Source of the DNA: Rhizobium brockwellii | Lineage (GTDB): Bacteria > Pseudomonadota > Alphaproteobacteria > Rhizobiales > Rhizobiaceae | Direction of reading: 5' to 3' | NCBI RefSeq assembly: GCF_000769405.2 | Contig: NZ_CP053439.1 | Coordinates: 3,840,001 to 3,904,000 of the forward strand | Length of the DNA stretch: 64,000 bases | Shown: positions 1-64,000 of the stretch, one piece after another | How the letters are laid out: every line of letters starts with the position of its first letter | Position numbering within the stretch: position 1 is the first letter of the stretch | Translations under genes and position numbers: made by a program | Notes under the pieces: generated by a model | The model's database searches: none | Told to the model about the DNA's origin: nothing | Seen by the model: only the letters and a program-made list of their open reading frames with translations

Positions 1-1292
1 TCTACTCGTCGCGCAACTCCGGCATGTTCATGGACATCCACGATGCCGGCGGCAAGATCCAGATTTTCAGTCACAAGGACACGACCCCGGAAGAAGCCCG
101 CGCGCTGCTGCCGATGATCGACATCGGCGACATCATCGGCGTCACCGGTATCGTCCGCCGCACCAAGCGCGGCGAGCTGACGATCAACGCGCAGACGATC
201 ACCATGCTGACGAAGTCGCTGCTGCCGATGCCGGAAAAGTGGCACGGTCTCTCCGACATCGAGTTGCGTTATCGCAAGCGCCATCTCGACATTATGACCA
301 ACGAGGATTCGAAGCTCCGCTTCCAGCAGCGCTCGCAGATCCTCTCCGGCATCCGCCGCTTCATGGAAAATGACGGCTTCATGGAAGTCGAGACGCCGAT
401 GTTGCATTCGGTCTATGGCGGCGCCACCGCCGAGCCGTTCAAGACGCACCATAACACGCTGAAGCTCGACATGTACCTGCGCATCGCGCCGGAACTGTTC
501 CTCAAGCGCACGCTGGTCTCGGGGCTGACCGACAAGGTCTTCGAGATCAACCGCAACTTCCGCAACGAAGGCGTCTCCACCCGGCACAATCCCGAATTCA
601 CCATGATGGAGTGTTACTGGGCCTATGCCGACTACGAGGACATCATGGACCTCGTCGAGCGGCTGTTCGAGAGCTTAGCGCTCTCCATTCACGGCGCGAC
701 GGAATTCCCCTTCGGCGACAAGACCATGTCCTTCAAGGGTCCGTTCAAGCGCGTCCCGATGCCCGACGCCGTCAAGGAAGCGACCGGCATCGACTTCCTC
801 GCCATCAAGACCGATGAAGAGGCGCGCGCCGCCGCCAAGGCTGCCGGCTTTGCGGTCGAGAAGGATTGGACCTGGGGCGAATGCCTCGCCTTCATCTTCG
901 AGGAAAAGGTCGAATCCACTCTGATCCAGCCATCGCATGTCACGCATTTCCCGAAGGACATTTCGCCCTTCGCCAAGGAAGTGCCGGGCGAACCGCGCCT
1001 GGTCGAGCGCTTCGAGACCTATTGCAACGCCTGGGAACTCGGCAACGCCTTCTCGGAGCTGAACGATCCCGAGGAGCAGCGCCGCCGCATGGTCGAGCAG
1101 CTCGAACAGGCGCATGCCCGCGGCGAAAAGGAAAAGCAGCTGGACGAGGAATTCCTCGACGCCATCGACCAGGGCATGCCGCCGGCAGGTGGCCTTGGCA
1201 TCGGCGTCGACCGTCTCATCATGCTTCTGACAAATGCGCCGTCGATCCGCGACGTCATCCTCTTCCCGGCCCGCCGCAACAAAGCCGACTGA
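1..1292 (+). CDS. lysS: Lysyl-tRNA synthetase, class II (5' end outside window)
   Basis: Charges tRNA-Lys with lysine in the cytoplasm. The reading frame is open from base 3, so the gene begins upstream; about 429 residues are visible of a family that is usually near 500. The visible part starts late in the N-terminal OB-fold anticodon-binding domain (NSGMFMDIHDAGGKIQ) and continues through the class II catalytic domain. Motif 2 is seen as FRNEGVSTRHNPEFTMMECY and motif 3 as GLGIGVDRLIMLLTNAPSIR, with the C-terminal DVILFP typical of bacterial LysS. A rho-independent terminator follows directly. The first in-frame ATG at base 24 is internal and not the start. Confidence 0.97.
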   Translation, partial: YSSRNSGMFMDIHDAGGKIQIFSHKDTTPEEARALLPMIDIGDIIGVTGIVRRTKRGELTINAQTITMLTKSLLPMPEKWHGLSDIELRYRKRHLDIMTNEDSKLRFQQRSQILSGIRRFMENDGFMEVETPMLHSVYGGATAEPFKTHHNTLKLDMYLRIAPELFLKRTLVSGLTDKVFEINRNFRNEGVSTRHNPEFTMMECYWAYADYEDIMDLVERLFESLALSIHGATEFPFGDKTMSFKGPFKRVPMPDAVKEATGIDFLAIKTDEEARAAAKAAGFAVEKDWTWGECLAFIFEEKVESTLIQPSHVTHFPKDISPFAKEVPGEPRLVERFETYCNAWELGNAFSELNDPEEQRRRMVEQLEQAHARGEKEKQLDEEFLDAIDQGMPPAGGLGIGVDRLIMLLTNAPSIRDVILFPARRNKAD

Positions 1293-1314
1293 GAACCACA
1301 TTCCTTAAAATGAA

Positions 1315-1352
1315 AAAACGGGGCGCCCGAAAGGACGCTCCGTTTTGTTTTA
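1315..1352 (+). terminator. Rho-independent terminator of lysS
   Basis: Arms AAAACGGGGCG (1315-1325) and CGCTCCGTTTT (1336-1346) pair over 11 positions with one G-U pair. The stem is followed by TTTTGTTTT and lies 22 bases after the lysS stop codon. The A-rich 5' side could also let it stop transcription from the other strand. Confidence 0.85.
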
Positions 1353-1460
1353 AGCAGACTGGTGAAAAACCGAGCCGATGAACCAAGATACAATGGTTTG
1401 GTCGATCACGGAATGACGTTATTTCGTTGGTTTTTGTTATGACCGAGTTCGTCGTCACAC

Positions 1461-2213
1461 TCAGATCATGTAGCCGCCGGCGACCTCGATTGTCTGCGCA
1501 TTGATCCATGCGCTGTCGTCGGACGCGAGCATGGCGATGACGCGGCCGACATCCTCGGCTTCGCCGATACGGCCGAGAGCCGTCTGTGAGGCAAGCAACG
1601 CGGCGAATTCTGGGTTCTTGTCCAGCGCAGCGTCGGCAAGATTGGTGCGGATAGGACCGGGCGAGATAGCATTGGCGCGGATCCCGCGATCGCCGAACTC
1701 CTTCGCCTGATAGCGGGTCAACGTCTCAAGTCCGGACTTGAGGGCTGCATAGGGCGCAACACCTGCTGTTGCGACGCGAACGGAAGCGCTCGTTACATTG
1801 AGGATCACGCCGCCATCGACCATCAGCGGCAGCAAGGCCTGCGTCAGGAAGAACGGCCCTTTCAGGTGGACATTCATCAGAGCGTCGAACTGGCCCGTCG
1901 TCACCGTCTCCATGAGATTGAACATGCCGAAACCGGCATTGTTGACGAGGCAGTCAAACGTATTCCGGCCCCAATAAGTGGAAAGCAGCCGTTTCACCTC
2001 CGCCACGAAGGCCGGAAAGCTGTCGGCATCACCGACATCGAGGGCAAGCGCAACGGCTTGACCACCGTCTGCCTTGATCGCGGCGATGACTTCATCCGCA
2101 CCTGGCTTGTGGCTGTTATAGGTGAGGATGACACCCATGCCGCGCCTTGCGCATTCCTGCGCTGCCGATTGACCAATGCCACGGCTGCCGCCGGTAATGA
2201 TTGCGATTTTCAT
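1461..2213 (-). CDS. SDR family NAD(P)-dependent oxidoreductase
   Basis: A 250-residue classical short-chain dehydrogenase. The nucleotide-binding TGGSRGIG lies at residues 7-14, NNAG at 91-94, a serine in NVTSAS near 142, and the catalytic YAALK with Y155 and K159. SPGPIRTN follows, as in many 3-oxoacyl-reductase-like members. The start is supported by AAAGGAG seven bases upstream. It is transcribed away from an AraC-type regulator 132 bp off, the usual arrangement when the regulator controls the reductase. Substrate cannot be read from sequence; carbonyl or quinone reductase and sugar dehydrogenase are both possible. Confidence 0.9.
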   Translation of the reverse strand: MKIAIITGGSRGIGQSAAQECARRGMGVILTYNSHKPGADEVIAAIKADGGQAVALALDVGDADSFPAFVAEVKRLLSTYWGRNTFDCLVNNAGFGMFNLMETVTTGQFDALMNVHLKGPFFLTQALLPLMVDGGVILNVTSASVRVATAGVAPYAALKSGLETLTRYQAKEFGDRGIRANAISPGPIRTNLADAALDKNPEFAALLASQTALGRIGEAEDVGRVIAMLASDDSAWINAQTIEVAGGYMI

Positions 2214-2345
2214 CTCTGTCTCCTTTGCTTCGATGGCCGGAAGCTATGGGAAACAGCCGGCGTGCACTCCGCCGGAAACTGCCTCGTTCTTGCCTATTCC
2301 TGCTTTTGCCTTGCGCCGTGTCACTTGCTGGGTCAGGATTTCGTC
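2214..2345. promoter_or_regulatory. Divergent SDR/AraC intergenic region
   Basis: This 132-bp gap must hold both start regions. An imperfect GC-rich dyad, CCGGCG-N7-CGCCGG, lies near 2258-2276. No clear -35/-10 pair is visible. Confidence 0.4.
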
Positions 2346-3236
2346 ATGCAGACAATGCTCGAAGAGATGCGCCACTTGACGGCCCACGCTGAAAACCGCC
2401 CGACGGAAACCGGCATACCCGGCATACTGATGGTCAAGGGGGAGATCCCCGAACACAAGCTGGGCGCCGTTTATGAGCCGATGGTCAACCTGATCCTTGA
2501 TGGCAGCAAGACGCTGACGATCGCCGAGCAGGATTATTATTACGATCCAGCGAGCTACTTCGTGATATCGATCGATGTGCCGGCGACGGGCATGGTGCAG
2601 CAGGCAGGTCCCGACCGGCCCTATATCGGCGTCAGCCTATCGCTCGATCCGGCAAAGGTCGCAGCGCTTCTCCTGGATCTTCCGCCGCAATCCTATCAGG
2701 AGGGACAAAGCGGTGGCTATTCCGTCTGTCGCATGACGCCGGAACTTCTGGGTGCCTGGCTGAGGATGCTGCAACTCATGGAGCGCCCGCAGGATATCCC
2801 TGCCCTCGCCCCGGCCTACGAACGCGAAATCCTCTATCGCGTGCTGCAGGGACCGCAGGGCTGGATGCTGCGCGATATCGCAGCACCCGATAGCGCTCTG
2901 TCGCGGATGCGGCTCGCCATTCGCTGGGTTCGCGAGCACTATGCCGAAGCGGTCGAGGTCGAAAAACTCGCCGCCCTCACCGCCATGAGCGTCTCGGCCT
3001 TTCATCGCCATTTCAAGGCTGTGACGGCGATGAGCCCGATCCAGTTCCAGAAGCGTATCCGCCTGCTGCAGGCCCGCCAGCTTCTGATTTCCCAATCCGG
3101 AAACGCCTCCTCGGTCGCCTATTCGGTGGGCTACGAAAGCGTCTCGCAATTCACCAGGGAATATGCACGTTTCTTCGGCCGGCCGCCGGCGCGCGACGCC
3201 TCGCTGATGAGGGAAAATATCAGGCCTGCCGCCTGA
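2346..3236 (+). CDS. AraC family transcriptional regulator with AraC_N domain
   Basis: A 296-residue DNA-binding regulator. Residues about 15-170 form an AraC_N (cupin-like) sensor domain of the type seen in E. coli YqhC relatives. The C-terminal third has two helix-turn-helix units: VEKLAALTAMSVSAFHRHFK (about 205-224) and SVAYSVGYESVSQFTREYAR (about 256-275). The frame stays open upstream to 1866, but that part is antisense to the divergent SDR gene, so the ATG at 2346 is taken as the start; a second ATG at 2355 is possible. Divergence from the SDR gene suggests it regulates that gene, as YqhC activates an aldehyde reductase; this is inference. Confidence 0.88.
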   Translation: MQTMLEEMRHLTAHAENRPTETGIPGILMVKGEIPEHKLGAVYEPMVNLILDGSKTLTIAEQDYYYDPASYFVISIDVPATGMVQQAGPDRPYIGVSLSLDPAKVAALLLDLPPQSYQEGQSGGYSVCRMTPELLGAWLRMLQLMERPQDIPALAPAYEREILYRVLQGPQGWMLRDIAAPDSALSRMRLAIRWVREHYAEAVEVEKLAALTAMSVSAFHRHFKAVTAMSPIQFQKRIRLLQARQLLISQSGNASSVAYSVGYESVSQFTREYARFFGRPPARDASLMRENIRPAA

Positions 3237-3247
3237 TGCTTTTTGGT

Positions 3248-3976
3248 TTAGTGCCCGCTCTTGGCCGGCGGTTCTTCTGCGGGAGCGTCTTCCGCTGGAG
3301 TGGCTGCATCCTTGACAGCCTGCTCCTGAGCAGACGGTTCCTTGGTCTCCGGTGCTGCGCCATGTCCACCGGCTGCTGCCTTGCCCTCACCCTTCGTGGA
3401 GCCAACCGCGACCGGGTCGACGCAATCCTCGGGGTCCTTGAAGGCGGCGCTGATCATGGCGACCTCGTCGAACGGCATCTCTATCCGCTCGCCGAAGAAC
3501 AGCCCATTTTCACTGGCCTTGCCGTCATAGTAGCGCGCTGTATAGGCCTTGTCGTCGAGGCCGGGAACGGTCTTGTCGGGATGCGGGATATAGACGACAT
3601 CGGCGCCGATCGCCCGGCCGCGAATGTCGGCGCGTAACGTCGGTCCGTTTTCGTCGAGCACCACCACCTGGACCAGATCCGGCTTCTGCGCGGCATAGAC
3701 GGCCTGAGCGACACGAAGCGCAGTCTTGACGCGCGTCATCCCGTCGGTCGGTTCGGTCTTGATGTATTTGCGCACCCAGACGTGGTCCTGCTTGCGGATC
3801 GTCACCAGGTTGACGTCGCTGCATTCGAGCCCGTAGCCGCCACCGGCGGCACCGATCAGCCTGTCCTTGCCGACATAGACCGCCGCACCGCCGGACACGC
3901 CCATGAGAAGAGCGACTCCGCCGATGATGATTGCCAATTTCCGGGAAGGCCGGAAGATGCGCAGTAAGGCCTTCAC
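3248..3976 (-). CDS. Membrane-anchored protein of unknown function
   Basis: I do not recognise this 242-residue protein. A positively charged start is followed by one hydrophobic segment (about residues 10-33, LAIIIGGVALLMGVSGGAAV), suggesting an N-terminal anchor with the rest in the periplasm. A compact middle domain follows, with paired cysteines around YGLECSD and PEDCVDP. The last 55 residues are Ala/Pro/Glu/Gly/Lys-rich and probably disordered. The frame is open 13 codons further up to an ATG at 4015, but GTG at 3976 has GGAG eight bases upstream and gives a better membrane start. It faces the AraC gene convergently with an 11-bp gap. Confidence 0.7.
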   Translation of the reverse strand: MKALLRIFRPSRKLAIIIGGVALLMGVSGGAAVYVGKDRLIGAAGGGYGLECSDVNLVTIRKQDHVWVRKYIKTEPTDGMTRVKTALRVAQAVYAAQKPDLVQVVVLDENGPTLRADIRGRAIGADVVYIPHPDKTVPGLDDKAYTARYYDGKASENGLFFGERIEMPFDEVAMISAAFKDPEDCVDPVAVGSTKGEGKAAAGGHGAAPETKEPSAQEQAVKDAATPAEDAPAEEPPAKSGH

Positions 3977-4154
3977 GCCAACTGCTCCGCCATCTGAAAC
4001 TCCAACGCAGGACAAGTGCTAAGAACGCTAAAGAAATGACGTTTCCGAAAGTTTAAGTGGGCGTGTGAAGCCTGCGCCATTTTGAGAAAACACCAAAAAA
4101 GGTCCGCTTTCCGGGCCGCTTGCCATGGCCTATTCCGCCATGCTCTAAACGCCC

Positions 4155-5063
4155 ATGGCCTTCACGCTTCGCCAGGTTCAATATTTCGTCGCCGTCGCCG
4201 AACAGGGTTCGGTGACGCGCGCCGCACAGAACCTTTCGATCTCGCAATCCTCGGTGACGGAAGCGCTGAAGGAGCTCGAAACCGACCTCGGCGTCGCGCT
4301 CTTCGAGCGCCATCCGCGCGGCCTGACGATCACCCATAACGGCCACCAGTTCCTGCGTCACGCGACGAAGATCCTGGCCTCCGTCTCCGATGCACGGACC
4401 AGCTTTTCCGGCCAGCAAAGCGCCCTCTCCGGCACGCTGAACATCGGCGTCACCTCGCTTGTCGCCGGCTACGTCCTCTCCGACCTGCTGGCACGATATC
4501 GGCGCGCTTGTCCTGATATCGAGGTCAGCGCCATCGAGGACAATGGCGGTTACCTCGAACATCTCCTGGTCGGCGGCGAACTTGATGTCGCCGTGATGGT
4601 GATTTCGAACCTGCGCGACCGGATGGCGCTGCAGGCAGAAATCCTCGAAACCTCGCCCTATCGACTATGGTTGCCGATGGGCCACCCGCTGGTCTCGGCC
4701 GACATCATCTCGGTCGCCGACATCGCCCGCGAACCGCTGATCATGCTGACGGTCGACGAAATCGAGGAGAACACCGGCAAGCTGCTCTCAGCCCTCGGCG
4801 CCCGCCCGCATGTCGCCTTCCGCACCCGCTCGGTGGAGGCGGTGCGCAGCCTGGTTGCAACAGGCGCCGGCGTGGCCCTGCTTCCCGATCTCGTCTACCG
4901 TCCATGGTCGCTGGAAGGCGACCGCATCGAGAGCCGCGACGTCTCCGGTTCGCTGCCGGTCGTCCAGGTCGGCATGGTCTGGCGCAAGGGCTCCAGCCTG
5001 CCGCAGGCGGCGCGCGACTTCGTCGGCATCGCCGAAAGCTTGCGCTCCGGGCGAATCCGCTGA
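4155..5063 (+). CDS. LysR family transcriptional regulator
   Basis: A 302-residue LysR-type regulator. The N-terminal winged helix-turn-helix is typical: LRQVQYFVAVAEQGSVTRAA, then SISQSSVTEALKELE and LGVALFERHPRG. The rest is the periplasmic-binding-protein-like effector domain. It lies immediately upstream of, and in the same direction as, the putrescine transport/oxidation operon, 113 bp from ydcS. The stop codon overlaps a perfect palindrome at 5062-5082 that may be its operator. E. coli controls the equivalent operon with a MocR-type protein (YdcR), so regulator replacement is implied. The effector is unknown; putrescine or a breakdown product is a guess. Confidence 0.9.
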   Translation: MAFTLRQVQYFVAVAEQGSVTRAAQNLSISQSSVTEALKELETDLGVALFERHPRGLTITHNGHQFLRHATKILASVSDARTSFSGQQSALSGTLNIGVTSLVAGYVLSDLLARYRRACPDIEVSAIEDNGGYLEHLLVGGELDVAVMVISNLRDRMALQAEILETSPYRLWLPMGHPLVSADIISVADIAREPLIMLTVDEIEENTGKLLSALGARPHVAFRTRSVEAVRSLVATGAGVALLPDLVYRPWSLEGDRIESRDVSGSLPVVQVGMVWRKGSSLPQAARDFVGIAESLRSGRIR

Positions 5064-5082
5064 TATCGGAATTTCCGATATC
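5062..5082. promoter_or_regulatory. Perfect palindrome between lysR and ydcS
   Basis: Arms GATATCGGAA (5062-5071) and TTCCGATATC (5073-5082) are perfect inverse complements around one central T. The site overlaps the lysR stop codon and lies 94 bp upstream of the ydcS start. A second weaker dyad, GCGAAA with TTTCGC, is at 5104-5122. Possible LysR operator, or a small hairpin at the lysR end. Confidence 0.5.
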
Positions 5083-5176
5083 GCCTTTCTGATAAATGAA
5101 TTTGCGAAAGCGGTTTTTTCGCGTCACCTTTTCATTCGGGAACAAACCGCCACAGAAGTGGCAAACCGGGAGACGG

Positions 5177-6340
5177 ATGATGACGAATCTGTTGAAATCC
5201 TGCACGGCAGCGCTCGCCTGCCTGAGCTTCGCGACGCAGGTGATCGCCGCCGAACCGCTGAAGGCGCTCGGCAAGAGCGAAGGTGCGGTCAGCATTGTCG
5301 CCTGGGCCGGCTATATCGAACGCGGCGAAACCGACAAGAACTACGACTGGGTCACCGATTTCGAAAAGGAGACCGGCTGCAAGGTTTCCGTCAAGACCGC
5401 CGCCACTTCGGATGAAATGGTTTCGCTGATGAACGAAGGCGGCTTCGATCTCGTCACGGCATCGGGCGACGCCTCGCTCCGCCTTATCGCCGGCAAGCGT
5501 GTCCAGCCGATCAACACCGATCTGATCCCGAGCTTCAAGACAGTCGACGAGCGCCTGCAGAACGGACCGTGGTATACGGTCGGCGGCGTGCATTACGGCG
5601 TGCCCTATCTCTGGGGGCCGAATGTGCTGATGTACAATACCGATGCCTTCAAGGACAAGGCGCCGACCAGCTGGAACGTCGTCTTCGAGGAGCAGACACT
5701 GCCGGACGGCAAGTCGAACAAGGGCCGCGTCCAGGCCTATGACGGCGCGATCTACATTGCCGACGCCGCCATGTATCTGATGGCCCATAAGCCGGATCTC
5801 GGCATCAAGGACCCCTACGAATTGAACGAGGACCAGTACAAGGCCGCCCTCGACCTGTTGCGCGGCCAGCGCAAGCTCGTCTCCCGCTACTGGCACGATG
5901 CGATGATCCAGATCGACGACTTCAAGAACGAAGGCGTCGTCGCTTCCGGCTCCTGGCCTTTCCAGGTGAACCTGCTGCAGGCAGACAAGCAGAAGATCGC
6001 CTCCACCTTCCCGGATGAAGGCGTTACCGGCTGGGCCGACACCACCATGCTGCACGCCGACAGCGAGCATCCGAACTGCGCCTATATGTGGATGGAACAT
6101 TCGCTGAAGTCCAAGGTCCAGGGTGACGCCGCCGCTTGGTTCGGCGCCGTTCCCTCCGTTCCCGCCGCCTGCAAGGGCAACGAACTGATGGGGGATAGCG
6201 GCTGCGCCACCAACGGCTTCGATCACTTCGACAAGATCAAGTTCTGGAAGACCCCGGTCGCCAAATGCGCCACGCAAAGCGAATGCGTGCCGTACCATCG
6301 CTGGGTGTCGGATTATATTGGCGTGATCGGCGGACGGTGA
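5177..6340 (+). CDS. ydcS: YdcS-type putrescine ABC transporter substrate-binding protein
   Basis: Periplasmic solute receptor for polyamines. The 387-residue protein begins with a signal peptide (MTNLLKSCTAALACLSFATQ, cleavage near VIAA). Long stretches match E. coli YdcS as I recall it: YIERGETDKNYDWVTDFEKE, KTAATSDEMVSLM, LVTASGDASLRLI, and QDYIxxxGGR-like at the C-terminus. The frame is open from 5096, but ATG at 5177 follows GGGAG and leads into the signal peptide; ATG at 5180 is equally possible. First gene of a set with an ATPase, two permeases and an aminobutyraldehyde dehydrogenase. E. coli YdcS has also been reported to have polyhydroxybutyrate synthase activity; whether that holds here is unknown. 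Confidence 0.93.
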   Translation: MMTNLLKSCTAALACLSFATQVIAAEPLKALGKSEGAVSIVAWAGYIERGETDKNYDWVTDFEKETGCKVSVKTAATSDEMVSLMNEGGFDLVTASGDASLRLIAGKRVQPINTDLIPSFKTVDERLQNGPWYTVGGVHYGVPYLWGPNVLMYNTDAFKDKAPTSWNVVFEEQTLPDGKSNKGRVQAYDGAIYIADAAMYLMAHKPDLGIKDPYELNEDQYKAALDLLRGQRKLVSRYWHDAMIQIDDFKNEGVVASGSWPFQVNLLQADKQKIASTFPDEGVTGWADTTMLHADSEHPNCAYMWMEHSLKSKVQGDAAAWFGAVPSVPAACKGNELMGDSGCATNGFDHFDKIKFWKTPVAKCATQSECVPYHRWVSDYIGVIGGR

Positions 6341-6366
6341 ACCGGGCCGGTCCACTTGGGTAAAGT

Positions 6367-6490
6367 CCCTCCCCAACGCCTTCCCACAAGGGAGGGCCTT
6401 GAATGGCACCGTCGAATCCTGCCGAAACACCAAGGTATTTGCAAATGGGTACGGCAGGTTAAGCCCCTCCCCCTCGTGGGGAGGGGTTTG
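6367..6490 (+). repeat. Two GC-rich hairpins between ydcS and ydcT
   Basis: The 210-bp gap holds two hairpins. CCCTCCC (6367-6373) pairs with GGGAGGG (6390-6396), and CCCCTCCCC (6464-6472) pairs with GGGGAGGGG (6478-6486) around CTCGT. The second is followed only by TTT, so it is a weak terminator or an mRNA-protecting hairpin. Similar CTCCC/GGGAG hairpins occur at 37742-37760 and at the end of the SorC gene (about 21953), so this is probably a dispersed family. Confidence 0.6.
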
Positions 6491-6550
6491 GGGCGGGCCG
6501 CATAAACCCAAGACCGCAGCCTCTCTAAAGCAAAGAAGCCGGAGCCCCCA

Positions 6551-7537
6551 ATGACGTCAGCCGTCCGTTTCCAGCAGGTATCGCGCCATTTCGGCCAGGT
6601 TCGGGCCGTCGATGGCGTCGATCTCGAGATCGCACCCGGCGAATTCTTTGCGATGCTCGGGCCGTCCGGCTCCGGCAAGACGACCTGCCTGCGATTGATC
6701 GCCGGCTTCGAGCAGCCGACCGCGGGCCATATCCAGATCTTCGGCGAAACGGCCGACGGCGTTCCGCCCTATCGCCGCAACGTCAACACCGTGTTCCAGG
6801 ACTACGCGCTCTTCCCGCATCTCAATATCCTCGACAATGTTGCCTATGGTTTGATGGTCAAGGGCGTCGGCAAGGCGGAGCGAATGAAGGCGGCAGGCGA
6901 TGCCCTCGAACTCGTCAAGCTGCCGGGCTACGGCGCCCGCCGCCCCGGCCAGCTGTCCGGTGGCCAGCGCCAGCGCGTGGCGCTCGCCCGCGCGCTCGTC
7001 AACAAGCCTAGGGTGCTGCTGCTCGACGAGCCGCTCGGCGCTCTTGATCTGAAACTGCGCGAACAGATGCAGGAGGAGTTGAAGAGCCTGCAGCGCGCGC
7101 TCGGCATCACCTTCGTCTTCGTCACCCACGATCAGGGCGAGGCGCTGTCCATGGCCGACCGCGTTGCCGTCTTCAACGACGGCAACATCGTCCAGGAGGG
7201 CACGCCGCAGGATATCTACCGCCGCCCGAAGAACCGCTTCGTCGCCGATTTCGTCGGCTCGTCGAACGTCATTGCGCCTGATCTGATGGCCTCGCTCGGC
7301 GGCGAAAGACGCTGGGCAAGCCTTCGTCCCGAAGCAATCCGGCTGGCAGGCGAAGGCGTCGAGGCGCAGGTCGACAATGCGAGCTTCCTCGGCGCAGCCA
7401 CGCGCCTCACCGTTGGCCTCCGGGGGGCGCGGCTGCATGTGATGCTGCCGGCCGGCGCAGATGTGCCTGTCGTCGGCGCCGGCATACGCCTTGGCTGGCA
7501 GCCCGGCGATATCCACTACATGGATGACGCGGCATGA
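6551..7537 (+). CDS. ydcT: Putrescine ABC transporter ATP-binding protein
   Basis: A 328-residue ATPase that powers polyamine import from the cytoplasmic face. Walker A GPSGSGKTT is at 37-45, the Q-loop in VFQDYALFP about 81-89, signature LSGGQ at 135-139, Walker B VLLLDEP at 155-161 and the H-loop histidine at 193. A C-terminal TOBE-like domain follows, as in PotA/YdcT. The start has GGAG upstream. The stop overlaps the next start (ATGA, 7534-7537), indicating translational coupling to ydcU. Confidence 0.93.
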   Translation: MTSAVRFQQVSRHFGQVRAVDGVDLEIAPGEFFAMLGPSGSGKTTCLRLIAGFEQPTAGHIQIFGETADGVPPYRRNVNTVFQDYALFPHLNILDNVAYGLMVKGVGKAERMKAAGDALELVKLPGYGARRPGQLSGGQRQRVALARALVNKPRVLLLDEPLGALDLKLREQMQEELKSLQRALGITFVFVTHDQGEALSMADRVAVFNDGNIVQEGTPQDIYRRPKNRFVADFVGSSNVIAPDLMASLGGERRWASLRPEAIRLAGEGVEAQVDNASFLGAATRLTVGLRGARLHVMLPAGADVPVVGAGIRLGWQPGDIHYMDDAA

Positions 7538-8499
7538 CGGCGATCTTCATCACCACCGATGAGGCGACATCGATTCTTCCCGGGCGCGGCGGCCTCTTCG
7601 GCCGGCTGTCCGATGCCTTCTGGCGGCACCCGAAGCTGCTACTCTTCCTGATGCTGACGCCGCCGCTGCTCTGGCTCGGCATCATCTATATCGGTTCGCT
7701 GCTCGCCCTGCTTCTGCAGAGTTTCTTTTCGATCGACGATTTCTCAGGCCTGGTGAATTACGAATTCACCCTTTCGACCTATGCGCAGCTTCTAAACCCG
7801 ACGAATTTCGACATCATCATCCGCACTTTCGTCATGGCAGCGCTGGTGACCATCGCTTCCGCCTTGATCGCCTTCCCGATCGCCTACTACACAGCGCGTT
7901 ATGCGCAAGGCAAATGGAAGGCGCTTTTCTATCTCGGCATCATGCTGCCGCTCTGGTCGAGCTATCTCGTCAAGATCTACGCCTGGAAGCTGATCCTCGC
8001 CAAGGAAGGCATCCTCACCTGGATCTTCGAGAAGCTGCATCTCTCCTGGCTGCTGGACGGCATCCTGAACCTGCCTGTTATCGGCGGCAATTCGCTCTCG
8101 GTGAGCTACCTCGGCACCTTCATCGTCTTCGTCTATATCTGGCTTCCCTATATGATCCTACCGACGCAGGCGGCCCTTGAGCGTGTACCTGGCAATCTGA
8201 TCGAGGCCTCGGCGGATCTCGGCGCCACGCCGCGCCAGACTTTCCGCACCGTGCTGCTGCCGCTGGCATTGCCCGGCATCGTTGCCGGTTCGATCTTCAC
8301 CTTCTCGCTGACATTGGGCGATTATATCATCCCGCAGATCATCGGCTCGTCCAGGCTCTTCATCGGTCAGGCGGTCTATACCCAGCAGGGAACGGCCGGC
8401 AACGTGCCGCTGGCCGCCGCCTTCTCCGTCGTGCCGATCGTCATCATGGCGCTCTATCTCTGGCTCGCCAAGAAACAGGGGGCCTTCGATGCGCTCTGA
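7534..8499 (+). CDS. ydcU: Putrescine ABC transporter permease (PotB-like)
   Basis: A 321-residue inner-membrane permease with about six membrane segments after a cytoplasmic N-terminus of some 30 residues. The EAA loop that docks on the ATPase reads [20 protein letters not shown], followed by [20 protein letters not shown]. PotB/YdcU type. It overlaps ydcT by 4 bp and ydcV by 11 bp, so the three are translated as a unit. Confidence 0.93.
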
Positions 8500-9301
8500 C
8501 CTCAAGACATCGCCGCTTCCCCTGAAGATCGCAGCCGCCGGCGGGCTGCTCTTCCTGCACCTGCCGATCCTGCTGATCTTCGTCTACGCCTTCACGACGG
8601 ACGAGAAGAGCTATCAGTGGCCGCCACCCGGCCTGACGGTGCAATGGTTCACTGTCGCCTGGAACCGGCCGGATGTCTGGTCGGCGCTCGGGCTTTCCGT
8701 GCAGGTCGCCGTCATCGCCACGGCGATCGCGCTGGTCCTCGGCACGCTCTGTGCCGCAGCCGTCAGCCAGACGAAATTCTTCGGCCGCGAGGCGATCTCG
8801 CTGCTGGTCATCCTGCCGATCGCCCTTCCCGGCATCATTACCGGCATTGCGCTCCGCTCCGCCTTCAGCCTGTTCGACATCCCGTTTTCGGTCTGGACCA
8901 TCGTGCTCGGCCACGCCACCTTCTGCGTCGTCGTCGTCTACAACAATGCGGTCGCCCGCTTCCGCCGCACCTCTGCATCGCTGATCGAGGCCTCGATGGA
9001 TCTCGGCGCCGACGGCTTTCAGACCTTCCGCCATGTCATCCTGCCGAATATCGGCACTGCCCTGCTCGCCGGCGGCATGCTCGCCTTCGCGCTGTCCTTC
9101 GACGAGGTCATCGTCACCACCTTCACCGGCGGCCAGCAATCGACCTTGCCGATCTGGATGCTCGAAGAGCTCATCCGCCCGCGCCAGCGCCCAGTGACCA
9201 ACGTGGTCGCCATGGTCGTGGTGCTCGTCACCTTCCTGCCGATCCTGGCAGCCTATTACCTCACCCGCGACGGCGACCAGATCGCCGGCGCCGGCAAATA
9301 A
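8489..9301 (+). CDS. ydcV: Putrescine ABC transporter permease (PotC-like)
   Basis: The second membrane subunit, 270 residues with about six membrane segments. The EAA motif is [20 protein letters not shown], then [15 protein letters not shown], a stretch typical of PotC/YdcV. It starts inside the 3' end of ydcU and is 13 bp from the dehydrogenase gene. Confidence 0.93.
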
Positions 9302-9314
9302 CAGGGAGAACATC

Positions 9315-10742
9315 ATGGATATCCAAATGCTGATCGGTTCCCGCTTTGAAAAAGGCACGGAAACGGAAGAGCACGTCCTGAACCCCAAGACGGGCGAGAC
9401 GGTGCTGGACCTTGCCGAAGCGTCGCTTTCCCAGGTCGACGCCGCCGTCGACGCCGCCGAAAAGGCCTTCACGAGCTGGTCGCAGACGACGCCTGGCGAG
9501 CGGTCCGGCTACCTGTTGAAGATCGCCGACGCGATCGAGAAGGATGCCGCCGGCTTTGCCGCACTGGAGGCGCTGAATTGCGGCAAGCCGATCAATGCCG
9601 TGTTGAACGACGAAATCCCGGCGATCGTCGATTGTTATCGCTTTTTTGCGGGCGCCGTGCGCAACCTGCACGCACCGGCGGCCGGCGAATATCTCCCCGG
9701 CCACACCTCGATGATCCGTCGCGATCCAATCGGCATCGTCGGCTCGATCGCGCCGTGGAACTATCCGCTGATGATGATGGCCTGGAAGCTGGCGCCGGCG
9801 ATCGCCGGCGGCAATACCGTGGTCTTCAAGCCCTCGGAGCAGACGCCGCTGACGGCGCTGAAGATGGCGAAACTGCTTTCCGAAATCCTTCCCGAGGGCG
9901 TCGTCAACGTCATCCTCGGCCGCGGCGAAAGCGTCGGCAATGCGCTGATCAATCATCCGAAGATCGGCATGGTTTCGATTACCGGCGATGTCGCGACCGG
10001 CAAGAAGGTGCTGCAGGCCGCTGCCAAGACAGTCAAGCGCACCCATCTGGAACTCGGCGGCAAGGCCCCGGTCATCATCTTCGACGATGCCGATATCGAT
10101 GCCGTTGTGTCAGGCATCCGCACCTTCGGCTATTACAATGCCGGCCAGGATTGCACGGCCGCCTGCCGCATCTATGCCGATGCCAAGGTCTACGACAATT
10201 TCGTCGCCGATCTCTCCTCAGCCGTCTCGAGCATCCGCTTCAACCAGGCCGACGATACCGAAAACGAGATCGGCCCGCTGATCTCCAAGCGCCAGCGCGA
10301 CCGCGTCGAGAGCTTCGTCGCCCGCGCTTCCGAACACAAGCACATGGAGATCACCGCAGGCGGCAAGGTTTCCGGCGACAAGGGCTTCTTCTTCACCCCG
10401 ACCGTCATTGCAGGCGCCCTGCAGGACGACGAGATCGTCCGGCGCGAGGTCTTCGGCCCGGTCGTCTCAGTCACCCGTTTTTCCGATGCCGATGACGCCG
10501 TTGCCTGGGCAAACGATAGCGATTACGGCCTGGCCTCCTCCGTCTGGACCAAGGATATCGGCCGCGGCATGAAGACCGCCGCCCGCCTGCAATATGGCTG
10601 CACCTGGATCAACACGCATTTCATGCTGGTCAACGAGATGCCGCATGGCGGCCTCAAACAGTCGGGCTACGGCAAGGATATGTCGGTCTACGCGCTGGAA
10701 GATTACACGGCGGTGCGCCACGTTATGATCAATCACGGCTGA
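9315..10742 (+). CDS. patD: Gamma-aminobutyraldehyde dehydrogenase
   Basis: Oxidises 4-aminobutyraldehyde (from putrescine) to 4-aminobutyrate with NAD+ in the cytoplasm. The 475 residues align closely with recalled E. coli PatD/YdcW, for example [34 protein letters not shown] and [18 protein letters not shown]. The general base is E246 in LELGGKAP and the nucleophile C280 in [11 protein letters not shown]. The context matches E. coli ydcSTUV-patD. The transaminase or oxidase that makes the aldehyde is not in the window. Betaine aldehyde dehydrogenases are close relatives, but the match and the operon favour PatD. Confidence 0.93.
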
Positions 10743-10889
10743 TCGTCGGGAAAGGAACGCTACGAAATTCAACGCAATGCCCATCAGGCACCGGGAGGGT
10801 GCTCGACACAGATCGCCATTCCATTCAAGCGACCTGGAACATTTTTCCGGTTACCGCGTCTTTCTCAGGCAAACGCAAAGGATGATGTC

Positions 10890-11063
10890 ATGCTGAAATG
10901 GGCTCTGATATTTTTCGTGATTTCGATCATCGCCGGCTTCTTCGGTTTCTCGGGTGTCTCCGCAGCGACCGCGACGATCGCCCGCGTTCTTTTCGGCATC
11001 GCGCTGGTGATCTTCCTGATCTTCCTTGTCCTTGCGCTGATGGCCGGCCAGGCGATCCTATGA
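10890..11063 (+). CDS. DUF1328 (UPF0391) small membrane protein
   Basis: A 57-residue protein with two hydrophobic segments (about 4-22 and 33-52) linked by [12 protein letters not shown]. The [19 protein letters not shown] start is characteristic of the DUF1328/YtjA family, whose function is unknown. AAAGGA lies seven bases upstream of the ATG. It stands alone between patD and a convergent sensor-kinase operon, so probably has its own promoter in 10743-10889. Confidence 0.85.
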
Positions 11064-11092
11064 GCGGTCGCGGAGCCGCTTGAAGACATCGA

Positions 11093-11117
11093 GGCCGCAT
11101 CACTTCTGCATGCGGCC
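11093..11117. terminator. Hairpin after the DUF1328 gene
   Basis: GGCCGCAT (11093-11100) and ATGCGGCC (11110-11117) form a perfect 8-bp stem 30 bases after the stop. There is no T-run, so termination is inferred from position only. Confidence 0.5.
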
Positions 11118-11192
11118 CTTCCTCTCTGTTGTCGAACGTCTCGGCCAGTTCGGCCGTACATGGAACATGGCCAGGTCTTTTGCTCCTATCGC

Positions 11193-11363
11193 CTATTTCA
11201 ACTCGGCAAGCAGAGCATCGGCACCCTTGCGGACGCCCACCATGGAGGCGTCGATCGCCGTGAAGCTTGAGCCGATATTGCTGGCGCCGGTTTTATGGAA
11301 TTCGAATGTTGCTGTGTTTGCTATGATATGAGGAAATGTTCGCGAGCCGTCCTTTGCTGCCAA
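11193..11363 (-). pseudogene. Possible 3' remnant of an unidentified gene
   Basis: On the minus strand the frame ending TAG at 11193-11195 reads as a protein-like C-terminus, including FEFHKTGASNIGSSFTAID and VGVRKGADALLAELK. No ATG with a ribosome site precedes it; only a TTG at 11363 or an internal ATG at 11243 exist, and the frame runs up into the sensor-kinase 3' end. I do not recognise the family. It may be a decayed gene or chance; the remaining gap 11064-11403 shows nothing else. Confidence 0.25.
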
Positions 11364-11403
11364 GGCAGCGCGATGCGTGACGACGCCACGACGGGCAGGT
11401 AAG

Positions 11404-12780
11404 TCAATGTGATGAAGGGATCGACGGCGAGCCTCCGGGCTGGATCCCCTGAGGGGCGGGAAGATCGATCACGACGACCAGGCCGGTTGGCTTCCTGTCC
11501 AACAACGTCAATTGTCCATTGTGCGCTTTGGTGACAATTCCTTTGGCGATTGGAAGGCCGAGCCCAAGCCCGGAACCACCTTTGGCACCGATCTGGCGGG
11601 ATTTATCCACTTTGAAGAACGGCTCCAGAACTTTCGCCTTGGCCTCATCGGTCAAACCAGGGCCGTTGTCGCCCACCGATATTTTGATCCCGCCATCGTC
11701 GCTCTCTTGCAGATCGATTTCGACCTGCTTTGCATAACGAGATGCATTGTCGACCAGATTGGTAATTGCCCGAGTAAGGGCTTGAGGTTTGCAGATAAAC
11801 GCCAGCCGCCGCGGACCGGTAAAGCTCACATCGATGCCCATGTCGGAGAAGTCTGTCGCAATCGTCTGCAGCAGGCTTGAGATATCGACCTTTCGATCGG
11901 CCTCCGCAGTGGATGCATCTTTGAAAAAGGCCAGGCACTCGTCGATCATGAAACTCAAAGTGGCGATATCGGCCAGCATCAGGCTGCGAAGCTCGGGCTC
12001 GCCGGAACGCTCGGCACGCATCCGCAATCTCGTCAGGGGTGTCCTGAGATCATGGCCCACGCCACTCAGCATTCTTGTTCGATCCTCCGCCATGCTCCGG
12101 ATTCGATTGCTCATGACGTTCAGCGATTCCGCCAGACTTCGAATCTCGGATGCGCCGTCCGGCTCGAAAGGCTGTTCCCAGCTGCCCTCCATGCTCGCTC
12201 GCTTTGCGGCGGCGGCAAAGTGCCTCAGAGGTTCGGTGATAAGCCAGCTGCTGAAATATGCGAGCAGCACCAATGGGATGACGATTTTTAAAAATCCGCT
12301 CGCCGCGGCTGGAACAAACCAGACATAGCTGGGAAAAACCGGCAGTTGAAAGACAAGCGCGCGCTTGTCGTCGATTCCGACAGTCAGCACATCAGGGTGT
12401 GATTGACCGATGGCGAAGCGATGAAATGCCGCGAAAATATTGTCGGCGAGCATTGTGTTGATGCGCGCCACCAGCTCGCGTGGAGAAACCATCTGCCGTT
12501 TGCCGGCAAGCGGCCGGTCCAGCGACAATTTTTCGACCTCAACGCCGAGCGCTGCTGCTCTCTTGAGAACGGCGACTTCGTCTTGCTCTGAACTTGTCTG
12601 GGCAAATTGCTCCGCGACCATCTCCGCTCTGGCAGCAAACAGGCCGTTTTGAAACCCGCGATCATGACGGCCGTAGATAAAGGGCTCCATGGCGGTCGCC
12701 ACGACGGAAACGAGCACGACAAGGAAGGTCGCCAATATGAGGATCTGGCTTTGGATCGAAGCTCGCCGGAAATTTCTCAA
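11404..12780 (-). CDS. EnvZ-type sensor histidine kinase
   Basis: A 458-residue inner-membrane kinase. The first membrane segment is at about 13-32, a periplasmic sensor of about 120 residues follows, and the second segment is at about 161-181. HAMP comes next, then the phosphoacceptor H243 in GVGHDLRTPLTRLRMRAE, N-box NLVDNASRYA, and G-boxes DNGPGL and GGSGLGLGLPIAKG. The HDLRTPLTRLR H-box is that of the EnvZ/RstB group. It overlaps the response regulator gene by 4 bp. The signal is unknown. Confidence 0.93.
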   Translation of the reverse strand: MRNFRRASIQSQILILATFLVVLVSVVATAMEPFIYGRHDRGFQNGLFAARAEMVAEQFAQTSSEQDEVAVLKRAAALGVEVEKLSLDRPLAGKRQMVSPRELVARINTMLADNIFAAFHRFAIGQSHPDVLTVGIDDKRALVFQLPVFPSYVWFVPAAASGFLKIVIPLVLLAYFSSWLITEPLRHFAAAAKRASMEGSWEQPFEPDGASEIRSLAESLNVMSNRIRSMAEDRTRMLSGVGHDLRTPLTRLRMRAERSGEPELRSLMLADIATLSFMIDECLAFFKDASTAEADRKVDISSLLQTIATDFSDMGIDVSFTGPRRLAFICKPQALTRAITNLVDNASRYAKQVEIDLQESDDGGIKISVGDNGPGLTDEAKAKVLEPFFKVDKSRQIGAKGGSGLGLGLPIAKGIVTKAHNGQLTLLDRKPTGLVVVIDLPAPQGIQPGGSPSIPSSH

Positions 12781-13499
12781 GAGAGACGCTCTACCTTGGA
12801 TGCGAAGAGATAACCGCCCAGCCGCACCGTCTTTATGAACGTCGGATCTTTCAGATTGGGTTCGATCTTTTGCCTGACCCGGCTGATGTGGGCGTCGATG
12901 CTGCGCTCGACCGGCCCCGCTGATCCGGCATGTGTCATCGACAAGAGCTGTTCACGCGTCAAAACCTTGTTGGGATTGCAGCAGAAGGCCAGGAGGATAT
13001 CGAACTCCGCGGTTGTCATGGAAACCTGCGCTCCGTCGGCGTCGTGGAGTTGACGGCTTTTTGGATCGATGCGCCATCCCGAAAACATCATCGGTCCAAG
13101 TGCTTCCTCCTGATGATGAGCATATGACGCTCTGCGGAGAATACTTTTGATCCGGGCCAGCAGCTCGCGGGAGTTGAATGGTTTCGTGACATAGTCATCG
13201 GCTCCGAGCTCCAGGCCGAGAATGCGGTCGATATCCTCCTGGAGCGCCGTCAGCATCAGGATTGGCACCGAGCACGACGCACGAAGCCGCCTGCAGATGC
13301 TGAAGCCGTCCTCGGCCGGCAACATCGCATCGAGGACGACGAGATCGAATTGCTGTCGCGCCATCATTCGATCCATAGCCGCGCCGCTCTCCACCGACGA
13401 GGCCTCGAAGCCGCTGCTTCGAACAAGGTCCACCAGCATATCTGCGATGGCGGGATCGTCTTCGACGATGAGGATATGAACCTGATTGGGAACTGCCAT
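12777..13499 (-). CDS. OmpR-type response regulator
   Basis: A 240-residue regulator. The receiver domain shows the acidic pair in IVEDD, phosphoacceptor D57 in LVVLDAMLP, T84 and K106 (VTKPF). A winged-helix DNA-binding domain follows (ELDILLAF-like region, LTREQLLSMTHAGSAGPVER, SIDAHISRVRQKIE). It is the first gene of the pair, and its partner kinase starts within its last codons. The promoter should lie in 13500-13747, where I see only a short dyad CCACTG/CAGTGG near 13593-13611. Confidence 0.94.
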   Translation of the reverse strand: MAVPNQVHILIVEDDPAIADMLVDLVRSSGFEASSVESGAAMDRMMARQQFDLVVLDAMLPAEDGFSICRRLRASCSVPILMLTALQEDIDRILGLELGADDYVTKPFNSRELLARIKSILRRASYAHHQEEALGPMMFSGWRIDPKSRQLHDADGAQVSMTTAEFDILLAFCCNPNKVLTREQLLSMTHAGSAGPVERSIDAHISRVRQKIEPNLKDPTFIKTVRLGGYLFASKVERLS

Positions 13500-13747
13500 T
13501 TCTTATGCCGTCATCATTCGTTCTCTTGCCGGGAGATGTCTCTCGGCGCGAAATTACCACGTTTCACCGTGTCTAGGTCAGGCGGCCTCGGCCACTGTCA
13601 ACCGCAGTGGTTAATCTCCCCAGCGTTCAGACACCACACGATCTGTCGCCGCCGACACATCTCCGCCCTCAGGATATCAAGTGTCGTGCAATGCTATATT
13701 CGATAATGTTGAGATATGTTGCGGGATTTCAGATACGGAGTCCGCCG

Positions 13748-14026
13748 TCAAAACTGCCTTTCGGGGTCACCGCTGACTTCCACATGCTCACCTTGGATTG
13801 CGCTATCGATGATGACGGTGGCGATGAAACACATTCGAATGACCAGCAGGCAAAAGAACACCAGCGAGACGACCGCAGTCGTGTAATGCTTAAATGCCGA
13901 GCGCTTCGGCAGCCGTGCGGTCAGTCTATCGAGGATGTGTCTGGCGAAACGACCGAGCGCCACCAGCAGGAATAACGCCGTGATGATATATCCGCTCGCT
14001 GACGCTGCCCCGATCAACTGAAACAT
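13748..14026 (-). CDS. Small two-segment membrane protein, unknown function
   Basis: I do not recognise this 92-residue protein. It has two hydrophobic stretches (about 2-25, FQLIGAASASGYIITALFLL, and 51-72, VVSLVFFCLLVIRMCFIATV) joined by a basic loop, with an acidic tail. The frame is open to 14287, but that upstream part looks non-coding (Arg/Ser/Pro-rich), so ATG 14026 was chosen. The ribosome site is weak. It lies upstream of the two-component genes on the same strand. Confidence 0.45.
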   Translation of the reverse strand: MFQLIGAASASGYIITALFLLVALGRFARHILDRLTARLPKRSAFKHYTTAVVSLVFFCLLVIRMCFIATVIIDSAIQGEHVEVSGDPERQF

Positions 14027-14220
14027 GAGAAGACACCCGCACCAAGTAAGAAGTTCTGGTTTCGGAATGACGCTTTCAAGCCGATGAAACCCGGCAGAAA
14101 GATGCCCATAGGATCCGTCCGGAACGTTGCGCAGCGTGGAGAGCCGGAGAGACGGGGCACGGTCATCGAGATCTGAACCGGGTGAAGACCGGTCCGTCGG
14201 GGATGAGAATGCGCCCACGT

Positions 14221-14703
14221 CTAATCGGCCCGTTCTGCGCCGGGCGCGGCGCGGCGACTTAACAGAAGGGATGTGGCGGCGCGCCACCGGGATGCCTTCG
14301 CCGTGCTTGCAATCACTGTCTCGTTTGCGGCCGGACGTCTTCGGACTGCACTAACCCTGCCTGTCCTTGACACCGTGAGGGCCGTTATCCTTCTCAGAAA
14401 TGCGTCGCTGTCGAACTCCTTCGAGGAGCGGACGGACTTCGTGGCCGACTGGACAGTATGGAAGAACACCTCCAGGTTGACGACCGGTATCGGCTTGATG
14501 TTTCGGACCATGTCGATATCCGATCGCATCGTTACCGCCAGAAAATATCGGTCCGAACGCAAGGCGTCGAAGAGCTCCGGCACCGAGGACACGGCCGCCG
14601 CGACATATCCGCTCTCATTCAATTTCGAGACGATGTCGCAGGCAGCGTCTTTTCCGAGAAAGACGAGAATTGGCTTTTGCTGATTGTTTTGCGCGGAAGA
14701 CAT
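14221..14703 (-). CDS. Hypothetical protein, receiver-like N-terminal half
   Basis: A 160-residue protein that I cannot assign. Residues 1-75 resemble a degenerate receiver or flavodoxin-like fold (PILVFLGKDAACDIVSKLNE, then VPELFDALRSDRYFLAV) with no phosphoacceptor context. The C-terminal half is Arg/Ser/Ala-rich and may be disordered. ATG 14703 has CAGGAG ten bases upstream. It is an orphan between the DoxX and small membrane protein genes. Confidence 0.45.
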   Translation of the reverse strand: MSSAQNNQQKPILVFLGKDAACDIVSKLNESGYVAAAVSSVPELFDALRSDRYFLAVTMRSDIDMVRNIKPIPVVNLEVFFHTVQSATKSVRSSKEFDSDAFLRRITALTVSRTGRVSAVRRRPAANETVIASTAKASRWRAATSLLLSRRAAPGAERAD

Positions 14704-14835
14704 CACTGGCACACTCCTGACCTGTCGCCAAAAGTGTAGCCCGCATCGACGCTTCTGTTTGTTCGGTTTTATTCGGTTTTATTGCGCCACTGAGGGCTCG
14801 TGAAATTCATCGGGCCTTCGGATTTCGGAGCGCAT

Positions 14836-15285
14836 TCAGGACAACACCGCCCTGAGCCAAGGATGCATTCTGTTTGTTTGCTTTCTCAGCAGCTTGTCGA
14901 TCGATATCGATCCCGCACCCGAAACCGCCAGGACGAACATGCCGCCGGCAATCGCCAGGTCCTTCTCGAAATGCAGCAGCTCGTTCTGGCTCTCAAAATT
15001 CGTGTGAAAGAGCAAGGCGGTCGCCAGACAGAAGAGCGCCAGCGCCAGTGCGCCAAGCCGGCTGAGGAGCCCTGTCGCAACGGAAAGGCCGGCGCCGATC
15101 TGAAGGGCAATGGTGGCAAGCGCGACCGGTGCCGACAGCCCCAGTTTCGCGAAAGTGTCGATGGTCGCGGTGACATCTGCCGCGAGTGACCAACCTTCGT
15201 GCAGGAAGATCAGCGACAGCAGAAGCCTGCCGAGGAGAAGAATGAGATCGGCCAGTCGAGGCCGGCTTGACGCGTTTTCCATCAT
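14836..15285 (-). CDS. DoxX family membrane protein
   Basis: A 149-residue inner-membrane protein with four hydrophobic segments. The family's opening reads LILLLGRLLLSLIFLHEGWS, and the later IGAGLSVATGLLSRLGALAL is also typical of DoxX. DoxX-like proteins are linked to quinone or thiol redox and stress functions, but the biochemical role is unsettled. GGAGGG precedes the ATG. It follows the MBL-hydrolase and TPR genes on the same strand, separated from them by a strong hairpin at 15299-15327. Confidence 0.85.
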   Translation of the reverse strand: MMENASSRPRLADLILLLGRLLLSLIFLHEGWSLAADVTATIDTFAKLGLSAPVALATIALQIGAGLSVATGLLSRLGALALALFCLATALLFHTNFESQNELLHFEKDLAIAGGMFVLAVSGAGSISIDKLLRKQTNRMHPWLRAVLS

Positions 15286-15298
15286 ACCCTCCAGTTAG

Positions 15299-15327
15299 AA
15301 GAGCAGGCGGCTCTCCCGCCTGCTCTT
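15299..15327. terminator. Strong hairpin between TPR and DoxX genes
   Basis: AAGAGCAGGCGG (15299-15310) and CCGCCTGCTCTT (15316-15327) form a perfect 12-bp stem with a 5-base loop. It lies 16 bases after the TPR stop on the minus strand. No long T-run follows, so it may be a partial terminator that lowers DoxX expression relative to the upstream genes. Confidence 0.7.
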
Positions 15328-15342
15328 GCGTTCATATGCTTG

Positions 15343-15807
15343 TCAATTGCCGCCCTTGGCCGCGATGACCTTTTGCAGGTCTTCGAGTTCGTCGCAGCCG
15401 CTCGGACAAAGTTGCTTCAGCGATGACACCTGCTCCTCCGCCTTGGCCATCTCGCCCGTCTCGACATAGAGTTCGCCGAGATATTCACGCGCCGCCCTGT
15501 GATCTGGCTGCAGCTCTAGCGCCTTAGTGTAGTAGGTCAGCGACGTTCTGTAGTCGCCCGTCTTGCGCAGCGTATATCCCATCAGATTATAGACATCCGC
15601 CTGCTGGTTGTCTTCGGCAAGGCCGCGAAGCTCTGCCAACGCACCAGCATAGTCCTTGGCATCGATCTTGGCGCGCACCGAGGTCAGGTCGGGAGCGTCG
15701 GTCGATTGCATGTTGTCGACGGCAAAGGCGGGAAGCGCCGTCACCGCGGAGAAGCCTGCGGATATAGCGCAAAGCCAGATGTATCCGAGAATTGCATATT
15801 TCGTCAT
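15343..15807 (-). CDS. Exported tetratricopeptide repeat protein
   Basis: A 154-residue protein with an N-terminal signal peptide (to about ALPAFA) and at least two or three TPR units, clearest in ADVYNLMGYTLRKTGDYRTS and LTYYTKALELQPDHRAAREY. A C-terminal pair of cysteines sits in LCPSGCDELEDL. The longer open frame to 16005 is antisense-like; ATG 15807 has AAAGGAG at ideal spacing. Probably a periplasmic scaffold. It is 20 bp downstream of the MBL-fold hydrolase and likely co-transcribed with it. Confidence 0.85.
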   Translation of the reverse strand: MTKYAILGYIWLCAISAGFSAVTALPAFAVDNMQSTDAPDLTSVRAKIDAKDYAGALAELRGLAEDNQQADVYNLMGYTLRKTGDYRTSLTYYTKALELQPDHRAAREYLGELYVETGEMAKAEEQVSSLKQLCPSGCDELEDLQKVIAAKGGN

Positions 15808-15827
15808 GGTGATCTCCTTTCGGCCTT

Positions 15828-16802
15828 TCAGGCCTGGATTGTCGGCGTGAAGCCATAGGCGCTTCCGTCCTTGACAAAGGTGCCGGAGCCAGGGAATGGG
15901 AAATGTGAGCCGCAAATCGCGATATTGTCGGCAATGATGCGGTCGATAAGACGGCGGCGCGTGTCGATGGCCGTCGGCCCATCCTGGTCGTAGCTGCCCT
16001 GCCATTCAGGATGGGGTGCGAGCAGCGCCGGCACATACATGATATCGGCCGAGACGAGCAGTTGCTTGCTGCCGGAGGCGACAAGATAGGTCGAATGGCC
16101 GGGCGTGTGGCCGGGCGCGGCGACAAGCTGCACGCCGGGTGCGACTTCAGCGCCATCGGCGACGAGCTTCCAGTTCTTCCATTTCGGAAAGACCTCGGCG
16201 ATGCGCTTGCCTGCCGGCTTGCGGCCTTCGGCAAGCTTTTCGACGCGGCCGGGCGCGGTCCACCAATTGTATTCGTCGGCATTGACGATGAGCTCGGCAT
16301 TCGGGAAGACGGGATTGTTAGTGCCCTTTTCCATCAGTCCCCAGACATGGTCGGGATGGAAATGCGAGATCATGATCGTATCGATCTTCTCGTAGTCGAT
16401 CCCCGCCGCGGCCATGTTCGCCGGCAGATGGGTGGCATTTTCCTGCCACTGGCCGACGCCCGAGCCGGCATCCATCATGATCAGGCGGTTACCGAGCTTC
16501 AGGACCACGACAGTCAGCGGGATCGGCATGAACTCGGTGGTAAGCCCGGCTTTCGATAGCGCCTCCTTGGTATCCTCGATCGAGGCATTCTTGATGAAGG
16601 CCGGGTCATGCGGCTTTCTCCAGATGCCATCGTAGATTGCCGTGACCTCGACATCCCCGACTTTGTATTTGTAGAAGCCGACCATCGGCTCCAGCGGTGT
16701 TGCGGCAAGCGCCGGCATGACGAATTCGAGTTTCGACGACAGACCGAATGCAGCCGCCGCGGCAGCCGATCCCAGGACGGCGCGACGTGACATGGTAAAC
16801 AT
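15828..16802 (-). CDS. Tat-exported MBL-fold metallo-hydrolase
   Basis: A 324-residue metallo-beta-lactamase superfamily hydrolase. A twin-arginine signal (SRRAVLG at 5-11, then an Ala-rich core to about ALAA 34) predicts export of the folded, metal-loaded enzyme. Metal ligands are visible in ISHFHPDHVWG (H147, H149, D151, H152), AAPGHTPGHS, SADIMY and ICGSHFPF. The substrate is unknown; lactonases, thiolesterases and sulfur-oxidation enzymes share the fold. GGAGG lies seven bases from ATG 16802. It is transcribed divergently from an ECF sigma factor and has a matching ECF-type promoter. Confidence 0.88.
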   Translation of the reverse strand: MFTMSRRAVLGSAAAAAAFGLSSKLEFVMPALAATPLEPMVGFYKYKVGDVEVTAIYDGIWRKPHDPAFIKNASIEDTKEALSKAGLTTEFMPIPLTVVVLKLGNRLIMMDAGSGVGQWQENATHLPANMAAAGIDYEKIDTIMISHFHPDHVWGLMEKGTNNPVFPNAELIVNADEYNWWTAPGRVEKLAEGRKPAGKRIAEVFPKWKNWKLVADGAEVAPGVQLVAAPGHTPGHSTYLVASGSKQLLVSADIMYVPALLAPHPEWQGSYDQDGPTAIDTRRRLIDRIIADNIAICGSHFPFPGSGTFVKDGSAYGFTPTIQA

Positions 16803-16876
16803 GAATATGCCTCCTCTTGTTGATGGCATTTCTGGTGGCGAAGACCGCAATTGTTCAAATGTCCTCGCTGACGAAC

Positions 16877-16904
16877 TAGATCGCCGGCGGGGAACGCTTA
16901 TTCC
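16877..16904 (-). promoter_or_regulatory. Putative ECF-sigma promoter of the MBL-fold operon
   Basis: Read on the minus strand, GGAATAAG (16904-16897), 13 bases and CGATCTA (16883-16877). It has the same form and spacing as the element before the ECF sigma gene. The expected start of transcription is about 65 bases before the MBL start codon. Confidence 0.55.
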
Positions 16905-17004
16905 CGGTGTCGGGCGTTATTTCTTCAAGCGATTGAAAAGACGTGCTGATTTCTAACTTTGGTCTTTGGTATCCCGCTGCCTCCAAATAAATTGGCCTCG
17001 ACGT

Positions 17005-17032
17005 GGAATAAAACCGCGTGCCGATCGGTCTA
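17005..17032 (+). promoter_or_regulatory. Putative autoregulated ECF-sigma promoter
   Basis: GGAATAAA (17005-17012), 13 bases, CGGTCTA (17026-17032). GGAAT-type -35 and CG-containing -10 elements are usual for ECF sigma factors. It lies about 70 bases before the sigma gene start and mirrors the element at 16877-16904. Confidence 0.55.
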
Positions 17033-17102
17033 GATGGCAAGGGACCGCATTGCATGCCCGCAGGTCTCGCGCTTAAATTCGGCTGCTGTTGAGGCAGGGA
17101 GG

Positions 17103-17855
17103 ATGATGACAAACGCTCAGATCACCTATCCCGTCGGATCGACCGACTGGATGGCGCTGGCCCGGCAAGCGTCGGAGACCCGCATTCGACCATCACCGCT
17201 GGCGATATTTCTCGACGGCGCGGCGCGGCTCTTCCACCTCATGGTCTCGGAGAAATCGAGCAGCGATCCGATCGCTTCGACAGCAGATGCGACCGTGCAG
17301 CACGAGTTCATGCAGCGCTTTCAGCACATGATCCTTCCACATCTTGACGCGGCCTATAATTTTGCCCGCTTCCTCAGCCGCGATGCGGATGCGGCGCAGG
17401 ACATCGTCCAGGAGGCGTTCTTGCGCGCCTACCGCAATTTCGAAACTTATCGCGGTGGCGATCCGCGCGCCTGGCTCTTTGCCATCGTCAGGAACTGCTG
17501 CCATGTCTGGCGCCAGCAGGATCGCCGCAAAGCGCGGTTCGAGCAGCCTATGGGCAATGATGGCTACGCTGACCCTGATGAGGGTGGTGAGTACCAGATC
17601 GCCTCGGAGGAGGATTCGCCGGAGACAGAAACGATCCGGCGAAGCGAGCAGCAGCGCGTGCGCGCTGTTATCAGCCGGCTGCCGGAGGCGATGCGGGAAA
17701 TTCTTGTCTTGCGCGAGCTTGAAGATCTCTCCTACCGGCAGATCGCCGAGATCATCGATGCGCCGATTGGCACTGTCATGTCGCGGCTTGCCAGGGCACG
17801 GCGTGACTTTGGCGAAGCCTGGGATGCATGCAACAAGAGCGAGACCGCAGGATGA
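17103..17855 (+). CDS. ECF-type RNA polymerase sigma factor
   Basis: A 250-residue extracytoplasmic-function sigma factor. Region 2 spans about 68-135 (FMQRFQHMILPHLDAAYNFA, DAAQDIVQEAFLRAYRNFET, GDPRAWLFAIVRNCC). Region 4 is LPEAMREILVLRELEDLSYR, then QIAEIIDAPIGTVMSRLARA. Some 60 residues before region 2 are unusual and may mean the true start is further down. GGGAGG abuts ATG 17103 and is three bases from ATG 17106. The stop overlaps the anti-sigma start (ATGA), the standard sigma/anti-sigma coupling. Confidence 0.92.
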   Translation: MMTNAQITYPVGSTDWMALARQASETRIRPSPLAIFLDGAARLFHLMVSEKSSSDPIASTADATVQHEFMQRFQHMILPHLDAAYNFARFLSRDADAAQDIVQEAFLRAYRNFETYRGGDPRAWLFAIVRNCCHVWRQQDRRKARFEQPMGNDGYADPDEGGEYQIASEEDSPETETIRRSEQQRVRAVISRLPEAMREILVLRELEDLSYRQIAEIIDAPIGTVMSRLARARRDFGEAWDACNKSETAG

Positions 17856-18652
17856 GTGAAGCCCAACGGAAAGGCTGCCCGGAATGGCGCGTCATGCTGC
17901 ACGGCTTTGTCGATGGCGAGCTGGATTCCGCCCATGCAGCGCAATTCGAGGATCATCTCGCCACCTGCGCGCATTGCGGGGCGGAGATGGAAAGGGTCCG
18001 TGCCGTGAGAAAGATCATCGATCAGGATGGCGTCAAGTGGCGACCGCCGGAGGCACTGCGTTCGCAGGTCCTGTCGATGTTGTCATTCGAACAGGCAGCG
18101 GCGGCGTCCAGCCTGCCCCCGCCACTCCAGGCGCCTGTCTGGCGCCGCGCCATGGATTTCATTCGGCAATGGAGCTTCGTGCCTTCGCTCGCGGTCCTGG
18201 CGGCAGCCGCCATCCTATTTGTCAACGCGCCGTCGCAGACCGTGCTTTTGCAGAACCAGATCATGGCAAGCCATGTCAGGTCGATGATGGCCGATCATCT
18301 GACCGACGTGCTGACCTCGGATCAGCATACAGTAAAACCTTGGTTCAACGGCAAGATCGATTTTTCGCCGCCGGTCAGCGATCTCGCCAAGGATGGCTTT
18401 CCGCTGGTCGGCGGACGTGTCGACTATATCGGCGATCGCGCCGTGGCGGCCCTCGTCTACCGGCGCCATGGCCATGTCATCAACCTGTTCATCTGGCCGG
18501 CGGCATCGGCCGCGCAGACGACGGCGGTGCATGACGGCTACAACATGACGCAATGGTCGGATGGCGGGCTCGTGTTCTGGGCGATTTCGGATCTCGCCGC
18601 CGGCGACCTAGCCGAGTTCGAGTCCTTCTTCAGGGCGGCGGCGAGAGCATGA
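17852..18652 (+). CDS. Zinc-binding (ZAS) anti-sigma factor
   Basis: A 266-residue membrane anti-sigma factor. The ZAS motif H-x3-C-x2-C is H35, C39, C42 in HLATCAHC. One membrane segment lies near 119-136 (FVPSLAVLAAAAILFV) and the remaining ~130 residues should be periplasmic. This is the ChrR/RsrA-like group in which zinc or thiol oxidation can release the sigma factor, although a membrane segment suggests a periplasmic input. Its stop codon lies within a dispersed palindromic repeat. Confidence 0.88.
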   Translation: MSEAQRKGCPEWRVMLHGFVDGELDSAHAAQFEDHLATCAHCGAEMERVRAVRKIIDQDGVKWRPPEALRSQVLSMLSFEQAAAASSLPPPLQAPVWRRAMDFIRQWSFVPSLAVLAAAAILFVNAPSQTVLLQNQIMASHVRSMMADHLTDVLTSDQHTVKPWFNGKIDFSPPVSDLAKDGFPLVGGRVDYIGDRAVAALVYRRHGHVINLFIWPAASAAQTTAVHDGYNMTQWSDGGLVFWAISDLAAGDLAEFESFFRAAARA

Positions 18653-18694
18653 TACCTAAAAGTGTGAGCGGTTTTCGGATGACATCATATTCTG
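18644..18694. repeat. Degenerate copy of rhizobial AGAGCATGATGCC repeat
   Basis: Starts AGAGCATGATACC, continues AAAAGTGTGAGCGGTTTTCGG and ends near CATCATATTCT. It is a close relative of the copy at 46649-46697. The TGA stop of the anti-sigma gene lies within its first ten bases. The central AAAA-N10-TTTT is the inner stem. Confidence 0.75.
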
Positions 18695-18706
18695 CTTTTT
18701 GATGAT

Positions 18707-19375
18707 CTAAAGCAGGCTCGCCCCGACATTGATCGCAAGCGCCAGGATCGTCGTATTGAACAGAAACGACAGCACGGCATGCAACAGCGTCAGCTTGCGC
18801 ATGCTGGTCGAACTGACCGCAACATCTGCCGTCTGCGCGGCAACACCGATGGTGAAGGAGAAATAGAGGAAATCCCAGTAGCCGGGCTCTTCGATCCCGT
18901 CAGGAAACTTGAGCCCGCCCTCCTCGTCCGCCCCGCCGTAGAAATAATGGGCATAGTGGATGGTGAAGAGTGTATGCAGGAAGATCCATGAGATCAGGAT
19001 CGTCAGAACCGCAACACCTGCCCGTGCCAGCGCAACATCAGGTGCCGCCTCCTTGATCGAATGAAGCTCCAGGCCGATCCCGGCAACGCTGGCAAGTGCC
19101 GCACCGATCGAAAGAGCCAAGAGGACGGTGTCGGAGAAATCGAGATCCGCCGAGCGTTTCCGGATGCTTTCAACCGTCGCCCGCAGCATCTTGCGCCAGC
19201 TGAGCGCGACAAAAACGCCGGCGCTGACATTCCAGCCGAACAGGATGTTGCCGGCGCTGACGTCGCGCGAGGTCACAGCCAAGAAAATCACCAGTCCGGC
19301 AACAACGGCGATGATGAAGCTCGCATGCTTGTAGGCAAATGCCGCAAGCGAATTTGCCCGTTCCTCATCCGCCAT
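18707..19375 (-). CDS. DUF1345 membrane protein
   Basis: A 222-residue inner-membrane protein with about five or six hydrophobic segments. The DUF1345 hallmark is EEPGYWDFLYFSFTIGVAAQ followed by TADVAVSS. Function is unknown; the PGYWDFLYFS(F/Y)TIG stretch loosely recalls potassium-channel pore regions. ATG 19375 has GGAG seven bases upstream, so it is preferred to ATG 19393. It is on the same strand as transaldolase, downstream of that gene's terminator. Confidence 0.85.
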   Translation of the reverse strand: MADEERANSLAAFAYKHASFIIAVVAGLVIFLAVTSRDVSAGNILFGWNVSAGVFVALSWRKMLRATVESIRKRSADLDFSDTVLLALSIGAALASVAGIGLELHSIKEAAPDVALARAGVAVLTILISWIFLHTLFTIHYAHYFYGGADEEGGLKFPDGIEEPGYWDFLYFSFTIGVAAQTADVAVSSTSMRKLTLLHAVLSFLFNTTILALAINVGASLL

Positions 19376-19411
19376 ATTGGTCTCCGACAACATATGCCCT
19401 TGAAAACAGCA

Positions 19412-19447
19412 TGAAAAAGGCGCGCCTGCCAGCCAGCAGCCGCGCCT
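19412..19447 (-). terminator. Rho-independent terminator of transaldolase
   Basis: On the minus strand, AGGCGCG (19447-19441) pairs with CGCGCCT (19424-19418), enclosing a GC-rich loop, and is followed by TTTTTC. It lies 22 bases after the tal stop. Confidence 0.8.
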
Positions 19448-19468
19448 CCGATTGTATGCCGCGCCTGA

Positions 19469-20434
19469 TCAGGCGGCGGCGAGCTGCAGTTCCTTCTGCA
19501 CCATGGTGCGCAGCGTTCCGAGATCCTTGGCGAAGGCGCGGATGCCTTCGGCGAGTTTTTCCGTCGCCATCGCGTCTTCGTTCATCATCCAACGGAAGGT
19601 CTTCTCGTCGACGGAGACCTTCGGATCCGGCTTGCGGCTCTCCGGCGAGAGCTTGCGCTCCAGCTTGCCTTCATCCTTGGCCAGTTCATCGAGCAGGTTC
19701 GGGCTGATGGTCAGGCGGTCGCAGCCGGCAAGGGCTTCGATTTCTCCGGCGCTGCGGAAGGAGGCGCCCATGACGATCGTCTTGATGTCGTTCGCCTTGT
19801 AGTAGTTGTAGATTTCACGGACGGAGATGACGCCCGGATCTTCCTCAGGCGTGTAGTCCTTGCCGGTCGACTTCTTGTACCAGTCGAGGATGCGGCCGAC
19901 GAAGGGCGAGATCAGGAACACTTTGGCGTCGGCGCAGGCGATCGCCTGGGCCTTGCTGAAGAGAAGCGTCAGGTTGCAGTCGATGCCTTCCTTCTGCAGC
20001 ACTTCCGCAGCACGGATGCCTTCCCAGGTGGAAGCGAGCTTGATCAGGATGCGGTCCTGGCCGATGCCGCGATCCTTGTAGGCCGCGATGATTGCCCGCG
20101 CCTTGGCAAGCGAAGCCTCGGTATCGAAGGAAAGATCGGCGTCGACTTCGGTCGAGACGCGGCCCGGGACGAGCTTCACCAGGGCTGCGCCGACGGAGAT
20201 GGCAAGACGATCGGCGACGGCGGATGAAACGGCTTCGGGATTGCCGCCCTGTTTCTTGCCCCAGGCAACAGCTTCCTTGATGGCGTCGGCGAACATCGGC
20301 GTGCCGAGAGCCTTGAGCACGATGCTCGGGTTCGTCGTGCAATCCACAGGCTTCAGGCGTGCGACGGCCTCGATGTCGCCGGTATCGGCGACCACGGTGG
20401 TAATCTCGCGGAGTTGGTCAAGCTTGGATGTCAT
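19469..20434 (-). CDS. tal: Transaldolase
   Basis: Transfers a dihydroxyacetone unit between sedoheptulose-7-P and glyceraldehyde-3-P in the non-oxidative pentose phosphate pathway. The 321-residue length matches E. coli TalB. The Schiff-base lysine is K132 in [24 protein letters not shown] and [17 protein letters not shown] are also family hallmarks. The frame continues two codons up to TTG 20440, but ATG 20434 with AGGA upstream is better. It is divergent from a SorC-type sugar regulator 526 bp away. Confidence 0.95.
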
Positions 20435-20826
20435 GGTCAATAATCCTTGTTGAACTTGGGCTGCGACCGGCGCGAGTTCCGCCGGGCAAAGGTGATCTAC
20501 CGACAGGTTGTTTGCATGCTGCAGGCGAAAATGCGCGCATCCGTCACGGATGATTCATAAACGTGAAGGACAGTGGCCGTGTTCCGGCCGCGAACGAACG
20601 GTTGCTCGCAGGCAAGCGATGCCGCCTGCGGCTGGAAGGCCGGTCGTGACTTTCGGCATGCCCGCACTATGTCCTCCTCGGACGGACAAGAACGACGTGT
20701 GTCACCCAGACTATCGCCATTCGCCTTACGAAAAGTCAAGGACATTTGTGCATTTCAATTGACATAAGTGTCACACCCGTCATTATCCCCGGCAACAAAA
20801 GCGTCGCTAAGGCCTTCATCCCATAA
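20435..20826. other. Non-coding gap between tal and SorC regulator, with dyads
   Basis: No convincing gene is seen. A perfect dyad CATCCGT-C-ACGGATG sits at 20538-20552. Two similar half-sites, GACATTTGTG (20741-20750) and GACATAAGTG (20761-20770), are exactly 20 bp apart, and the second belongs to a perfect TGACA-TAAG-TGTCA dyad (20760-20773). These are candidate sugar-regulator operators. Confidence 0.45.
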
Positions 20827-20935
20827 GGGATTACAGCGCCGCGCGTCTTTTCGGACGCGCTAAGGACGCTGTAACACTTTGAATTACTGCATAATTTTAT
20901 CCTTAAATCGATCCCGATTTAAGGAATTATGCAGG
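20827..20935. repeat. Composite rhizobial intergenic palindromic element
   Basis: Two adjoining palindromes. The first has TACAGCG/CGCTGTA outer arms and a GCGCGTC/GACGCGC inner stem (about 20830-20873). The second has CTGCATAATT/AATTATGCAG outer arms and CTTAAATCG/CGATTTAAG inner arms (about 20886-20935). The joined form is common between genes of Rhizobium genomes, of the mosaic-element (RIME-like) kind. It ends 25 bp before the SorC regulator start. Confidence 0.8.
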
Positions 20936-20960
20936 AGGCAGGAAATCGTGCGGAGGAGAT

Positions 20961-21986
20961 GTGGTCAAGCTCAAACGCGGCACGCACACGGCATATTCGG
21001 AGGCATCCTCGCTTCGGCTCAGGGCGGCATGGCTCTATTATAACGAGGGTCTGACCCAGAAGGACGTCGCCGAACAGCTCGGCATCAGCCGCACGACGGT
21101 GATCCGTCTGCTCGACGAGGCGATGAAGCGCAGCGAAGTCCAGATCTGGATCAACGATTCGATCGATGACTGCGTTGAACTTTCGGTGAAGCTGGAGCGT
21201 GCCTATGGCCTCGACGAGGCGATCGTCGTCCCTGCGCCGGTCAATGGTGATGTGAATTCGCTGGCTAAAAATGTCGGCCTGGCGCTTGGCCAGTTCCTCT
21301 CCGAAGCCATCCCGGACGACTATACCATCGGCGTCGGCTGGGGCCGCACAATGACCGCCTCGCTGTCGAGCTTCCGGCCGCCGCGCCGCACCAATTGCAA
21401 AGTCGTCTCGCTGCTGGGCGGCATCGTCGCCGTGCATCAGACGAATCCGATCGATTACACATGGCGGCTGGCAAACCAGCTTGGCGCCGAATGCTACATG
21501 TTCCTGGCGCCGCTTCTCGTCGATTCCATCGAGACCAAGCGCAATCTGATCGAGAAATGCGGGTTGGACACGATCTATCGCCTCGCGGAGAACCTCGATC
21601 TGGCGATCGTCAGCTGCGGCGATATCGGCCCGCATTCGACCTCGCTGTCGGAGGGCTGGATATCGAAGGCCGAGCTGCAGCAACTGATCGATGCCGGCTG
21701 CGTCTGCGACACGATGTTCAACTTCCTCGACAGGGACGGCAATTCGGTCGACCACTCGATCAATCGGCGCGTCATGTCCGTCGATCTCGACACGCTGAAG
21801 GAGGCAAAGCACATCGTGCTCTCCTCCGGCGGCGCCCATCGGGCCGTGGCGATCCGCGCCACGATCAAGCGCATCGGCTGCAACACGCTGATCACCGATG
21901 AAAGTGCTGCCCGGGCGCTGCTGGAACTGGCCGAGGCATCACCGTCTGCCATTTCTCCCCAGCAGGGGGAAGTGGCGGAGCGATAA
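20961..21986 (+). CDS. SorC family sugar-binding transcriptional regulator
   Basis: A 341-residue regulator. The N-terminal helix-turn-helix is LRAAWLYYNEGLTQKDVAEQ then LGISRTTVIRLLDEA. The remainder is the sugar-phosphate-binding domain of the SorC/DeoR-like group (TIGVGWGRTMTAS, VVSLLGGIVA, VLSSGGAHRAVAIRA). GTG at 20961 directly follows CGGAGGAGAT and is the start; the ATG two bases earlier is out of frame. The last dozen codons run through a CTCCCC/GGGGGA repeat, so the C-terminus may have been altered by a repeat. The target is unknown; tal is the nearest metabolic gene. Confidence 0.9.
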   Translation: MVKLKRGTHTAYSEASSLRLRAAWLYYNEGLTQKDVAEQLGISRTTVIRLLDEAMKRSEVQIWINDSIDDCVELSVKLERAYGLDEAIVVPAPVNGDVNSLAKNVGLALGQFLSEAIPDDYTIGVGWGRTMTASLSSFRPPRRTNCKVVSLLGGIVAVHQTNPIDYTWRLANQLGAECYMFLAPLLVDSIETKRNLIEKCGLDTIYRLAENLDLAIVSCGDIGPHSTSLSEGWISKAELQQLIDAGCVCDTMFNFLDRDGNSVDHSINRRVMSVDLDTLKEAKHIVLSSGGAHRAVAIRATIKRIGCNTLITDESAARALLELAEASPSAISPQQGEVAER

Positions 21987-22005
21987 GCGGCGAACGAACG
22001 CCGCT
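21986..22005. terminator. Bidirectional hairpin between convergent genes
   Basis: AGCGGCG (21986-21992) and CGCCGCT (21999-22005) form a perfect 7-bp stem in the 37-bp gap between the SorC regulator and the convergent AraC-alkyltransferase gene. It has no T-run, so function is inferred from position. Confidence 0.5.
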
Positions 22006-22023
22006 CCGCCCCGGGAAATGCCA

Positions 22024-22896
22024 TCAGGCGTGCGCCGATTCCCAGCCAAGCATCGCCCGCTTGCGGGTGAGGCCCCAGTGGTAGCCCGTCAGGGTGCCGT
22101 CCTTGCCGACCGCCCGGTGGCAGGGGACCACGAAGGAGATCGGGTTTGCCCCGACCGCCGCACCCACCGCGCGTTGCGCCGTCGGCCGGCCGATATCGTT
22201 GGCGATATCGGAATAGGTGACGGCCTTGCCGAACGGGATCTTCAGGAGGCTTTCCCAGACGCTCACCTGGAAGTCCGTGCCGATCAGCACGACGCGCAAC
22301 GGCTGGTCAGAGGACCATTTGCCGGGTTCGAAGATGCGGGCGGCATAAGGCACAGTCGCCTGCAGGTCCTCAACATAACAGGCGTTCGGCCAACGGCAGG
22401 TCATGTCTTCGAGGCAGGCCCTCTCGTCGCCGGAATCGCTGAAGGCAAGGCCGGCAAGGCCGCGGTCGGTCACCATGATCAGCGCCATGCCGAAGGGGCA
22501 GATATGGAAGCCGTAGCGGATGGTGAGACCCCCGCCCTTGGCCTTCCATTCGCCAGGCGACATCGCCTCATGGGTGACAAAAAGGTCGTGCAGGCGGCTC
22601 GGCCCGGAGAGGCCGACCTCGATCGAGGTCTCGAGCAGCGGCATGTCTTCCTTGCGCAGCAGCCGCTTGGCGTGGTCGAGCGTCACCGCCTGCAGGAAGC
22701 CCTTGGGCGATAGCCCGGCCCAGCGGGTGAAGGTCTTCTGCAGCTGGGTCGGCGACTGGTTGAGCCGCGCCGCGATCGCCTCCAGCGAAGGCTGGTCGCG
22801 ATAATCCTCGGTGATGAGTTCGATCACCCGACGGACAATGTCATAATCAGGGCCGTCAGGCGTGATGTCTGTCTGCAGGTTGGCAATCATATTCAT
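22024..22896 (-). CDS. AraC-type HTH / O6-methylguanine-DNA methyltransferase fusion
   Basis: A 290-residue fusion. Residues about 20-118 are an AraC-type DNA-binding domain (LEAIAARLNQSPTQLQKTFT, SIEVGLSGPSRLHDLF). Residues about 125-290 are an O6-alkylguanine-DNA alkyltransferase with acceptor C259 in VVPCHRAVG and the DNA-binding IGRPTAQRAVGAAVGANP. The N-terminal zinc/phosphotriester domain of E. coli Ada (the methyl sensor) is absent. It repairs alkylated guanine and may bind DNA, but the classical Ada switch cannot operate. The longer open frame to 23205 is antisense to upstream sequence; ATG 22896 has GGAGA upstream. Confidence 0.9.
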   Translation of the reverse strand: MNMIANLQTDITPDGPDYDIVRRVIELITEDYRDQPSLEAIAARLNQSPTQLQKTFTRWAGLSPKGFLQAVTLDHAKRLLRKEDMPLLETSIEVGLSGPSRLHDLFVTHEAMSPGEWKAKGGGLTIRYGFHICPFGMALIMVTDRGLAGLAFSDSGDERACLEDMTCRWPNACYVEDLQATVPYAARIFEPGKWSSDQPLRVVLIGTDFQVSVWESLLKIPFGKAVTYSDIANDIGRPTAQRAVGAAVGANPISFVVPCHRAVGKDGTLTGYHWGLTRKRAMLGWESAHA

Positions 22897-22975
22897 CGTC
22901 TTTCTCCTTGTAACCAGGAGATAGTCAAGTGGGCGTGCGCAGACCACCCGATTCTTGCGCAACTGTCGGATAGGT

Positions 22976-23473
22976 TCAGATCCGCTGCTTGACCGTCGCC
23001 AGTGCTCCCTTGAAGGCCTTGGCGAAGCTTTCGCGATCGTCGGGATTGAGGAAGGAGCCGATATCCGTGCGCCGACCCTCGCCGAAGATATGCATGGAAA
23101 GGATGCCGATCTCCTGGTGCCGGCGAACCAGGAAGCGCGCCCAGAACGGATTGAAGTGGTGCTCCACCATCCGTCCTGATGGCGTAAACTTACGCACCGA
23201 CACATCAGTGCGCGACACCGTCACCTGTTCGCGCGCTTTCCCGGAGCGATAATTCAGCCAGAAGGCGCCGTAGAGAAGCACGAAATCCAGTCCGAAAAAG
23301 AAGCCGATCGGCCATGCCCCCGTCGCGATGAAGAAAGTGCCGTAAAGCAAGCAAACTGCACCGGACAGGGCAAGCAGCACCTTGAACCCCCGGCGGCCGA
23401 GCGACCGGTGGGGAAAGAGCTCGGCGGCAAAAACAGGCTGCTCGTTGAAGCTGTCGGCGTTGCTTTCCATCAT
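22976..23473 (-). CDS. DUF2244 membrane protein
   Basis: A 165-residue protein with two close membrane segments (about 31-50 and 54-72, ALSGAVCLLYGTFFIATGAW, then GFFFGLDFVLLYGAFWL) and a C-terminal domain with FNPFWARFLV, the DUF2244 signature. Function is unknown. Start codons at 23497, 23473 and 23470 are all possible; 23473 avoids overlap with divergent nth. No strong ribosome site was seen. It sits head-to-head with endonuclease III, a conserved pair in many alphaproteobacteria (from memory). Confidence 0.85.
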   Translation of the reverse strand: MMESNADSFNEQPVFAAELFPHRSLGRRGFKVLLALSGAVCLLYGTFFIATGAWPIGFFFGLDFVLLYGAFWLNYRSGKAREQVTVSRTDVSVRKFTPSGRMVEHHFNPFWARFLVRRHQEIGILSMHIFGEGRRTDIGSFLNPDDRESFAKAFKGALATVKQRI

Positions 23474-23495
23474 GGCCGTTGAGTATAGATTGTCC

Positions 23496-24278
23496 ATGGC
23501 GAATCCGAAACTCAAATCCGTTATCAAGACGCCGCAGGGCACGAATGTGATTGCCCGCCGCAAACCCGCGGCAGCAGTGCGAACGGCCTATTCATTGCCC
23601 GAGCGCGAGGAGATCTTCCGCCGCTTCTCGGTACAGCGGCCGGAACCGAGGGGCGAGCTCGAGCACACCAACCCCTTCACGCTCGTCGTCGCCGTGGCAC
23701 TTTCGGCGCAAGCGACCGATGTCGGCGTCAACAAGGCGACGCGCGCGCTCTTCAAGGTCGCCGATACGCCGGAAAAGATGCTCGATCTCGGCGAGGATCG
23801 GCTGCGCGATTACATCAGGACGATCGGCCTCTACCGCAACAAGGCGAAAAACGTCATCGCGCTCTCGCAGATACTGGTCGACCAATTCGGTAGCAAGGTG
23901 CCGGAGACGCGCGATGAACTGGTGAGACTGCCGGGCGTCGGTCGCAAGACCGCCAATGTCGTGCTTTCCATGGCCTTCGGCCAGGCGACGATGGCCGTCG
24001 ACACGCACATCTTTCGCATCGCCAATCGCATCAGGCTCGCCCCCGGCAAGACACCTGACGAGGTCGAGGAACGCCTGATGAAGGTGATCCCGAAACATTA
24101 CCTCTATCATGCGCATCACTGGCTGATCCTGCACGGCCGCTACACCTGCAAGGCGCGCCGCCCCGAATGCGAACGTTGCGTCATTGCCGATCTCTGCAAA
24201 TCGCCGGAAAAGAGTTGGGATGTGCCGGCACCACTGGTCGAGCTACCGCCGCAGGTGATCGGCGAGGCCGTCGAGTAG
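23496..24278 (+). CDS. nth: Endonuclease III
   Basis: DNA glycosylase/AP lyase that removes oxidised pyrimidines in base excision repair. In 260 residues the helix-hairpin-helix is LPGVGRKTANVV with catalytic K151, and the catalytic aspartate is D169 in AVDTHIF. The [4Fe-4S] ligands are C218, C225, C228 and C234, with the canonical C-x6-C-x2-C-x5-C spacing. ATG 23496 is preferred; ATG 23472 would add eight residues. An N-terminal extension of about 35 basic residues is typical of rhizobial Nth. The 3' end overlaps the convergent TetR gene by 36 bp. Confidence 0.95.
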   Translation: MANPKLKSVIKTPQGTNVIARRKPAAAVRTAYSLPEREEIFRRFSVQRPEPRGELEHTNPFTLVVAVALSAQATDVGVNKATRALFKVADTPEKMLDLGEDRLRDYIRTIGLYRNKAKNVIALSQILVDQFGSKVPETRDELVRLPGVGRKTANVVLSMAFGQATMAVDTHIFRIANRIRLAPGKTPDEVEERLMKVIPKHYLYHAHHWLILHGRYTCKARRPECERCVIADLCKSPEKSWDVPAPLVELPPQVIGEAVE

Positions 24279-24821
24279 AACTGCGATCGCCTGTTCGTAC
24301 TGCCGCCGTTCAGCGCCCGCCTCGATCGCGATCGCCGCGCGATCGAAGGCCGCCGATAGCAGCGACGTCAGCGGTTCGAGCAGGGCGCCGGCCGCCGGAA
24401 GCATCGCTGCCAGTCCTGCCCGCAGCGTCGCTTCCGCATTCTCTGCATCGATCGTCGCGCTCGCCGGCAGGCCGAGAACGGCAGGTGCCTCGATCAGCAG
24501 CAGCCGCGTGCGCCCTGGCGTCATCATCGCATCGAAATAGGCCGAGGCCCCGGCAATCAGCCCGGCATGCGGCGCGTCGTAGGACCCTGAGCGCGCCTCG
24601 ATCGCCTCGGCCACCGCTTTCGCCTCGCATTCGACAACCGCGCGAAAAAGCGCCTTCTTGTCTTCAAAATGATGGTAGAGCGCGCCACGCGTCACTCCTG
24701 CCGCCGCGACGATCTCCGGCGTCGCGGTTTCGGCATAACCTTTCTCGACGAAGAGACGTCGACCGGCAGCGATCAGCGCCTGTCTCGTCTGTTCCGTTCT
24801 CTCGCGATTGCTGCGGCTCAT
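24243..24821 (-). CDS. TetR family transcriptional regulator
   Basis: A 192-residue repressor. The TetR_N helix-turn-helix is visible as TRQALIAAGRRLFVEKGYAE then TPEIVAAAGVTRGALYHHFE. The C-terminal ligand domain is Ala/Leu-rich and not assignable. ATG 24821 follows an AT-rich operator region shared with the divergent VOC gene. It probably represses itself and the VOC gene through the ACATACA dyads at 24834-24884. Its 3' end overlaps nth. Confidence 0.92.
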   Translation of the reverse strand: MSRSNRERTEQTRQALIAAGRRLFVEKGYAETATPEIVAAAGVTRGALYHHFEDKKALFRAVVECEAKAVAEAIEARSGSYDAPHAGLIAGASAYFDAMMTPGRTRLLLIEAPAVLGLPASATIDAENAEATLRAGLAAMLPAAGALLEPLTSLLSAAFDRAAIAIEAGAERRQYEQAIAVLLDGLADHLRR

Positions 24822-24833
24822 GCAGGTTTCTTT

Positions 24834-24884
24834 ACATACAAACCGAATGTATGTTAATAGCAAAAAAACATACATATTGTACGT
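24834..24884. promoter_or_regulatory. AcrR-like TetR operators between TetR and VOC genes
   Basis: A perfect dyad ACATACA (24834-24840), 7-base spacer, TGTATGT (24848-24854), and a second site ACATACA (24868-24874), TAT, TGTACGT (24878-24884) with one mismatch. The first resembles the E. coli AcrR site, TACATACATT...AATGTATGTA. It lies 13 bases from the TetR start. Confidence 0.75.
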
Positions 24885-24905
24885 AAATGAAAAGGAGGAA
24901 AAAAG

Positions 24906-25331
24906 ATGAAATCGACGAGCTATTATCCTGTCATCATGACCGACGACGTTGCCGGCACCGCCAGCTTCTATTGCACGCATTTCGGCTTCAAAGTTCTGTT
25001 CGAAAGCGACTGGTATGTTCACCTGCAATCGGCAGAGGAGGATCATATCGCGCTTGCCATCCTTGACGGCAGCCACGAGACCATCCCGGCCGTAGCCCGC
25101 GGCAGGGTGTCCGGCCTGCTCCTCAATGTCGAGGTCGCCGATGTCGATGCAATCTATGCAGCCTGCCGGAGCGCCGGCCTGCCAATTCTGAGAGAGATCC
25201 GCGACGAGGATTTCGGCCAGCGGCATTTCATCACCGCCGATCCGAACGGCGTGCTGATCGACATCATCAAGCCGATCCCGCCGAGCGCCGAATTCGCGGC
25301 GATGTACGACGCCTCCGCCTTGCCCGGTTGA
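24906..25331 (+). CDS. VOC family (glyoxalase/bleomycin-resistance-like) protein
   Basis: A 141-residue vicinal-oxygen-chelate protein. The first beta-alpha-beta unit starts [20 protein letters not shown]; the second includes [20 protein letters not shown] and ends [19 protein letters not shown]. Members bind metal and act as lyases, dioxygenases or drug-binding proteins; none can be singled out. AAAAGGAGG precedes the ATG. It is divergent from a TetR gene with a shared operator, suggesting a small inducible detoxification unit. Confidence 0.88.
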
Positions 25332-25337
25332 GCCTTG

Positions 25338-25555
25338 GAGCCTTTCCGGGTTAGATTGCAGCATTCTGCCGGAGCAGGTTTTCGCCAGGGCAGAGGCGAT
25401 TGGCGAAGGGCATACCTCTTGGTACGTCCAAGCCGATCGCCTCTGCCCTGGCGAAAAGATGCCCGGCCCTTCGGGTTGGCTGAAACGCGCCGGCTGATCG
25501 ACCATCCGACTCCGTTTGAGCCAACAGAATGCTTCAATCTAACCCGGAAAGGCTC
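25338..25555. repeat. Long palindromic intergenic element, copy 1 (218 bp)
   Basis: Terminal arms 25338-25368 and 25525-25555 are 31-bp inverted repeats with one mismatch (begin GAGCCTTTCCGGG). Inner arms 25379-25400 and 25436-25457 are a perfect 22-bp inverted repeat (begin TTTTCGCCAGGGCAG). The right end abuts CTAG and shares a base with the stop codon of the minus-strand EI24 gene. A second copy is at 60114-60382. Confidence 0.9.
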
Positions 25556-26268
25556 TAGGCCCGCAACCCAGTGTCCCGTGCCGAAATCAGCTTGTGCAGA
25601 TGCACCATCATACCGGCGGCGAAAAGCGGCGTCAGAAGATTGACGAATGGAATCGCTAGAAAGAGCGCGATCATCAGCCCGCCGAGAAAGACGGTGGAGG
25701 CGTGCTTGGCGCGGAAGAGCCGCGCCTCATCAGGCGAACGGGAGCGCATAGCCGCAAACTCGAAGAATTCCCGTCCGAGCAGGTAGCCGTTCACCAGAAA
25801 GAACGCGACCAGATTGACGCCGGGGATGAACAGCAGCAACAATGCCACGATATTGCCGAGGATCACCACGCCGAGGAACTTGATCGAGCTTGCCATCGCC
25901 GGACCGAGCGGCATGGCGGTCCCAGGCGCGTCCTTGGGATAGTCGCGCTTTTCGATGACATCGGCGACATCGTCGAGAAACAGGCCGGCGATCAACGCCG
26001 TGACCGGCGACAGCAGCAGCGCCAGCATCAGCGCAAGGCCGATACCGGCAAGGATCGCGAAGAGGAAAGCGAACCACCCCGCCCAATCCGGCATATCGGG
26101 AAAGAAACTCGTGAGCCAGGGAAAAAGGAAGGCCATGAAGGCCCCGCGCAACGCGAACCAGAGGCCGACCAGCACGAGGATCGTCAGGCCGAGCACTTTC
26201 CAGAAGACAGAACGTGTTTCCGATGCGAACAGATTGGCGAGCGATAGTCGAGCGGCGTCAAGAATCAT
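25555..26268 (-). CDS. EI24/CysZ-like membrane protein
   Basis: A 237-residue inner-membrane protein with about five or six hydrophobic segments and the DUF540/EI24 pattern seen in CysZ-type sulfate permeases (FLFPWLTSFFPDMP, VNLVAFFLVNGYLLGREFFE, IPFVNLLTPLFAAGMMVHLH). Sulfate transport is suggested by the family but not shown, and no cys genes are nearby. The TAG stop lies at the edge of the palindromic element. The start is divergent from the RpiR gene. Confidence 0.82.
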   Translation of the reverse strand: MILDAARLSLANLFASETRSVFWKVLGLTILVLVGLWFALRGAFMAFLFPWLTSFFPDMPDWAGWFAFLFAILAGIGLALMLALLLSPVTALIAGLFLDDVADVIEKRDYPKDAPGTAMPLGPAMASSIKFLGVVILGNIVALLLLFIPGVNLVAFFLVNGYLLGREFFEFAAMRSRSPDEARLFRAKHASTVFLGGLMIALFLAIPFVNLLTPLFAAGMMVHLHKLISARDTGLRA

Positions 26269-26355
26269 GTCTCTGGCGTCTCCGGTTGCCCGAAGATGTA
26301 GGAAAGGCAGAGGCTATCGACAAGAGAGAATAAAATTGCATTCTGTAATAGAAAA

Positions 26356-26383
26356 CTTGTCGAAAACCGAATGCTAATATAAT
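26356..26383 (+). promoter_or_regulatory. Possible sigma-70 promoter of the RpiR gene
   Basis: CTTGTC (26356-26361), 16 bases, TATAAT (26378-26383), in the most AT-rich part of the EI24/RpiR gap. A wide dyad GCATTC...GAATGC spans it. Only weakly supported. Confidence 0.35.
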
Positions 26384-26504
26384 ATTGTGACGCATCTAAA
26401 AATACGCATGGGCCTGAGAAGCAGCTTCCGAGAATAGTTGCAAAGACAAGGGGCGCAGCAGCGCACCCACGGAACGCCTCTGAGGGAAGACGGGGGAGGC
26501 TGAT

Positions 26505-27359
26505 GTGGAAGACTTTGTGCACAAACTCAGGCAATACGCAAAAACCGGCACGCCGGCGGAACGTCGTATCGCGAAATATTTCACCGAACACCTGAACGAC
26601 CTGCCGTTCGAGACGGCTGCGTCCGTCGCCGACAGGCTGGATCTTTCGCCGATGACCGTCGGGCGCTTCCTGCGCGCGCTCGGCTACCAGGGATTGGACA
26701 GCGTCAAGGTCGAGATTCGCGAGACCGTGACGACATCGCCGGCGCAATTGCAGAGCGCCATGAGCGAGCTGCATGCGGACGCCGCCGAGGGCAAACCGCT
26801 CGCCGTGCTGGTTGCCGAACAGATCCAGGCCCTCCATCATATCTATCATCTGACGGCGCAGCCGCACTGGTCGGAAGCCGTCAGTTTGATCAGCACTGCC
26901 CGCGAAGTGTCGATCGCCACGCATGCGCGGCTCTCAAGCCTGGCCAATCATTTCTGCCAGCGGCTGACGCAAGCCCGCGACGGCGTGCGTACGCTCGACG
27001 CCGCCGACAACCGTTTTGCAGAACTCTTCGCCCGGCTGGCGGTCGACGACGCGCTGCTCGTCATCATCGACTGTCGCCGCTTCGCCAAGGCACGGCTGCT
27101 TGCCAGAACGGCGCGGCGCTATGGCTACAAGGTCGTGCTCATTTCACCACAGCAAGCGGACTGGATGGCGGACCAGTCGAACGTCATGCTGCCCTTGCCG
27201 CCCGCTCGCGCCCCCGATCTTGACAACCTTCCGCCGCTGATCGCGCTGCTCGACTGCCTGTCGGAATCCGTCATCCTCCAAGTCGGAGAGGAGGCGGCAC
27301 TTCGCCGCCGCCGCATGATGGAATTTGCAACCGTCCTCGGCGAGACGGCAAACCACTAA
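26505..27359 (+). CDS. MurR/RpiR family transcriptional regulator
   Basis: A 284-residue regulator. The N-terminal HTH_6 domain is clear (GTPAERRIAKYFTEHLNDLP, then ETAASVADRLDLSPMTVGRF). A C-terminal SIS sugar-phosphate-binding domain covers about 120-250 (AVSLISTAREVSIATHARLS, DDALLVIIDCRRFAKARLLA, YKVVLIS). GTG 26505 has GGGAGG six bases upstream; the ATG two bases earlier is out of frame. It is transcribed toward the polyol operon, separated by repeats. Sugar-phosphate sensing is typical; the target is not evident. Confidence 0.9.
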   Translation: MEDFVHKLRQYAKTGTPAERRIAKYFTEHLNDLPFETAASVADRLDLSPMTVGRFLRALGYQGLDSVKVEIRETVTTSPAQLQSAMSELHADAAEGKPLAVLVAEQIQALHHIYHLTAQPHWSEAVSLISTAREVSIATHARLSSLANHFCQRLTQARDGVRTLDAADNRFAELFARLAVDDALLVIIDCRRFAKARLLARTARRYGYKVVLISPQQADWMADQSNVMLPLPPARAPDLDNLPPLIALLDCLSESVILQVGEEAALRRRRMMEFATVLGETANH

Positions 27360-27371
27360 TTTAAAAGGCCA

Positions 27372-27420
27372 GCGCATAACCCCAAAAATCGGAATCGATT
27401 GCCGGAAAGGATTATGCGCA
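27372..27420. repeat. GCGCATAA palindromic repeat, copy 1
   Basis: Outer arms GCGCATAA and TTATGCGC enclose CCCCAAAAATCGG and CCGGAAAGG. The same element, better conserved inside, is at 54191-54239. It lies just after the RpiR stop and could act as a terminator. Confidence 0.75.
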
Positions 27421-27443
27421 GATTCAAAATGATGGAGCGTCCT

Positions 27444-27547
27444 TAGAGCAATTCCAGCAAAAGTGCGAAGCGGTTTTGCGTCCGGAATTACGTAAAAACA
27501 AAGAGATAGAGCATTTCCGTGATTCGGAGAAAAACGGAAACGCTCTA
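27444..27547. repeat. Double palindromic rhizobial repeat
   Basis: Unit one pairs CAATTCC and CAAAA with TTTTGC and GGAATTAC (about 27449-27491). Unit two pairs TAGAGCATTTCCGT (27507-27520) with ACGGAAACGCTCTA (27534-27547), one mismatch. This tandem arrangement is frequent in Rhizobium intergenic DNA. It ends nine bases from the kinase stop codon. Confidence 0.8.
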
Positions 27548-27556
27548 GGCGGCGCC

Positions 27557-29143
27557 CTATTGCATCGTTTCCAATTCGGCGCGGTGCCGGTGCATGGCAA
27601 GAAGACGGCTGTAGTCGCGGTCGTAGAGCGCCTGCTTCGCCTTGTTGGGAAGCCGTTCGTCGGCGCCCGGATACATCGCCTCGCCGGCCGCCGCCAGATC
27701 CTTGTACAAGCCGCAGGCGACGGAGGCTGCGATTGCCGTGCCGAGCAGCACCGCTTCGTTCATCTTCGGCACCACGACCTTGCAGCCGGTCGCATCGCTA
27801 TAAAGCTCCATCAGCACCGGGTTTTTCACGTGTCCGCCGGCGATATGCAGCGTATCGGTCATGTAACCGTATTCCTTCATCATTTCCAGGATATGGCGGA
27901 TGCCGAGCGCAATCCCCACCGCAGAACGCCAATAAAGCGCGCAAAGCCCGTCGAAGGAGGTATCGAGCGTCAGTCCGCTGACGACGCCGACCGCATGCGG
28001 ATCGGCGAGCGGCGAACGGTTGCCATGGAAATCCGGTAGCACGAAGATCCGCGCACCGAAGGCAGCGCCCTCCTCGGCCCGCAATTCGGCGATGCGCGCG
28101 ACGATCCTCTGATGCAGCGCCGCCGTCGGCTCACCGCCGGCCGCATGCATGCGCACGATGTGGTCGAGCAGCGCGCCGGTCGCCGATTGCCCGGCCTCCA
28201 CCAGCCAGGACTGCGGGAAGACAGCCTCGTAATAGGGACCCCACATGCCATGGCTCGGCTTGCGCTCCCGCGAGAAGGTAACGATGCAGCTCGACGTGCC
28301 GGCAATCAGCGCCAGCTGATGCTCGCGTTTGACAGGATCTGGGGCATAGCCGCCGAGCGCGCCGAGTGCACCGGCATAGGCGTCAATCATCCCGGCCGCG
28401 ACATGGCAGTCCACAGTCAGTCCTAGCGCTTCCGCCGCTTCCTCGGTCAGCCGGCCGAGGCTGTCTCCGACGGGCGTGGTCTCATCCGGCAGGTTGCCGC
28501 GCGCCTGAAGGTCATCGAGGCCGATCCGCTCCAGGAAGTCTTGCTGCCAGCCCTTTTCGAGATGGGCAAGATAGTTCCATTTCGCCGTCAGCGTGCAGCG
28601 CGAACGGGCGGGCGATCCGGTCGATTTCCACGTCATGAAATCGGCGAGATCGAAGAAGTAGCCGGCCTTTTCCCATGTGGCGGGCAGCTTCGTCTTCAGC
28701 CACATCAGCTTCGGCATCTGCATTTCCGGCGACATCACGTGGCCGGAATGTTCGAGCACCCTGTGCTCTGTCGCCGTGCAGAAATCGGCTTCCGTCAGCG
28801 CCCGGTGATCGAGCCAGACGATCGTGTCGAAACGCCTCTCGCCACCTGTGGAAACGCTGAGCTGCCGGCCCTCGAGGTCACGGACGACGAGCGAACAGGT
28901 GGCGTCGAAGCCGATCGCTCCGACCGCCGCGGCGGCGATGCCGGATTGCTCCATCGCCCTGCGCACTGCCGTGCAGGCGGCCGACCAGATGTCTTCGGAA
29001 TCATGCTCGGCATGGTTTTCGCGCGGCCGGTTCATCACGATCGGATGCTCGGCCTTGGCGAGCAATCGGCCGCGTGCGTCGAAGACGCCGGCGCGTGCGC
29101 TGCCGGTGCCGATATCCACCGCAACCACGTGATCCCGCATCAA
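27557..29143 (-). CDS. FGGY-family pentulose kinase
   Basis: Phosphorylates a ketopentose or related sugar with ATP in the cytoplasm. The 528 residues show the FGGY phosphate-1 motif DIGTGSARAGVFD (10-22), the substrate-binding GMIDAYAGALGALGG, the AGTSSCIV segment and C-terminal IAGGHVKNPVLMELYSDATG. Length and motifs fit the pentulose (D-ribulose) kinase subgroup more than xylulokinase. It is the last gene of the polyol operon and overlaps the HAD phosphatase gene by 4 bp. It probably phosphorylates a ketose made by the mtlK dehydrogenase; the sugar is inferred, not seen. Confidence 0.9.
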   Translation of the reverse strand: MMRDHVVAVDIGTGSARAGVFDARGRLLAKAEHPIVMNRPRENHAEHDSEDIWSAACTAVRRAMEQSGIAAAAVGAIGFDATCSLVVRDLEGRQLSVSTGGERRFDTIVWLDHRALTEADFCTATEHRVLEHSGHVMSPEMQMPKLMWLKTKLPATWEKAGYFFDLADFMTWKSTGSPARSRCTLTAKWNYLAHLEKGWQQDFLERIGLDDLQARGNLPDETTPVGDSLGRLTEEAAEALGLTVDCHVAAGMIDAYAGALGALGGYAPDPVKREHQLALIAGTSSCIVTFSRERKPSHGMWGPYYEAVFPQSWLVEAGQSATGALLDHIVRMHAAGGEPTAALHQRIVARIAELRAEEGAAFGARIFVLPDFHGNRSPLADPHAVGVVSGLTLDTSFDGLCALYWRSAVGIALGIRHILEMMKEYGYMTDTLHIAGGHVKNPVLMELYSDATGCKVVVPKMNEAVLLGTAIAASVACGLYKDLAAAGEAMYPGADERLPNKAKQALYDRDYSRLLAMHRHRAELETMQ

Positions 29144-29829
29144 GTCTTGGTCCCGTCCAGCTTATGGTTGCGGACAAGGTGTATCAAATCCGGCATGGCG
29201 TCAAACACCACTTCCGGCGAAAGGCGGTCGAGTTCGGCGCGATATCCGGCGAAATTGGCGTGTGATCCGCCGGTGAAGGCAAAGACCGTCATGCCTGCCG
29301 CCTTGGCGGCGGCAATGCCGGCCGGACTGTCTTCGACGACAAGGCAATGAGCCGGCGACACTTGCATTTCACGCGCCGCATGCAGGAAGAGATCGGGCGC
29401 CGGCTTGCCGCGCTTGACCATCGTCGCACTGAAGATGTCGGGCAGCTTGTCGAGAAGTCCGGTCACCGACAGCGACAGCCGGATTCGTTCCATCTGGCTG
29501 GACGAGGCTACGCAGCAGCGAACGCCAAGCCCGTCGATCGCCGCGGCGACACCGTCGATCGGCTTCAGTTCCGTGCGAAAACGGGCGTAGAGTTCGATAC
29601 GGATACGCTCGAGGAATTCCTCGTCGGCATGGACGTTGAATTCGGTTTCCAGCGTATCGATGAGGGTCGACAGGCTGCGGCCAAGAAAACGCTCATAGGC
29701 CTGGTCCTCGGTGATCGAAACGCCGAGATCGTTCATCGCCCCGACGAGCACGCTGATCGAGATCGGCTCGCTGTCGACGAGTACGCCATCGCAATCGAAG
29801 ATCACCAGCCGTGTTTCAGCATCAGCCAT
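29140..29829 (-). CDS. HAD family hydrolase (sugar phosphatase-like)
   Basis: A 229-residue HAD phosphatase of the beta-phosphoglucomutase/YniC type. The nucleophile motif is VIFDCDGVLVDSEP with the DxD pair, motif II is in CCVASSSQ, motif III is KRGKPAPDLFL and motif IV VVEDSPAGI. Members cleave small sugar phosphates. Sitting between the polyol dehydrogenase and kinase genes, it may remove a toxic or dead-end sugar phosphate; this is inference. Confidence 0.88.
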   Translation of the reverse strand: MADAETRLVIFDCDGVLVDSEPISISVLVGAMNDLGVSITEDQAYERFLGRSLSTLIDTLETEFNVHADEEFLERIRIELYARFRTELKPIDGVAAAIDGLGVRCCVASSSQMERIRLSLSVTGLLDKLPDIFSATMVKRGKPAPDLFLHAAREMQVSPAHCLVVEDSPAGIAAAKAAGMTVFAFTGGSHANFAGYRAELDRLSPEVVFDAMPDLIHLVRNHKLDGTKT

Positions 29830-29925
29830 GCAAGACCCAACCTGAGTTCAATTCGGACGCGTTACCGTCCCGCTTCACTCGCAAGGCCGGATGAATGGCG
29901 GCAGTAGATACCGCCACCGGATTCC

Positions 29926-31407
29926 TTACACTGCGAGCTTGCCGTCGAGATAGAGCTGCAGCGTCTCCCGCGTGCCCTTTTCCCACAGGCTTTTGAGAGC
30001 ATAAGCGAAACGCTTGCGGAAAAGTTCGGACTTCGCCACTTCGCCGAAAATATCGTCGAAAACGAGGAAGGCGGCCGGATCGTCCTTGGCTTTCAACGCC
30101 GCCGCGTGCAGGCGCTCGGCGCTCGCGTCGTTGAAGACGATATCCTTGCCGCTGTCGGTCTTGCCAGCGAAATAACGGCACCAGAGTGCTGAAACCAGCG
30201 CTAGGCCGACGACGTCCCTGCCCTGACGCAGATTGTCGAGCGTCGATGGCAGGATGAATTTCGGTTGGCGGTTGGAGCCGTCCTGCGCCAGACGTGGAAT
30301 GGTGTCGGCAATCTTCGGATTGAGCAGGCGGTGTTCGATCAGCTCGAAATAATCCGTCAGCGACGTGTTCGGCACCGGCGGCACGATCGGGATGATCTCG
30401 TCTTTCTCAAGCTTGGCGAGGAAGGCGCGGATCAACGGGTCTTCCATGGAATCATGAACGAAATGAATGTCCATCAGCGCCGCCGGATAGGCGATCGCGG
30501 CATGCCCGCCGTTGAGGATGCGGATCTTCATATGCTCGTAAGGCGTGACATCGGCAACGAAGGTGACGCCGACCTTTTCCAGCGCCGGCCGGCCGGCGGT
30601 GAATTTATCCTCGAGCACCCATTGCTTGAATTCCTCGCAATAGACCGGCCAACTGTCTTCGATCTCAAAATTGTCCCGGAGGAAATCGACCTCGCGCTGG
30701 CTGGTCGCCGGCGTGATGCGGTCGACCATGCCGTTCGGGAAGGCGACATTCGCCCGGATCCAGTCGGCAAAGGCTGGGTCCGAAAGTGCTGCCGTGCCGA
30801 CGACGGCATTGGCGGTGACGATGCCATTATGGGGAATATTGTCGCAGGACATCACGGTGAAGGGTCCGATGCCCTTGTCCTTGCGCGCCTTCAGGCCGGC
30901 GACGATCAGGCCGAACACCGTCTTCGGCGCGTTGGGATTTTGTCCGTCGGCAGCGATCGCCGGATGGGTCGGATTGAATATGCCTGATGCGTCGATGAAA
31001 TAGCCGCCCTCGGTGATCGTCATCGAGACGATGCGGATCTCGGGATCGGCAAGCTTGGCGATGATCGCAGTGGCATCGCCGACCGGCAGGATGTCGATCA
31101 TCGGCGCCGTGACGCGCGCCGCCGTCTTGTTGTTGTCCTGTTCGACCACCGTCGTCAGGAAATCCTGCGCCGCAAGCTTTTCGCGCATGGCGGCATCCGA
31201 CGGCAGTACACCGGCGCCGACGATCGCCCAGTCGTGATCCGTGCCGGCGTTGAAGAGATCGTCGAGATAGATCGCCTGGTGGGCACGGTGGAAATTGCCG
31301 ACGCCGAAGTGCACGATGCCGGCTTTCAGCGATGCCCTGTCATATCCAGGGATGGCGGCACTGCGCGCCACATCCGAAAGCGTTGCCAGCGATAATTTGC
31401 ACGTCAT
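29926..31407 (-). CDS. mtlK: Mannitol 2-dehydrogenase family protein
   Basis: Oxidises a polyol (mannitol, arabitol or sorbitol type) to the ketose with NAD+. The 493-residue length is that of the polyol-specific long-chain dehydrogenases. The catalytic K-x4-N-x2-H motif is KIRILNGGH; other hallmarks are FGVGNFHRAHQAIYLDDL, NIPHNG and FPNGMVDRITPAT. It lies directly downstream of smoK, as in the S. meliloti smo/mtlK cluster as I recall it, but without smoS between them. Fructose, xylulose or sorbose could be the product. Confidence 0.92.
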   Translation of the reverse strand: MTCKLSLATLSDVARSAAIPGYDRASLKAGIVHFGVGNFHRAHQAIYLDDLFNAGTDHDWAIVGAGVLPSDAAMREKLAAQDFLTTVVEQDNNKTAARVTAPMIDILPVGDATAIIAKLADPEIRIVSMTITEGGYFIDASGIFNPTHPAIAADGQNPNAPKTVFGLIVAGLKARKDKGIGPFTVMSCDNIPHNGIVTANAVVGTAALSDPAFADWIRANVAFPNGMVDRITPATSQREVDFLRDNFEIEDSWPVYCEEFKQWVLEDKFTAGRPALEKVGVTFVADVTPYEHMKIRILNGGHAAIAYPAALMDIHFVHDSMEDPLIRAFLAKLEKDEIIPIVPPVPNTSLTDYFELIEHRLLNPKIADTIPRLAQDGSNRQPKFILPSTLDNLRQGRDVVGLALVSALWCRYFAGKTDSGKDIVFNDASAERLHAAALKAKDDPAAFLVFDDIFGEVAKSELFRKRFAYALKSLWEKGTRETLQLYLDGKLAV

Positions 31408-31491
31408 GTTTCAGTCCTCTTGAAGGTCTTGCCGAGACGGCCGGGCGTCCTCGTCCGGCTCGTATGCCTGCCCCCAGCCCGGCGGCCCGCT

Positions 31492-32490
<999 letters not shown>

Positions 32491-32508
32491 GTTTCTCTCC
32501 CTTTTATG

Positions 32509-33339
32509 TTATTTCACAGCGCCGAAGGTCAGGCCGCGGACGAGTTGTTTCTGGCTGAACCAGCCAAGGATCAGGATCGGCGCGATCGCCATCGTCGATG
32601 CCGCCGACAGCTTGGCGTAGAACAGGCCCTCGGGGCTGGAATAGGAAGCGATGAAGGCCGTCAGCGGCGCCGCCTTCGAGGCGGTGAGATTGAGCGTCCA
32701 GAACGCCTCGTTCCAGGCAAGGATGATGTTCAAAAGCAGCGTCGAGGCAATGCCGGGCACGGCCATCGGTGTCAGCACGTAGACAATCTCCTTCATCAGC
32801 GATGCTCCGTCCATGCGCGCCGCCTCGAGGATCTCGCCGGGAATTTCCTTGAAATAGGTGTAGAGCATCCAGACGATGATCGGCAGGTTGATCAGCGTCA
32901 GCACGATCACCAGGCCGGTGCGCGTGTCGAGCAGGCCAAAATTGCGGAACATCAGATAGATCGGGATCAGCGCGCCCACCGGCGGCATCATCTTGGTCGA
33001 CAGCATCCACATCAGCACGTCCTTGGTCCGCTTGGTCGGCGAAAACGCCATCGCCCAGGCGGCCGGAATAGCGATGATCAGGCCGATCAGCGTCGAGCCG
33101 AAGGAGATGATCACCGAGTTCATGAAGTGGCTGAGATAGTTCGACCGGCTTTGCACCTCCGCATAGTTTTCCGTCGTCCAGTGAAAGAACAGGAACTGCG
33201 GCGGCGAGGCGATGGCGTCGGCTTCCGACTTGAAGCTGGTCAGGAACGTCCACAGGATCGGGAAGAAGATCAGGATGCCGAGCGTCCAGGCGATCGCGGT
33301 GACGATGAGCTTGCGCTGCGTTGTGACTTTTCTGGCCAT
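32509..33339 (-). CDS. smoG: Polyol ABC transporter permease
   Basis: A 276-residue MalG-type inner-membrane permease with about six membrane segments. The EAA motif is EAARMDGASLMKEIVYVLTP, then MAVPGIASTLLLNIILAWNE. The frame stays open to 33534, but ATG 33339 lies one base after the smoF stop (TGA-G-ATG), indicating coupled translation. The periplasmic loop WTTENYAEVQSRSNYLSHFM is of the MalG type. Confidence 0.92.
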   Translation of the reverse strand: MARKVTTQRKLIVTAIAWTLGILIFFPILWTFLTSFKSEADAIASPPQFLFFHWTTENYAEVQSRSNYLSHFMNSVIISFGSTLIGLIIAIPAAWAMAFSPTKRTKDVLMWMLSTKMMPPVGALIPIYLMFRNFGLLDTRTGLVIVLTLINLPIIVWMLYTYFKEIPGEILEAARMDGASLMKEIVYVLTPMAVPGIASTLLLNIILAWNEAFWTLNLTASKAAPLTAFIASYSSPEGLFYAKLSAASTMAIAPILILGWFSQKQLVRGLTFGAVK

Positions 33340-33340
33340 C

Positions 33341-34213
33341 TCAAGCCTCCAGATTCTTGCCGACGAGGCGCACGAGGAAGATCGCGACGATATTGGCGAG
33401 GATAACAGCGACGATGCCGCCGGCCGATGCCCCGCCGATATCGAACTGCAGCAGCGCCTGGGCATAGACGAGATAGGTGAGGTTGGTGCTGTCGGTGCCT
33501 GGCCCGCCATTGGTGGTGACGAGGATTTCGGCAAAGACCGAAAGCAGGAAGATCGTCTGGATCAGTATCACCACGGTGATGGCACGCGCCATGTGCGGCA
33601 GGATGATGTAGATGAACTTCGAGATCGGACCGGCACCGTCCATTTCGGAGGCTTCCTTCTGCTCCTCGTCGAGCGACTGCAGCGCGGTCAGCATGATGAG
33701 GGTGGCAAAGGGCAGCCACTGCCAGGCGACGATCAGAATGACGGAAAACAGCGGCGCATTCGCCAGCCAGTCGACCGGCTGCAGGCCGAGCGCCTTGGCA
33801 AGATGGGCAAACAACCCGTTGACCGGGTTCATGAACATATTCTTCCAGACCAGTGCTGCCACCGTCGGCATGACGAAGAACGGTGCAATCACCAGGATGC
33901 GCACGATGCCCTGGCCGTACATCGGCTGGTCGAGCAGCAGCGCAAAGGCGATGCCGCCGATGACGGTAATCAGCAACACGCCGGCGACGAGCAGCAGCGT
34001 ATTGATCAGCGCGGCGAAGAAAGCCGGATCAGACAGGAAATATTCATAATTCAGGAAACCGACGAAGCTTTCCATGCCGGGGCTGAGCAGATTGTAGTTC
34101 AGCAGCGAGAAATAGATCGTCATCGCCAGCGGGACGATCATCCACGCAAAAAGCAGCAGCACGGAGGGCGCAATCATCAGGCGCGCGGAGGAGCGGGTGT
34201 GTAAGGTTGCCAT
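33341..34213 (-). CDS. smoF: Polyol ABC transporter permease
   Basis: A 290-residue MalF-type permease with about six membrane segments. EAA motif EASEMDGAGPISKFIYIILP, preceded by LQSLDEEQK as usual. The frame is open to 34327, but ATG 34213 gives the expected short cytoplasmic start (MATLHTRSSARLMIAPSVLL). The ribosome site is weak, perhaps compensated by the upstream hairpin region. First permease after smoE. Confidence 0.92.
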   Translation of the reverse strand: MATLHTRSSARLMIAPSVLLLFAWMIVPLAMTIYFSLLNYNLLSPGMESFVGFLNYEYFLSDPAFFAALINTLLLVAGVLLITVIGGIAFALLLDQPMYGQGIVRILVIAPFFVMPTVAALVWKNMFMNPVNGLFAHLAKALGLQPVDWLANAPLFSVILIVAWQWLPFATLIMLTALQSLDEEQKEASEMDGAGPISKFIYIILPHMARAITVVILIQTIFLLSVFAEILVTTNGGPGTDSTNLTYLVYAQALLQFDIGGASAGGIVAVILANIVAIFLVRLVGKNLEA

Positions 34214-34312
34214 GGCAATCACCGATCTGGACTGAAGCGGGGAGCGGCCGCAAGGCAGCTTTGTCTGGGAAAAAGCGGCCGCCGATGCAGTTCGGGCAAT
34301 CGGCGGCCCAGA

Positions 34313-34340
34313 GAGGCGGATTGTCAAGGATCCGCCTCTT
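34313..34340 (-). promoter_or_regulatory. Intercistronic hairpin after smoE
   Basis: AGAGGCGGAT (34313-34322) and ATCCGCCTCT (34331-34340) form a perfect 10-bp stem with an 8-base loop, 12 bases after the smoE stop. No T-run follows on the minus strand. Position matches hairpins that protect the binding-protein mRNA in other sugar transport operons. Confidence 0.65.
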
Positions 34341-34352
34341 GCTCAGGAGGTT

Positions 34353-35663
34353 TTATTTTATGTAGCCGGCCTTGGTCATTTCGCGAGTGGTCAGTTGCTG
34401 GGCTGCCTGCAGGGCCTGGTCAACCGAGAGCTGGCCGGCAAGAGCTGCGGAGAACTGCTGGCCCACCGCCGTGCCGATGCCCTGGAATTCCGGGATCGCC
34501 ACGAACTGGACGCCGACATAGGGAACCGGCTTGACGGTCGGCTTGGTCGGATCGGCCGACTCGATCGAGTCGAGCGTCATCTTGGCGAACGAAGCCGCCT
34601 TCTGGTAGTCCGCATTCGCATAGAGCGATTTGCGCGTGCCAGGAGGTGCATTCAGCCAACCTTCCTTCTCGGCGACGAGGTTGCTGTATTCCTTGCTCGT
34701 TGCCCAGGCGACGAACTTCTGAGCAGCTTCGGCCTTCTGGGTACCTGCCGGGATGGCGAGGCTCCAGGCCCAGAGCCAGTTGCCGCGCTTGCCGAGGCCC
34801 TTGTCCGGGGCGAGCGCGAAGCCGACCTTGTCGGCGACCTGCGACTGCTTCGGATCGGCGACGAAGGAAGCGGCAACCGTTGCGTCGATCCACATGCCGC
34901 ACTTGCCGGTCTGGAAGAGCGCCAGGTTCTCGTTGAAGCCGTTGGAGGAAGCGCCCGGAGGACCGGCATCCTTCATCAGCTTGACGTAGAAGTCGAGCGT
35001 GTCCTTCCATTCGGGCTGGTCGAACTGCGGCTTCCACTTCTCGTCGAACCAGCGTGCGCCAAAGGAATTGGACATGGCCGTCAGGAAGGCCATGTTCTCG
35101 CCCCAGCCGGCCTTGCCGCGCAGGCAGATGCCGTAGATTTCCTTGTCCTTGTTGGTGATCTTGCGGGCAGCGTCCGCAACGAAGTCCCAGGTCGGCGCGT
35201 CGGGCATCTTCAGGCCGGCAGCTTCGAACAGGTCCTTGCGGTACATGACCATCGAGCTTTCACCATAGAACGGCGCAGCATAGAGCTTGCCGTCCACAGT
35301 CAGGCCGCTGCGGATTGCCGGCAGCAGGTCGTCGACGTCGTAGTTGGCGCCGAGATTGTCGAGCGGCAGCAACCAGTCCTGTTTTGCCCAGATCGGAACT
35401 TCATAGGTGCCGATCGTCAGAACGTCGTACTGGCCGCCCTTGGTCGCGATGTCGGTCGTGACCTTCTGGCGCAGCACGTTTTCTTCGAGGGTTACCCATT
35501 CAAGGTCGATGCCGGGATTCTTCGCCTTGAAATCATCCGTCAGCTTCTGCATCCGGATCATGTCGCCGTTGTTCACGGTCGCAATCGTAAGCGTTTCGGC
35601 CGAAGCCATACCGGCAAACGCCAGTGCTGAGCAGGCGCCCAGCAGAAAAGTTCTCAATGTCAT
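34353..35663 (-). CDS. smoE: Polyol ABC transporter substrate-binding protein
   Basis: A 436-residue periplasmic receptor of the sorbitol/mannitol type. The signal peptide runs MTLRTFLLGACSALAFAGMA to cleavage near SAE. Typical family segments are GGQYDVLTIGTYEVPIWAKQ, YGESSMVMYRKDLFEAAGLK and GKCGMWIDATVAASFV. ATG 35663 has GGGAGGAAG upstream and is preferred to 35714. It is the first gene of the smoEFGK-mtlK operon, just downstream of a SorC-type regulator on the same strand. Confidence 0.92.
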   Translation of the reverse strand: MTLRTFLLGACSALAFAGMASAETLTIATVNNGDMIRMQKLTDDFKAKNPGIDLEWVTLEENVLRQKVTTDIATKGGQYDVLTIGTYEVPIWAKQDWLLPLDNLGANYDVDDLLPAIRSGLTVDGKLYAAPFYGESSMVMYRKDLFEAAGLKMPDAPTWDFVADAARKITNKDKEIYGICLRGKAGWGENMAFLTAMSNSFGARWFDEKWKPQFDQPEWKDTLDFYVKLMKDAGPPGASSNGFNENLALFQTGKCGMWIDATVAASFVADPKQSQVADKVGFALAPDKGLGKRGNWLWAWSLAIPAGTQKAEAAQKFVAWATSKEYSNLVAEKEGWLNAPPGTRKSLYANADYQKAASFAKMTLDSIESADPTKPTVKPVPYVGVQFVAIPEFQGIGTAVGQQFSAALAGQLSVDQALQAAQQLTTREMTKAGYIK

Positions 35664-35809
35664 AATCTTCCTCCCAGAAGATGGGGTGTGAGCATTCGCT
35701 TCGCTCATGGGCAATTACTCAACAAACGATAAAGAATGTCAATCGACAATCGTTGCTGCAACGCCGAAGGCGGTAGTGATCCCATTGATTTAACTAGAAT
35801 ATTTTTTGC
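35664..35809 (-). promoter_or_regulatory. Regulator-smoE intergenic region
   Basis: This 146-bp AT-richer gap should hold the smo promoter. CAACAAACGAT and ATCGTTGCTG form a broken dyad around AATGTCAATCGACA (about 35717-35754). It is a plausible site for the adjacent SorC-type regulator. Confidence 0.4.
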
Positions 35810-36763
35810 TCAGTTCTTGAGCAAAAACTCAGCGGTCTCTTCGTCGGTGATCAGAGCGTTGATTTGATGGCCGACAACGGCAGCCCTGATCGCCTTGAAT
35901 TTGCGCTTGCCCTTGGCCAGCCCAATGACCACCGACGCATCGCGGGACGGGATCGGCGCGGATGCGACGCGCTCGTTGATCGGGTTGTCGATCAACCTGC
36001 CATCGACATCGAAGATCCAGCCGCAGATTTCGCCGACGGCCCCCCCGCGCATCAGCTCCATCATCTCGTCCTTCTCGAGGAAACCGTCGACGCAAAGCGG
36101 TCCATCGATGCCGAGCTCGCCGATGCCGACGAAGGTGACATCGGCTTGCGCGCTCATATTAAGCGTCGAGCGCACCAGCTGTTGGCCATGCAGCAACTCC
36201 CGCTCCTCCGCCGAGGTGACGAGCACCGGCAGCGGCATCGGATAGTGCCGCGCCTTCACCGCATCGGCCATGCTGAAGATGACGTTGTAATAGGCCGCCG
36301 ATCCGTCCGGGGCGATATTGCCGGTCAGCGAAACGATGCGGTGATTGGGACATTCGATCGCCGGAAGCTGGTCGACGGCCGCCTTCAGCGTGCGGCCGGT
36401 ACCGATGGCGAGTACGATGGGCTCCGGCCGTTTCAGCCACCGCTCGATCTCGGCCGCCGCCGCCTCGGCGATACCGACCGTCGTCGACGACGACGCGGGA
36501 TCGCTCGGCACCACCTCCACATGTTTCAGCCCGAATTTCCGGCGCAGCTGACTGCCGAGCTCCAGGCAGGCGGCGATCGGATGATCGAGCCGCACCTTGA
36601 TCAGGCGCTCGGCGACCGCCAGCGACACCAGCCGCTGCGCCGATTGCCGCGAGATGCCCATCGCAGCGGCGATTTCGTCCTGCGTGCGCCCGGCGACGTA
36701 GTAGAGCCAGCCGGCACGCGCCGCATCGTCGAGCCGTGCAGGGGTCTCGGATCTTTTTACCAT
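35810..36763 (-). CDS. SorC family sugar-binding transcriptional regulator
   Basis: A 317-residue regulator. The HTH is RAGWLYYVAGRTQDEIAAAM then GISRQSAQRLVSLA. The SorC effector domain follows (ELGSQLRRKFGLKHVEVVPS, VLAIGTGRTLKAAVDQLPAI, IVSLTGNIAPDG, LGIDGPLCVDGFL). It lies upstream of smoE in the same direction and is the obvious candidate controller of the polyol operon, likely responding to a polyol or its phosphate. It is only distantly similar to the SorC protein at 20961. Confidence 0.9.
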   Translation of the reverse strand: MVKRSETPARLDDAARAGWLYYVAGRTQDEIAAAMGISRQSAQRLVSLAVAERLIKVRLDHPIAACLELGSQLRRKFGLKHVEVVPSDPASSSTTVGIAEAAAAEIERWLKRPEPIVLAIGTGRTLKAAVDQLPAIECPNHRIVSLTGNIAPDGSAAYYNVIFSMADAVKARHYPMPLPVLVTSAEERELLHGQQLVRSTLNMSAQADVTFVGIGELGIDGPLCVDGFLEKDEMMELMRGGAVGEICGWIFDVDGRLIDNPINERVASAPIPSRDASVVIGLAKGKRKFKAIRAAVVGHQINALITDEETAEFLLKN

Positions 36764-36912
36764 CTACTGCCTACCGCGCAAAGTGAGCCGGCGTGCCGCC
36801 GCCGAACATGATTTGAGTCTGTATCGCGCCAGATCAAAACAAAATTCCGGCAAATGTCGAGCCTGTTGCAAGGAGCCCTGCCAAATAACCGCCGTCACTC
36901 AGTCAAACCCGC

Positions 36913-37482
36913 TCAGGCAAACCATTGCACGACGAGATAGATCGCCGCCTTCACGAGACCGTAAATCACCCCGCCGGCGACGACGAGCGACACGGCCGTC
37001 ATCACGAAGCCGATCAGTGCGAAGAGACCGTCACGGCCCAATATGCCGAAAGCGAAGACCGAGATCGTGATCGCCGGCAAGATGTTGCCGAGCGGGACCG
37101 GCAGCAGCAGCACGATCGACAACAACAGGCATGCCGCCCCGGCAAGATATTCCGCTGGCGGTTCGGCGAAGATCGCCAGCCGCGGTTTCAGCATGCGTTC
37201 GGCCCAAGCAAGCCAGCGGTGAATGCGGCCGACAATGGTCTCGAAATCCTCCCGGCGCATCGAACGGTTGGCAATCACCTTCGGCAGCCAGGGTTTCAGC
37301 CCGAAGGTCAGCTGCGCTGCCAGGAAAACCAAGGGCGCGCCGAGCACGGCCGAGGTTCCCGGTGGAGTGGGAAAGGCGTTCGGCAGCGCGAAGATCAGCA
37401 TCAACGCGCTGATCGCCCTGTCGCCCATCGTGTCGAACAGATCGCCGATCGAGATCCGTTCGCGGCTCTGATCGGCGGCCAT
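36913..37482 (-). CDS. exoD: ExoD family exopolysaccharide-related membrane protein
   Basis: A 189-residue membrane protein of the ExoD family, known in S. meliloti for effects on exopolysaccharide production and nodule invasion, mechanism unclear. Visible hallmarks are ERISIGDLFDTMGDRAISAL, LIFALPNAFPTPPGTSAVLG and FLAAQLTFGLKPWLP. About four hydrophobic segments. ATG 37482 was chosen over TTG 37491; no strong ribosome site is seen for either. The 149-bp gap to the SorC gene (36764-36912) shows nothing. Confidence 0.85.
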   Translation of the reverse strand: MAADQSRERISIGDLFDTMGDRAISALMLIFALPNAFPTPPGTSAVLGAPLVFLAAQLTFGLKPWLPKVIANRSMRREDFETIVGRIHRWLAWAERMLKPRLAIFAEPPAEYLAGAACLLLSIVLLLPVPLGNILPAITISVFAFGILGRDGLFALIGFVMTAVSLVVAGGVIYGLVKAAIYLVVQWFA

Positions 37483-37895
37483 CTGCCGCAAAATGGATGA
37501 GAGGCGGCGGCCATTGGGACGTTGTCTTCGGATGGTACTGTTTTCTCTCGTATCGATCGTCGTGGGTCCGGCAGTTGATGAAAGTGTAGGGCCGGATTTT
37601 GGCGATGCAATATGCCAATTGAATGACTTGCGGGGTTAGAAATTGCGGTTGCGATCGAAGCCGACGGCCTCGGACTCACCAGATTTCTCCAACGTCCTGC
37701 CATGACGGAATGGAAGACGGAAACCCGTCCCGCCTATCCGATCTCCCCACCTGCGGGAGAGATGTCAGGCAGAGCAGAGGGGGTGGTACACGGCCCGACC
37801 ATAAAGCCGGCTGCACCACCGCCGAATGAGCGCTTGAAATTCCCCGCCAACAATGCAAGCAGACGCTGGGAGACCAGAGCAACGGCAGAGTGGCA
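37483..37895. other. Non-coding gap between exoD and ROK kinase
   Basis: 413 bp with no convincing gene. A CTCCC-type hairpin TCTCCC/GGGAGA (37742-37747/37755-37760) resembles those at 6367-6490. The promoters of both divergent genes must lie here, but no clear -35/-10 pair is visible. Confidence 0.5.
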
Positions 37896-38810
37896 ATGAT
37901 CATTTCATTCGACATCGGTGGCACCGCCATCAAAGGTGGCATCGCTCGTTCCGAGACAGACATCGTTCCCCTCCGCCGCCGCCCGACGCCCAGGGATGAT
38001 TTTGCCGCTTTCGTTGAGACCCTGCGCGGCATCATCGCCGAAACCGGCGAACAGCCGAACGGCATCGCCCTTTCCATCGCCGGCGTCGTCGATCCCGATA
38101 CGCAACGCCTGATCTGCGCCAACATTCCCTGCATCCACGACCGTACGCTTGGCGCCGACCTCGAAGCCGAGCTCGGCCTGCCGGTGCTGATCGCCAACGA
38201 TGCCGACTGTTTCGCGATGGCCGAAGCCGGTCTCGGCGCCGGCCGCGGCCACCGCATCGTCTTCGGCGCCATCCTCGGCACCGGCGTCGGTGGCGGCCTG
38301 GTTGCCGACGGGCGCCTCGTCAACGAGGCCGGCGGCTTTGCCGGCGAATGGGGTCACGGGCCGATCATCGCATCCGCAGCCGGCAATCCGCCCGTCGCCA
38401 TTCCCGCTTATGCCTGCGGCTGCGGCCAGAAAGGTTGCGTCGACACCGTCGGCGGCGCCCGCGGCCTGGAGCGGCTGCACAAGACGCTGCACGATCTCGA
38501 CCTTGCCAGCGAGGAGATCATCGCTCAGTGGCGCCATGGAGAGGAGAAGGCGACACGGACGCTCGACGTCTATGTTGATCTCGTCGCGTCGCCCTTGGCG
38601 CTGACGATCAACATCACCGGCGCAACCATCGTGCCGGTCGGAGGCGGGCTTTCCAATGTCCAGCCGCTGCTTGCCGAGCTCGACCATGCCGTGCGCGCCC
38701 GCATCCTGCGCAAGTTCGATCGCCCGCTGGTGGTGCGCAGCGAATGCCGCATCGAACCCGGGCTGATCGGCGCGGCGCTTTTGGGGCTGAAGGCCGGGAC
38801 GGCGTCTTAA
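37896..38810 (+). CDS. ROK family sugar kinase (N-acetylglucosamine kinase-like)
   Basis: A 304-residue ROK kinase. The ATP-binding DIGGT is at 6-10, the catalytic aspartate is D102 in IANDADCF, GEWGH with zinc ligand H154 is at 150-154, and the zinc motif CGCGQKGC at 174-181. It phosphorylates a hexose or N-acetylhexosamine. It faces a GH20 beta-N-acetylhexosaminidase, overlapping by 4 bp at the 3' ends, which makes GlcNAc the likely substrate. ATG 37896 was chosen; GTG 37890 is the alternative. Confidence 0.9.
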   Translation: MIISFDIGGTAIKGGIARSETDIVPLRRRPTPRDDFAAFVETLRGIIAETGEQPNGIALSIAGVVDPDTQRLICANIPCIHDRTLGADLEAELGLPVLIANDADCFAMAEAGLGAGRGHRIVFGAILGTGVGGGLVADGRLVNEAGGFAGEWGHGPIIASAAGNPPVAIPAYACGCGQKGCVDTVGGARGLERLHKTLHDLDLASEEIIAQWRHGEEKATRTLDVYVDLVASPLALTINITGATIVPVGGGLSNVQPLLAELDHAVRARILRKFDRPLVVRSECRIEPGLIGAALLGLKAGTAS

Positions 38811-40717
38811 AGCACCGGCCACATCCGCACGATCGCTGCGAAGCGATCCCAGTCCTTGCGCGCAGAAGGCGTCCAGGCAGCCTCGGCGACCGCCGGGAGT
38901 CGCGGAAAAACCAGCCGGTTGAAATAGGCGCGCGAGACGAAGTTCTCGGTCCAGATGCAGGCCTGGATGCCACGCATCTTCTCCTGCAGCACCTCCGGCA
39001 ACTCGCCCTCGGCCTCGTAAGCGTAGGTGTGTTCCGGCGGCGCGTAGCCCGCCCAGCCGGCGCCGGGCTCGGCCCAGGCCTCCGCCTGCGCCATGTCGAG
39101 ATAATAGGCCTGCCCTGGCGTCATCACCACGTCGTAGCCTTCCTGTGCCAGCTCGATGCCGACGGCGGGCTTTTCCCAGGCCATCAGCAGCGTGCCGTCG
39201 CGGTCGACGCCGCCGCCATGCGAGACCTCGTTCCAGCCGGCAAGTTTCCTGCCGCGTTCCGACAGCATGGCTTTGATACGTTTCAGGAAATAGGATTGCA
39301 GCTCGGCAGTGCCGGCAAGTTTCTCCCGCTCCATCAGTGCCTTGCAGAGCGGCGAGGAAAGCCAGGAGCCATGCGCCACTTCGTCGCCGCCGATATGGAG
39401 ATATTCGCCGGGAAACAGCGCCACTATCTCGTCGAACACCTTGCCGAGAAATTCATAGGTGAATTCCACCGCCGGATTGAGGGCGTTGTTCGGATAACCC
39501 TGCACCGAGCGGTAACTGTCCGGCGCCTCCTGCCCGTCGACGAGCTCGGGCAGCGAGAACAGCGTTGCCATGCTGTGGCCCGGAATATCGATTTCCGGCA
39601 CCACCTCGATATGCAGCGAGGCTGCATGCGCAACGATCCGCCTGGCATCCTCCTGGGTGTAATGACCGGAGCGCGTTTGCGCCCCGTCGCCGAGCTGCGG
39701 CACGAGCACTTCATCCGGCCCGCGCCGCGCGCCGATCTCCGTCAGCGTGGGATAGGCCTTGATCTCTAGCCGCCACGCTTCGTCATCGGTCAGATGCCAG
39801 TGGAAGATGTTGAGCTTGTTCCAGGCGAGAATATCAATCAGCCGGACGACGTCTGCCACCGGATAGAACTGCCTGGACACATCGAGATGGCAGCCGCGCC
39901 AGTCATAACGCGGCTGGTCGGCGATCGTGCCGAAACTGGGGAAATTGAAGCGCTCGCGATCGGCGCGGGCGCCGTGCAGCAGTTGCGCCAGGCTGATCAG
40001 CCCGTAATGCCGCCCGGCGGCATCCGCACTCGAAAGTACAATCTCATCCGCGGTAAAACGCAATTCGTAAGCGAAGGCGGCGATCGACGATTCGGTGACG
40101 AAACGAATGACCCGCCCGCCTTCGACGGCACCGAGGGAAAACGGCACATTGTCGGCCGGATAAAGCCGCTGGTAGAGCGCGAGAACCAGCGACAGCGCCT
40201 TGACCGCATCAGGCCGCGTCCGCTCGGCCGGATAAAGGACGACCGGCAGCTCTCCCGCCTTAAGCCCGAGCGCCAGCGGCCAGGGCAGCAGCGAATAAGG
40301 CTCCTCGGCCCGACCTGGCGGCAGAAGCGGCGGCGCCACGCCACCATCCCGGCCTTCGAGCATGAGATCGCCGAAACCAACAGGAACGTGGCGTCCGTCG
40401 CCAAGTGTCAGATAGGCCGATTTGATGCCAGCCGTTACATGTTTCGGCTCTCTGGTCAGCCCCTCGACGGTGAACCGCCAGCGCCCGCCGGGCGGCACGC
40501 TCAGGTCTTCGGGCGGCAGGAATTCATGGAAATGCGCGACCTGCCGCTTGAGGCTGCCGCCGTCGCAGACATGTTTGTCGGCAACCCGCGTCTCTGATGT
40601 ATAGGCGAGCGAGAAACCGGACAGCGGCTCGGTCGAAAGATTGAAAAGCGCGAAGGCGAGGCGCCCGAAACTGCCCTCGATCGGGCTCCAGCTTGCTTCC
40701 AGATGGTAATCGGTCAT
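38807..40717 (-). CDS. Beta-N-acetylhexosaminidase, GH20
   Basis: A 636-residue glycoside hydrolase that releases terminal GlcNAc or GalNAc. The first ~140 residues resemble the C-terminal beta-sandwich-like modules of some rhizobial hexosaminidases, then GH20b, then the TIM barrel. The substrate-assisted catalytic pair is D445-E446 in YLHIGGDEVAHGSW; YDWRGCHLDVSRQF and NIFHWHLTDDEAWRLEI are family hallmarks. No signal peptide is evident, so it probably acts in the cytoplasm on imported chito- or muropeptide fragments. ATG 40717 was chosen over 40780. Confidence 0.92.
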   Translation of the reverse strand: MTDYHLEASWSPIEGSFGRLAFALFNLSTEPLSGFSLAYTSETRVADKHVCDGGSLKRQVAHFHEFLPPEDLSVPPGGRWRFTVEGLTREPKHVTAGIKSAYLTLGDGRHVPVGFGDLMLEGRDGGVAPPLLPPGRAEEPYSLLPWPLALGLKAGELPVVLYPAERTRPDAVKALSLVLALYQRLYPADNVPFSLGAVEGGRVIRFVTESSIAAFAYELRFTADEIVLSSADAAGRHYGLISLAQLLHGARADRERFNFPSFGTIADQPRYDWRGCHLDVSRQFYPVADVVRLIDILAWNKLNIFHWHLTDDEAWRLEIKAYPTLTEIGARRGPDEVLVPQLGDGAQTRSGHYTQEDARRIVAHAASLHIEVVPEIDIPGHSMATLFSLPELVDGQEAPDSYRSVQGYPNNALNPAVEFTYEFLGKVFDEIVALFPGEYLHIGGDEVAHGSWLSSPLCKALMEREKLAGTAELQSYFLKRIKAMLSERGRKLAGWNEVSHGGGVDRDGTLLMAWEKPAVGIELAQEGYDVVMTPGQAYYLDMAQAEAWAEPGAGWAGYAPPEHTYAYEAEGELPEVLQEKMRGIQACIWTENFVSRAYFNRLVFPRLPAVAEAAWTPSARKDWDRFAAIVRMWPVL

Positions 40718-40904
40718 GGTCGTGCCTTGCCTCGTCAATGGGTGGCCGGGATCGCGGTTGGTCTCCCGGCATGCTTTCACAGCTTAGCTTTTTCGAGGCG
40801 GCAATGGAATCGGCGCGCAGCTCCAAGACGGAGCAGGCGGTGAAGACGCGCAGCGCTTTAGGCACCGACGCGCTTTGATGAGTAAGCTGTGACCTGCAAG
40901 GAAA

Positions 40905-40928
40905 ACGGCGCGGCTTTCGCCGCGCCGT
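40905..40928 (-). terminator. Rho-independent terminator of the RND pump operon
   Basis: ACGGCGCGGC (40905-40914) and GCCGCGCCGT (40919-40928) form a perfect 10-bp stem with a 4-base loop (GAAA on the minus strand), followed on that strand by TTTTCC. It sits two bases after the pump gene stop. Confidence 0.88.
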
Positions 40929-40930
40929 CC

Positions 40931-43900
40931 TCACTCTGCTGCCAACGCCGGCGGATGTCTGTCATCCGCCTCTTCCTGGATGGCGTCGGCATGCTGGCCT
41001 GGCTCGTCCTTTGCCTTTGGCTCCCGGCCGAAGAAAAGGGCGTAACCGGCGGGCAGAACCAGAATGGTGAGCACGGTCGCAACCAGGATGCCGCCCATCA
41101 TCGCGTAGGCAAGCGGACCCCAGAAGACACCGCGCGAGATCGGGATCAGCGCCAGCACGGCGGTCAACGCCGTCAGCATGATCGGCCGGAAACGTCGCAC
41201 GGCCGCGCCGACGATCGCTTCCTGCCGGTGCATGCCGGCCTTGATATCCTGGTCGATCTGGTCGACCAGGATGATCGAGTTGCGCATGATGATGCCAAGC
41301 AGCGCGATGACGCCGAGGATCGCCACGAAGCCAAAAGGCGCGCCGCTGATCAGCAATGCGGCCGCAGCACCAATGATACCGAGCGGGCCGGTGGCAAGCA
41401 CCAGCATCGCCTTGCCGAAATGCTGCAACTGCACCATCAGCAGTACGATGATGACGGCGAGCATGATCGGCGCCTTGGCGGCGATCGACATCTGGCTTTC
41501 CGCCGCATCTTCGGCGCCGCCCTGGATTTCGACCTTGTAGCCGGCTGGCAGGCTGTCGCGCAGATCCTTCATGTCGGCATACATCTTCATCACCACGTCG
41601 TTCGGCTGCACATCGTCAGGCAGCGTGGCGCGCACGGTGATCGTCGGCAGCCTGTTGCGCCGCCATTCGATGCCCTGCTCCATGACCGGCACGACCTTGG
41701 CGACCTGCGAGACCGGTACAAAGCCGCCGAAATCCGTCGGCACATAGACCGAGTTGACCGCCGACAGCAGCGAGCGGCTGGCATCCGGCTCGCGGGCGAC
41801 GATCGAAACCGTCTCCTCGCCGTCGCGGAAATCGTCGAGCGCAGCCCCTGACATTGCGGTCTGCAGCATCTGGCGGACGCGCTGCGAGGTGACGCCGAGA
41901 GCCCGAGCGCGGTCCTGGTCGATCACCAGCTTCATCGCCGGCACCTCTTCCAGCCAATCGTCATGGATGGCGCCGAGCTCCGGATTGGCTTGGAAGCGCG
42001 CCTTTACCTGATCGGCGATCTCCCTGACTTCCTGGCGGTCGGGCCCCATGACGCGCATCTGCACCGGCCAGCCGGTCGGCGGACCGAGGAAGAGGCGGTC
42101 GACCTTGCCGCGAATATCGGGGAAGTCTTCCGCAAGGATCGTCCGTAGCTTGACGATCAGCCGCTCGCGTGCCGGTTCGTCATTGGCCATGACCAGCAGC
42201 TGGGCGAAGTTCGGATTGCGCAGCTGCTGGTCGAGCGGCAGGAAGAAGCGTGGCGCGCCTTCGCCGATATAGGTGGCGATGAACCGCTTGTCGGGATCAT
42301 CCATCATCTTGGCTTCGAGCGCCTTTGCCTGCACCTCGACTTCCTTGATACTGGTGCCCTCGGGCAGCCAGAGATCGACGAGGATTTCCGGCCGCGAAGA
42401 TTGCGGGAAGAAATTCTGCGGAATGAATTGAAAGGCCCAGAGGCTGGTGACGAAGGTGCCGAGCGTCAAAAGCAGCACGATGACGCGGTGGCGCACCGCC
42501 CAGCCGACCGTGCCGCGCAGCCTGCGGTAGAAGCCGGTGTCGAAGGCGTCGTGATGCTCGCCGGCGTGATGGCGCTGCTTGAGGATCATATAGCCGAGCC
42601 ACGGCGTGAAGTAGACCGCGACGAACCACGAGGTGACAAGCGCGATGCCGACGACGTAGAACAGCGACCGCACATATTCGCCGGCCGTCGAGGCGGCGAA
42701 GCCGACCGGAATGAAGCCGGCCGTGGTGATCAGCGTGCCCGTCAGCATCGGGAAGGCAGTCGAGGAATAAGCGAAGCTTGCCGCGTCGATCTTGACGAGC
42801 CCCTCCTCCAGTTTTCGCTCCATCATCTCGACGACGATCATTGCATCGTCGACAAGCAGGCCGAGCGCGATGATCAGCGCGCCGAGCGAGATGCGCTGCA
42901 GGTCGATGCCGAGTTCGTACATCAGCGCAAAGGTGGCGGCCAGCACCAGCGGAATGGCGATGGCGATGACGAGCCCCGATCGCCAGCCGATCGATACGAA
43001 CGAGACGACCAGCACGATGATGAGAGCTTCGCCGAGCGCATGCATGAATTCGCTGACCGCATCCGTCACCACGTCGGGCTGGTTGGCGATCTGATCGACG
43101 GCGACGCCGTAGGGCAGCGCCTCTTCGAAACGTTGATAGGTCGCCTCCACGCCCTTGCCGACATCGGTCACGTTGAAGCCCTTGGCCATCACGACGCCGA
43201 CCTGAACGCTGTCGTGACCGTTGAAACGGTACTTGCGCTGGTAGGGGTCTTCGAGCCCGGAACTGACGGTGGCGATATCGCCGAGGCGCGTTACCTGGCC
43301 GCCGGCGCGAAGGCGCAGCTCGCGAATGTCGGCCGCCTTCTTCACGTCGCCTTCGACCGATATGCGCACCGAGCGCAGGCCGGTATCGACCGAGCCTGCC
43401 GGATCGACATTGTTCTGGCCCTTGATGGCGTTCTGCAGATCGAGGATCGTCAGGCCGCGCTCGGAGAGCGCCTTGGATGAGACGTCGATATAGATCTTCT
43501 CAGGCTGGTCGCCGATGATGACGGCCTTTTCGACGCCCGGCGTCGTCAACAGCATGTCACGCGCCTGGATCGCGAATTTCTTCAGTTCCGGATAGGAATA
43601 ACCGTCGCCGCTGATCGAATGCAGCGTGATGAAGGTGTCGCCAAACTCGTCGTTGAAATAGGGGCCGAGCAGGCCCTGCGGCAGCTCGTTGGAGATGTCG
43701 CCGACCTTCTTGCGCACCTGATAGAAGGCATCCGCCACTTCTTGCGAATTCGTGTCGCCCTTGACCTGCAGGGTGATGATCGCACTGCCCGCCCGCGTAT
43801 AGGACTTGACCCAGTCGATATGCGGCGTTTCCTGCAGCTTGCGCTCAATCTTGTTGACGACCTGGTCTTCCATTTCCTGGATGGAAGCACCTGGCCAGAG

Positions 43901-44077
43901 CGCCTGAACGACCATGACGCGGAAGGTGAATTCAGGATCCTCGCGCTGGCCCATGCGCATCAGGCCGAGCACGCCGGTGATGATGATCAGCCCGAAAAGG
44001 AAGCGGGCGATGCTTGGATGTCCGATCGCCCAGCGCGATAGATTGAAGGGCCGCTTTTCGGTGGTGGTGGCGTCCAT
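40931..44077 (-). CDS. RND efflux transporter, inner-membrane pump
   Basis: A 1048-residue proton-driven RND pump with the usual 12 membrane segments and two large periplasmic loops. Typical elements include the N-terminal FLFGLIIITGVLGLMRMGQR and LPQGLLGPYFNDEFG, and the TM4 proton-relay pair in IIALGLLVDDAMIVVEMMER. The repeat half has MVQLQHFGKAMLVLATGPLG and GIIMRNSIILVDQ. It belongs to the group with a short adaptor and TetR regulator upstream; drugs, solvents or plant phenolics are likely substrates. No outer-membrane factor is present. Confidence 0.93.
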   Translation of the reverse strand: MDATTTEKRPFNLSRWAIGHPSIARFLFGLIIITGVLGLMRMGQREDPEFTFRVMVVQALWPGASIQEMEDQVVNKIERKLQETPHIDWVKSYTRAGSAIITLQVKGDTNSQEVADAFYQVRKKVGDISNELPQGLLGPYFNDEFGDTFITLHSISGDGYSYPELKKFAIQARDMLLTTPGVEKAVIIGDQPEKIYIDVSSKALSERGLTILDLQNAIKGQNNVDPAGSVDTGLRSVRISVEGDVKKAADIRELRLRAGGQVTRLGDIATVSSGLEDPYQRKYRFNGHDSVQVGVVMAKGFNVTDVGKGVEATYQRFEEALPYGVAVDQIANQPDVVTDAVSEFMHALGEALIIVLVVSFVSIGWRSGLVIAIAIPLVLAATFALMYELGIDLQRISLGALIIALGLLVDDAMIVVEMMERKLEEGLVKIDAASFAYSSTAFPMLTGTLITTAGFIPVGFAASTAGEYVRSLFYVVGIALVTSWFVAVYFTPWLGYMILKQRHHAGEHHDAFDTGFYRRLRGTVGWAVRHRVIVLLLTLGTFVTSLWAFQFIPQNFFPQSSRPEILVDLWLPEGTSIKEVEVQAKALEAKMMDDPDKRFIATYIGEGAPRFFLPLDQQLRNPNFAQLLVMANDEPARERLIVKLRTILAEDFPDIRGKVDRLFLGPPTGWPVQMRVMGPDRQEVREIADQVKARFQANPELGAIHDDWLEEVPAMKLVIDQDRARALGVTSQRVRQMLQTAMSGAALDDFRDGEETVSIVAREPDASRSLLSAVNSVYVPTDFGGFVPVSQVAKVVPVMEQGIEWRRNRLPTITVRATLPDDVQPNDVVMKMYADMKDLRDSLPAGYKVEIQGGAEDAAESQMSIAAKAPIMLAVIIVLLMVQLQHFGKAMLVLATGPLGIIGAAAALLISGAPFGFVAILGVIALLGIIMRNSIILVDQIDQDIKAGMHRQEAIVGAAVRRFRPIMLTALTAVLALIPISRGVFWGPLAYAMMGGILVATVLTILVLPAGYALFFGREPKAKDEPGQHADAIQEEADDRHPPALAAE

Positions 44078-44106
44078 GGTCTTGTTCCCTATATCCTATG
44101 GCGCGA

Positions 44107-45246
44107 TCAGCGGACGGTCTGTTCCGTAGCGGCCAGGGCCGACTGCTGGTCCGGCACCTTCACCTTCAGGTTCTCGCTCATGAACTGCGTGCCGGCCGAA
44201 ACGACGAGATCACCGGTATCGAGGCCCTCGGTCACATGCACACCGTCGCCGGTGAAATCGGCAACCTTGATGTCGCGGCCATGCACGGTCGCCGTGTCGC
44301 GGTCGACGGTCCAGACCATCTGCTTGCCGTCCTTTTCAGCCAGGGCGCTGAGCGGGATCGAGACATAGCTGTTGCCATTGCTGACATCGGCCTCGATCGT
44401 CGCCGTCATGCCGAGCAACACCTGCGGATCGTTCGGCAGGCTCACCCGAACCGCAAAGGTACGCGACTGCTGGTCGGCGCTGCCGGAAACCTCGCGCACC
44501 TTGCCGTCGAGCACCAGCCTGTCGTCAGCCCAGAAGCTGGCCTTGACTGTCTTGCCCGGCTTGAATTCGGCAATGTCGTTTTCCGGAACCGCAATCTGCA
44601 CTTCCTTTTCGCCGTCGACGGCAACGGCGACGACGGGAGTGCCCGACGCAACGACCTGGCCGACATCGGCATTGATCGTCGTGACAATCCCGTTGTGGTC
44701 GGCCTTCAGCTCCGCATAACTCACCTGGTTCTTCGCCTGATCGAGCGCCGAGACGGCGGCATCGCGGCTTGAAACGGCCTGATCGTAACTGAGCGACGCT
44801 TGCTCGAGCTGGGATTTCGGCGAAACATTCTTGTCGAACAGCTGCTGATTGCGCTTGTTCACGAGATCGGCAGTTTCGACGCCTTTTTCAGCGGCTGCGA
44901 GATTGGCTTCCGCCGTCTTGACCGCCAGCTGGTAATCGGTGGAGTCCATCCGAGCGAGCACATCGCCCGGCTTCACTTTGTCGCCGATATCGACGAGGCG
45001 TTCGGTGATCTTGCCGGCGACGCGGAACCCCAGGTTCATCTCCGTGCGCGCCTTGACCGAGCCCGAATAGTCGAGCTTGCGGGTGTCGCCTGCCTTGGCG
45101 ATCTCGACGACCTTCACCGGCCGGATGACTTGCTTGACCTCAGCCTTCTCTTCCGAGCAGGCGGAAACGCCGACGCCGATGGCGCCGAAGAGCACGAGAC
45201 TGGCGACGGACGGCATGCGATGGCTGAGGGTCTTGAGCGAAAACAT
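44107..45246 (-). CDS. RND efflux periplasmic adaptor (membrane fusion) lipoprotein
   Basis: A 379-residue adaptor linking the RND pump to an outer-membrane channel. The signal ends in a lipobox (GVGVSAC) at about residue 29, so it is probably a lipoprotein. A lipoyl/barrel-sandwich region (LDYSGSVKARTEMNLGFRVA), an alpha-hairpin (about 95-165, SYDQAVSSRDAAVSALDQAK) and a beta-barrel follow. ATG 45246 with GGAAG upstream is preferred over the longer frame to 45369. It precedes the pump gene by 29 bp. Confidence 0.9.
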   Translation of the reverse strand: MFSLKTLSHRMPSVASLVLFGAIGVGVSACSEEKAEVKQVIRPVKVVEIAKAGDTRKLDYSGSVKARTEMNLGFRVAGKITERLVDIGDKVKPGDVLARMDSTDYQLAVKTAEANLAAAEKGVETADLVNKRNQQLFDKNVSPKSQLEQASLSYDQAVSSRDAAVSALDQAKNQVSYAELKADHNGIVTTINADVGQVVASGTPVVAVAVDGEKEVQIAVPENDIAEFKPGKTVKASFWADDRLVLDGKVREVSGSADQQSRTFAVRVSLPNDPQVLLGMTATIEADVSNGNSYVSIPLSALAEKDGKQMVWTVDRDTATVHGRDIKVADFTGDGVHVTEGLDTGDLVVSAGTQFMSENLKVKVPDQQSALAATEQTVR

Positions 45247-45296
45247 CTTCCGCACTCCTGGATCGTTTCGGGGGTTCCGACGGCGGCTGCCGTCCA

Positions 45297-45905
45297 TTAT
45301 TTCTTCAGCGCCCTGATCACGTAGTCGATCAGTTCGTCGACGCTCGCGCGGTTCGTTTTGGCAAGACATTGCGCCACCATCTGCGGATGGCAGAGCGTGT
45401 TCGTCGCCGCACCGAAGCAGCGCGAGGCAACGACCGGGTCCTGCTCGGCGAACTCGCCGGCTGCAATGCCTTCAGCAATGATTTCGGCGATGAGATCATG
45501 AATGCGATCGATGTGTTTTTCGATGACGTGCCAGTCGCGATCGATCGCGACAATGATCATCTCGTGCACCTTCATCTCGTCGAGCATCACATCCAGCGTC
45601 AACTGATGCTGGGTCTCGACATAGCGGCGCAGCCGTTCGCTGGCGCTGATCGGCTGATGGCGGATGTCGTAAGCCATCTGGTAAGCGGTGGCGAGCATGC
45701 GGCCGCAGAGCGCTTGATGGATTTCCACCTTGGAGGCGAAGAAACGATAAATATTGGCCGGCGACATGCCGAGATCACGGGCAATGTCGGCCACCGTAGT
45801 CTTGCTGTAGCCATAGTGCCGGAACAGTCGCTCGGCCGCATCGAGAATGCGCGTGACATTCTCCTGCCGCGTGATGTCGAGTGTATTTTCCGCGATGTCG
45901 TTCAT
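45297..45905 (-). CDS. TetR/AcrR family regulator of the RND operon
   Basis: A 202-residue repressor. HTH: VTRILDAAERLFRHYGYSKT then TVADIARDLGMSPANIYRFF. The C-terminal domain (MLDEMKVHEMIIVAIDRDWH, HIDRIHDLIAEIIAEG) matches the TetR_C group often found beside RND pumps. It is first in an apparent regulator-adaptor-pump operon and has a perfect 13-bp dyad just upstream, so autoregulation of the whole unit is likely. Confidence 0.92.
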   Translation of the reverse strand: MNDIAENTLDITRQENVTRILDAAERLFRHYGYSKTTVADIARDLGMSPANIYRFFASKVEIHQALCGRMLATAYQMAYDIRHQPISASERLRRYVETQHQLTLDVMLDEMKVHEMIIVAIDRDWHVIEKHIDRIHDLIAEIIAEGIAAGEFAEQDPVVASRCFGAATNTLCHPQMVAQCLAKTNRASVDELIDYVIRALKK

Positions 45906-45922
45906 AAGTTTCGGGACCTGAA

Positions 45923-45958
45923 TTACGACTGACGATTTTCGAATTTCGTCAGTCGTAA
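45923..45958. promoter_or_regulatory. TetR operator dyad upstream of the RND operon
   Basis: TTACGACTGACGA (45923-45935) and TCGTCAGTCGTAA (45946-45958) are perfect 13-base inverted repeats around 10 bases. The site begins 18 bases before the TetR start codon. ACTGAC half-sites are typical of this TetR subgroup's upstream regions. Confidence 0.8.
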
Positions 45959-46141
45959 AATATCAGACGTTACTTGTCAATATGCCGCGGCGCAGCACAA
46001 AGTGTCGCGGGACGAGGACGATCCGGCGGAAGCGACAATCAAGAAGATCGATGAACGGTGAGAAGGCCCGTACCGCACGCGTCATGCCGACAGCCGATGA
46101 CTTCGGGATAGGCGGACCCGAGAATGCAGGCCACAAATGGA

Positions 46142-46169
46142 AAGTGCCGCGACGACAAGCGCGGCACTT
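46142..46169 (-). terminator. Hairpin after the OsmC gene
   Basis: AAGTGCCGCG (46142-46151) and CGCGGCACTT (46160-46169) form a perfect 10-bp stem 19 bases downstream of the OsmC stop on the minus strand, followed by TTCC. The rest of 45959-46141 shows no gene. Confidence 0.7.
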
Positions 46170-46187
46170 CGTCAATGGAGTGACGGG

Positions 46188-46619
46188 TCAGACGACCTTG
46201 ACGTCGAGTGTGATCGGAACGGAGGCGAGCGCCTTGGAAACCGGGCAGCCGGCCTTTGCCTTGTTGGCGAGTTCGGTGAAGGTCGCCTCATCGGCACCGG
46301 GAATACGGCCGGAGAGCGAGAGATGGATGGCAGTGATGGCAAAGCCGCCCTCGACGCTTTCGAGCGTCACCTTCGCAGAGGTTTCCATATGCTCGGCGGT
46401 AAAGCCGGCTTCACCGAGGATCAACGACAACGCCATGGTGAAGCAGCCGGCATGAGCGGCACCGATCAGTTCTTCCGGGTTGGTACCGGCAACGCCTTCG
46501 AAGCGGCTCGCAAAACCGTAGGGATAATCCTTCAGGGCGCCGCTCTGCGTCGAGATCAGGCCTTTTCCGTCCTTGAGGCCACCGGTCCAATGAGCCGAAG
46601 CCGTGCGATTGATCTGCAT
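46188..46619 (-). CDS. OsmC family peroxidase
   Basis: A 143-residue thiol peroxidase that reduces organic hydroperoxides. The reactive cysteines are in AAHAGCFTMALS (about residue 59) and KAGCPVSKAL (about 125), the OsmC spacing. The N-terminus ASAHWTGGLKDGKGLISTQS is typical of OsmC rather than Ohr. GGAGG-like sequence lies before the ATG. It stands alone between the RND operon and the sugar operon. Confidence 0.93.
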   Translation of the reverse strand: MQINRTASAHWTGGLKDGKGLISTQSGALKDYPYGFASRFEGVAGTNPEELIGAAHAGCFTMALSLILGEAGFTAEHMETSAKVTLESVEGGFAITAIHLSLSGRIPGADEATFTELANKAKAGCPVSKALASVPITLDVKVV

Positions 46620-46648
46620 GCCGTCCTCCTGTTTTCGATTGTGCTTTC

Positions 46649-46697
46649 AGAGCATGATGCCGAAAAGTGTGCGCGGTTTTCGGACAACACCATGCTC
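46649..46697. repeat. AGAGCATGATGCC palindromic repeat
   Basis: Outer arms GAGCATG and CATGCTC and inner arms CCGAAAA and TTTTCGG make an imperfect cruciform. Same family as 18644-18694. It lies in the 190-bp gap between the OsmC and SDR genes, where nothing else is recognised. Confidence 0.8.
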
Positions 46698-46809
46698 CAA
46701 CTGTTTCCAGTCCATGCCTGCGGGAGATCAGATATCCTTCCCGATGGGCAATATAATGCTCTATCCCGAGAAGACGACAGGCTTGTAAAAATAGCGGGGT
46801 CGAATCCCT

Positions 46810-47589
46810 TCAGGCGGGATGCTGCAGCACGCTGAGGCCGCCATCGATCGTCAGGCAGGTGGCATTGATGAACGGGCACTCGTCGGAAATCATGAACATG
46901 GCCGCCATGGCGATCTCCTCCGGCGTCGCGATGCGTCCGCCGGGATGCAGCTTCATCGTCTCGGCCTTAGCCGCGTCCGGATCGGGAAAGCTGTTCCAGT
47001 AGTCGATCACCTTCTGCGTCGAGACATAACCCGGCGCCAGCGCGTTGACGCGGATATTGCGGGCCGCATATTCGAGCCCTAGGGATTTCGTCATTCCGAG
47101 CAGGGCGTGTTTTGCCAGCGGATAGGGAAAGGTGTGCGGGATGATGGTGAAGGCGTGCGTCGAGGCAATGTTGAGGATGACGCCGCCGCCCTGTTCGATC
47201 AGCCCCGGCAGCACCGCTTTGCAGCAGTTCCATGCGCCCTTCAGATTGATGTCGAAGCAGCGGTCCCAATCCTCATCCGTCGTCTCCAGCGGTTCGGAGA
47301 AGACATTCACCCCGGCATTGTTGACGAGCGCGTTCAGCTGTCCGATCTCTTCATTCGCCTGAGCGACCAATGTGGTGATCGTGCCGGCATCGGTAATATC
47401 GGCCGGCAGATAACCAAGCCGGCCGCCATTGCTCTGGAGCTCTTTCGCTGTCTTCGCCAGCAGCGCGGCATCGCGATCGACGAGAAAGACGGCGGCATCC
47501 TCCTGCATGAAAGCCTTTGCGATCGCAAGCCCGATACCCTGCGCGGCACCTGTTATCAGGATGTTCTTGCCCCGCAGGCGGCCGCCCAT
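46810..47589 (-). CDS. SDR oxidoreductase, candidate aldose 1-dehydrogenase
   Basis: A 259-residue short-chain dehydrogenase. TGAAQGIG at about 14-21, NNAGVN at about 91-96, a serine in NIASTHA, and catalytic YPLAKHA. The C-terminus ends INATCLTIDGGLSVLQHPA. It is last in the araFGH-epimerase operon and starts one base after the epimerase stop. In that context the likely reaction is oxidation of galactose or arabinose to the aldonolactone, feeding galactonate dehydratase; this is inference. Confidence 0.88.
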   Translation of the reverse strand: MGGRLRGKNILITGAAQGIGLAIAKAFMQEDAAVFLVDRDAALLAKTAKELQSNGGRLGYLPADITDAGTITTLVAQANEEIGQLNALVNNAGVNVFSEPLETTDEDWDRCFDINLKGAWNCCKAVLPGLIEQGGGVILNIASTHAFTIIPHTFPYPLAKHALLGMTKSLGLEYAARNIRVNALAPGYVSTQKVIDYWNSFPDPDAAKAETMKLHPGGRIATPEEIAMAAMFMISDECPFINATCLTIDGGLSVLQHPA

Positions 47590-48480
47590 CTATCCCTCCT
47601 CCGATTGAACCGGCAGCGCCGACATCAGGATCGTCACGGTGCCGGCAAGAGCCTCCCCCGGCGCAAGCGGCGCAAGCCCACCGAAATCAGGAAGGTGATG
47701 CCCGTTCGGCAGATGGCTCATTGGCTCGAGACAGAAGAAGTCGTTCCGGTTGACCGGCATATACAGCATGAAGCGATCGAGCGCACCGTCGGCTTCCAGC
47801 GCCGCCTGAATTCCAAGTTCCGGCCAGGCGATTGCCGCTCGCCCATTCCAGCCCTCGAAGGCATTGTTCATCCATCTCTGCGGCAAGAGCGTTTCGGATC
47901 TGAAATCGAAATAACCCGGCACAGGGCCAGGCATCTCGGGCAGATGGTCCGGCCGCTCGCTCCAATAGCGATCGGCAGCAATCGTCAGTCGCGTCTTTGG
48001 CGTGCGCGCGAAGAAGGGATGTTGACCGAGCCCGAAAGGAAGAGCCGCTTCGCCGCGGTTTTCCACGGACAGTCTAAGCACCAGTGCATTGCCGGCGAGA
48101 CGGATCTCCTGCCGAGTAAGATAGGCATAAGGTGAAACACTATCGGCGCTGCGGGAAAAGGAGAACTGCGCATGCTCCGGGCTGGAGTCTTCAAGCTGCC
48201 AGAGGCTGAGCCAGCCGTCGCCGTGCCGATAGAGCGGATCGGAAGTATTCGGCTGGAAGGCATAGTCGCGTCCGGCAAAGGACATGATATTGCCTTCCAC
48301 GCGGTTGCCGAACGGCACCATCGCGAAATTCGCCATCGTTTCTTCAGGGCCGCCAGCCGCAACGAGAAAGGGTACGCCCCGATATGTTCCGGCGGTGACG
48401 GCGGCACCCCGATGGCTGACCCGGACGGCAAGATCGCCGTGCCTCAGTTCGATGTCGTCCCCGTCTCGTCCCTGGTTCAT
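47590..48480 (-). CDS. Aldose 1-epimerase
   Basis: A 296-residue galactose mutarotase-like protein interconverting alpha and beta sugar anomers. Visible elements are RGAAVTAGTYRGVPFLVAAG, FGNRVEGNIMSFAGRDYAFQ, RHGDGWLSLWQ and LGQHPFFARTPKT. The ATG overlaps the araH stop by 4 bp and the gene abuts the SDR gene, so it belongs to the transporter operon. It would speed supply of the anomer used by the dehydrogenase. Confidence 0.9.
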   Translation of the reverse strand: MNQGRDGDDIELRHGDLAVRVSHRGAAVTAGTYRGVPFLVAAGGPEETMANFAMVPFGNRVEGNIMSFAGRDYAFQPNTSDPLYRHGDGWLSLWQLEDSSPEHAQFSFSRSADSVSPYAYLTRQEIRLAGNALVLRLSVENRGEAALPFGLGQHPFFARTPKTRLTIAADRYWSERPDHLPEMPGPVPGYFDFRSETLLPQRWMNNAFEGWNGRAAIAWPELGIQAALEADGALDRFMLYMPVNRNDFFCLEPMSHLPNGHHLPDFGGLAPLAPGEALAGTVTILMSALPVQSEEG

Positions 48481-49427
48481 CCGCGTCGCCCCGAAGCCGA
48501 AGACCTCAAATTGTCGAGCAGCACTGCGATCAGCAGGATCAGCCCGCGGACCACATACTGATAGAACGCCTGGATATTCAAGAGGTTCATGACGTTTTCG
48601 GCAATGCCCATGATCAGCACGCCGACGATGACGCCACTCATCGCCGCCCGGCCGCCGGCCAGCGAAACACCGCCGAGAACGCAGGCCGAAATCACCGAAA
48701 GTTCAAGCCCTGTCGCCGCATTCGGCTGGCCGGAGGTGATGCGGGAGGCAAGCAGGATGCCGGCAATGCCGCAGACAAGTCCCTGCAGCGCAAAGATCCA
48801 GATGCGCATGTTGACGACATTGACGCCGGCAAGCCGAGAGGCCTCGGGATTGCCGCCGATAGCCAGCGTGTTCTTGCCGAAGACGGTGCGATTGAGCACG
48901 AAACCGAAGAGGATGAAAAGGATCAGCATGATCCAGATCGGCGTCGGCACGGTCAGAAATCGCGACAAGGCAAGCTGGTAGAAGGCGGGATCATTGATGC
49001 CGACGGCGCGGCCATCGGAGGCGATCAGCGCCAATCCGCGCACGATCTGCATGGTCGCAAGCGTGGTGATCAGCGCATTGATGCGAAAGCGCGCAATGAC
49101 GATACCATTGACGAAACCAACGACGGCGCCGCAAAACAGGGCGGCGAGCAGCCCGACGGGAATGGAGCCCGTCGCATTCGAGACCATCACCGCGATCATG
49201 CCGGAGAAGGCGACGATCGATCCGACCGACAGGTCGAAATCGCGAGATGCCAGGCAGAACATCATCGTGCAGGCGACGATGCCGATCGTGACGACCGATT
49301 GCAGCAGCCCCAGCATGTTTCGCTCGGTCAGAAAGTTCGGAACGAAGAGCGAGACGATCACGAAGGCGGCAGCGAAGATCACCACCAGCCCTTGTTCGCC
49401 GAGAAGGATTTTTTTCAACGAATTCAT
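48477..49427 (-). CDS. araH: L-arabinose/galactose ABC transporter permease
   Basis: A 316-residue permease of the ribose/arabinose class with about eight to ten membrane segments. Conserved stretches: CLASRDFDLSVGSIVAFSGM, GFVNGIVIARFRINALITTL and SVISACVLGGVSLAGGRAAM. The frame is open far upstream through araG antisense-like sequence; ATG 49427, 17 bp after the araG stop, is the natural start. Confidence 0.9.
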   Translation of the reverse strand: MNSLKKILLGEQGLVVIFAAAFVIVSLFVPNFLTERNMLGLLQSVVTIGIVACTMMFCLASRDFDLSVGSIVAFSGMIAVMVSNATGSIPVGLLAALFCGAVVGFVNGIVIARFRINALITTLATMQIVRGLALIASDGRAVGINDPAFYQLALSRFLTVPTPIWIMLILFILFGFVLNRTVFGKNTLAIGGNPEASRLAGVNVVNMRIWIFALQGLVCGIAGILLASRITSGQPNAATGLELSVISACVLGGVSLAGGRAAMSGVIVGVLIMGIAENVMNLLNIQAFYQYVVRGLILLIAVLLDNLRSSASGRRG

Positions 49428-49444
49428 CGTCCGTATTCCTGGTT

Positions 49445-50950
49445 TTAGATGGTGCCTGCGGCGTTCTTGTCGGGCAGCGCTGCCGTCAGGATACTGCGCT
49501 CGTCGAAATGCGGACGGGCGACATTGGCCGCCACCCTGCCCTGGCACATCACCATGATGCGATCGGAAATGCCCATGACTTCGGGCAACTCGCTGGATAT
49601 GACCACGATCGCCATGCCGCCGGCCGCAAGCTCGTAGAGGATTTCGTAGATTTCCGATTTCGCCCCGACATCGATGCCGCGCGTCGGCTCGTCGATGACG
49701 AGGACCTTGATCCCCTGCTCGGACAACCAGCGGCCGAGAATGACCTTCTGCTGGTTGCCGCCCGAGAGGTTGATGATGTCCTGCTTGCGCGACGGCGTCC
49801 GCACCCGAAGCTTGGCGATGAACCGATCTGCCAGCGCCGCTTCTTGTCTGGGGCTCAGAATGCCGAAGGGCGAAAAATGCCGGCGCGACGAGATCGCGAT
49901 ATTCTCTTCGATCGATCGCCCTTGGATGATGCCGTCGAACTTGCGGTCCTCGGGGCAAAGCACCATGCCGGCATTGATCGCCGCTTTCGGATTGTTCGGC
50001 GAAACGGCAACGCCGTCGATCGTGACCTGGCCCTGATGCCTGGTGTCGGCGCCGTAAAGCAGCCGCGCCATCTCGCTGCGGCCGGCGCCGATCAGGCCGA
50101 AGAAGCCGAGGATTTCGCCCTGGCGGACGGAAAAGCTGATTGGATGGCGCAGCCTCGGCCCCGATAGGCCCTTGACCTCCAGTCGCACGTCGCCGAGCGC
50201 GCGTTCGCGCCAGCCCCAGACATTGCTGATCTCGCGTCCGACCATTTCCGAGATAATCTGCTCGCGCGTGGTTTCGGCGATCTGAGGATGGTGGGCGGCA
50301 AGTTTGCCGTCGCGCAGCACCGTCAGGCTGTCGCAAAGACGGAAGATCTCGTCGAGGCGATGCGAGACGTAGAGAATGACCGTTCCCTTCGCCTTCAGCC
50401 TGTCGATGAGGGAAAACAGGATTTCGCTTTCGCGGGAGGAAAGCGAGGAGGTCGGCTCGTCGAGCGCAATCACCCGCGCATCGAGCATGACGGCCTTGGC
50501 GATCTCGACCATCTGCCGCGCACCGATCGAAAGCGAGGCGACCTTGGCCGACGGATCAACATCGATGCCGATCTCCTCGAGCTTCGACCGCACCGTCTCG
50601 ATCAGCGCCTTCGAATGGATGACGCCGCCCTTGGCCGGAAAGCGTCCGAGCCAGAGATTTTCGGCGACTGTCAACTCCGGAACGAGCTGTAGTTCCTGAT
50701 GGATGACGATGACGCCGGCATGGAAGGCGTCGCGGACGGACCCGTATCTCTGCTCCTCGCCGTCGATGAGGATGTTGCCGGCATCGGCCGCCTGATCGCC
50801 GGACAGTACACGGATCAGCGTCGATTTACCCGCTCCGTTTTCGCCCATCAGGCCGTGGACGGCGCCCTTCTCGACAGTGAAGGACACATCCGCCAGCGCC
50901 TGCACGCCGGGATAACCTTTGGAGATATTGCTGAATTCGAGGAAAGCCAT
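49445..50950 (-). CDS. araG: L-arabinose/galactose ABC transporter ATP-binding protein
   Basis: A 501-residue double ATPase of the AraG/RbsA class. The first half has Walker A GENGAGKST and signature LSIGARQMVEIAKAV; the second half has LIGAGRSEMARLLYG in place of a canonical Walker A, signature LSGGNQQKVILGRWL, and Walker B VLVIDEPTRGIDVG. ATG 50950 has GGAG upstream; the ATG just before it (50953) is the alternative. Located between araF and araH. Confidence 0.92.
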   Translation of the reverse strand: MAFLEFSNISKGYPGVQALADVSFTVEKGAVHGLMGENGAGKSTLIRVLSGDQAADAGNILIDGEEQRYGSVRDAFHAGVIVIHQELQLVPELTVAENLWLGRFPAKGGVIHSKALIETVRSKLEEIGIDVDPSAKVASLSIGARQMVEIAKAVMLDARVIALDEPTSSLSSRESEILFSLIDRLKAKGTVILYVSHRLDEIFRLCDSLTVLRDGKLAAHHPQIAETTREQIISEMVGREISNVWGWRERALGDVRLEVKGLSGPRLRHPISFSVRQGEILGFFGLIGAGRSEMARLLYGADTRHQGQVTIDGVAVSPNNPKAAINAGMVLCPEDRKFDGIIQGRSIEENIAISSRRHFSPFGILSPRQEAALADRFIAKLRVRTPSRKQDIINLSGGNQQKVILGRWLSEQGIKVLVIDEPTRGIDVGAKSEIYEILYELAAGGMAIVVISSELPEVMGISDRIMVMCQGRVAANVARPHFDERSILTAALPDKNAAGTI

Positions 50951-51020
50951 CATCGCTCCGCCGAGAAAGACCCGACGGCACGCTGAGCGGCCGCCGGACG
51001 ATATCATCTTGGAAGGACGA

Positions 51021-52004
51021 TCACTCGATGCCAAGATCCTTGCGGACCTTTTCATAATCGTCGCGCAGCGCTAGAGAACCCGAGGTCAGCGTCAGCTTTG
51101 CCGGCTCCTTGTCGTTGGCGATCCAGTCATACATGTTGAGCGCCGTCTCATAGCCGTGACGCTTCGGCGAGATGATGACAGTGCCGAAGAAGCCTGTCGC
51201 CGCCGGCTTCTTGAATTCATTGATCGCCGATTCGGCACCGCCGATGCCGACACCGATGACGTTGGCCGCCGGAATGCCGACCGATTCGGAAGCACGGACG
51301 GCGCCGAGGACGGCTTCGTCGTTGAGGCCGAAGGCGACCCAGTATTTCACGTCGGCATGCTTGTTGAGAACGGTGGTGGCCGCGTTGAGCGCCGCTTCCG
51401 TATCCGTCTTCGCCTGTGGCGCATCATAGATGTTTTCGGCCGGGAAGCCGGCGGACTTCAGCACCGACATCGCGCCTTCGACGCGGTCGACGGCGGTCGG
51501 CAGCTGGTCATAGGAGACCCGCACGGCGCCGACATTCTTCATGTCCCAGCCGCGCTTCTTGATTTCGTCGACGATCGCCTGGCCGACGGTCTCGCCGATC
51601 TTGGTCGCCGAAATGCCCATATGCGGCACGTCTTCCAGCGGCTTGCCGTCAGCGCTGACGAGGCGGTCGTCGACCGTCATCAGCTTCAGCTGGTTGGCTT
51701 CGGCCTTGGCGACGATGCCGGGGCCGAGCTTGACGTCGGGCGTGCAGATGATGAAGCCCTGCGCGCCCTGCGCGCCGAGATTATCGATCGCCGACTGGAC
51801 CTTCTCGCCGTCTTCGGCGCCGATCTTGACGACGGTGAAGCCCTTTTCCTTGGCGGCCTGGTCGGCGAATTTCCATTCGTCCTGAAACCAAGGCTCCTCA
51901 GGCTGCTTGACGATGAAGCCTATCTTGACGTCCGCGGAAAATGCCGAGCCGGCTGCCAGAATGGCGAAAGTGCCAGCCAGAACGGCTGCTTTGAACAAGC
52001 GCAT
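51021..52004 (-). CDS. araF: L-arabinose (galactose) periplasmic binding protein
   Basis: A 327-residue receptor with a signal peptide ending near GSAFSA. It follows E. coli AraF closely as I recall it: KIGFIVKQPEEPWFQDEWKF, GFIICTPDVKLGPGIVAKAE, ATKIGETVGQ and the VIGVGIGGAESA region. AraF-type proteins bind both L-arabinose and D-galactose, which differ only at C6. First gene of araFGH-epimerase-SDR and divergent from a GntR regulator. Confidence 0.92.
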   Translation of the reverse strand: MRLFKAAVLAGTFAILAAGSAFSADVKIGFIVKQPEEPWFQDEWKFADQAAKEKGFTVVKIGAEDGEKVQSAIDNLGAQGAQGFIICTPDVKLGPGIVAKAEANQLKLMTVDDRLVSADGKPLEDVPHMGISATKIGETVGQAIVDEIKKRGWDMKNVGAVRVSYDQLPTAVDRVEGAMSVLKSAGFPAENIYDAPQAKTDTEAALNAATTVLNKHADVKYWVAFGLNDEAVLGAVRASESVGIPAANVIGVGIGGAESAINEFKKPAATGFFGTVIISPKRHGYETALNMYDWIANDKEPAKLTLTSGSLALRDDYEKVRKDLGIE

Positions 52005-52065
52005 GTCTCTCTCCCTAAACTCTCAAAAACCGAGCAGCTGCCTCCCAGGCAACGTCCAATGAAAT

Positions 52066-52108
52066 ATGATAAATCATCATACCAGTCAATTGCCAATGTA
52101 TGATGATT
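52066..52108. promoter_or_regulatory. GntR-type operator between araF and gntR
   Basis: ATGAT-AA-ATCAT (52066-52077) is a perfect short dyad, and AATCATCATAC (52072-52082) with GTATGATGATT (52098-52108) is a perfect 11-bp inverted repeat with a 15-base spacer. It lies about 65 bases from the araF start, in the 213-bp divergent gap. Confidence 0.7.
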
Positions 52109-52217
52109 GGAATAATAGGATTATTGACGAGATGCCGGGAGGAAGCGTCGCAAAGCGGATCGAATTCGGATAATCAGGTTCGGTTGCCTAGCACGCGAGA
52201 CAGAGCGGAGAGGTGAG

Positions 52218-52973
52218 TTGGAAACAATCGAGCGACAGAGCGGGGCCGAAAGCCGCCGCATCGAGCGCCGCCCGCGCGTACGCCGCAACGTCACGGCGGC
52301 GATCGCTCAGGATATCTGTGCGGATCGCTATCCCGCGGGCTCGCCGCTGCCCCGCGAGAACGATCTCTGCGAACTCTATGGCGTCAGCCGCACCGTCATT
52401 CGCGAATCGCTGAAAGTGCTGGAATCCAAAGGCCTTGTCCGTGGCAAGCCGCGCATCGGAACCACCGTCTGCGATAAGGACGACTGGAATATCCTGGACG
52501 CTGACGTGCTTGAATGGATGGGTCCCTATATCAAGGATTTCGACCTGCTCGGCTGCATTCTCGAAGCCCGCCGCACCATCGAGCCGGCAGCCGCCGAATA
52601 TGCCGCCGAGCGCGCCAGCGCCCAGGAGATCGCCGATCTCGACAATGCCTGGCGGCAGATGCGCGACAGCGCCCGCGACCCGGAAAGCTTCACCGATGCC
52701 GACGTCATGTTCCACACGGTGCTGCTCACCGCCAGCCACAATCAGGTCTTTCGCCGGCTGTCGAGCGCCATTCACGCGGCGCTGAAATATGCGCTGCATG
52801 CCTCCAATATCGGTGTCGAGAACCGCGAGGATGCGGTGCTCGTTCACGGTCAGCTGGTCGAGGCCCTGCGCATGCGCGACAAGGCGGGCGCCCGTGAATG
52901 CGCCAACCGCATGCTCGATCTTGCGGTGCGCGATCTAGCCGCCGCCGAAAAAGCGATCGGCAGAACGAGATGA
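52218..52973 (+). CDS. FadR-subfamily GntR transcriptional regulator
   Basis: A 251-residue regulator. The winged HTH is AIAQDICADRYPAGSPLPRE, then NDLCELYGVSRTVIRESLKV. A C-terminal FCD domain follows with ARRTIEPAAAEYAAE and FHTVLLTASHNQ. TTG 52218 with GGAGAGGTGAG directly upstream is the only good start, as the nearby GTG is out of frame. It is divergent from araF and 66 bp upstream of dgoD, so it probably controls both; aldonate or a keto-deoxy acid is the likely effector. Confidence 0.9.
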   Translation: METIERQSGAESRRIERRPRVRRNVTAAIAQDICADRYPAGSPLPRENDLCELYGVSRTVIRESLKVLESKGLVRGKPRIGTTVCDKDDWNILDADVLEWMGPYIKDFDLLGCILEARRTIEPAAAEYAAERASAQEIADLDNAWRQMRDSARDPESFTDADVMFHTVLLTASHNQVFRRLSSAIHAALKYALHASNIGVENREDAVLVHGQLVEALRMRDKAGARECANRMLDLAVRDLAAAEKAIGRTR

Positions 52974-53039
52974 CCGATCACGACAAATCTGCGGACGCGC
53001 CGCCGATCGCAAACCCGGGAAGAGACTGAAAGAACAGCG

Positions 53040-54188
53040 ATGAAGATCACCAAACTCACCACCTATATCGTTCCACCGCGCTGGCTGTTTTTGAAGGTCG
53101 AGACCGACGAGGGCATCGTCGGCTGGGGTGAACCTGTTGTCGAAGGCCGCGCTCTCACCGTTCAGGCCGCCGTCCATGAGCTGGAAGACTACCTGATCGG
53201 CAAGGACCCCTTCTTGATCGAGGACCACTGGACCGTGATGTATCGCGGCGGCTTCTATCGCGGCGGCGCCGTCCACATGAGCGCGATCTCGGGCATCGAC
53301 CAGGCGCTGTGGGACATCAAAGGCAAGGCGCTCGGCCAGCCGATCCATTCCCTGCTCGGCGGCCAGCTCCGTGATCGCATCAAGGTCTATTCCTGGATCG
53401 GCGGCGATCGTCCCTCGGATGTCGCCAACAATGCCAAGGAAGTGGTTGCCCGTGGTTTCAAGGCGATCAAGCTCAATGGCTGCGAGGAAATGCAGATCGT
53501 CGACACCAACGAGAAGGTGGAGAAAGCAGTCGAGACCATCGCCGCCATCCGTGAGGCAATCGGCCCGCATATCGGTATCGGCGTCGATTTCCACGGCCGC
53601 GTCCACAAGCCGATGGCGAAGGTTCTCGCCAAGGAGCTCGATCCCTACAAGCTGATGTTCATCGAAGAGCCGGTGCTTTCCGAAAACAAGGAAGCGCTGC
53701 GCGATATCGTCAATCATACGTCGACGCCGATCGCGCTCGGCGAGCGGCTCTTTTCGCGCTGGGACTTCAAGCAGGTTCTGTCCGACGGCTATGTCGACAT
53801 CATCCAGCCGGATCTGTCCCATGCCGGCGGCATCACCGAATGCCGCAAGATCGCGGCGATGGCCGAAGCCTATGACGTGGCGCTGGCGCCGCATTGCCCG
53901 CTGGGTCCGATCGCGCTCGCCGCCTGCCTGCAGGTCGATGCCGTCAGCTACAATGCCTTTATCCAGGAACAGAGCCTCGGCATCCACTACAACAAGGGCA
54001 ACGACATCCTCGACTACATCTCCAACAAGGAGGTGTTCCAGTATGCCGATGGTTTCGTCTCGATCCCGCAGGGTCCGGGTCTCGGCATCGAGGTCGACGA
54101 AACCTATGTCATCGAGCGCGCGAAGGAAGGTCACCGCTGGCGCAACCCGATCTGGCGGCACGCCGACGGCAGCTTCGCCGAGTGGTGA
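53040..54188 (+). CDS. dgoD: D-galactonate dehydratase
   Basis: Dehydrates D-galactonate to 2-dehydro-3-deoxy-D-galactonate (enolase superfamily). The 382-residue length and sequence match E. coli DgoD as recalled: [66 protein letters not shown] and [12 protein letters not shown]. Metal ligands are expected in VDFHG, FIEEP and LGERLF; the catalytic histidine lies in APHCPLGP. The ribosome site is weak and translation may follow from gntR. It makes galactose oxidation the likely role of this locus. Confidence 0.94.
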
Positions 54189-54190
54189 GA

Positions 54191-54239
54191 GCGCATAACC
54201 CCGAAAATCGGAACCGATTTTCGGAAAGGATTGTGCGCA
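54191..54239. repeat. GCGCATAA palindromic repeat, copy 2
   Basis: GCGCATAACCCCGAAAATCG on the left mirrors CGATTTTCGG...TGTGCGC on the right. Closely related to 27372-27420. It starts two bases after the dgoD stop and may serve as its terminator. Confidence 0.8.
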
Positions 54240-54341
54240 ATTCAAAGTGATAGGGTCGCGCAAGCGGCCCTTTTTCATTCCCCGTGTAGGATATCGCGTG
54301 TCTCGTCCGTCATAGTCGAAGCTCAAAGAGGAGACTTCAAA

Positions 54342-54737
54342 ATGGCCAGAGCAATCGCAATCATCGTCGCCCGCATCATCTTCAGCTTCGTCTTCTTCAT
54401 GGCCGCCGGCTTCAAGTTCGCCGATATCGGTGCGACGGCCGGCTATATCACCGCTGCCGGCTTTCCGATGGCGACATTCCTTGCCTGGGTCGCCGCCTTC
54501 TTCGAGATCGCGCTGGCGCTCGCTTTTATATCAGGGGCCTTCTTCACCGAGGCCAGCTTTCTCGCAGCCATCTATGTGATCTTCCTCGCTTTCGCCTTCC
54601 ACGGTCCGTCCCATTGGCAACAGAACCAGGCCGAATTCGGATTCTTCATCGATCACTTTACCTTCCTCGCCGGTCTGCTCTTTGCCGCCGTCCACGGGCC
54701 TGAGAAATGGGCGTTGAAGCAAACCCTTCTAAGATAA
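54342..54737 (+). CDS. DoxX family membrane protein
   Basis: A 131-residue protein with four hydrophobic segments: IAIIVARIIFSFVFFMAAGF at the start, FLAWVAAFFEIALALAFISG in the middle, and a C-terminal FFIDHFTFLAGLLFAAVHGP. Fits the DoxX/DoxD family (quinone-linked or unknown function). GAGGAG precedes ATG 54342; the frame upstream runs into the repeat. It is followed by an SDR gene 75 bp away on the same strand. Confidence 0.8.
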   Translation: MARAIAIIVARIIFSFVFFMAAGFKFADIGATAGYITAAGFPMATFLAWVAAFFEIALALAFISGAFFTEASFLAAIYVIFLAFAFHGPSHWQQNQAEFGFFIDHFTFLAGLLFAAVHGPEKWALKQTLLR

Positions 54738-54812
54738 CCGAGACGACCCGCCTCCTTCCGGAACCAACTGCCGCGCCGAACAGTTGGCATGTCGGCAAAG
54801 GAGAGCCCGCCC

Positions 54813-55592
54813 ATGGAGCTGAAGGAAAAGATCGCATTGGTAACAGGCGCCGGTTCGGGCATCGGCAAAGCGGCCGCGTTGCGGCTCGCCGCCGAGGGGG
54901 CAAGGGTGGCCTCACTGAGCCGCACCGCCGACGAGGTCGAAAAGACCTGCGCCGAAATCAAGGCCGCCGGCGGCCAGTCGATCGCGTTGACGGCAGATAC
55001 CAGCGACGAAGCTCAAATGCGGGGCGCCGTCGCGCAACTGGCCGACACCTTCGGCGGTCTCGACATCGTTGTCGCCAATGCTGGGATCAACGGTGTCTGG
55101 GCGCCGATCGACGATCTCAAGCCGGATGAATGGGACAAGACGATCGCCGTCAATCTGCGCGGCACCTATCTGACGCTGCATCTGACGGTTCCGCATCTGA
55201 AGCGCCATGGCGGTTCGATCATCGTCGTCTCTTCGATCAACGGCACCCGTACCTTCACCACACCGGGCGCCACCGCCTACAGCGCAACCAAGGCCGGCCA
55301 GGTCGCCATGGTCCAGCAGCTCGCCCTCGAACTCGGCCGGCACGGCATCCGCGTCAATGCCGTCTGCCCCGGCGAGATCGAGACCAATATCAGAGCCAAT
55401 ACCGACAGCCGCCACCGCGAGGAAACGGAGGTTCCAGTTATCTGGCCTGAGGGCGATATTCCGATTGCTGGCGGCAAGGCAGGCAAGAGCGAGGATGTCG
55501 CCGAAACAATCCTTTTCCTCGCATCCGAGCGCGCCCGACACATCACCGGTACGCCGATCTGGATCGACGGCGGCCAGGGTCTGCTGCGATAG
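54813..55592 (+). CDS. SDR family oxidoreductase
   Basis: A 259-residue short-chain dehydrogenase. TGAGSGIG at about 12-19, VANAGING in place of NNAG, a serine pair in VVSSINGTRTF and catalytic YSATKAG. A loop WPEGDIPIAGGKAGKSEDVA precedes the C-terminus. ATG 54813 has AAAGGAGA seven bases upstream and is preferred to 54789. Substrate unknown. It is convergent with the cyclase gene. Confidence 0.9.
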   Translation: MELKEKIALVTGAGSGIGKAAALRLAAEGARVASLSRTADEVEKTCAEIKAAGGQSIALTADTSDEAQMRGAVAQLADTFGGLDIVVANAGINGVWAPIDDLKPDEWDKTIAVNLRGTYLTLHLTVPHLKRHGGSIIVVSSINGTRTFTTPGATAYSATKAGQVAMVQQLALELGRHGIRVNAVCPGEIETNIRANTDSRHREETEVPVIWPEGDIPIAGGKAGKSEDVAETILFLASERARHITGTPIWIDGGQGLLR

Positions 55593-55609
55593 CCCTTGCA
55601 GTCAGGAAC

Positions 55610-56827
55610 TCAGCCGTTCAGCCGGGCGCTGTCGAGGGTATACAGTTCCTGCGCGCGCTGCACGCCCCGCAACGCATAGCGTCCGACGCAGGCGAGTGCG
55701 GTACGCTGCTGCTCCGGTATCACCGCGGCGAAATCGGAGGAGATCAACAGGTTGAGATCGACGGAACGACACATCGAGGCGATCCGGCTGACCTCGTTGA
55801 CGGCAGGTCCGATGACGGTGAAGTCCAAGCGGTCCTGGCTGCCGATATTGCCGTAGAAGACATCGCCGATATGCAGGCCGATATAGACGTCGGTCGTCGC
55901 CCGGCCGTCGGCCGCACGCGCAGCATTCAGCGTGGTCAGCTTTTCCCGCAGCAACGATTCAGCGCTCAGCGCCGCACGACATGTCTCCGCCGGCACCTCG
56001 CCCTTAAAGATGGCGAGCACACCGTCGCCGATCAGTTTCAGCACGTTGCCGCCGGACTCGTGGACCGCCGTGATCACCGCCTCGCTATAGTCGTTGAGCA
56101 GCGGGATGATCTCCTCCGGCGGCACGCTATCGGAGATCTTGGTGTAGTTCAGCAGATCGGAAAACCAGAGCGCTGCGGAAATCCGTTCCGATTTGCCGCG
56201 GCTGATCTTGCCTTCCATCACCTGGCGCGCGGCGTCCTCGCCGAGATAGACCTCCGCGATGGTGCGGGCGATACGCCCGAGCGCGATGCATTTGATCGCC
56301 AGCCCCAACACCGGCACCAGCTTGCGCAGGATGGCGAGGTCGTGATCGGAAAAGCCCTCAGGATGTTTCGTCGCGAAATGCGAGAAGAAGCAATCCATCT
56401 CGCCGATCGTGCCGGCCTCGGAAAAACGATGCACCATCGCCACGAAATCCGTGTGGCCGGCTTCAGCGATCGTATCGAGCATGGAGAAATCGATCGGATC
56501 GCCGAAGCCGAGACGCCGGCGTATCTCCCGTTCGTTGCGAGACCAAAGATGAAAGAAGGCCGAACGCTGCCAGTTCGACGCCGCCTCCCCCGAGATCGTC
56601 GGACCATATTCGAATTCGGTCTGGACTTCCTCGACGCTATCCCAGCGGAAAGCGCGGCCCTCATGCACCGGATGCAGCGTATCCATCAGCGCCAGACCAC
56701 GGTCGAGCGGCAGGCCGGCATCCCTGCAAGCCGAGCAGAAACCGGTCATCAACTCGGCTTCCGAAGCGCCCTTCAGTCCCTGCTCCGTGATCCAGGCTGC
56801 AATCGTGCTGACGTCGCTGTAATCCAT
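55610..56827 (-). CDS. Class III adenylate cyclase with N-terminal sensor-like domain
   Basis: A 405-residue soluble nucleotide cyclase. Residues about 1-195 form an N-terminal region common in rhizobial cyclases, of unknown ligand. The catalytic domain has metal aspartates D224 (LWFSDLLNYTKISD) and D268 (GGNVLKLIGDGV), adenine-selecting K264 and D335 (RLDFTVIG), and transition-state N344 and R348 in GPAVNEVSR, so it should make cAMP and be active as a homodimer. ATG 56827 has GGTGAG upstream. It lies 65 bp downstream of a LacI regulator on the same strand. Confidence 0.9.
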   Translation of the reverse strand: MDYSDVSTIAAWITEQGLKGASEAELMTGFCSACRDAGLPLDRGLALMDTLHPVHEGRAFRWDSVEEVQTEFEYGPTISGEAASNWQRSAFFHLWSRNEREIRRRLGFGDPIDFSMLDTIAEAGHTDFVAMVHRFSEAGTIGEMDCFFSHFATKHPEGFSDHDLAILRKLVPVLGLAIKCIALGRIARTIAEVYLGEDAARQVMEGKISRGKSERISAALWFSDLLNYTKISDSVPPEEIIPLLNDYSEAVITAVHESGGNVLKLIGDGVLAIFKGEVPAETCRAALSAESLLREKLTTLNAARAADGRATTDVYIGLHIGDVFYGNIGSQDRLDFTVIGPAVNEVSRIASMCRSVDLNLLISSDFAAVIPEQQRTALACVGRYALRGVQRAQELYTLDSARLNG

Positions 56828-56892
56828 GTCGCTCACCTTCACTCGTGTCAAAGCTGTAGCCCGAATTCGGCATCGAAGGAAAGTCAATTGGC

Positions 56893-57918
56893 TCAATCGG
56901 CCGCGGGCATATTGTAGGGCGTGACGATTTCGACTGTTGAAAGCGAGGGCGTAACCGCGCGCGGCAAGGCGGTCGCCCGGCTCATGATAGCCCGGAAGGC
57001 CGAACGCGCATCGGTTCTGAGATCATGATGCAGCACGAAGCCGATCCGACGCGCCGCAAGCAGGGCGCGATTATCGGCATCGAGGTCATGAGCGACGAAA
57101 ACGCGCACGGGACGTTTGGCCATGTCGAAGGCCGCAAGCACCGCCCGGTTACCGCCGCCGATCGAATAGACGGCGTTGATGGCAGGGTCGACAGCAAGCG
57201 CTGCCGCGGCAAGCGTTCCCGTCGCAGCATCGGTGCCGTGGCCCTCGCTGATCTCGGTAATGCCGATATCGGGATAGCGGGCGCGGATGACGCGGCGAAA
57301 GCCGATTTCGCGCTCCTCCTCGCCGCGGAACCGTCCGCTCGACAGCGTTACCAGCACTTTGCCGCCATCACTGCCGAGGAATTCGCCGATCAGATAGGCG
57401 GCAGTCTCTCCCGCTGCCCGGTTGTCGGCGCCGGCATAGGCGATGCGGGCCGAATTCGGCAGATCGGTCACCAGCGTCACGACGGGAATGCCGGCCGCGT
57501 CCGCCCTGGCAACGGCGGCCGCCACCTCGGCGACGTCAGGCGCCTTGAGCACGATACCGTGCGTGCCGCGCAATCGGATGCGATCGAGAAGCTGCACCAG
57601 TTCGGCCGGCTTCATCACCTCGGCAAAATGGAAGCGGCAGCGGAAAACGCCCGGCAGGAAGGTCGCCATCTCCGCCTCGAAGGCGGCCCGCACCGCATCG
57701 CTGAAACGCTGCGGCGTCTCCATGACAATATCGATCGCCAGCATGCGGCCGCTGCCCATCGTCCCGGCCTGCTGCTTCTCCAGCTCCGCGATCGCCGCCT
57801 TCACCCGCATCTCGGTCTGCCGGCGCACGCCGGGTCTGCCATTCAGCACCCGGTCGACGGTGGCGGTGCTGAGCCCGGCCTGGAAGGCGATGTCCTTGAC
57901 GAGAAAGAGGTGTGCCAT
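56893..57918 (-). CDS. LacI family transcriptional regulator
   Basis: A 341-residue regulator. HTH: LVKDIAFQAGLSTATVDRVL then NGRPGVRRQTEMRV. The periplasmic-binding-protein-like domain follows (LAIDIVMETPQRFSDAVRAA, VVTLVTDLPNSARIAYAGAD, VYSIGGGNRAVLAAFDMAKR). It belongs to the group with ribose-type sensor domains. It is divergent from the PhyH-type dioxygenase gene by 95 bp and likely controls that cluster; it could also influence the downstream cyclase gene. Confidence 0.9.
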   Translation of the reverse strand: MAHLFLVKDIAFQAGLSTATVDRVLNGRPGVRRQTEMRVKAAIAELEKQQAGTMGSGRMLAIDIVMETPQRFSDAVRAAFEAEMATFLPGVFRCRFHFAEVMKPAELVQLLDRIRLRGTHGIVLKAPDVAEVAAAVARADAAGIPVVTLVTDLPNSARIAYAGADNRAAGETAAYLIGEFLGSDGGKVLVTLSSGRFRGEEEREIGFRRVIRARYPDIGITEISEGHGTDAATGTLAAAALAVDPAINAVYSIGGGNRAVLAAFDMAKRPVRVFVAHDLDADNRALLAARRIGFVLHHDLRTDARSAFRAIMSRATALPRAVTPSLSTVEIVTPYNMPAAD

Positions 57919-58013
57919 GCGATCGGCCTGATGGTTTTTTGATGGATTCCTGATCTATATCACCCGGCGTCGCGGCGTATAGTGCCCCCATTGGAAAGAG
58001 GGAGGAGCCCGCC

Positions 58014-59201
58014 ATGAAAACCGACAACCAGCAGAAACTGCGCGCCGACCGCGTCTGGCTGAGCGAAGACGCCTGCGATCTCGATGAGTTTCGCGCCCTT
58101 GCGGAAAAGACCACCGTGCTTGCCGATTACCCCTCGGCGTCCGCGGTCGAAAAAAACGTGCTGATCTATGACAGCCGCAAGGTGATGACGGCGGCCGCAA
58201 CGCCGGAAGGCCGACGTGCCGTGTTGGCGGAAATCTGCGAGGCCTTCGGCGAAGGCCCTGGTGTCGTCGTGTTCAAGCGCGCTTACGAAGACACCAGCAT
58301 CATCGACCGCGCCAGCACGATCTTCGATGCGATCATCGAGGAACAACACCGCACCTCGACCGGCGGTGGCGACCACTTCGCCAAACCTGGCGCCAACGAC
58401 CGCATCTGGAACTCGCTGGAAAAACATTGCCTCGCCGATCCGGCAAATTTCGCCGAATATTACGGCAACACCATCATCGCTCTGGCAAGTGAAGCCTGGC
58501 TCGGCCCGAGCTACCAGATGACGGCGCAGGTCAACCGCGTCAATCCGGGCGGCTCGGCGCAGTCGGCACATCGCGACTACCATCTCGGCTTTCAGTCCTC
58601 AAAGGTGATCGAGCAGTTCCCGGCGCATGTGCATCGGCTCTCGCCGGTGCTGACATTGCAGGGTGCGGTCGCCCATTGCGATATGCCGCTCGAAAGCGGC
58701 CCGACACTCTTCCTGCCGCACAGCCAGACCTATGTGCCGGGCTATCTCGCGCTGAAACGGCAGGAGTTCCGGGATTATTTCGAGACCAACCATGTCCAGT
58801 TGCCGCTCGAAAAAGGCGACGTCGTCTTCTTCAATCCCGCCCTCTTCCACGCCGCCGGCACCAACCGCTCGGTCGACATCAAGCGCGTCGCCAACCTCCT
58901 GCAGGTCTCCTCCGCCTTCGGCCGGGCAATGGAAACCGTCAACCGCGAGAGGATGAGCGCCAGGCTGTTTCCCGCTTTGAAGACCTTGCAGGGCAGGCTC
59001 TCGCCTGACGAAATCGCCAACTCCGTCGCCGCCTGCGCCGAGGGCTACTCCTTCCCGACCAATCTCGACCGCGACCCGCCACTTGGCGGACTGGCGCCGA
59101 AAACACAGGCGCAGCTGATGCACGAGGCGCTGAAGGAAGGCTGGAGCGATGAAGCCTTTACGGCAGCACTTGCCGAGCAGGCGCAGAAGAAGTTGAGCTG
59201 A
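58014..59201 (+). CDS. Phytanoyl-CoA dioxygenase (PhyH) family protein
   Basis: A 395-residue Fe(II)/2-oxoglutarate dioxygenase of the PhyH fold. The facial triad is H186-x-D188 in SAHRDYHLG and H279 in ALFHAAGTNRS, with R285 placed to bind 2-oxoglutarate. GSAQSAHRDYH and LESGPTLFLPHSQTY are typical of the family. Members hydroxylate very varied small molecules, so no substrate is assigned. GGGAGGAG precedes the ATG. It is first in a row with an SDR and an SMP-30 lactonase and divergent from a LacI regulator. Confidence 0.88.
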   Translation: MKTDNQQKLRADRVWLSEDACDLDEFRALAEKTTVLADYPSASAVEKNVLIYDSRKVMTAAATPEGRRAVLAEICEAFGEGPGVVVFKRAYEDTSIIDRASTIFDAIIEEQHRTSTGGGDHFAKPGANDRIWNSLEKHCLADPANFAEYYGNTIIALASEAWLGPSYQMTAQVNRVNPGGSAQSAHRDYHLGFQSSKVIEQFPAHVHRLSPVLTLQGAVAHCDMPLESGPTLFLPHSQTYVPGYLALKRQEFRDYFETNHVQLPLEKGDVVFFNPALFHAAGTNRSVDIKRVANLLQVSSAFGRAMETVNRERMSARLFPALKTLQGRLSPDEIANSVAACAEGYSFPTNLDRDPPLGGLAPKTQAQLMHEALKEGWSDEAFTAALAEQAQKKLS

Positions 59202-59240
59202 TTTGGAAGCTCGAACCTCTGGCGTCCACTGACATAAAGG

Positions 59241-59260
59241 CCTCCCGCACCCGCGGGAGG
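59241..59260 (+). terminator. Hairpin after the PhyH-type gene
   Basis: CCTCCCGC (59241-59248) and GCGGGAGG (59253-59260) form a perfect 8-bp stem with a 4-base loop, 32 bases before the SDR start. No T-run; more likely an intercistronic hairpin than a full terminator. Confidence 0.55.
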
Positions 59261-59292
59261 TCATTCGTACATCATCACAATGGAGGAACCAC

Positions 59293-60114
59293 ATGAGCAC
59301 AGAGCACGGCCGCCTCGACGGCAAGATCGCCATCGTCACCGGCGGCACGCAAGGATTGGGCGCGACCATCGCCCGCCTCTTCGCCGAACGCGGCGCCGAA
59401 GGCATCGTTATCTGCGGCCGCAACGAAGCCAAGGGCAAGGCAAAGGCGGCGGAGATTTCGGTCGCGACCGGCGCCAGGATCGTCTACGTCAAAGCCGACC
59501 TCGGCAAGGTCGAGGAAGCACAGCATGTCGTGCGCGCCTGCGACGAGACCTTCGGCCGTGTCGACGCCTTGGTCAATGCCGCCGCCATCACCGATCGCGG
59601 CACCATCCTCGACACCAGCCCTGAGCTCTTCGACGCCATGTTCGCCGTCAATGTGCGTGCGCCGTTTTTCCTGATGCAGGAGGCAGTGAAGGTCATGCGC
59701 CGCGAAAACATCGAGGGTACGATCGTCAATATCGGCTCGATGTCGGCCAAAGCTGGCCAGCCCTTCATCGCCGCCTATTGTGCCTCCAAGGGCGCGCTGG
59801 AAACGCTGACGAAGAACACAGCCTACGCGCTCCTGCGCAACCGCATCCGCGTCAACGGTCTGAACATCGGCTGGATGGCCTCCGAGGGCGAGGACCGGAT
59901 CCAGCGCGAATATCACGATGCCCCCGCCGACTGGCTGGAGAAGGCGGCGGCAAGCCAGCCCTTCGGCCGCCTCGTCGATCCGCACGAGGTGGCGCGCGCC
60001 TGCGCTTACCTGTCATCGTCCGAATCCGGCCTGATGACCGGCTCGGTCATCTGCTTCGACCAGTCGATCTGGGGCGCTTATGACGGCTCGCCGCATCCGG
60101 TCGCGGCCCTCTAG
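59293..60114 (+). CDS. SDR family oxidoreductase
   Basis: A 273-residue short-chain dehydrogenase. TGGTQGLG at about 17-24, VNAAAITD in place of NNAG, a serine in NIGSMSAKAG, catalytic YCASKGA. The C-terminus has a long lid (SEGEDRIQREYHDAPADWLE) and ends SVICFDQSIWGAYD. GGAGG lies upstream of the ATG. Its TAG stop lies at the edge of the palindromic element. Together with the PhyH and SMP-30 genes it suggests sequential oxidation of a polyol or sugar-like compound. Confidence 0.9.
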   Translation: MSTEHGRLDGKIAIVTGGTQGLGATIARLFAERGAEGIVICGRNEAKGKAKAAEISVATGARIVYVKADLGKVEEAQHVVRACDETFGRVDALVNAAAITDRGTILDTSPELFDAMFAVNVRAPFFLMQEAVKVMRRENIEGTIVNIGSMSAKAGQPFIAAYCASKGALETLTKNTAYALLRNRIRVNGLNIGWMASEGEDRIQREYHDAPADWLEKAAASQPFGRLVDPHEVARACAYLSSSESGLMTGSVICFDQSIWGAYDGSPHPVAAL

Positions 60115-60382
60115 AGCCTTTCCTGGTCAGCTTGAAGCATTCTGCCGAAGCAGGTTTTCGTTAGGGCAGAGGCGATTGGCGACGGGCATACCTCTTGGTA
60201 CGTCCGAGCCGATCGCCTCTGATCCTGGCGCAAAGATGCCCGGCCCTTCGGGTTGGCTGAAACGGGCCGCCTGATCGACCGGCCGGCTTGGCCGTAGAGC
60301 TTGGCCACGACGCGCGCCGGCCGGTCGACCATCCGACTCCGTTTGAGCCAACAGAATGCTTCAAGTTGACCAGGAAAGGCTC
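60114..60382. repeat. Long palindromic intergenic element, copy 2 (269 bp)
   Basis: Terminal arms 60114-60144 and 60352-60382 are 31-bp inverted repeats with one mismatch (begin GAGCCTTTCCTGG). The inner palindrome is less perfect than in copy 1 (25338-25555). The left end abuts CTAG, which carries the SDR stop codon. It is 51 bp longer than copy 1, almost all from one insertion at 60281-60330. Confidence 0.9.
60275..60330. mobile_element. Nested palindromic insertion with direct repeat
   Basis: Relative to copy 1, bases 60281-60330 are extra. They are flanked by direct repeats TCGACC (60275-60280 and 60325-60330). GACCGGCCGGC (60277-60287) and GCCGGCCGGTC (60316-60326) are perfect 11-bp inverted repeats. 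It looks like a miniature element that inserted with a 6-bp duplication, or a palindromic slippage product. Confidence 0.6.
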
Positions 60383-60479
60383 TACGAAACCGGAGTCCGG
60401 CATTTCCATCGCCGGGCTCTGGCACCTCCAGCTTTTTGCCGCTAGGAAAAGAACGGCAGCATTCAGGGAGGAAACTGGC

Positions 60480-61391
60480 ATGGGCGACAATCCGATTTAT
60501 GAGATCCGCGACGAACGCTTCGGTGCAATGGTCATCGGCAGCGCCGGCCTTGAGGAGCTTTATTCCGGCTGCCGCTGGACGGAAGGCCCGGTCTGGTTTT
60601 CCGACCTGAACTGTCTCCTCTGGAGCGATATCCCGAATGAACGCATGATGCGCTGGACACCGGACGGTACCGTCTCCGTCTTCCGCTCGCCCTCCAACTA
60701 CGTCAACGGCAACACCCGCGACCGGCAGGGCCGGTTGGTCTCTTGCGAACATGGCGGCCGCCGCGTCACCCGCACCGAGACGGACGGCACCATCACCGTT
60801 CTCGCCGACAGCTACCAGGGCAAGCGGCTGAACTCGCCGAACGACGTCGTCGTGCACTCAGACGGCGGGGTCTGGTTCACTGATCCGACCTACGGCATCC
60901 TGTCGGATTACGAGGGCCACAAGGCCGAGCCCGAGCAGCCGACGCGCAATGTCTATCGGGTCGATCCGGCAAGCGGCGCGATCGACGCCGTCGTCGAAGA
61001 TTTCATCCAGCCGAACGGCCTTGCCTTCTCGCCCGATGAGACGAAGCTCTACATTGCCGATTCCGGCTCCGCAAAACATGAAGTGCCGCGCCATATCCGC
61101 GTTTTCGACGTCACCGACGGCAAGGCGCTTGCCAACAGCCGCTACTTCTGCAGCCTCGATGTCGGCCATCCCGACGGCTTCCGTTTCGATGTCGCCGGCA
61201 ATCTCTGGACGAGTGCCTCCGACGGCGTGCACTGCTTTTCGCCCGACGGAACGCTGCTCGGCAAGATCAGGGTGCCGCAGACGGTGTCCAACCTCACCTT
61301 CGGCGGCCTCAAGAAAAACCGGCTCTTCATCACCGCGACGCGTTCGGTCTATTCGATCTATATCAAGACGACCGGCGCACAATATCCATAG
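60480..61391 (+). CDS. SMP-30/gluconolactonase family protein
   Basis: A 303-residue six-bladed beta-propeller lactonase. The metal-site glutamate is in CRWTEGPVWFSD; further signature segments are YVNGNTRDRQGRLVSCEHGG, RLNSPNDVVVHSDGGVWFTD and FIQPNGLAFSPDETKLYIAD. It hydrolyses sugar lactones, giving the free acid after a dehydrogenase. ATG 60480 has GGGAGG upstream; the longer open frame to 60288 would translate the repeat and is rejected. It converges on the ThuA gene. Confidence 0.92.
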   Translation: MGDNPIYEIRDERFGAMVIGSAGLEELYSGCRWTEGPVWFSDLNCLLWSDIPNERMMRWTPDGTVSVFRSPSNYVNGNTRDRQGRLVSCEHGGRRVTRTETDGTITVLADSYQGKRLNSPNDVVVHSDGGVWFTDPTYGILSDYEGHKAEPEQPTRNVYRVDPASGAIDAVVEDFIQPNGLAFSPDETKLYIADSGSAKHEVPRHIRVFDVTDGKALANSRYFCSLDVGHPDGFRFDVAGNLWTSASDGVHCFSPDGTLLGKIRVPQTVSNLTFGGLKKNRLFITATRSVYSIYIKTTGAQYP

Positions 61392-61392
61392 A

Positions 61393-62142
61393 TCAGGCCT
61401 TCGCCTTGTCGGGGCGGCCGTGCAGCGGCTCGGCCCGATGCCAGTTTTCCAGGATGCGGCCATCGGTGTGTTTCTGCCGCGCCCAGCGGATGCCGTTCGA
61501 GATCACCTTTTGCACGATCTTGTCGTGATAGATCGGGTAGGTCTCGTGGCCGGGGCTGAAGAAGAAGATGCGGCCGCGCCCACGCTGGAAGGTGCAGCCG
61601 CTGCGGAACACTTCGCCGCCGGAATACCAGGAAATGAACACCAGCTCATCCGGCTGCGGAATGTCGAAGGGCTCGCCATACATTTCCGAGGCATTGACCT
61701 CGAAATAGGGCGGCAGCCCCTCGGCGATCGGATGCGAGGGATTGACCACCCAGACGCGCTCCAAGTCGCCTTCCGGCGTCTCGCGCCAGGAAAGGTTGGC
61801 ATTGGTCCCCATCAGCCGGCGGAAGAGTTTGGAATGATGGCCAGAATGCAGGACCAGCAGGCCCATGCCCTTCAGCACGCGCTGCTGCACGCGGTCGATC
61901 AGCCCGTCGCTGACCTCTTCATGCGCCATATGCCCCCACCAGAGCAGCACGTCGGTGTCATCGAGCACGGAATCCGGCAGTCCTTCATCCGGATCGTCTA
62001 GCGTACCGCGGCGGACCTCGAAATCGGGGTGGGCGATACCGGCAGCGATCGCTCCGTCGATACGATCAGGATAGATATCCTGAACTTCCTTGTGGACCTG
62101 CTCGTGGCGTCCTTCGTTCCAGATCGTGACCTTGATTGTCAT
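61393..62142 (-). CDS. ThuA domain protein
   Basis: A 249-residue ThuA-like protein with a class I glutamine-amidotransferase-like fold. Visible features: VTIWNEGRHEQVHKEVQDIY, TDVLLWWGHMAHEEVSDGLI, LLVLHSGHHSKLFRRLMG and FFFSPGHETYPIYHDKIVQK. ThuA is tied to disaccharide use in rhizobia and other members sit in sugar keto-derivative clusters; the reaction is unsettled. It overlaps the upstream ATPase gene by 4 bp, so it is in the transporter operon. Convergent with the SMP-30 gene, one base apart. Confidence 0.88.
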   Translation of the reverse strand: MTIKVTIWNEGRHEQVHKEVQDIYPDRIDGAIAAGIAHPDFEVRRGTLDDPDEGLPDSVLDDTDVLLWWGHMAHEEVSDGLIDRVQQRVLKGMGLLVLHSGHHSKLFRRLMGTNANLSWRETPEGDLERVWVVNPSHPIAEGLPPYFEVNASEMYGEPFDIPQPDELVFISWYSGGEVFRSGCTFQRGRGRIFFFSPGHETYPIYHDKIVQKVISNGIRWARQKHTDGRILENWHRAEPLHGRPDKAKA

Positions 62143-63242
62143 GTCATTCCTCGATGTGTTTCAAGCTGTGCCGAACGGATTACCCGGCCGGCGGAATCAA
62201 ACAGATGGCAACCGGCGCGCTCGGCAGTCAGCGACACGCGATCGCCGGGGCGAATGGTCATGTCGCCTTCCGTGCGTACGACGATCGGCTGCTGCTGCGA
62301 ACCGACTGTCAGATAGGTCTCCACGCCCAAACGCTCGACGATGACGACCTCGGCCGAAAAATCACCCTGCCCTTGGGGTGCGAGCTTCAGATGTTCCGGC
62401 CGAATGCCGAGTTTCGCCTCGCCCTGCTGCACGGCGCCATTGGCGTCTGAAAGGTCGATGGAAAGGCCGAGCGGACTTTCCAGATGCACCTTGCCGGCAT
62501 CCCGGCGCGTCGCCGTCATCGGCAGCACGTTCATCTTTGGCGAGCCGATGAAGGTTGCGACAAATTCATTGTCCGGCTGATGGTAGAGATCCATCGGCGC
62601 GCCCTGTTGAGCGACGAGGCCCTTGTTCAGCACGACGATGCGGTCTGCCATCGTCATCGCTTCGACCTGGTCGTGCGTGACATACACTACTGTCGCCTTC
62701 AACTCGCGGTGCAGGCGCTGCAACTCGGCGCGCATCTGCACGCGCAGCGCCGAATCGAGGTTCGACAGCGGCTCGTCGAACAGGATCAGCGCCGGTTTCT
62801 TGATGATGGCGCGGCCGATCGCCACGCGCTGGCGCTGGCCGCCGGAGAGGGCGGCCGGGCGGCGGTCGAGGTAGTCGGTGAGCTGCAGGATCTCGGCGAC
62901 ACCTTCCACCTGTCGGCGGATCTCCGCCTCGGGCACCTTCTTCAGGCTGAGCGAGAAGCCGATATTTTCGGCAACGCTCATATGCGGATAGAGCGCATAG
63001 GACTGGAACACCATGGCGATGCCACGTTTGTCGGGCGGCACGTCGTTGATGCGCTTGCCGTTGAGGATGAGGTCGCCGTCATCGATGCCTTCGAGGCCGG
63101 CGATCATGCGCAGCAGCGTGGACTTGCCGCAGCCGGACGGGCCGACGAAGACCGCGAATTCGCCGTCTTCCACCGTGATGTCGACGCCCTTGATGACCTC
63201 GAGCGCGCCGTAGAACTTGCGAACGTTTCTGAGATTGATCAT
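62139..63242 (-). CDS. Sugar ABC transporter ATP-binding protein (UgpC/MalK type)
   Basis: A 367-residue ATPase. Walker [11 protein letters not shown]-loop [11 protein letters not shown], signature [15 protein letters not shown], Walker [13 protein letters not shown] and H-loop [10 protein letters not shown], then a C-terminal MalK-like regulatory domain with the IRPEHLKLAP segment. Distinct from smoK (31492-32490) but of the same class. Overlaps ThuA by 4 bp and is 19 bp from the permease gene. Confidence 0.92.
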   Translation of the reverse strand: MINLRNVRKFYGALEVIKGVDITVEDGEFAVFVGPSGCGKSTLLRMIAGLEGIDDGDLILNGKRINDVPPDKRGIAMVFQSYALYPHMSVAENIGFSLSLKKVPEAEIRRQVEGVAEILQLTDYLDRRPAALSGGQRQRVAIGRAIIKKPALILFDEPLSNLDSALRVQMRAELQRLHRELKATVVYVTHDQVEAMTMADRIVVLNKGLVAQQGAPMDLYHQPDNEFVATFIGSPKMNVLPMTATRRDAGKVHLESPLGLSIDLSDANGAVQQGEAKLGIRPEHLKLAPQGQGDFSAEVVIVERLGVETYLTVGSQQQPIVVRTEGDMTIRPGDRVSLTAERAGCHLFDSAGRVIRSAQLETHRGMT

Positions 63243-63261
63243 CTGTTTCTCTTTCTTGATC

Positions 63262-64000
63262 TCAGCCCTTCACGCCGCCCGAGAATGTCTGGACGAGGAA
63301 GCGCCGCGCAAAACCGAAGGCGACGACGGCAGGCAGCAGGTAGATGAATGCCAGCGCCGTCAGCAGGCCGTAATCGATCTCGTTGATGCGCAGAAATGCG
63401 CGGAAGAGACCGAGCGGCAGCGTCTGCAGCTCCGGCGACGACAGGAGGATCAGCGGCAGCAGGAAATCGCCCCAGGCCGACATGAAGGCGAAGAGACCGG
63501 CGGCGGCAAGGCCCGGCAGCGCCAGCGGAATCAGCACCCGTCGAATGCGTTGGATGAGTGTTGCCCCATCCATCAGCGCCGCCTCCTCGTAGTCCCTCGG
63601 CAGCCCGTCGAAGAAGGTCTTCATGATCCAGAGCGCCAGCGGCAATTGCATTGTCGCCAGCACCAGGATCAGCCCGAGATAACCGTCGATGAAACCTGTC
63701 CAGCGCATGATGTCGCGGGCATAGCTGCCAAAGATCGGCCTGAGCACTGCCGCTTCCGCATTGTTCAACGTCAGCAGGAATTTGTAGAGCGGCACGACCA
63801 GCGCCGTCGGCGGCAACACCCGGATGAGCAGGATCGCGTAGAGGAAGGGCAGCTTCCACCAGGCCCGGGTGCGCGACAGCGCATAACCGCCGAGCCCCGA
63901 AAGCACCATGACGAGCAGCGTCGCGCCACCGACCACGAAGAGCGAGTTGAACAGCCACTTCGCGCCGTCTTCCTTGGTGAAGACCCTGATATAGTTGGCG
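63262..64000 (-). CDS. Sugar ABC transporter permease, MalG type (5' end outside window)
   Basis: An inner-membrane permease of which the last ~246 residues are visible; the frame is open to the window edge (ANYIRVFTKEDGAKWLFNSL). EAA motif: EEAALMDGATLIQRIRRVLI then PLALPGLAAAGLFAFMSAWG. It ends ARRFLVQTFSGGVKG, the usual MalG-type C-terminus. A second permease and the binding protein are expected just beyond the window. Confidence 0.92.
   Translation of the reverse strand, partial: ANYIRVFTKEDGAKWLFNSLFVVGGATLLVMVLSGLGGYALSRTRAWWKLPFLYAILLIRVLPPTALVVPLYKFLLTLNNAEAAVLRPIFGSYARDIMRWTGFIDGYLGLILVLATMQLPLALWIMKTFFDGLPRDYEEAALMDGATLIQRIRRVLIPLALPGLAAAGLFAFMSAWGDFLLPLILLSSPELQTLPLGLFRAFLRINEIDYGLLTALAFIYLLPAVVAFGFARRFLVQTFSGGVKG

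Follow-up and report, generated by a model that had tools for sequence, protein, structure and literature searches.

The closest described systems to the genes analysed here are the thuEFGKAB trehalose operon of Sinorhizobium and the moc/iol catabolism of rhizobia. To our knowledge, none of the iol or moc gene sets described so far contains a PhyH-type dioxygenase, nor was one found in a search of the open-licence literature. KanJ, the kanamycin B dioxygenase, is known (also from its PDB titles) as an Fe/2-oxoglutarate enzyme acting on an aminocyclitol glycoside, and is biosynthetic, not catabolic. The canonical hinge-helix motif of LacI-family regulators is YxPNxxARxL, and pinitol and other methyl-inositols are major legume cyclitols.

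In the window (the whole 64,000-nucleotide stretch of Rhizobium brockwellii DNA analysed), positions 56893-64000 comprise two modules, A (56893-60114) and B (from the ThuA gene onward, past the window end). The gene types of thuEFGKAB recur in module B, which differs from that operon in having its own LacI (LacI2) and a GH2 gene. With respect to moc/iol catabolism, rhizopine-type binding proteins and IolE- or IolG-type genes adjoin PhyH in several lineages, and a MocE-type ferredoxin lies beside it in two loci, whereas the genome at hand has its iolD elsewhere, away from module A. We believe that these are two independent catabolic modules meeting tail to tail and that module A oxidises cyclitols into the iol pathway, a reading to which we assign a probability of roughly 0.7.

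Gene content and independence of the two modules

Pfam and NCBIfam profiles recovered, each in its place, the LacI, PhyH, SDR, SMP-30, ThuA and ABC genes named in the initial annotation. In module A, the LacI1 regulator gene (56893-57918, minus strand; PF00356 and PF13407) is divergent from the plus-strand genes for PhyH, a predicted Fe(II)/2-oxoglutarate dioxygenase of 395 aa (58014-59201; PF05721, E 5.7e-34), and for the adjoining SDR dehydrogenase (59293-60114), which falls in the NCBIfam PRK06198 subfamily (477.6 bits, cut-off 240). The closest named PhyH matches, from R. ruizarguesonis and R. leguminosarum, were 97-98% identical, which places the host in the Rhizobium leguminosarum complex. 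A gene for an adenylate/guanylate cyclase-domain protein (55610-56896, minus strand) overlaps that of LacI1 by 4 bases; it adjoins LacI1 in Rhizobium-type loci only and is probably not a member of module A.

The ThuA/ABC genes are indeed convergent with the dioxygenase half. The first one met is that of the ThuA-domain protein (61393-62142, minus strand; PF06283, E 1.1e-34), the final gene of an ABC operon that also encodes, on the same strand, a UgpC/MalK-type ATPase (62139-63242; profile matches) and a MalG-type permease (63262-64000, cut by the window end). Extension past the window reached the binding protein, as had been anticipated: the operon continues with a second permease and then the binding protein, after which come a divergent Gfo/Idh/MocA dehydrogenase, LacI2 and GH2 (locus L009, 10175-17123). 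The module B set of binding protein, two permeases, UgpC, ThuA and Gfo/Idh/MocA dehydrogenase is present here, and the same set was found in loci L169, L170 and L171. The sole PDB match of ThuA was 1t0b (ThuA-like, E 1.8e-92), and the binding protein resembles named sugar-binding models only weakly. Module B is predicted to be a separate thu-like module for glycoside uptake and oxidation.

An SMP-30/gluconolactonase-like gene (60480-61391, plus strand; PF08450, E 2.4e-51) lies between SDR and ThuA. Its start is probably the ATG at 60480, which follows the putative ribosome-binding site AGGGAGGAA, and not the longer ORF start at 60288, which falls within a MITE-like repeat of 265 bp with terminal inverted repeats of about 30 bp (60115-60379) inserted between SDR and SMP-30. 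The genome carries eight near-full copies of this repeat, including the one described here, and the SDR to SMP-30 gap measures about 365 bp; 16 of 17 relatives have a gap of about 95-165 bp, and L022 one of about 300 bp. Among the best 80 of 571 confirmed PhyH stretches, which made up the set of genome loci, SMP-30 was beside PhyH in 17, all of them Rhizobium or "Rhizobiales bacterium" records, and SDR in 59, so that no conserved SDR-lactonase pairing was found in this set. One S. meliloti SMP-30 homologue (83%) has a neighbourhood without PhyH, and SMP-30 is followed by GH2, without other module B genes, in 10 of the 18 SMP-30-bearing loci. A sulfo-Entner-Doudoroff-like route by SDR and lactonase was also considered and rejected because SMP-30 is not conserved with SDR.

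The initial annotation had joined PhyH, SDR, SMP-30 and the ThuA/ABC genes into a single pathway, in which PhyH would hydroxylate a glycoside imported by the ABC transporter, SDR would oxidise it and SMP-30 would open it. Such a pathway would fit with the adjacency of the halves in 41 of 148 Rhizobium genomes, but the conserved co-occurrence that it implies did not appear in them: PhyH was present in 118 and the module B binding protein in 69, and both halves in 58, with 55.0 expected if independent (Fisher p=0.31). The halves were apart in 17 of these 58 genomes (in 16 they lie on different contigs, and in G473 138 kb separates them on a single contig), although some of the 17 may reflect assembly breaks. 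Moreover, a complete module B without PhyH nearby exists in Pararhizobium A13, module B was seen beside module A in Rhizobium loci only, and outside Rhizobium-type loci PhyH and SMP-30 do not form a conserved pair. The two halves also carry separate LacI regulators, and their conserved promoter elements differ. These results make the single pathway very improbable, and we are highly confident that the locus holds two modules and not one pathway. Adjacency in one genome had suggested a pathway, to which wider sampling gives no support; the cyclitol option raised at the same time for the dioxygenase/SDR half was strengthened by the neighbourhoods, phylogenetic profile and expression co-response presented below.

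Conservation of module A and the LacI1 promoter repeat

LacI1, PhyH and SDR were all kept in 55 of the 80 genome loci (best 80 of 571), in relatives ranging from Rhizobiaceae to Streptomyces; LacI1 was found in 61, SDR in 59, and PhyH was accompanied by neither in 15. Short loci (L099-L127) were omitted from the neighbourhood counts, and 8 of the 48 plasmid records with PhyH, picked for spread, were viewed. Module A is apparently a compact set that has spread horizontally.

PhyH is predicted to be a 2-oxoglutarate-dependent oxidase of the Fe(II)-2-oxoglutarate dioxygenase superfamily. It displays the HxD...H plus arginine pattern, with H186, D188, H279 and R291 invariant in 52 aligned sequences (the PhyH of L143, which has internal stops, was excluded from alignments A2 and A3), and by analogy with the superfamily we take the first three to be the iron triad and R291 to bind 2-oxoglutarate. 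A fold search with the AF2 model and a PDB profile search retrieved for PhyH the generic 2-oxoglutarate fold only, which does not discriminate between substrates, and PDB searches with LacI1, SDR and the module B dehydrogenase gave no ligand clue. The Rhodobacteraceae-type PhyH neighbours (MutS, a class IV aminotransferase and argininosuccinate synthase), in loci without LacI1 and SDR, look unrelated, and Ensifer-type loci share neighbours, such as NAD+ synthase and bluB in L012, that look like ordinary synteny.

LacI1 has a LacI-type HTH (PF00356, 40.9 bits, cut-off 27) and an RbsB-like effector domain (Peripla_BP_4). The hinge-helix motif is missing from LacI1 and its 11 aligned relatives; LacI2 has one (YQPNAIARSL). 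Between LacI1 and PhyH there is a predicted LacI1 operator, the direct repeat TGATGGTTTTT/TGATGGATT with an 11-bp period (57929-57948, plus strand), which is the sole site in the window at two or fewer mismatches. No palindrome (arms of at least 7, gap of at most 2 and at most 1 mismatch) was detected in this intergenic stretch with a finder that also missed the presumed LacI2 element. The repeat was present at 66 of 69 loci scored as carrying LacI1 versus 8 of 39 scored as not carrying it, the latter being an impure class in which four of the eight with the motif (L053, L054, L084 and L088) do carry LacI1. L095 and L098 carry LacI1 and the motif, yet an over-long PhyH ORF call led to their being scored as lacking both; loci offering fewer than 250 bases in the region of the PhyH start were not scored, and adjacency was set by fixed thresholds. 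Conservation of the repeat was supported base by base across loci. A genome-wide search of 19 genomes or records for a transporter in the LacI1 regulon revealed none, since 17 of the 19 contained exactly one site.

The comparison of LacI1 with LacI-family regulators having palindromic operators, as treated in a survey that searched for palindromic motifs (PMC4052901), shows in common a LacI-type HTH, a sugar-binding-type effector domain and a site at the regulator's own divergent promoter (predicted for LacI1); LacI1 is unlike them in its missing hinge-helix motif and its direct-repeat element. The pairing of a hinge-less LacI with a direct-repeat element at its promoter is, judged from sequence, unusual.

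Association of PhyH with inositol catabolism

At thresholds of E<=1e-150 for iolD and E<=1e-60 for PhyH, iolD was found in 29 of 30 PhyH genomes versus 134 of 367 others of the order (p=2.4e-11, uncorrected for genome size or lifestyle); outside the own family the figures were 21 of 22 versus 123 of 354 (p=1e-8), and by genus 13 of 14 versus 45 of 127 (p=4e-5). Inositol/rhizopine-type genes lay within about 10 kb of PhyH at all 15 actinobacterial loci, 12 of them with genes of the iolB/C/D/E type, but these are not 15 independent cases because 14 are Streptomyces with a common gene order. The order-wide sample yielded 7 of 20 loci, 4 with iolB/C/D/E, against 1 of 20 control stretches (L178, an iol cluster), which were taken at hand-picked coordinates in 14 of those 20 genomes. 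Excluding L016, L084, L142 and L144, which supplied marker sequences, leaves 13 of 13 actinobacterial and 5 of 18 order-wide loci, and L143, despite the internal stops in its PhyH, is included in the inositol-neighbourhood counts. The L144 locus contains, together with PhyH, a PRK06198 SDR, a rhizopine-type binding protein and both iolE and iolG over cut-off; L142 has an iolD over cut-off. In the 37 Rhizobium/Ensifer-type loci (PhyH identity of at least about 70%), and likewise in 29 further loci with a less similar PhyH, no inositol marker lay closer to PhyH than about 10 kb. With labels looser than those of the neighbourhood counts, the PhyH tree shows the physical linkage on several distinct branches.

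Published expression data are consistent with this linkage. In the Ensifer adhaerens OV14 RNA-seq study, the nine core down-regulated genes include one PhyH, six of the nine are inositol/rhizopine genes or neighbouring transporter genes, and the medium contained myo-inositol (PMC6637203). This PhyH (OV14_RS14055) is probably the orthologue of that of module A, the match being by map position and a 78% identity figure only; for E. adhaerens proteins we computed 79-81%, which does not agree with the 86% identity to S. meliloti quoted for this gene. R. mesoamericanum STM3625 carries module A (L035), and its iol and moc-like genes were induced on Mimosa exudate, of which pinitol was the most concentrated measured component, and inositol use was called a key pathway for nodulation competitiveness (PMC5789663). 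The section of that study on the exudate response does not name PhyH among the induced genes (PMC5789663).

It could be argued that the substrate is not a cyclitol and that the inositol link reflects large, plant-associated or soil genomes carrying both systems, as the absence of a nearby inositol marker in 37 of 37 close loci, the lack of genome-size control in the iolD profile and the iol cluster in 1 of 20 control stretches would allow. We find this rather unlikely, as the iolD association persists when the own family is excluded and when genera are counted, the physical linkage recurs on separate PhyH branches under the looser labels, and the OV14 PhyH responds together with inositol genes (PMC6637203). 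An inositol-linked cyclitol role of module A is, in our judgement, quite probable.

Candidate reaction of the dioxygenase

The inositol (iol) pathway that module A would feed is encoded at another place in the genome. Using Fe(II), O2 and 2-oxoglutarate, PhyH would attack a substituted inositol, the likeliest step being the O-demethylation of methyl-inositols such as pinitol or ononitol, which would yield inositol and formaldehyde; SDR might then convert a ring alcohol to the ketone or back, allowing the product to enter at inosose, and LacI1 would sense the cyclitol or the product and control the divergent promoter through the 11-bp direct-repeat operator. O-demethylation specifically is put forward tentatively. 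It is not directly supported: the OV14 medium contained myo-inositol, and nothing in that study points to a methyl-inositol. Of the C1 genes that might betray demethylation, purU was the one searched across loci, and only L013 has it.

Other reactions would also deliver a product to the iol pathway. KanJ and KanK act on kanamycin B by a dioxygenase step and then ring reduction or oxidation, and PhyH might comparably hydroxylate a ring carbon that carries an NH2 group (as in an inosamine or the rhizopine core) or an OCH3 group, so that ammonia or methanol is lost and an inosose results, SDR then reducing or oxidising the ring. We regard this as unlikely. The module A PhyH is 16-19% identical to KanJ, fungal 2-oxoglutarate enzymes match equally well, and the open-licence literature search retrieved no paper on the KanJ/KanK reaction. 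Hydroxylation of a deoxy-inositol (quercitol, viburnitol) to inositol, followed by the iol pathway, would be a simple Fe/2-oxoglutarate C-H hydroxylation fitting the same linkage evidence, but it appears quite improbable, as nothing found is specific to deoxy-inositols and these are rarer than methyl-inositols in legumes.

Returning to O-demethylation, the open-licence literature search found no bacterial means of removing the methyl group from methyl-inositols. We propose, with reserve, that module A may be a new entry to inositol catabolism, in which an Fe/2-oxoglutarate O-demethylase plus SDR would allow rhizobia, streptomycetes and others to use plant methyl-inositols, switched by a hinge-less LacI on an 11-bp direct-repeat operator whose conservation extends from Alphaproteobacteria to Actinobacteria. 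If LacI1 lacks the hinge helix and uses a direct repeat, it would extend the known modes of DNA recognition in the LacI family, and, if the dioxygenase route is true, module A would provide a concrete, testable gene set for bacterial methyl-inositol demethylation.

Gene layout of the interval

In the 7.1 Mb genome, which belongs to the Rhizobium leguminosarum complex, the window is placed at C1:3840001-3904000, and gene calls and family profiles agreed with the gene list of the initial annotation for 56893..64000. A LacI-type regulator (LacI1, 56893-57918, minus strand), a PhyH-type Fe(II)/2-oxoglutarate (2OG) dioxygenase (58014-59201, plus strand) and an SDR (59293-60114, plus strand) form what we call module A, and the gluconolactonase-like SMP-30 gene, probably starting at 60480, lies between it and ThuA (61393-62142, minus strand). 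Past the window end, in the extended locus L009, the minus-strand ThuA/ABC operon continues with a second permease and then the binding protein, and a Gfo/Idh/MocA dehydrogenase, a second regulator (LacI2) and a GH2-type glycosidase are divergent from it (module B).

In this strain SDR and SMP-30 are parted by a 265-bp MITE-like element (60115-60379) with terminal inverted repeats of about 30 bp and, apparently, TA flanking its sides; there are eight near-full copies genome-wide, and a broken one inside the window (25339-25552). In the related locus L022 the gap from SDR (end 12102) to SMP-30 (12403) spans about 300 bp and exceeds that of the other relatives; an insertion may therefore have occurred there as well. 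On the other side, an adenylate/guanylate cyclase-domain gene (55610-56896) shares four bases with LacI1 at its start coordinate, and its protein cluster spans 18 loci, every one Rhizobium-type. Just upstream (48477-55592), translations inspected by eye were assigned to a further sugar ABC system (RbsA/B/C-like), a GntR-type regulator, an enolase-superfamily-like protein and an SDR.

Modules A and B as separate units

The proposal that PhyH, SDR, SMP-30 and ThuA/ABC serve a single pathway for an imported glycoside or cyclitol was not borne out, the two halves being independent in their presence: among 148 Rhizobium genomes, PhyH was found in 118, the binding protein of module B in 69 and both in 58, versus 55.0 expected (p=0.31). 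Since they were adjacent in 41 of these 58 and apart in 17 (some of which may reflect assembly breaks), it is their adjacency that is common within Rhizobium. The block from ThuA to LacI2 was found in eight PhyH loci, including this one, and ten others carried SMP-30 and then GH2 without it; compared with those ten, its edges are sharp, at the ThuA stop and just past LacI2 (L009 ~7393 to 14703). In Pararhizobium A13 a view of 21 kb showed the block and GH2 but no PhyH, and blocks related to it neighbour sulfatases or a mannonate dehydratase in Martelella and Rhizobium WL3. We read module B as an ordinary thu-like glycoside module. In L038 (12174-13179), which also has module B, no ORF lying between SDR and ThuA was matched as SMP-30, yet DNA similarity persists.

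Regarding module A, the best 80 of 571 PhyH genome loci included 61 with LacI1, 59 with SDR, 55 with both and 15 with neither. In the eight plasmid loci viewed, of 48 records with PhyH, a LacI1-type regulator adjoined PhyH (or SDR in Pantoea) in seven and SDR adjoined PhyH in three; in an Agrobacterium plasmid a Gfo/Idh/MocA gene comes after PhyH in place of SDR. SMP-30 adjoins SDR in 18 loci, this one included, all from Rhizobium or "Rhizobiales bacterium" records.

Promoter elements

The LacI1-PhyH intergenic stretch carries TGATGGTTTTTTGATGGATT, a direct repeat of two 11-bp units that is found nowhere else in the window. At up to one mismatch, 18 of the 19 genomes or records searched contained the pattern TGAKGNNTTTTTGAKGNNTT, all 18 at the LacI1-PhyH promoter; in 17 this was the single site, whereas a Streptomyces had another elsewhere, and the nineteenth had a two-mismatch site at that position. 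Read backwards, the pattern gave one match over all 19. When 108 PhyH loci were scored at up to two mismatches, the repeat was present in 66/69 with LacI1 and 8/39 without, the latter class being impure: four of the eight with the repeat (L053, L054, L084 and L088) do have LacI1, and L095 and L098, with an overlong PhyH ORF call, have both LacI1 and the repeat but were scored without either. It was absent from the opposite strand of these 108 loci and from 20 shuffles of each. Its distance to the LacI1 start varies widely, with the three frames represented by 26, 19 and 13 of 58 loci, so it is no coding extension of LacI1.

The hinge-helix motif of LacI2 is missing from LacI1 and 11 relatives, and such hinge-less regulators are conserved as a group across lineages ranging from Proteobacteria to Actinobacteria, together with the direct-repeat element. 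The operators described in a survey of the LacI family are palindromes, most with a central CG (PMC4052901). Module B has its own conserved element, TTGTGTAATCGTGTGCACAA (L009:12623-12642), an imperfect inverted repeat ahead of the dehydrogenase, identical in Pararhizobium L169 and absent from the whole window; it is likely the LacI2 operator. Both elements are putative operators, and with such differing promoter elements modules A and B are probably under separate control.

Module A and inositol catabolism

The iron and 2OG site of PhyH was intact in 52/52 aligned sequences, and its structure model is confidently that of a 2OG oxygenase. In the PhyH tree, copies linked to inositol genes (a looser label than in the neighbourhood counts) fall on several separate branches, and our PhyH belongs to a clade that joins the actinobacterial one in which LacI1 and SDR occur (support 89/84).

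The surroundings of PhyH in other lineages point to inositols. Inositol/rhizopine-type markers lay within ~10 kb in 15/15 actinobacterial loci, 14 of them Streptomyces (iolB/C/D/E type in 12), and in 7/20 loci of an order-wide sample (four iolB/C/D/E) versus 1/20 control stretches drawn from 14 of the same genomes; four counted loci were the source of marker sequences, and excluding them the figures are 13/13 and 5/18, and in another counted locus, L143, stop codons interrupt PhyH. L142 has iolD above the cut-off plus IolB-, IolC-, IolE- and aldolase-type genes, and in L144, where iolE and iolG exceed it, a rhizopine-type binding protein is also encoded, as is an SDR from the subfamily of ours. 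Counting against the link, all 37 close Rhizobium/Ensifer-type loci lacked an inositol marker at the same distance, as did 29 further loci and 5 of the 7 other plasmid loci. By co-presence, iolD occurred in 29/30 PhyH genomes of the order sample versus 134/367 others, the exception being a 67%-complete genome with a partial gene; in our genome it lies at C1:1114374. A control stretch chosen by coordinates alone, L178 (G256:C8:20000-39900), contains iolB/C/D/E/J-type genes with PhyH ~90-110 kb off on the same contig. The PhyH neighbourhoods L013:14231-25191 and L141:11237-17881 include a MocE-type ferredoxin, and in L013 purU and a protein of the desaturase family as well; PhyH may there have a further oxygenase next to it that acts on methylated cyclitols.

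In Ensifer adhaerens OV14 on Arabidopsis roots, with myo-inositol in the co-cultivation medium, the expression of nine genes fell between days 1 and 7. These were the genes for a rhizopine-binding protein, for an ABC ATPase and a permease whose locus tags are neighbours, for a Gfo/Idh/MocA protein, for inositol 2-dehydrogenase and for the iolC kinase, one PhyH gene and two phage genes (PMC6637203). This PhyH is ~1650 genes from iolC (locus tags counted at steps of five). Because that distance fits strain Lc04, where the orthologue of our PhyH is 1.78 Mb off iolC and the sole other PhyH-family match 0.98 Mb off, it is probably the orthologue, assuming similar gene order. In a study of Mimosa exudate, pinitol had the highest concentration among the components measured, and iol and moc-like genes of R. 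mesoamericanum STM3625 were induced, PhyH not being named in the section on this response (PMC5789663); this strain has module A.

We take module A to be a cyclitol-oxidising entry branch into the iol pathway; searches of an open-licence library showed no published account of a dioxygenase of this kind. Less likely alternatives for PhyH are an oxidation like that of KanJ at a C-N or C-O carbon and the hydroxylation of a deoxy-inositol. The likeliest single reaction is the O-demethylation of methyl-inositols, since it requires an oxygenase, would supply the iol pathway with a substrate and suits the chemistry of legumes.
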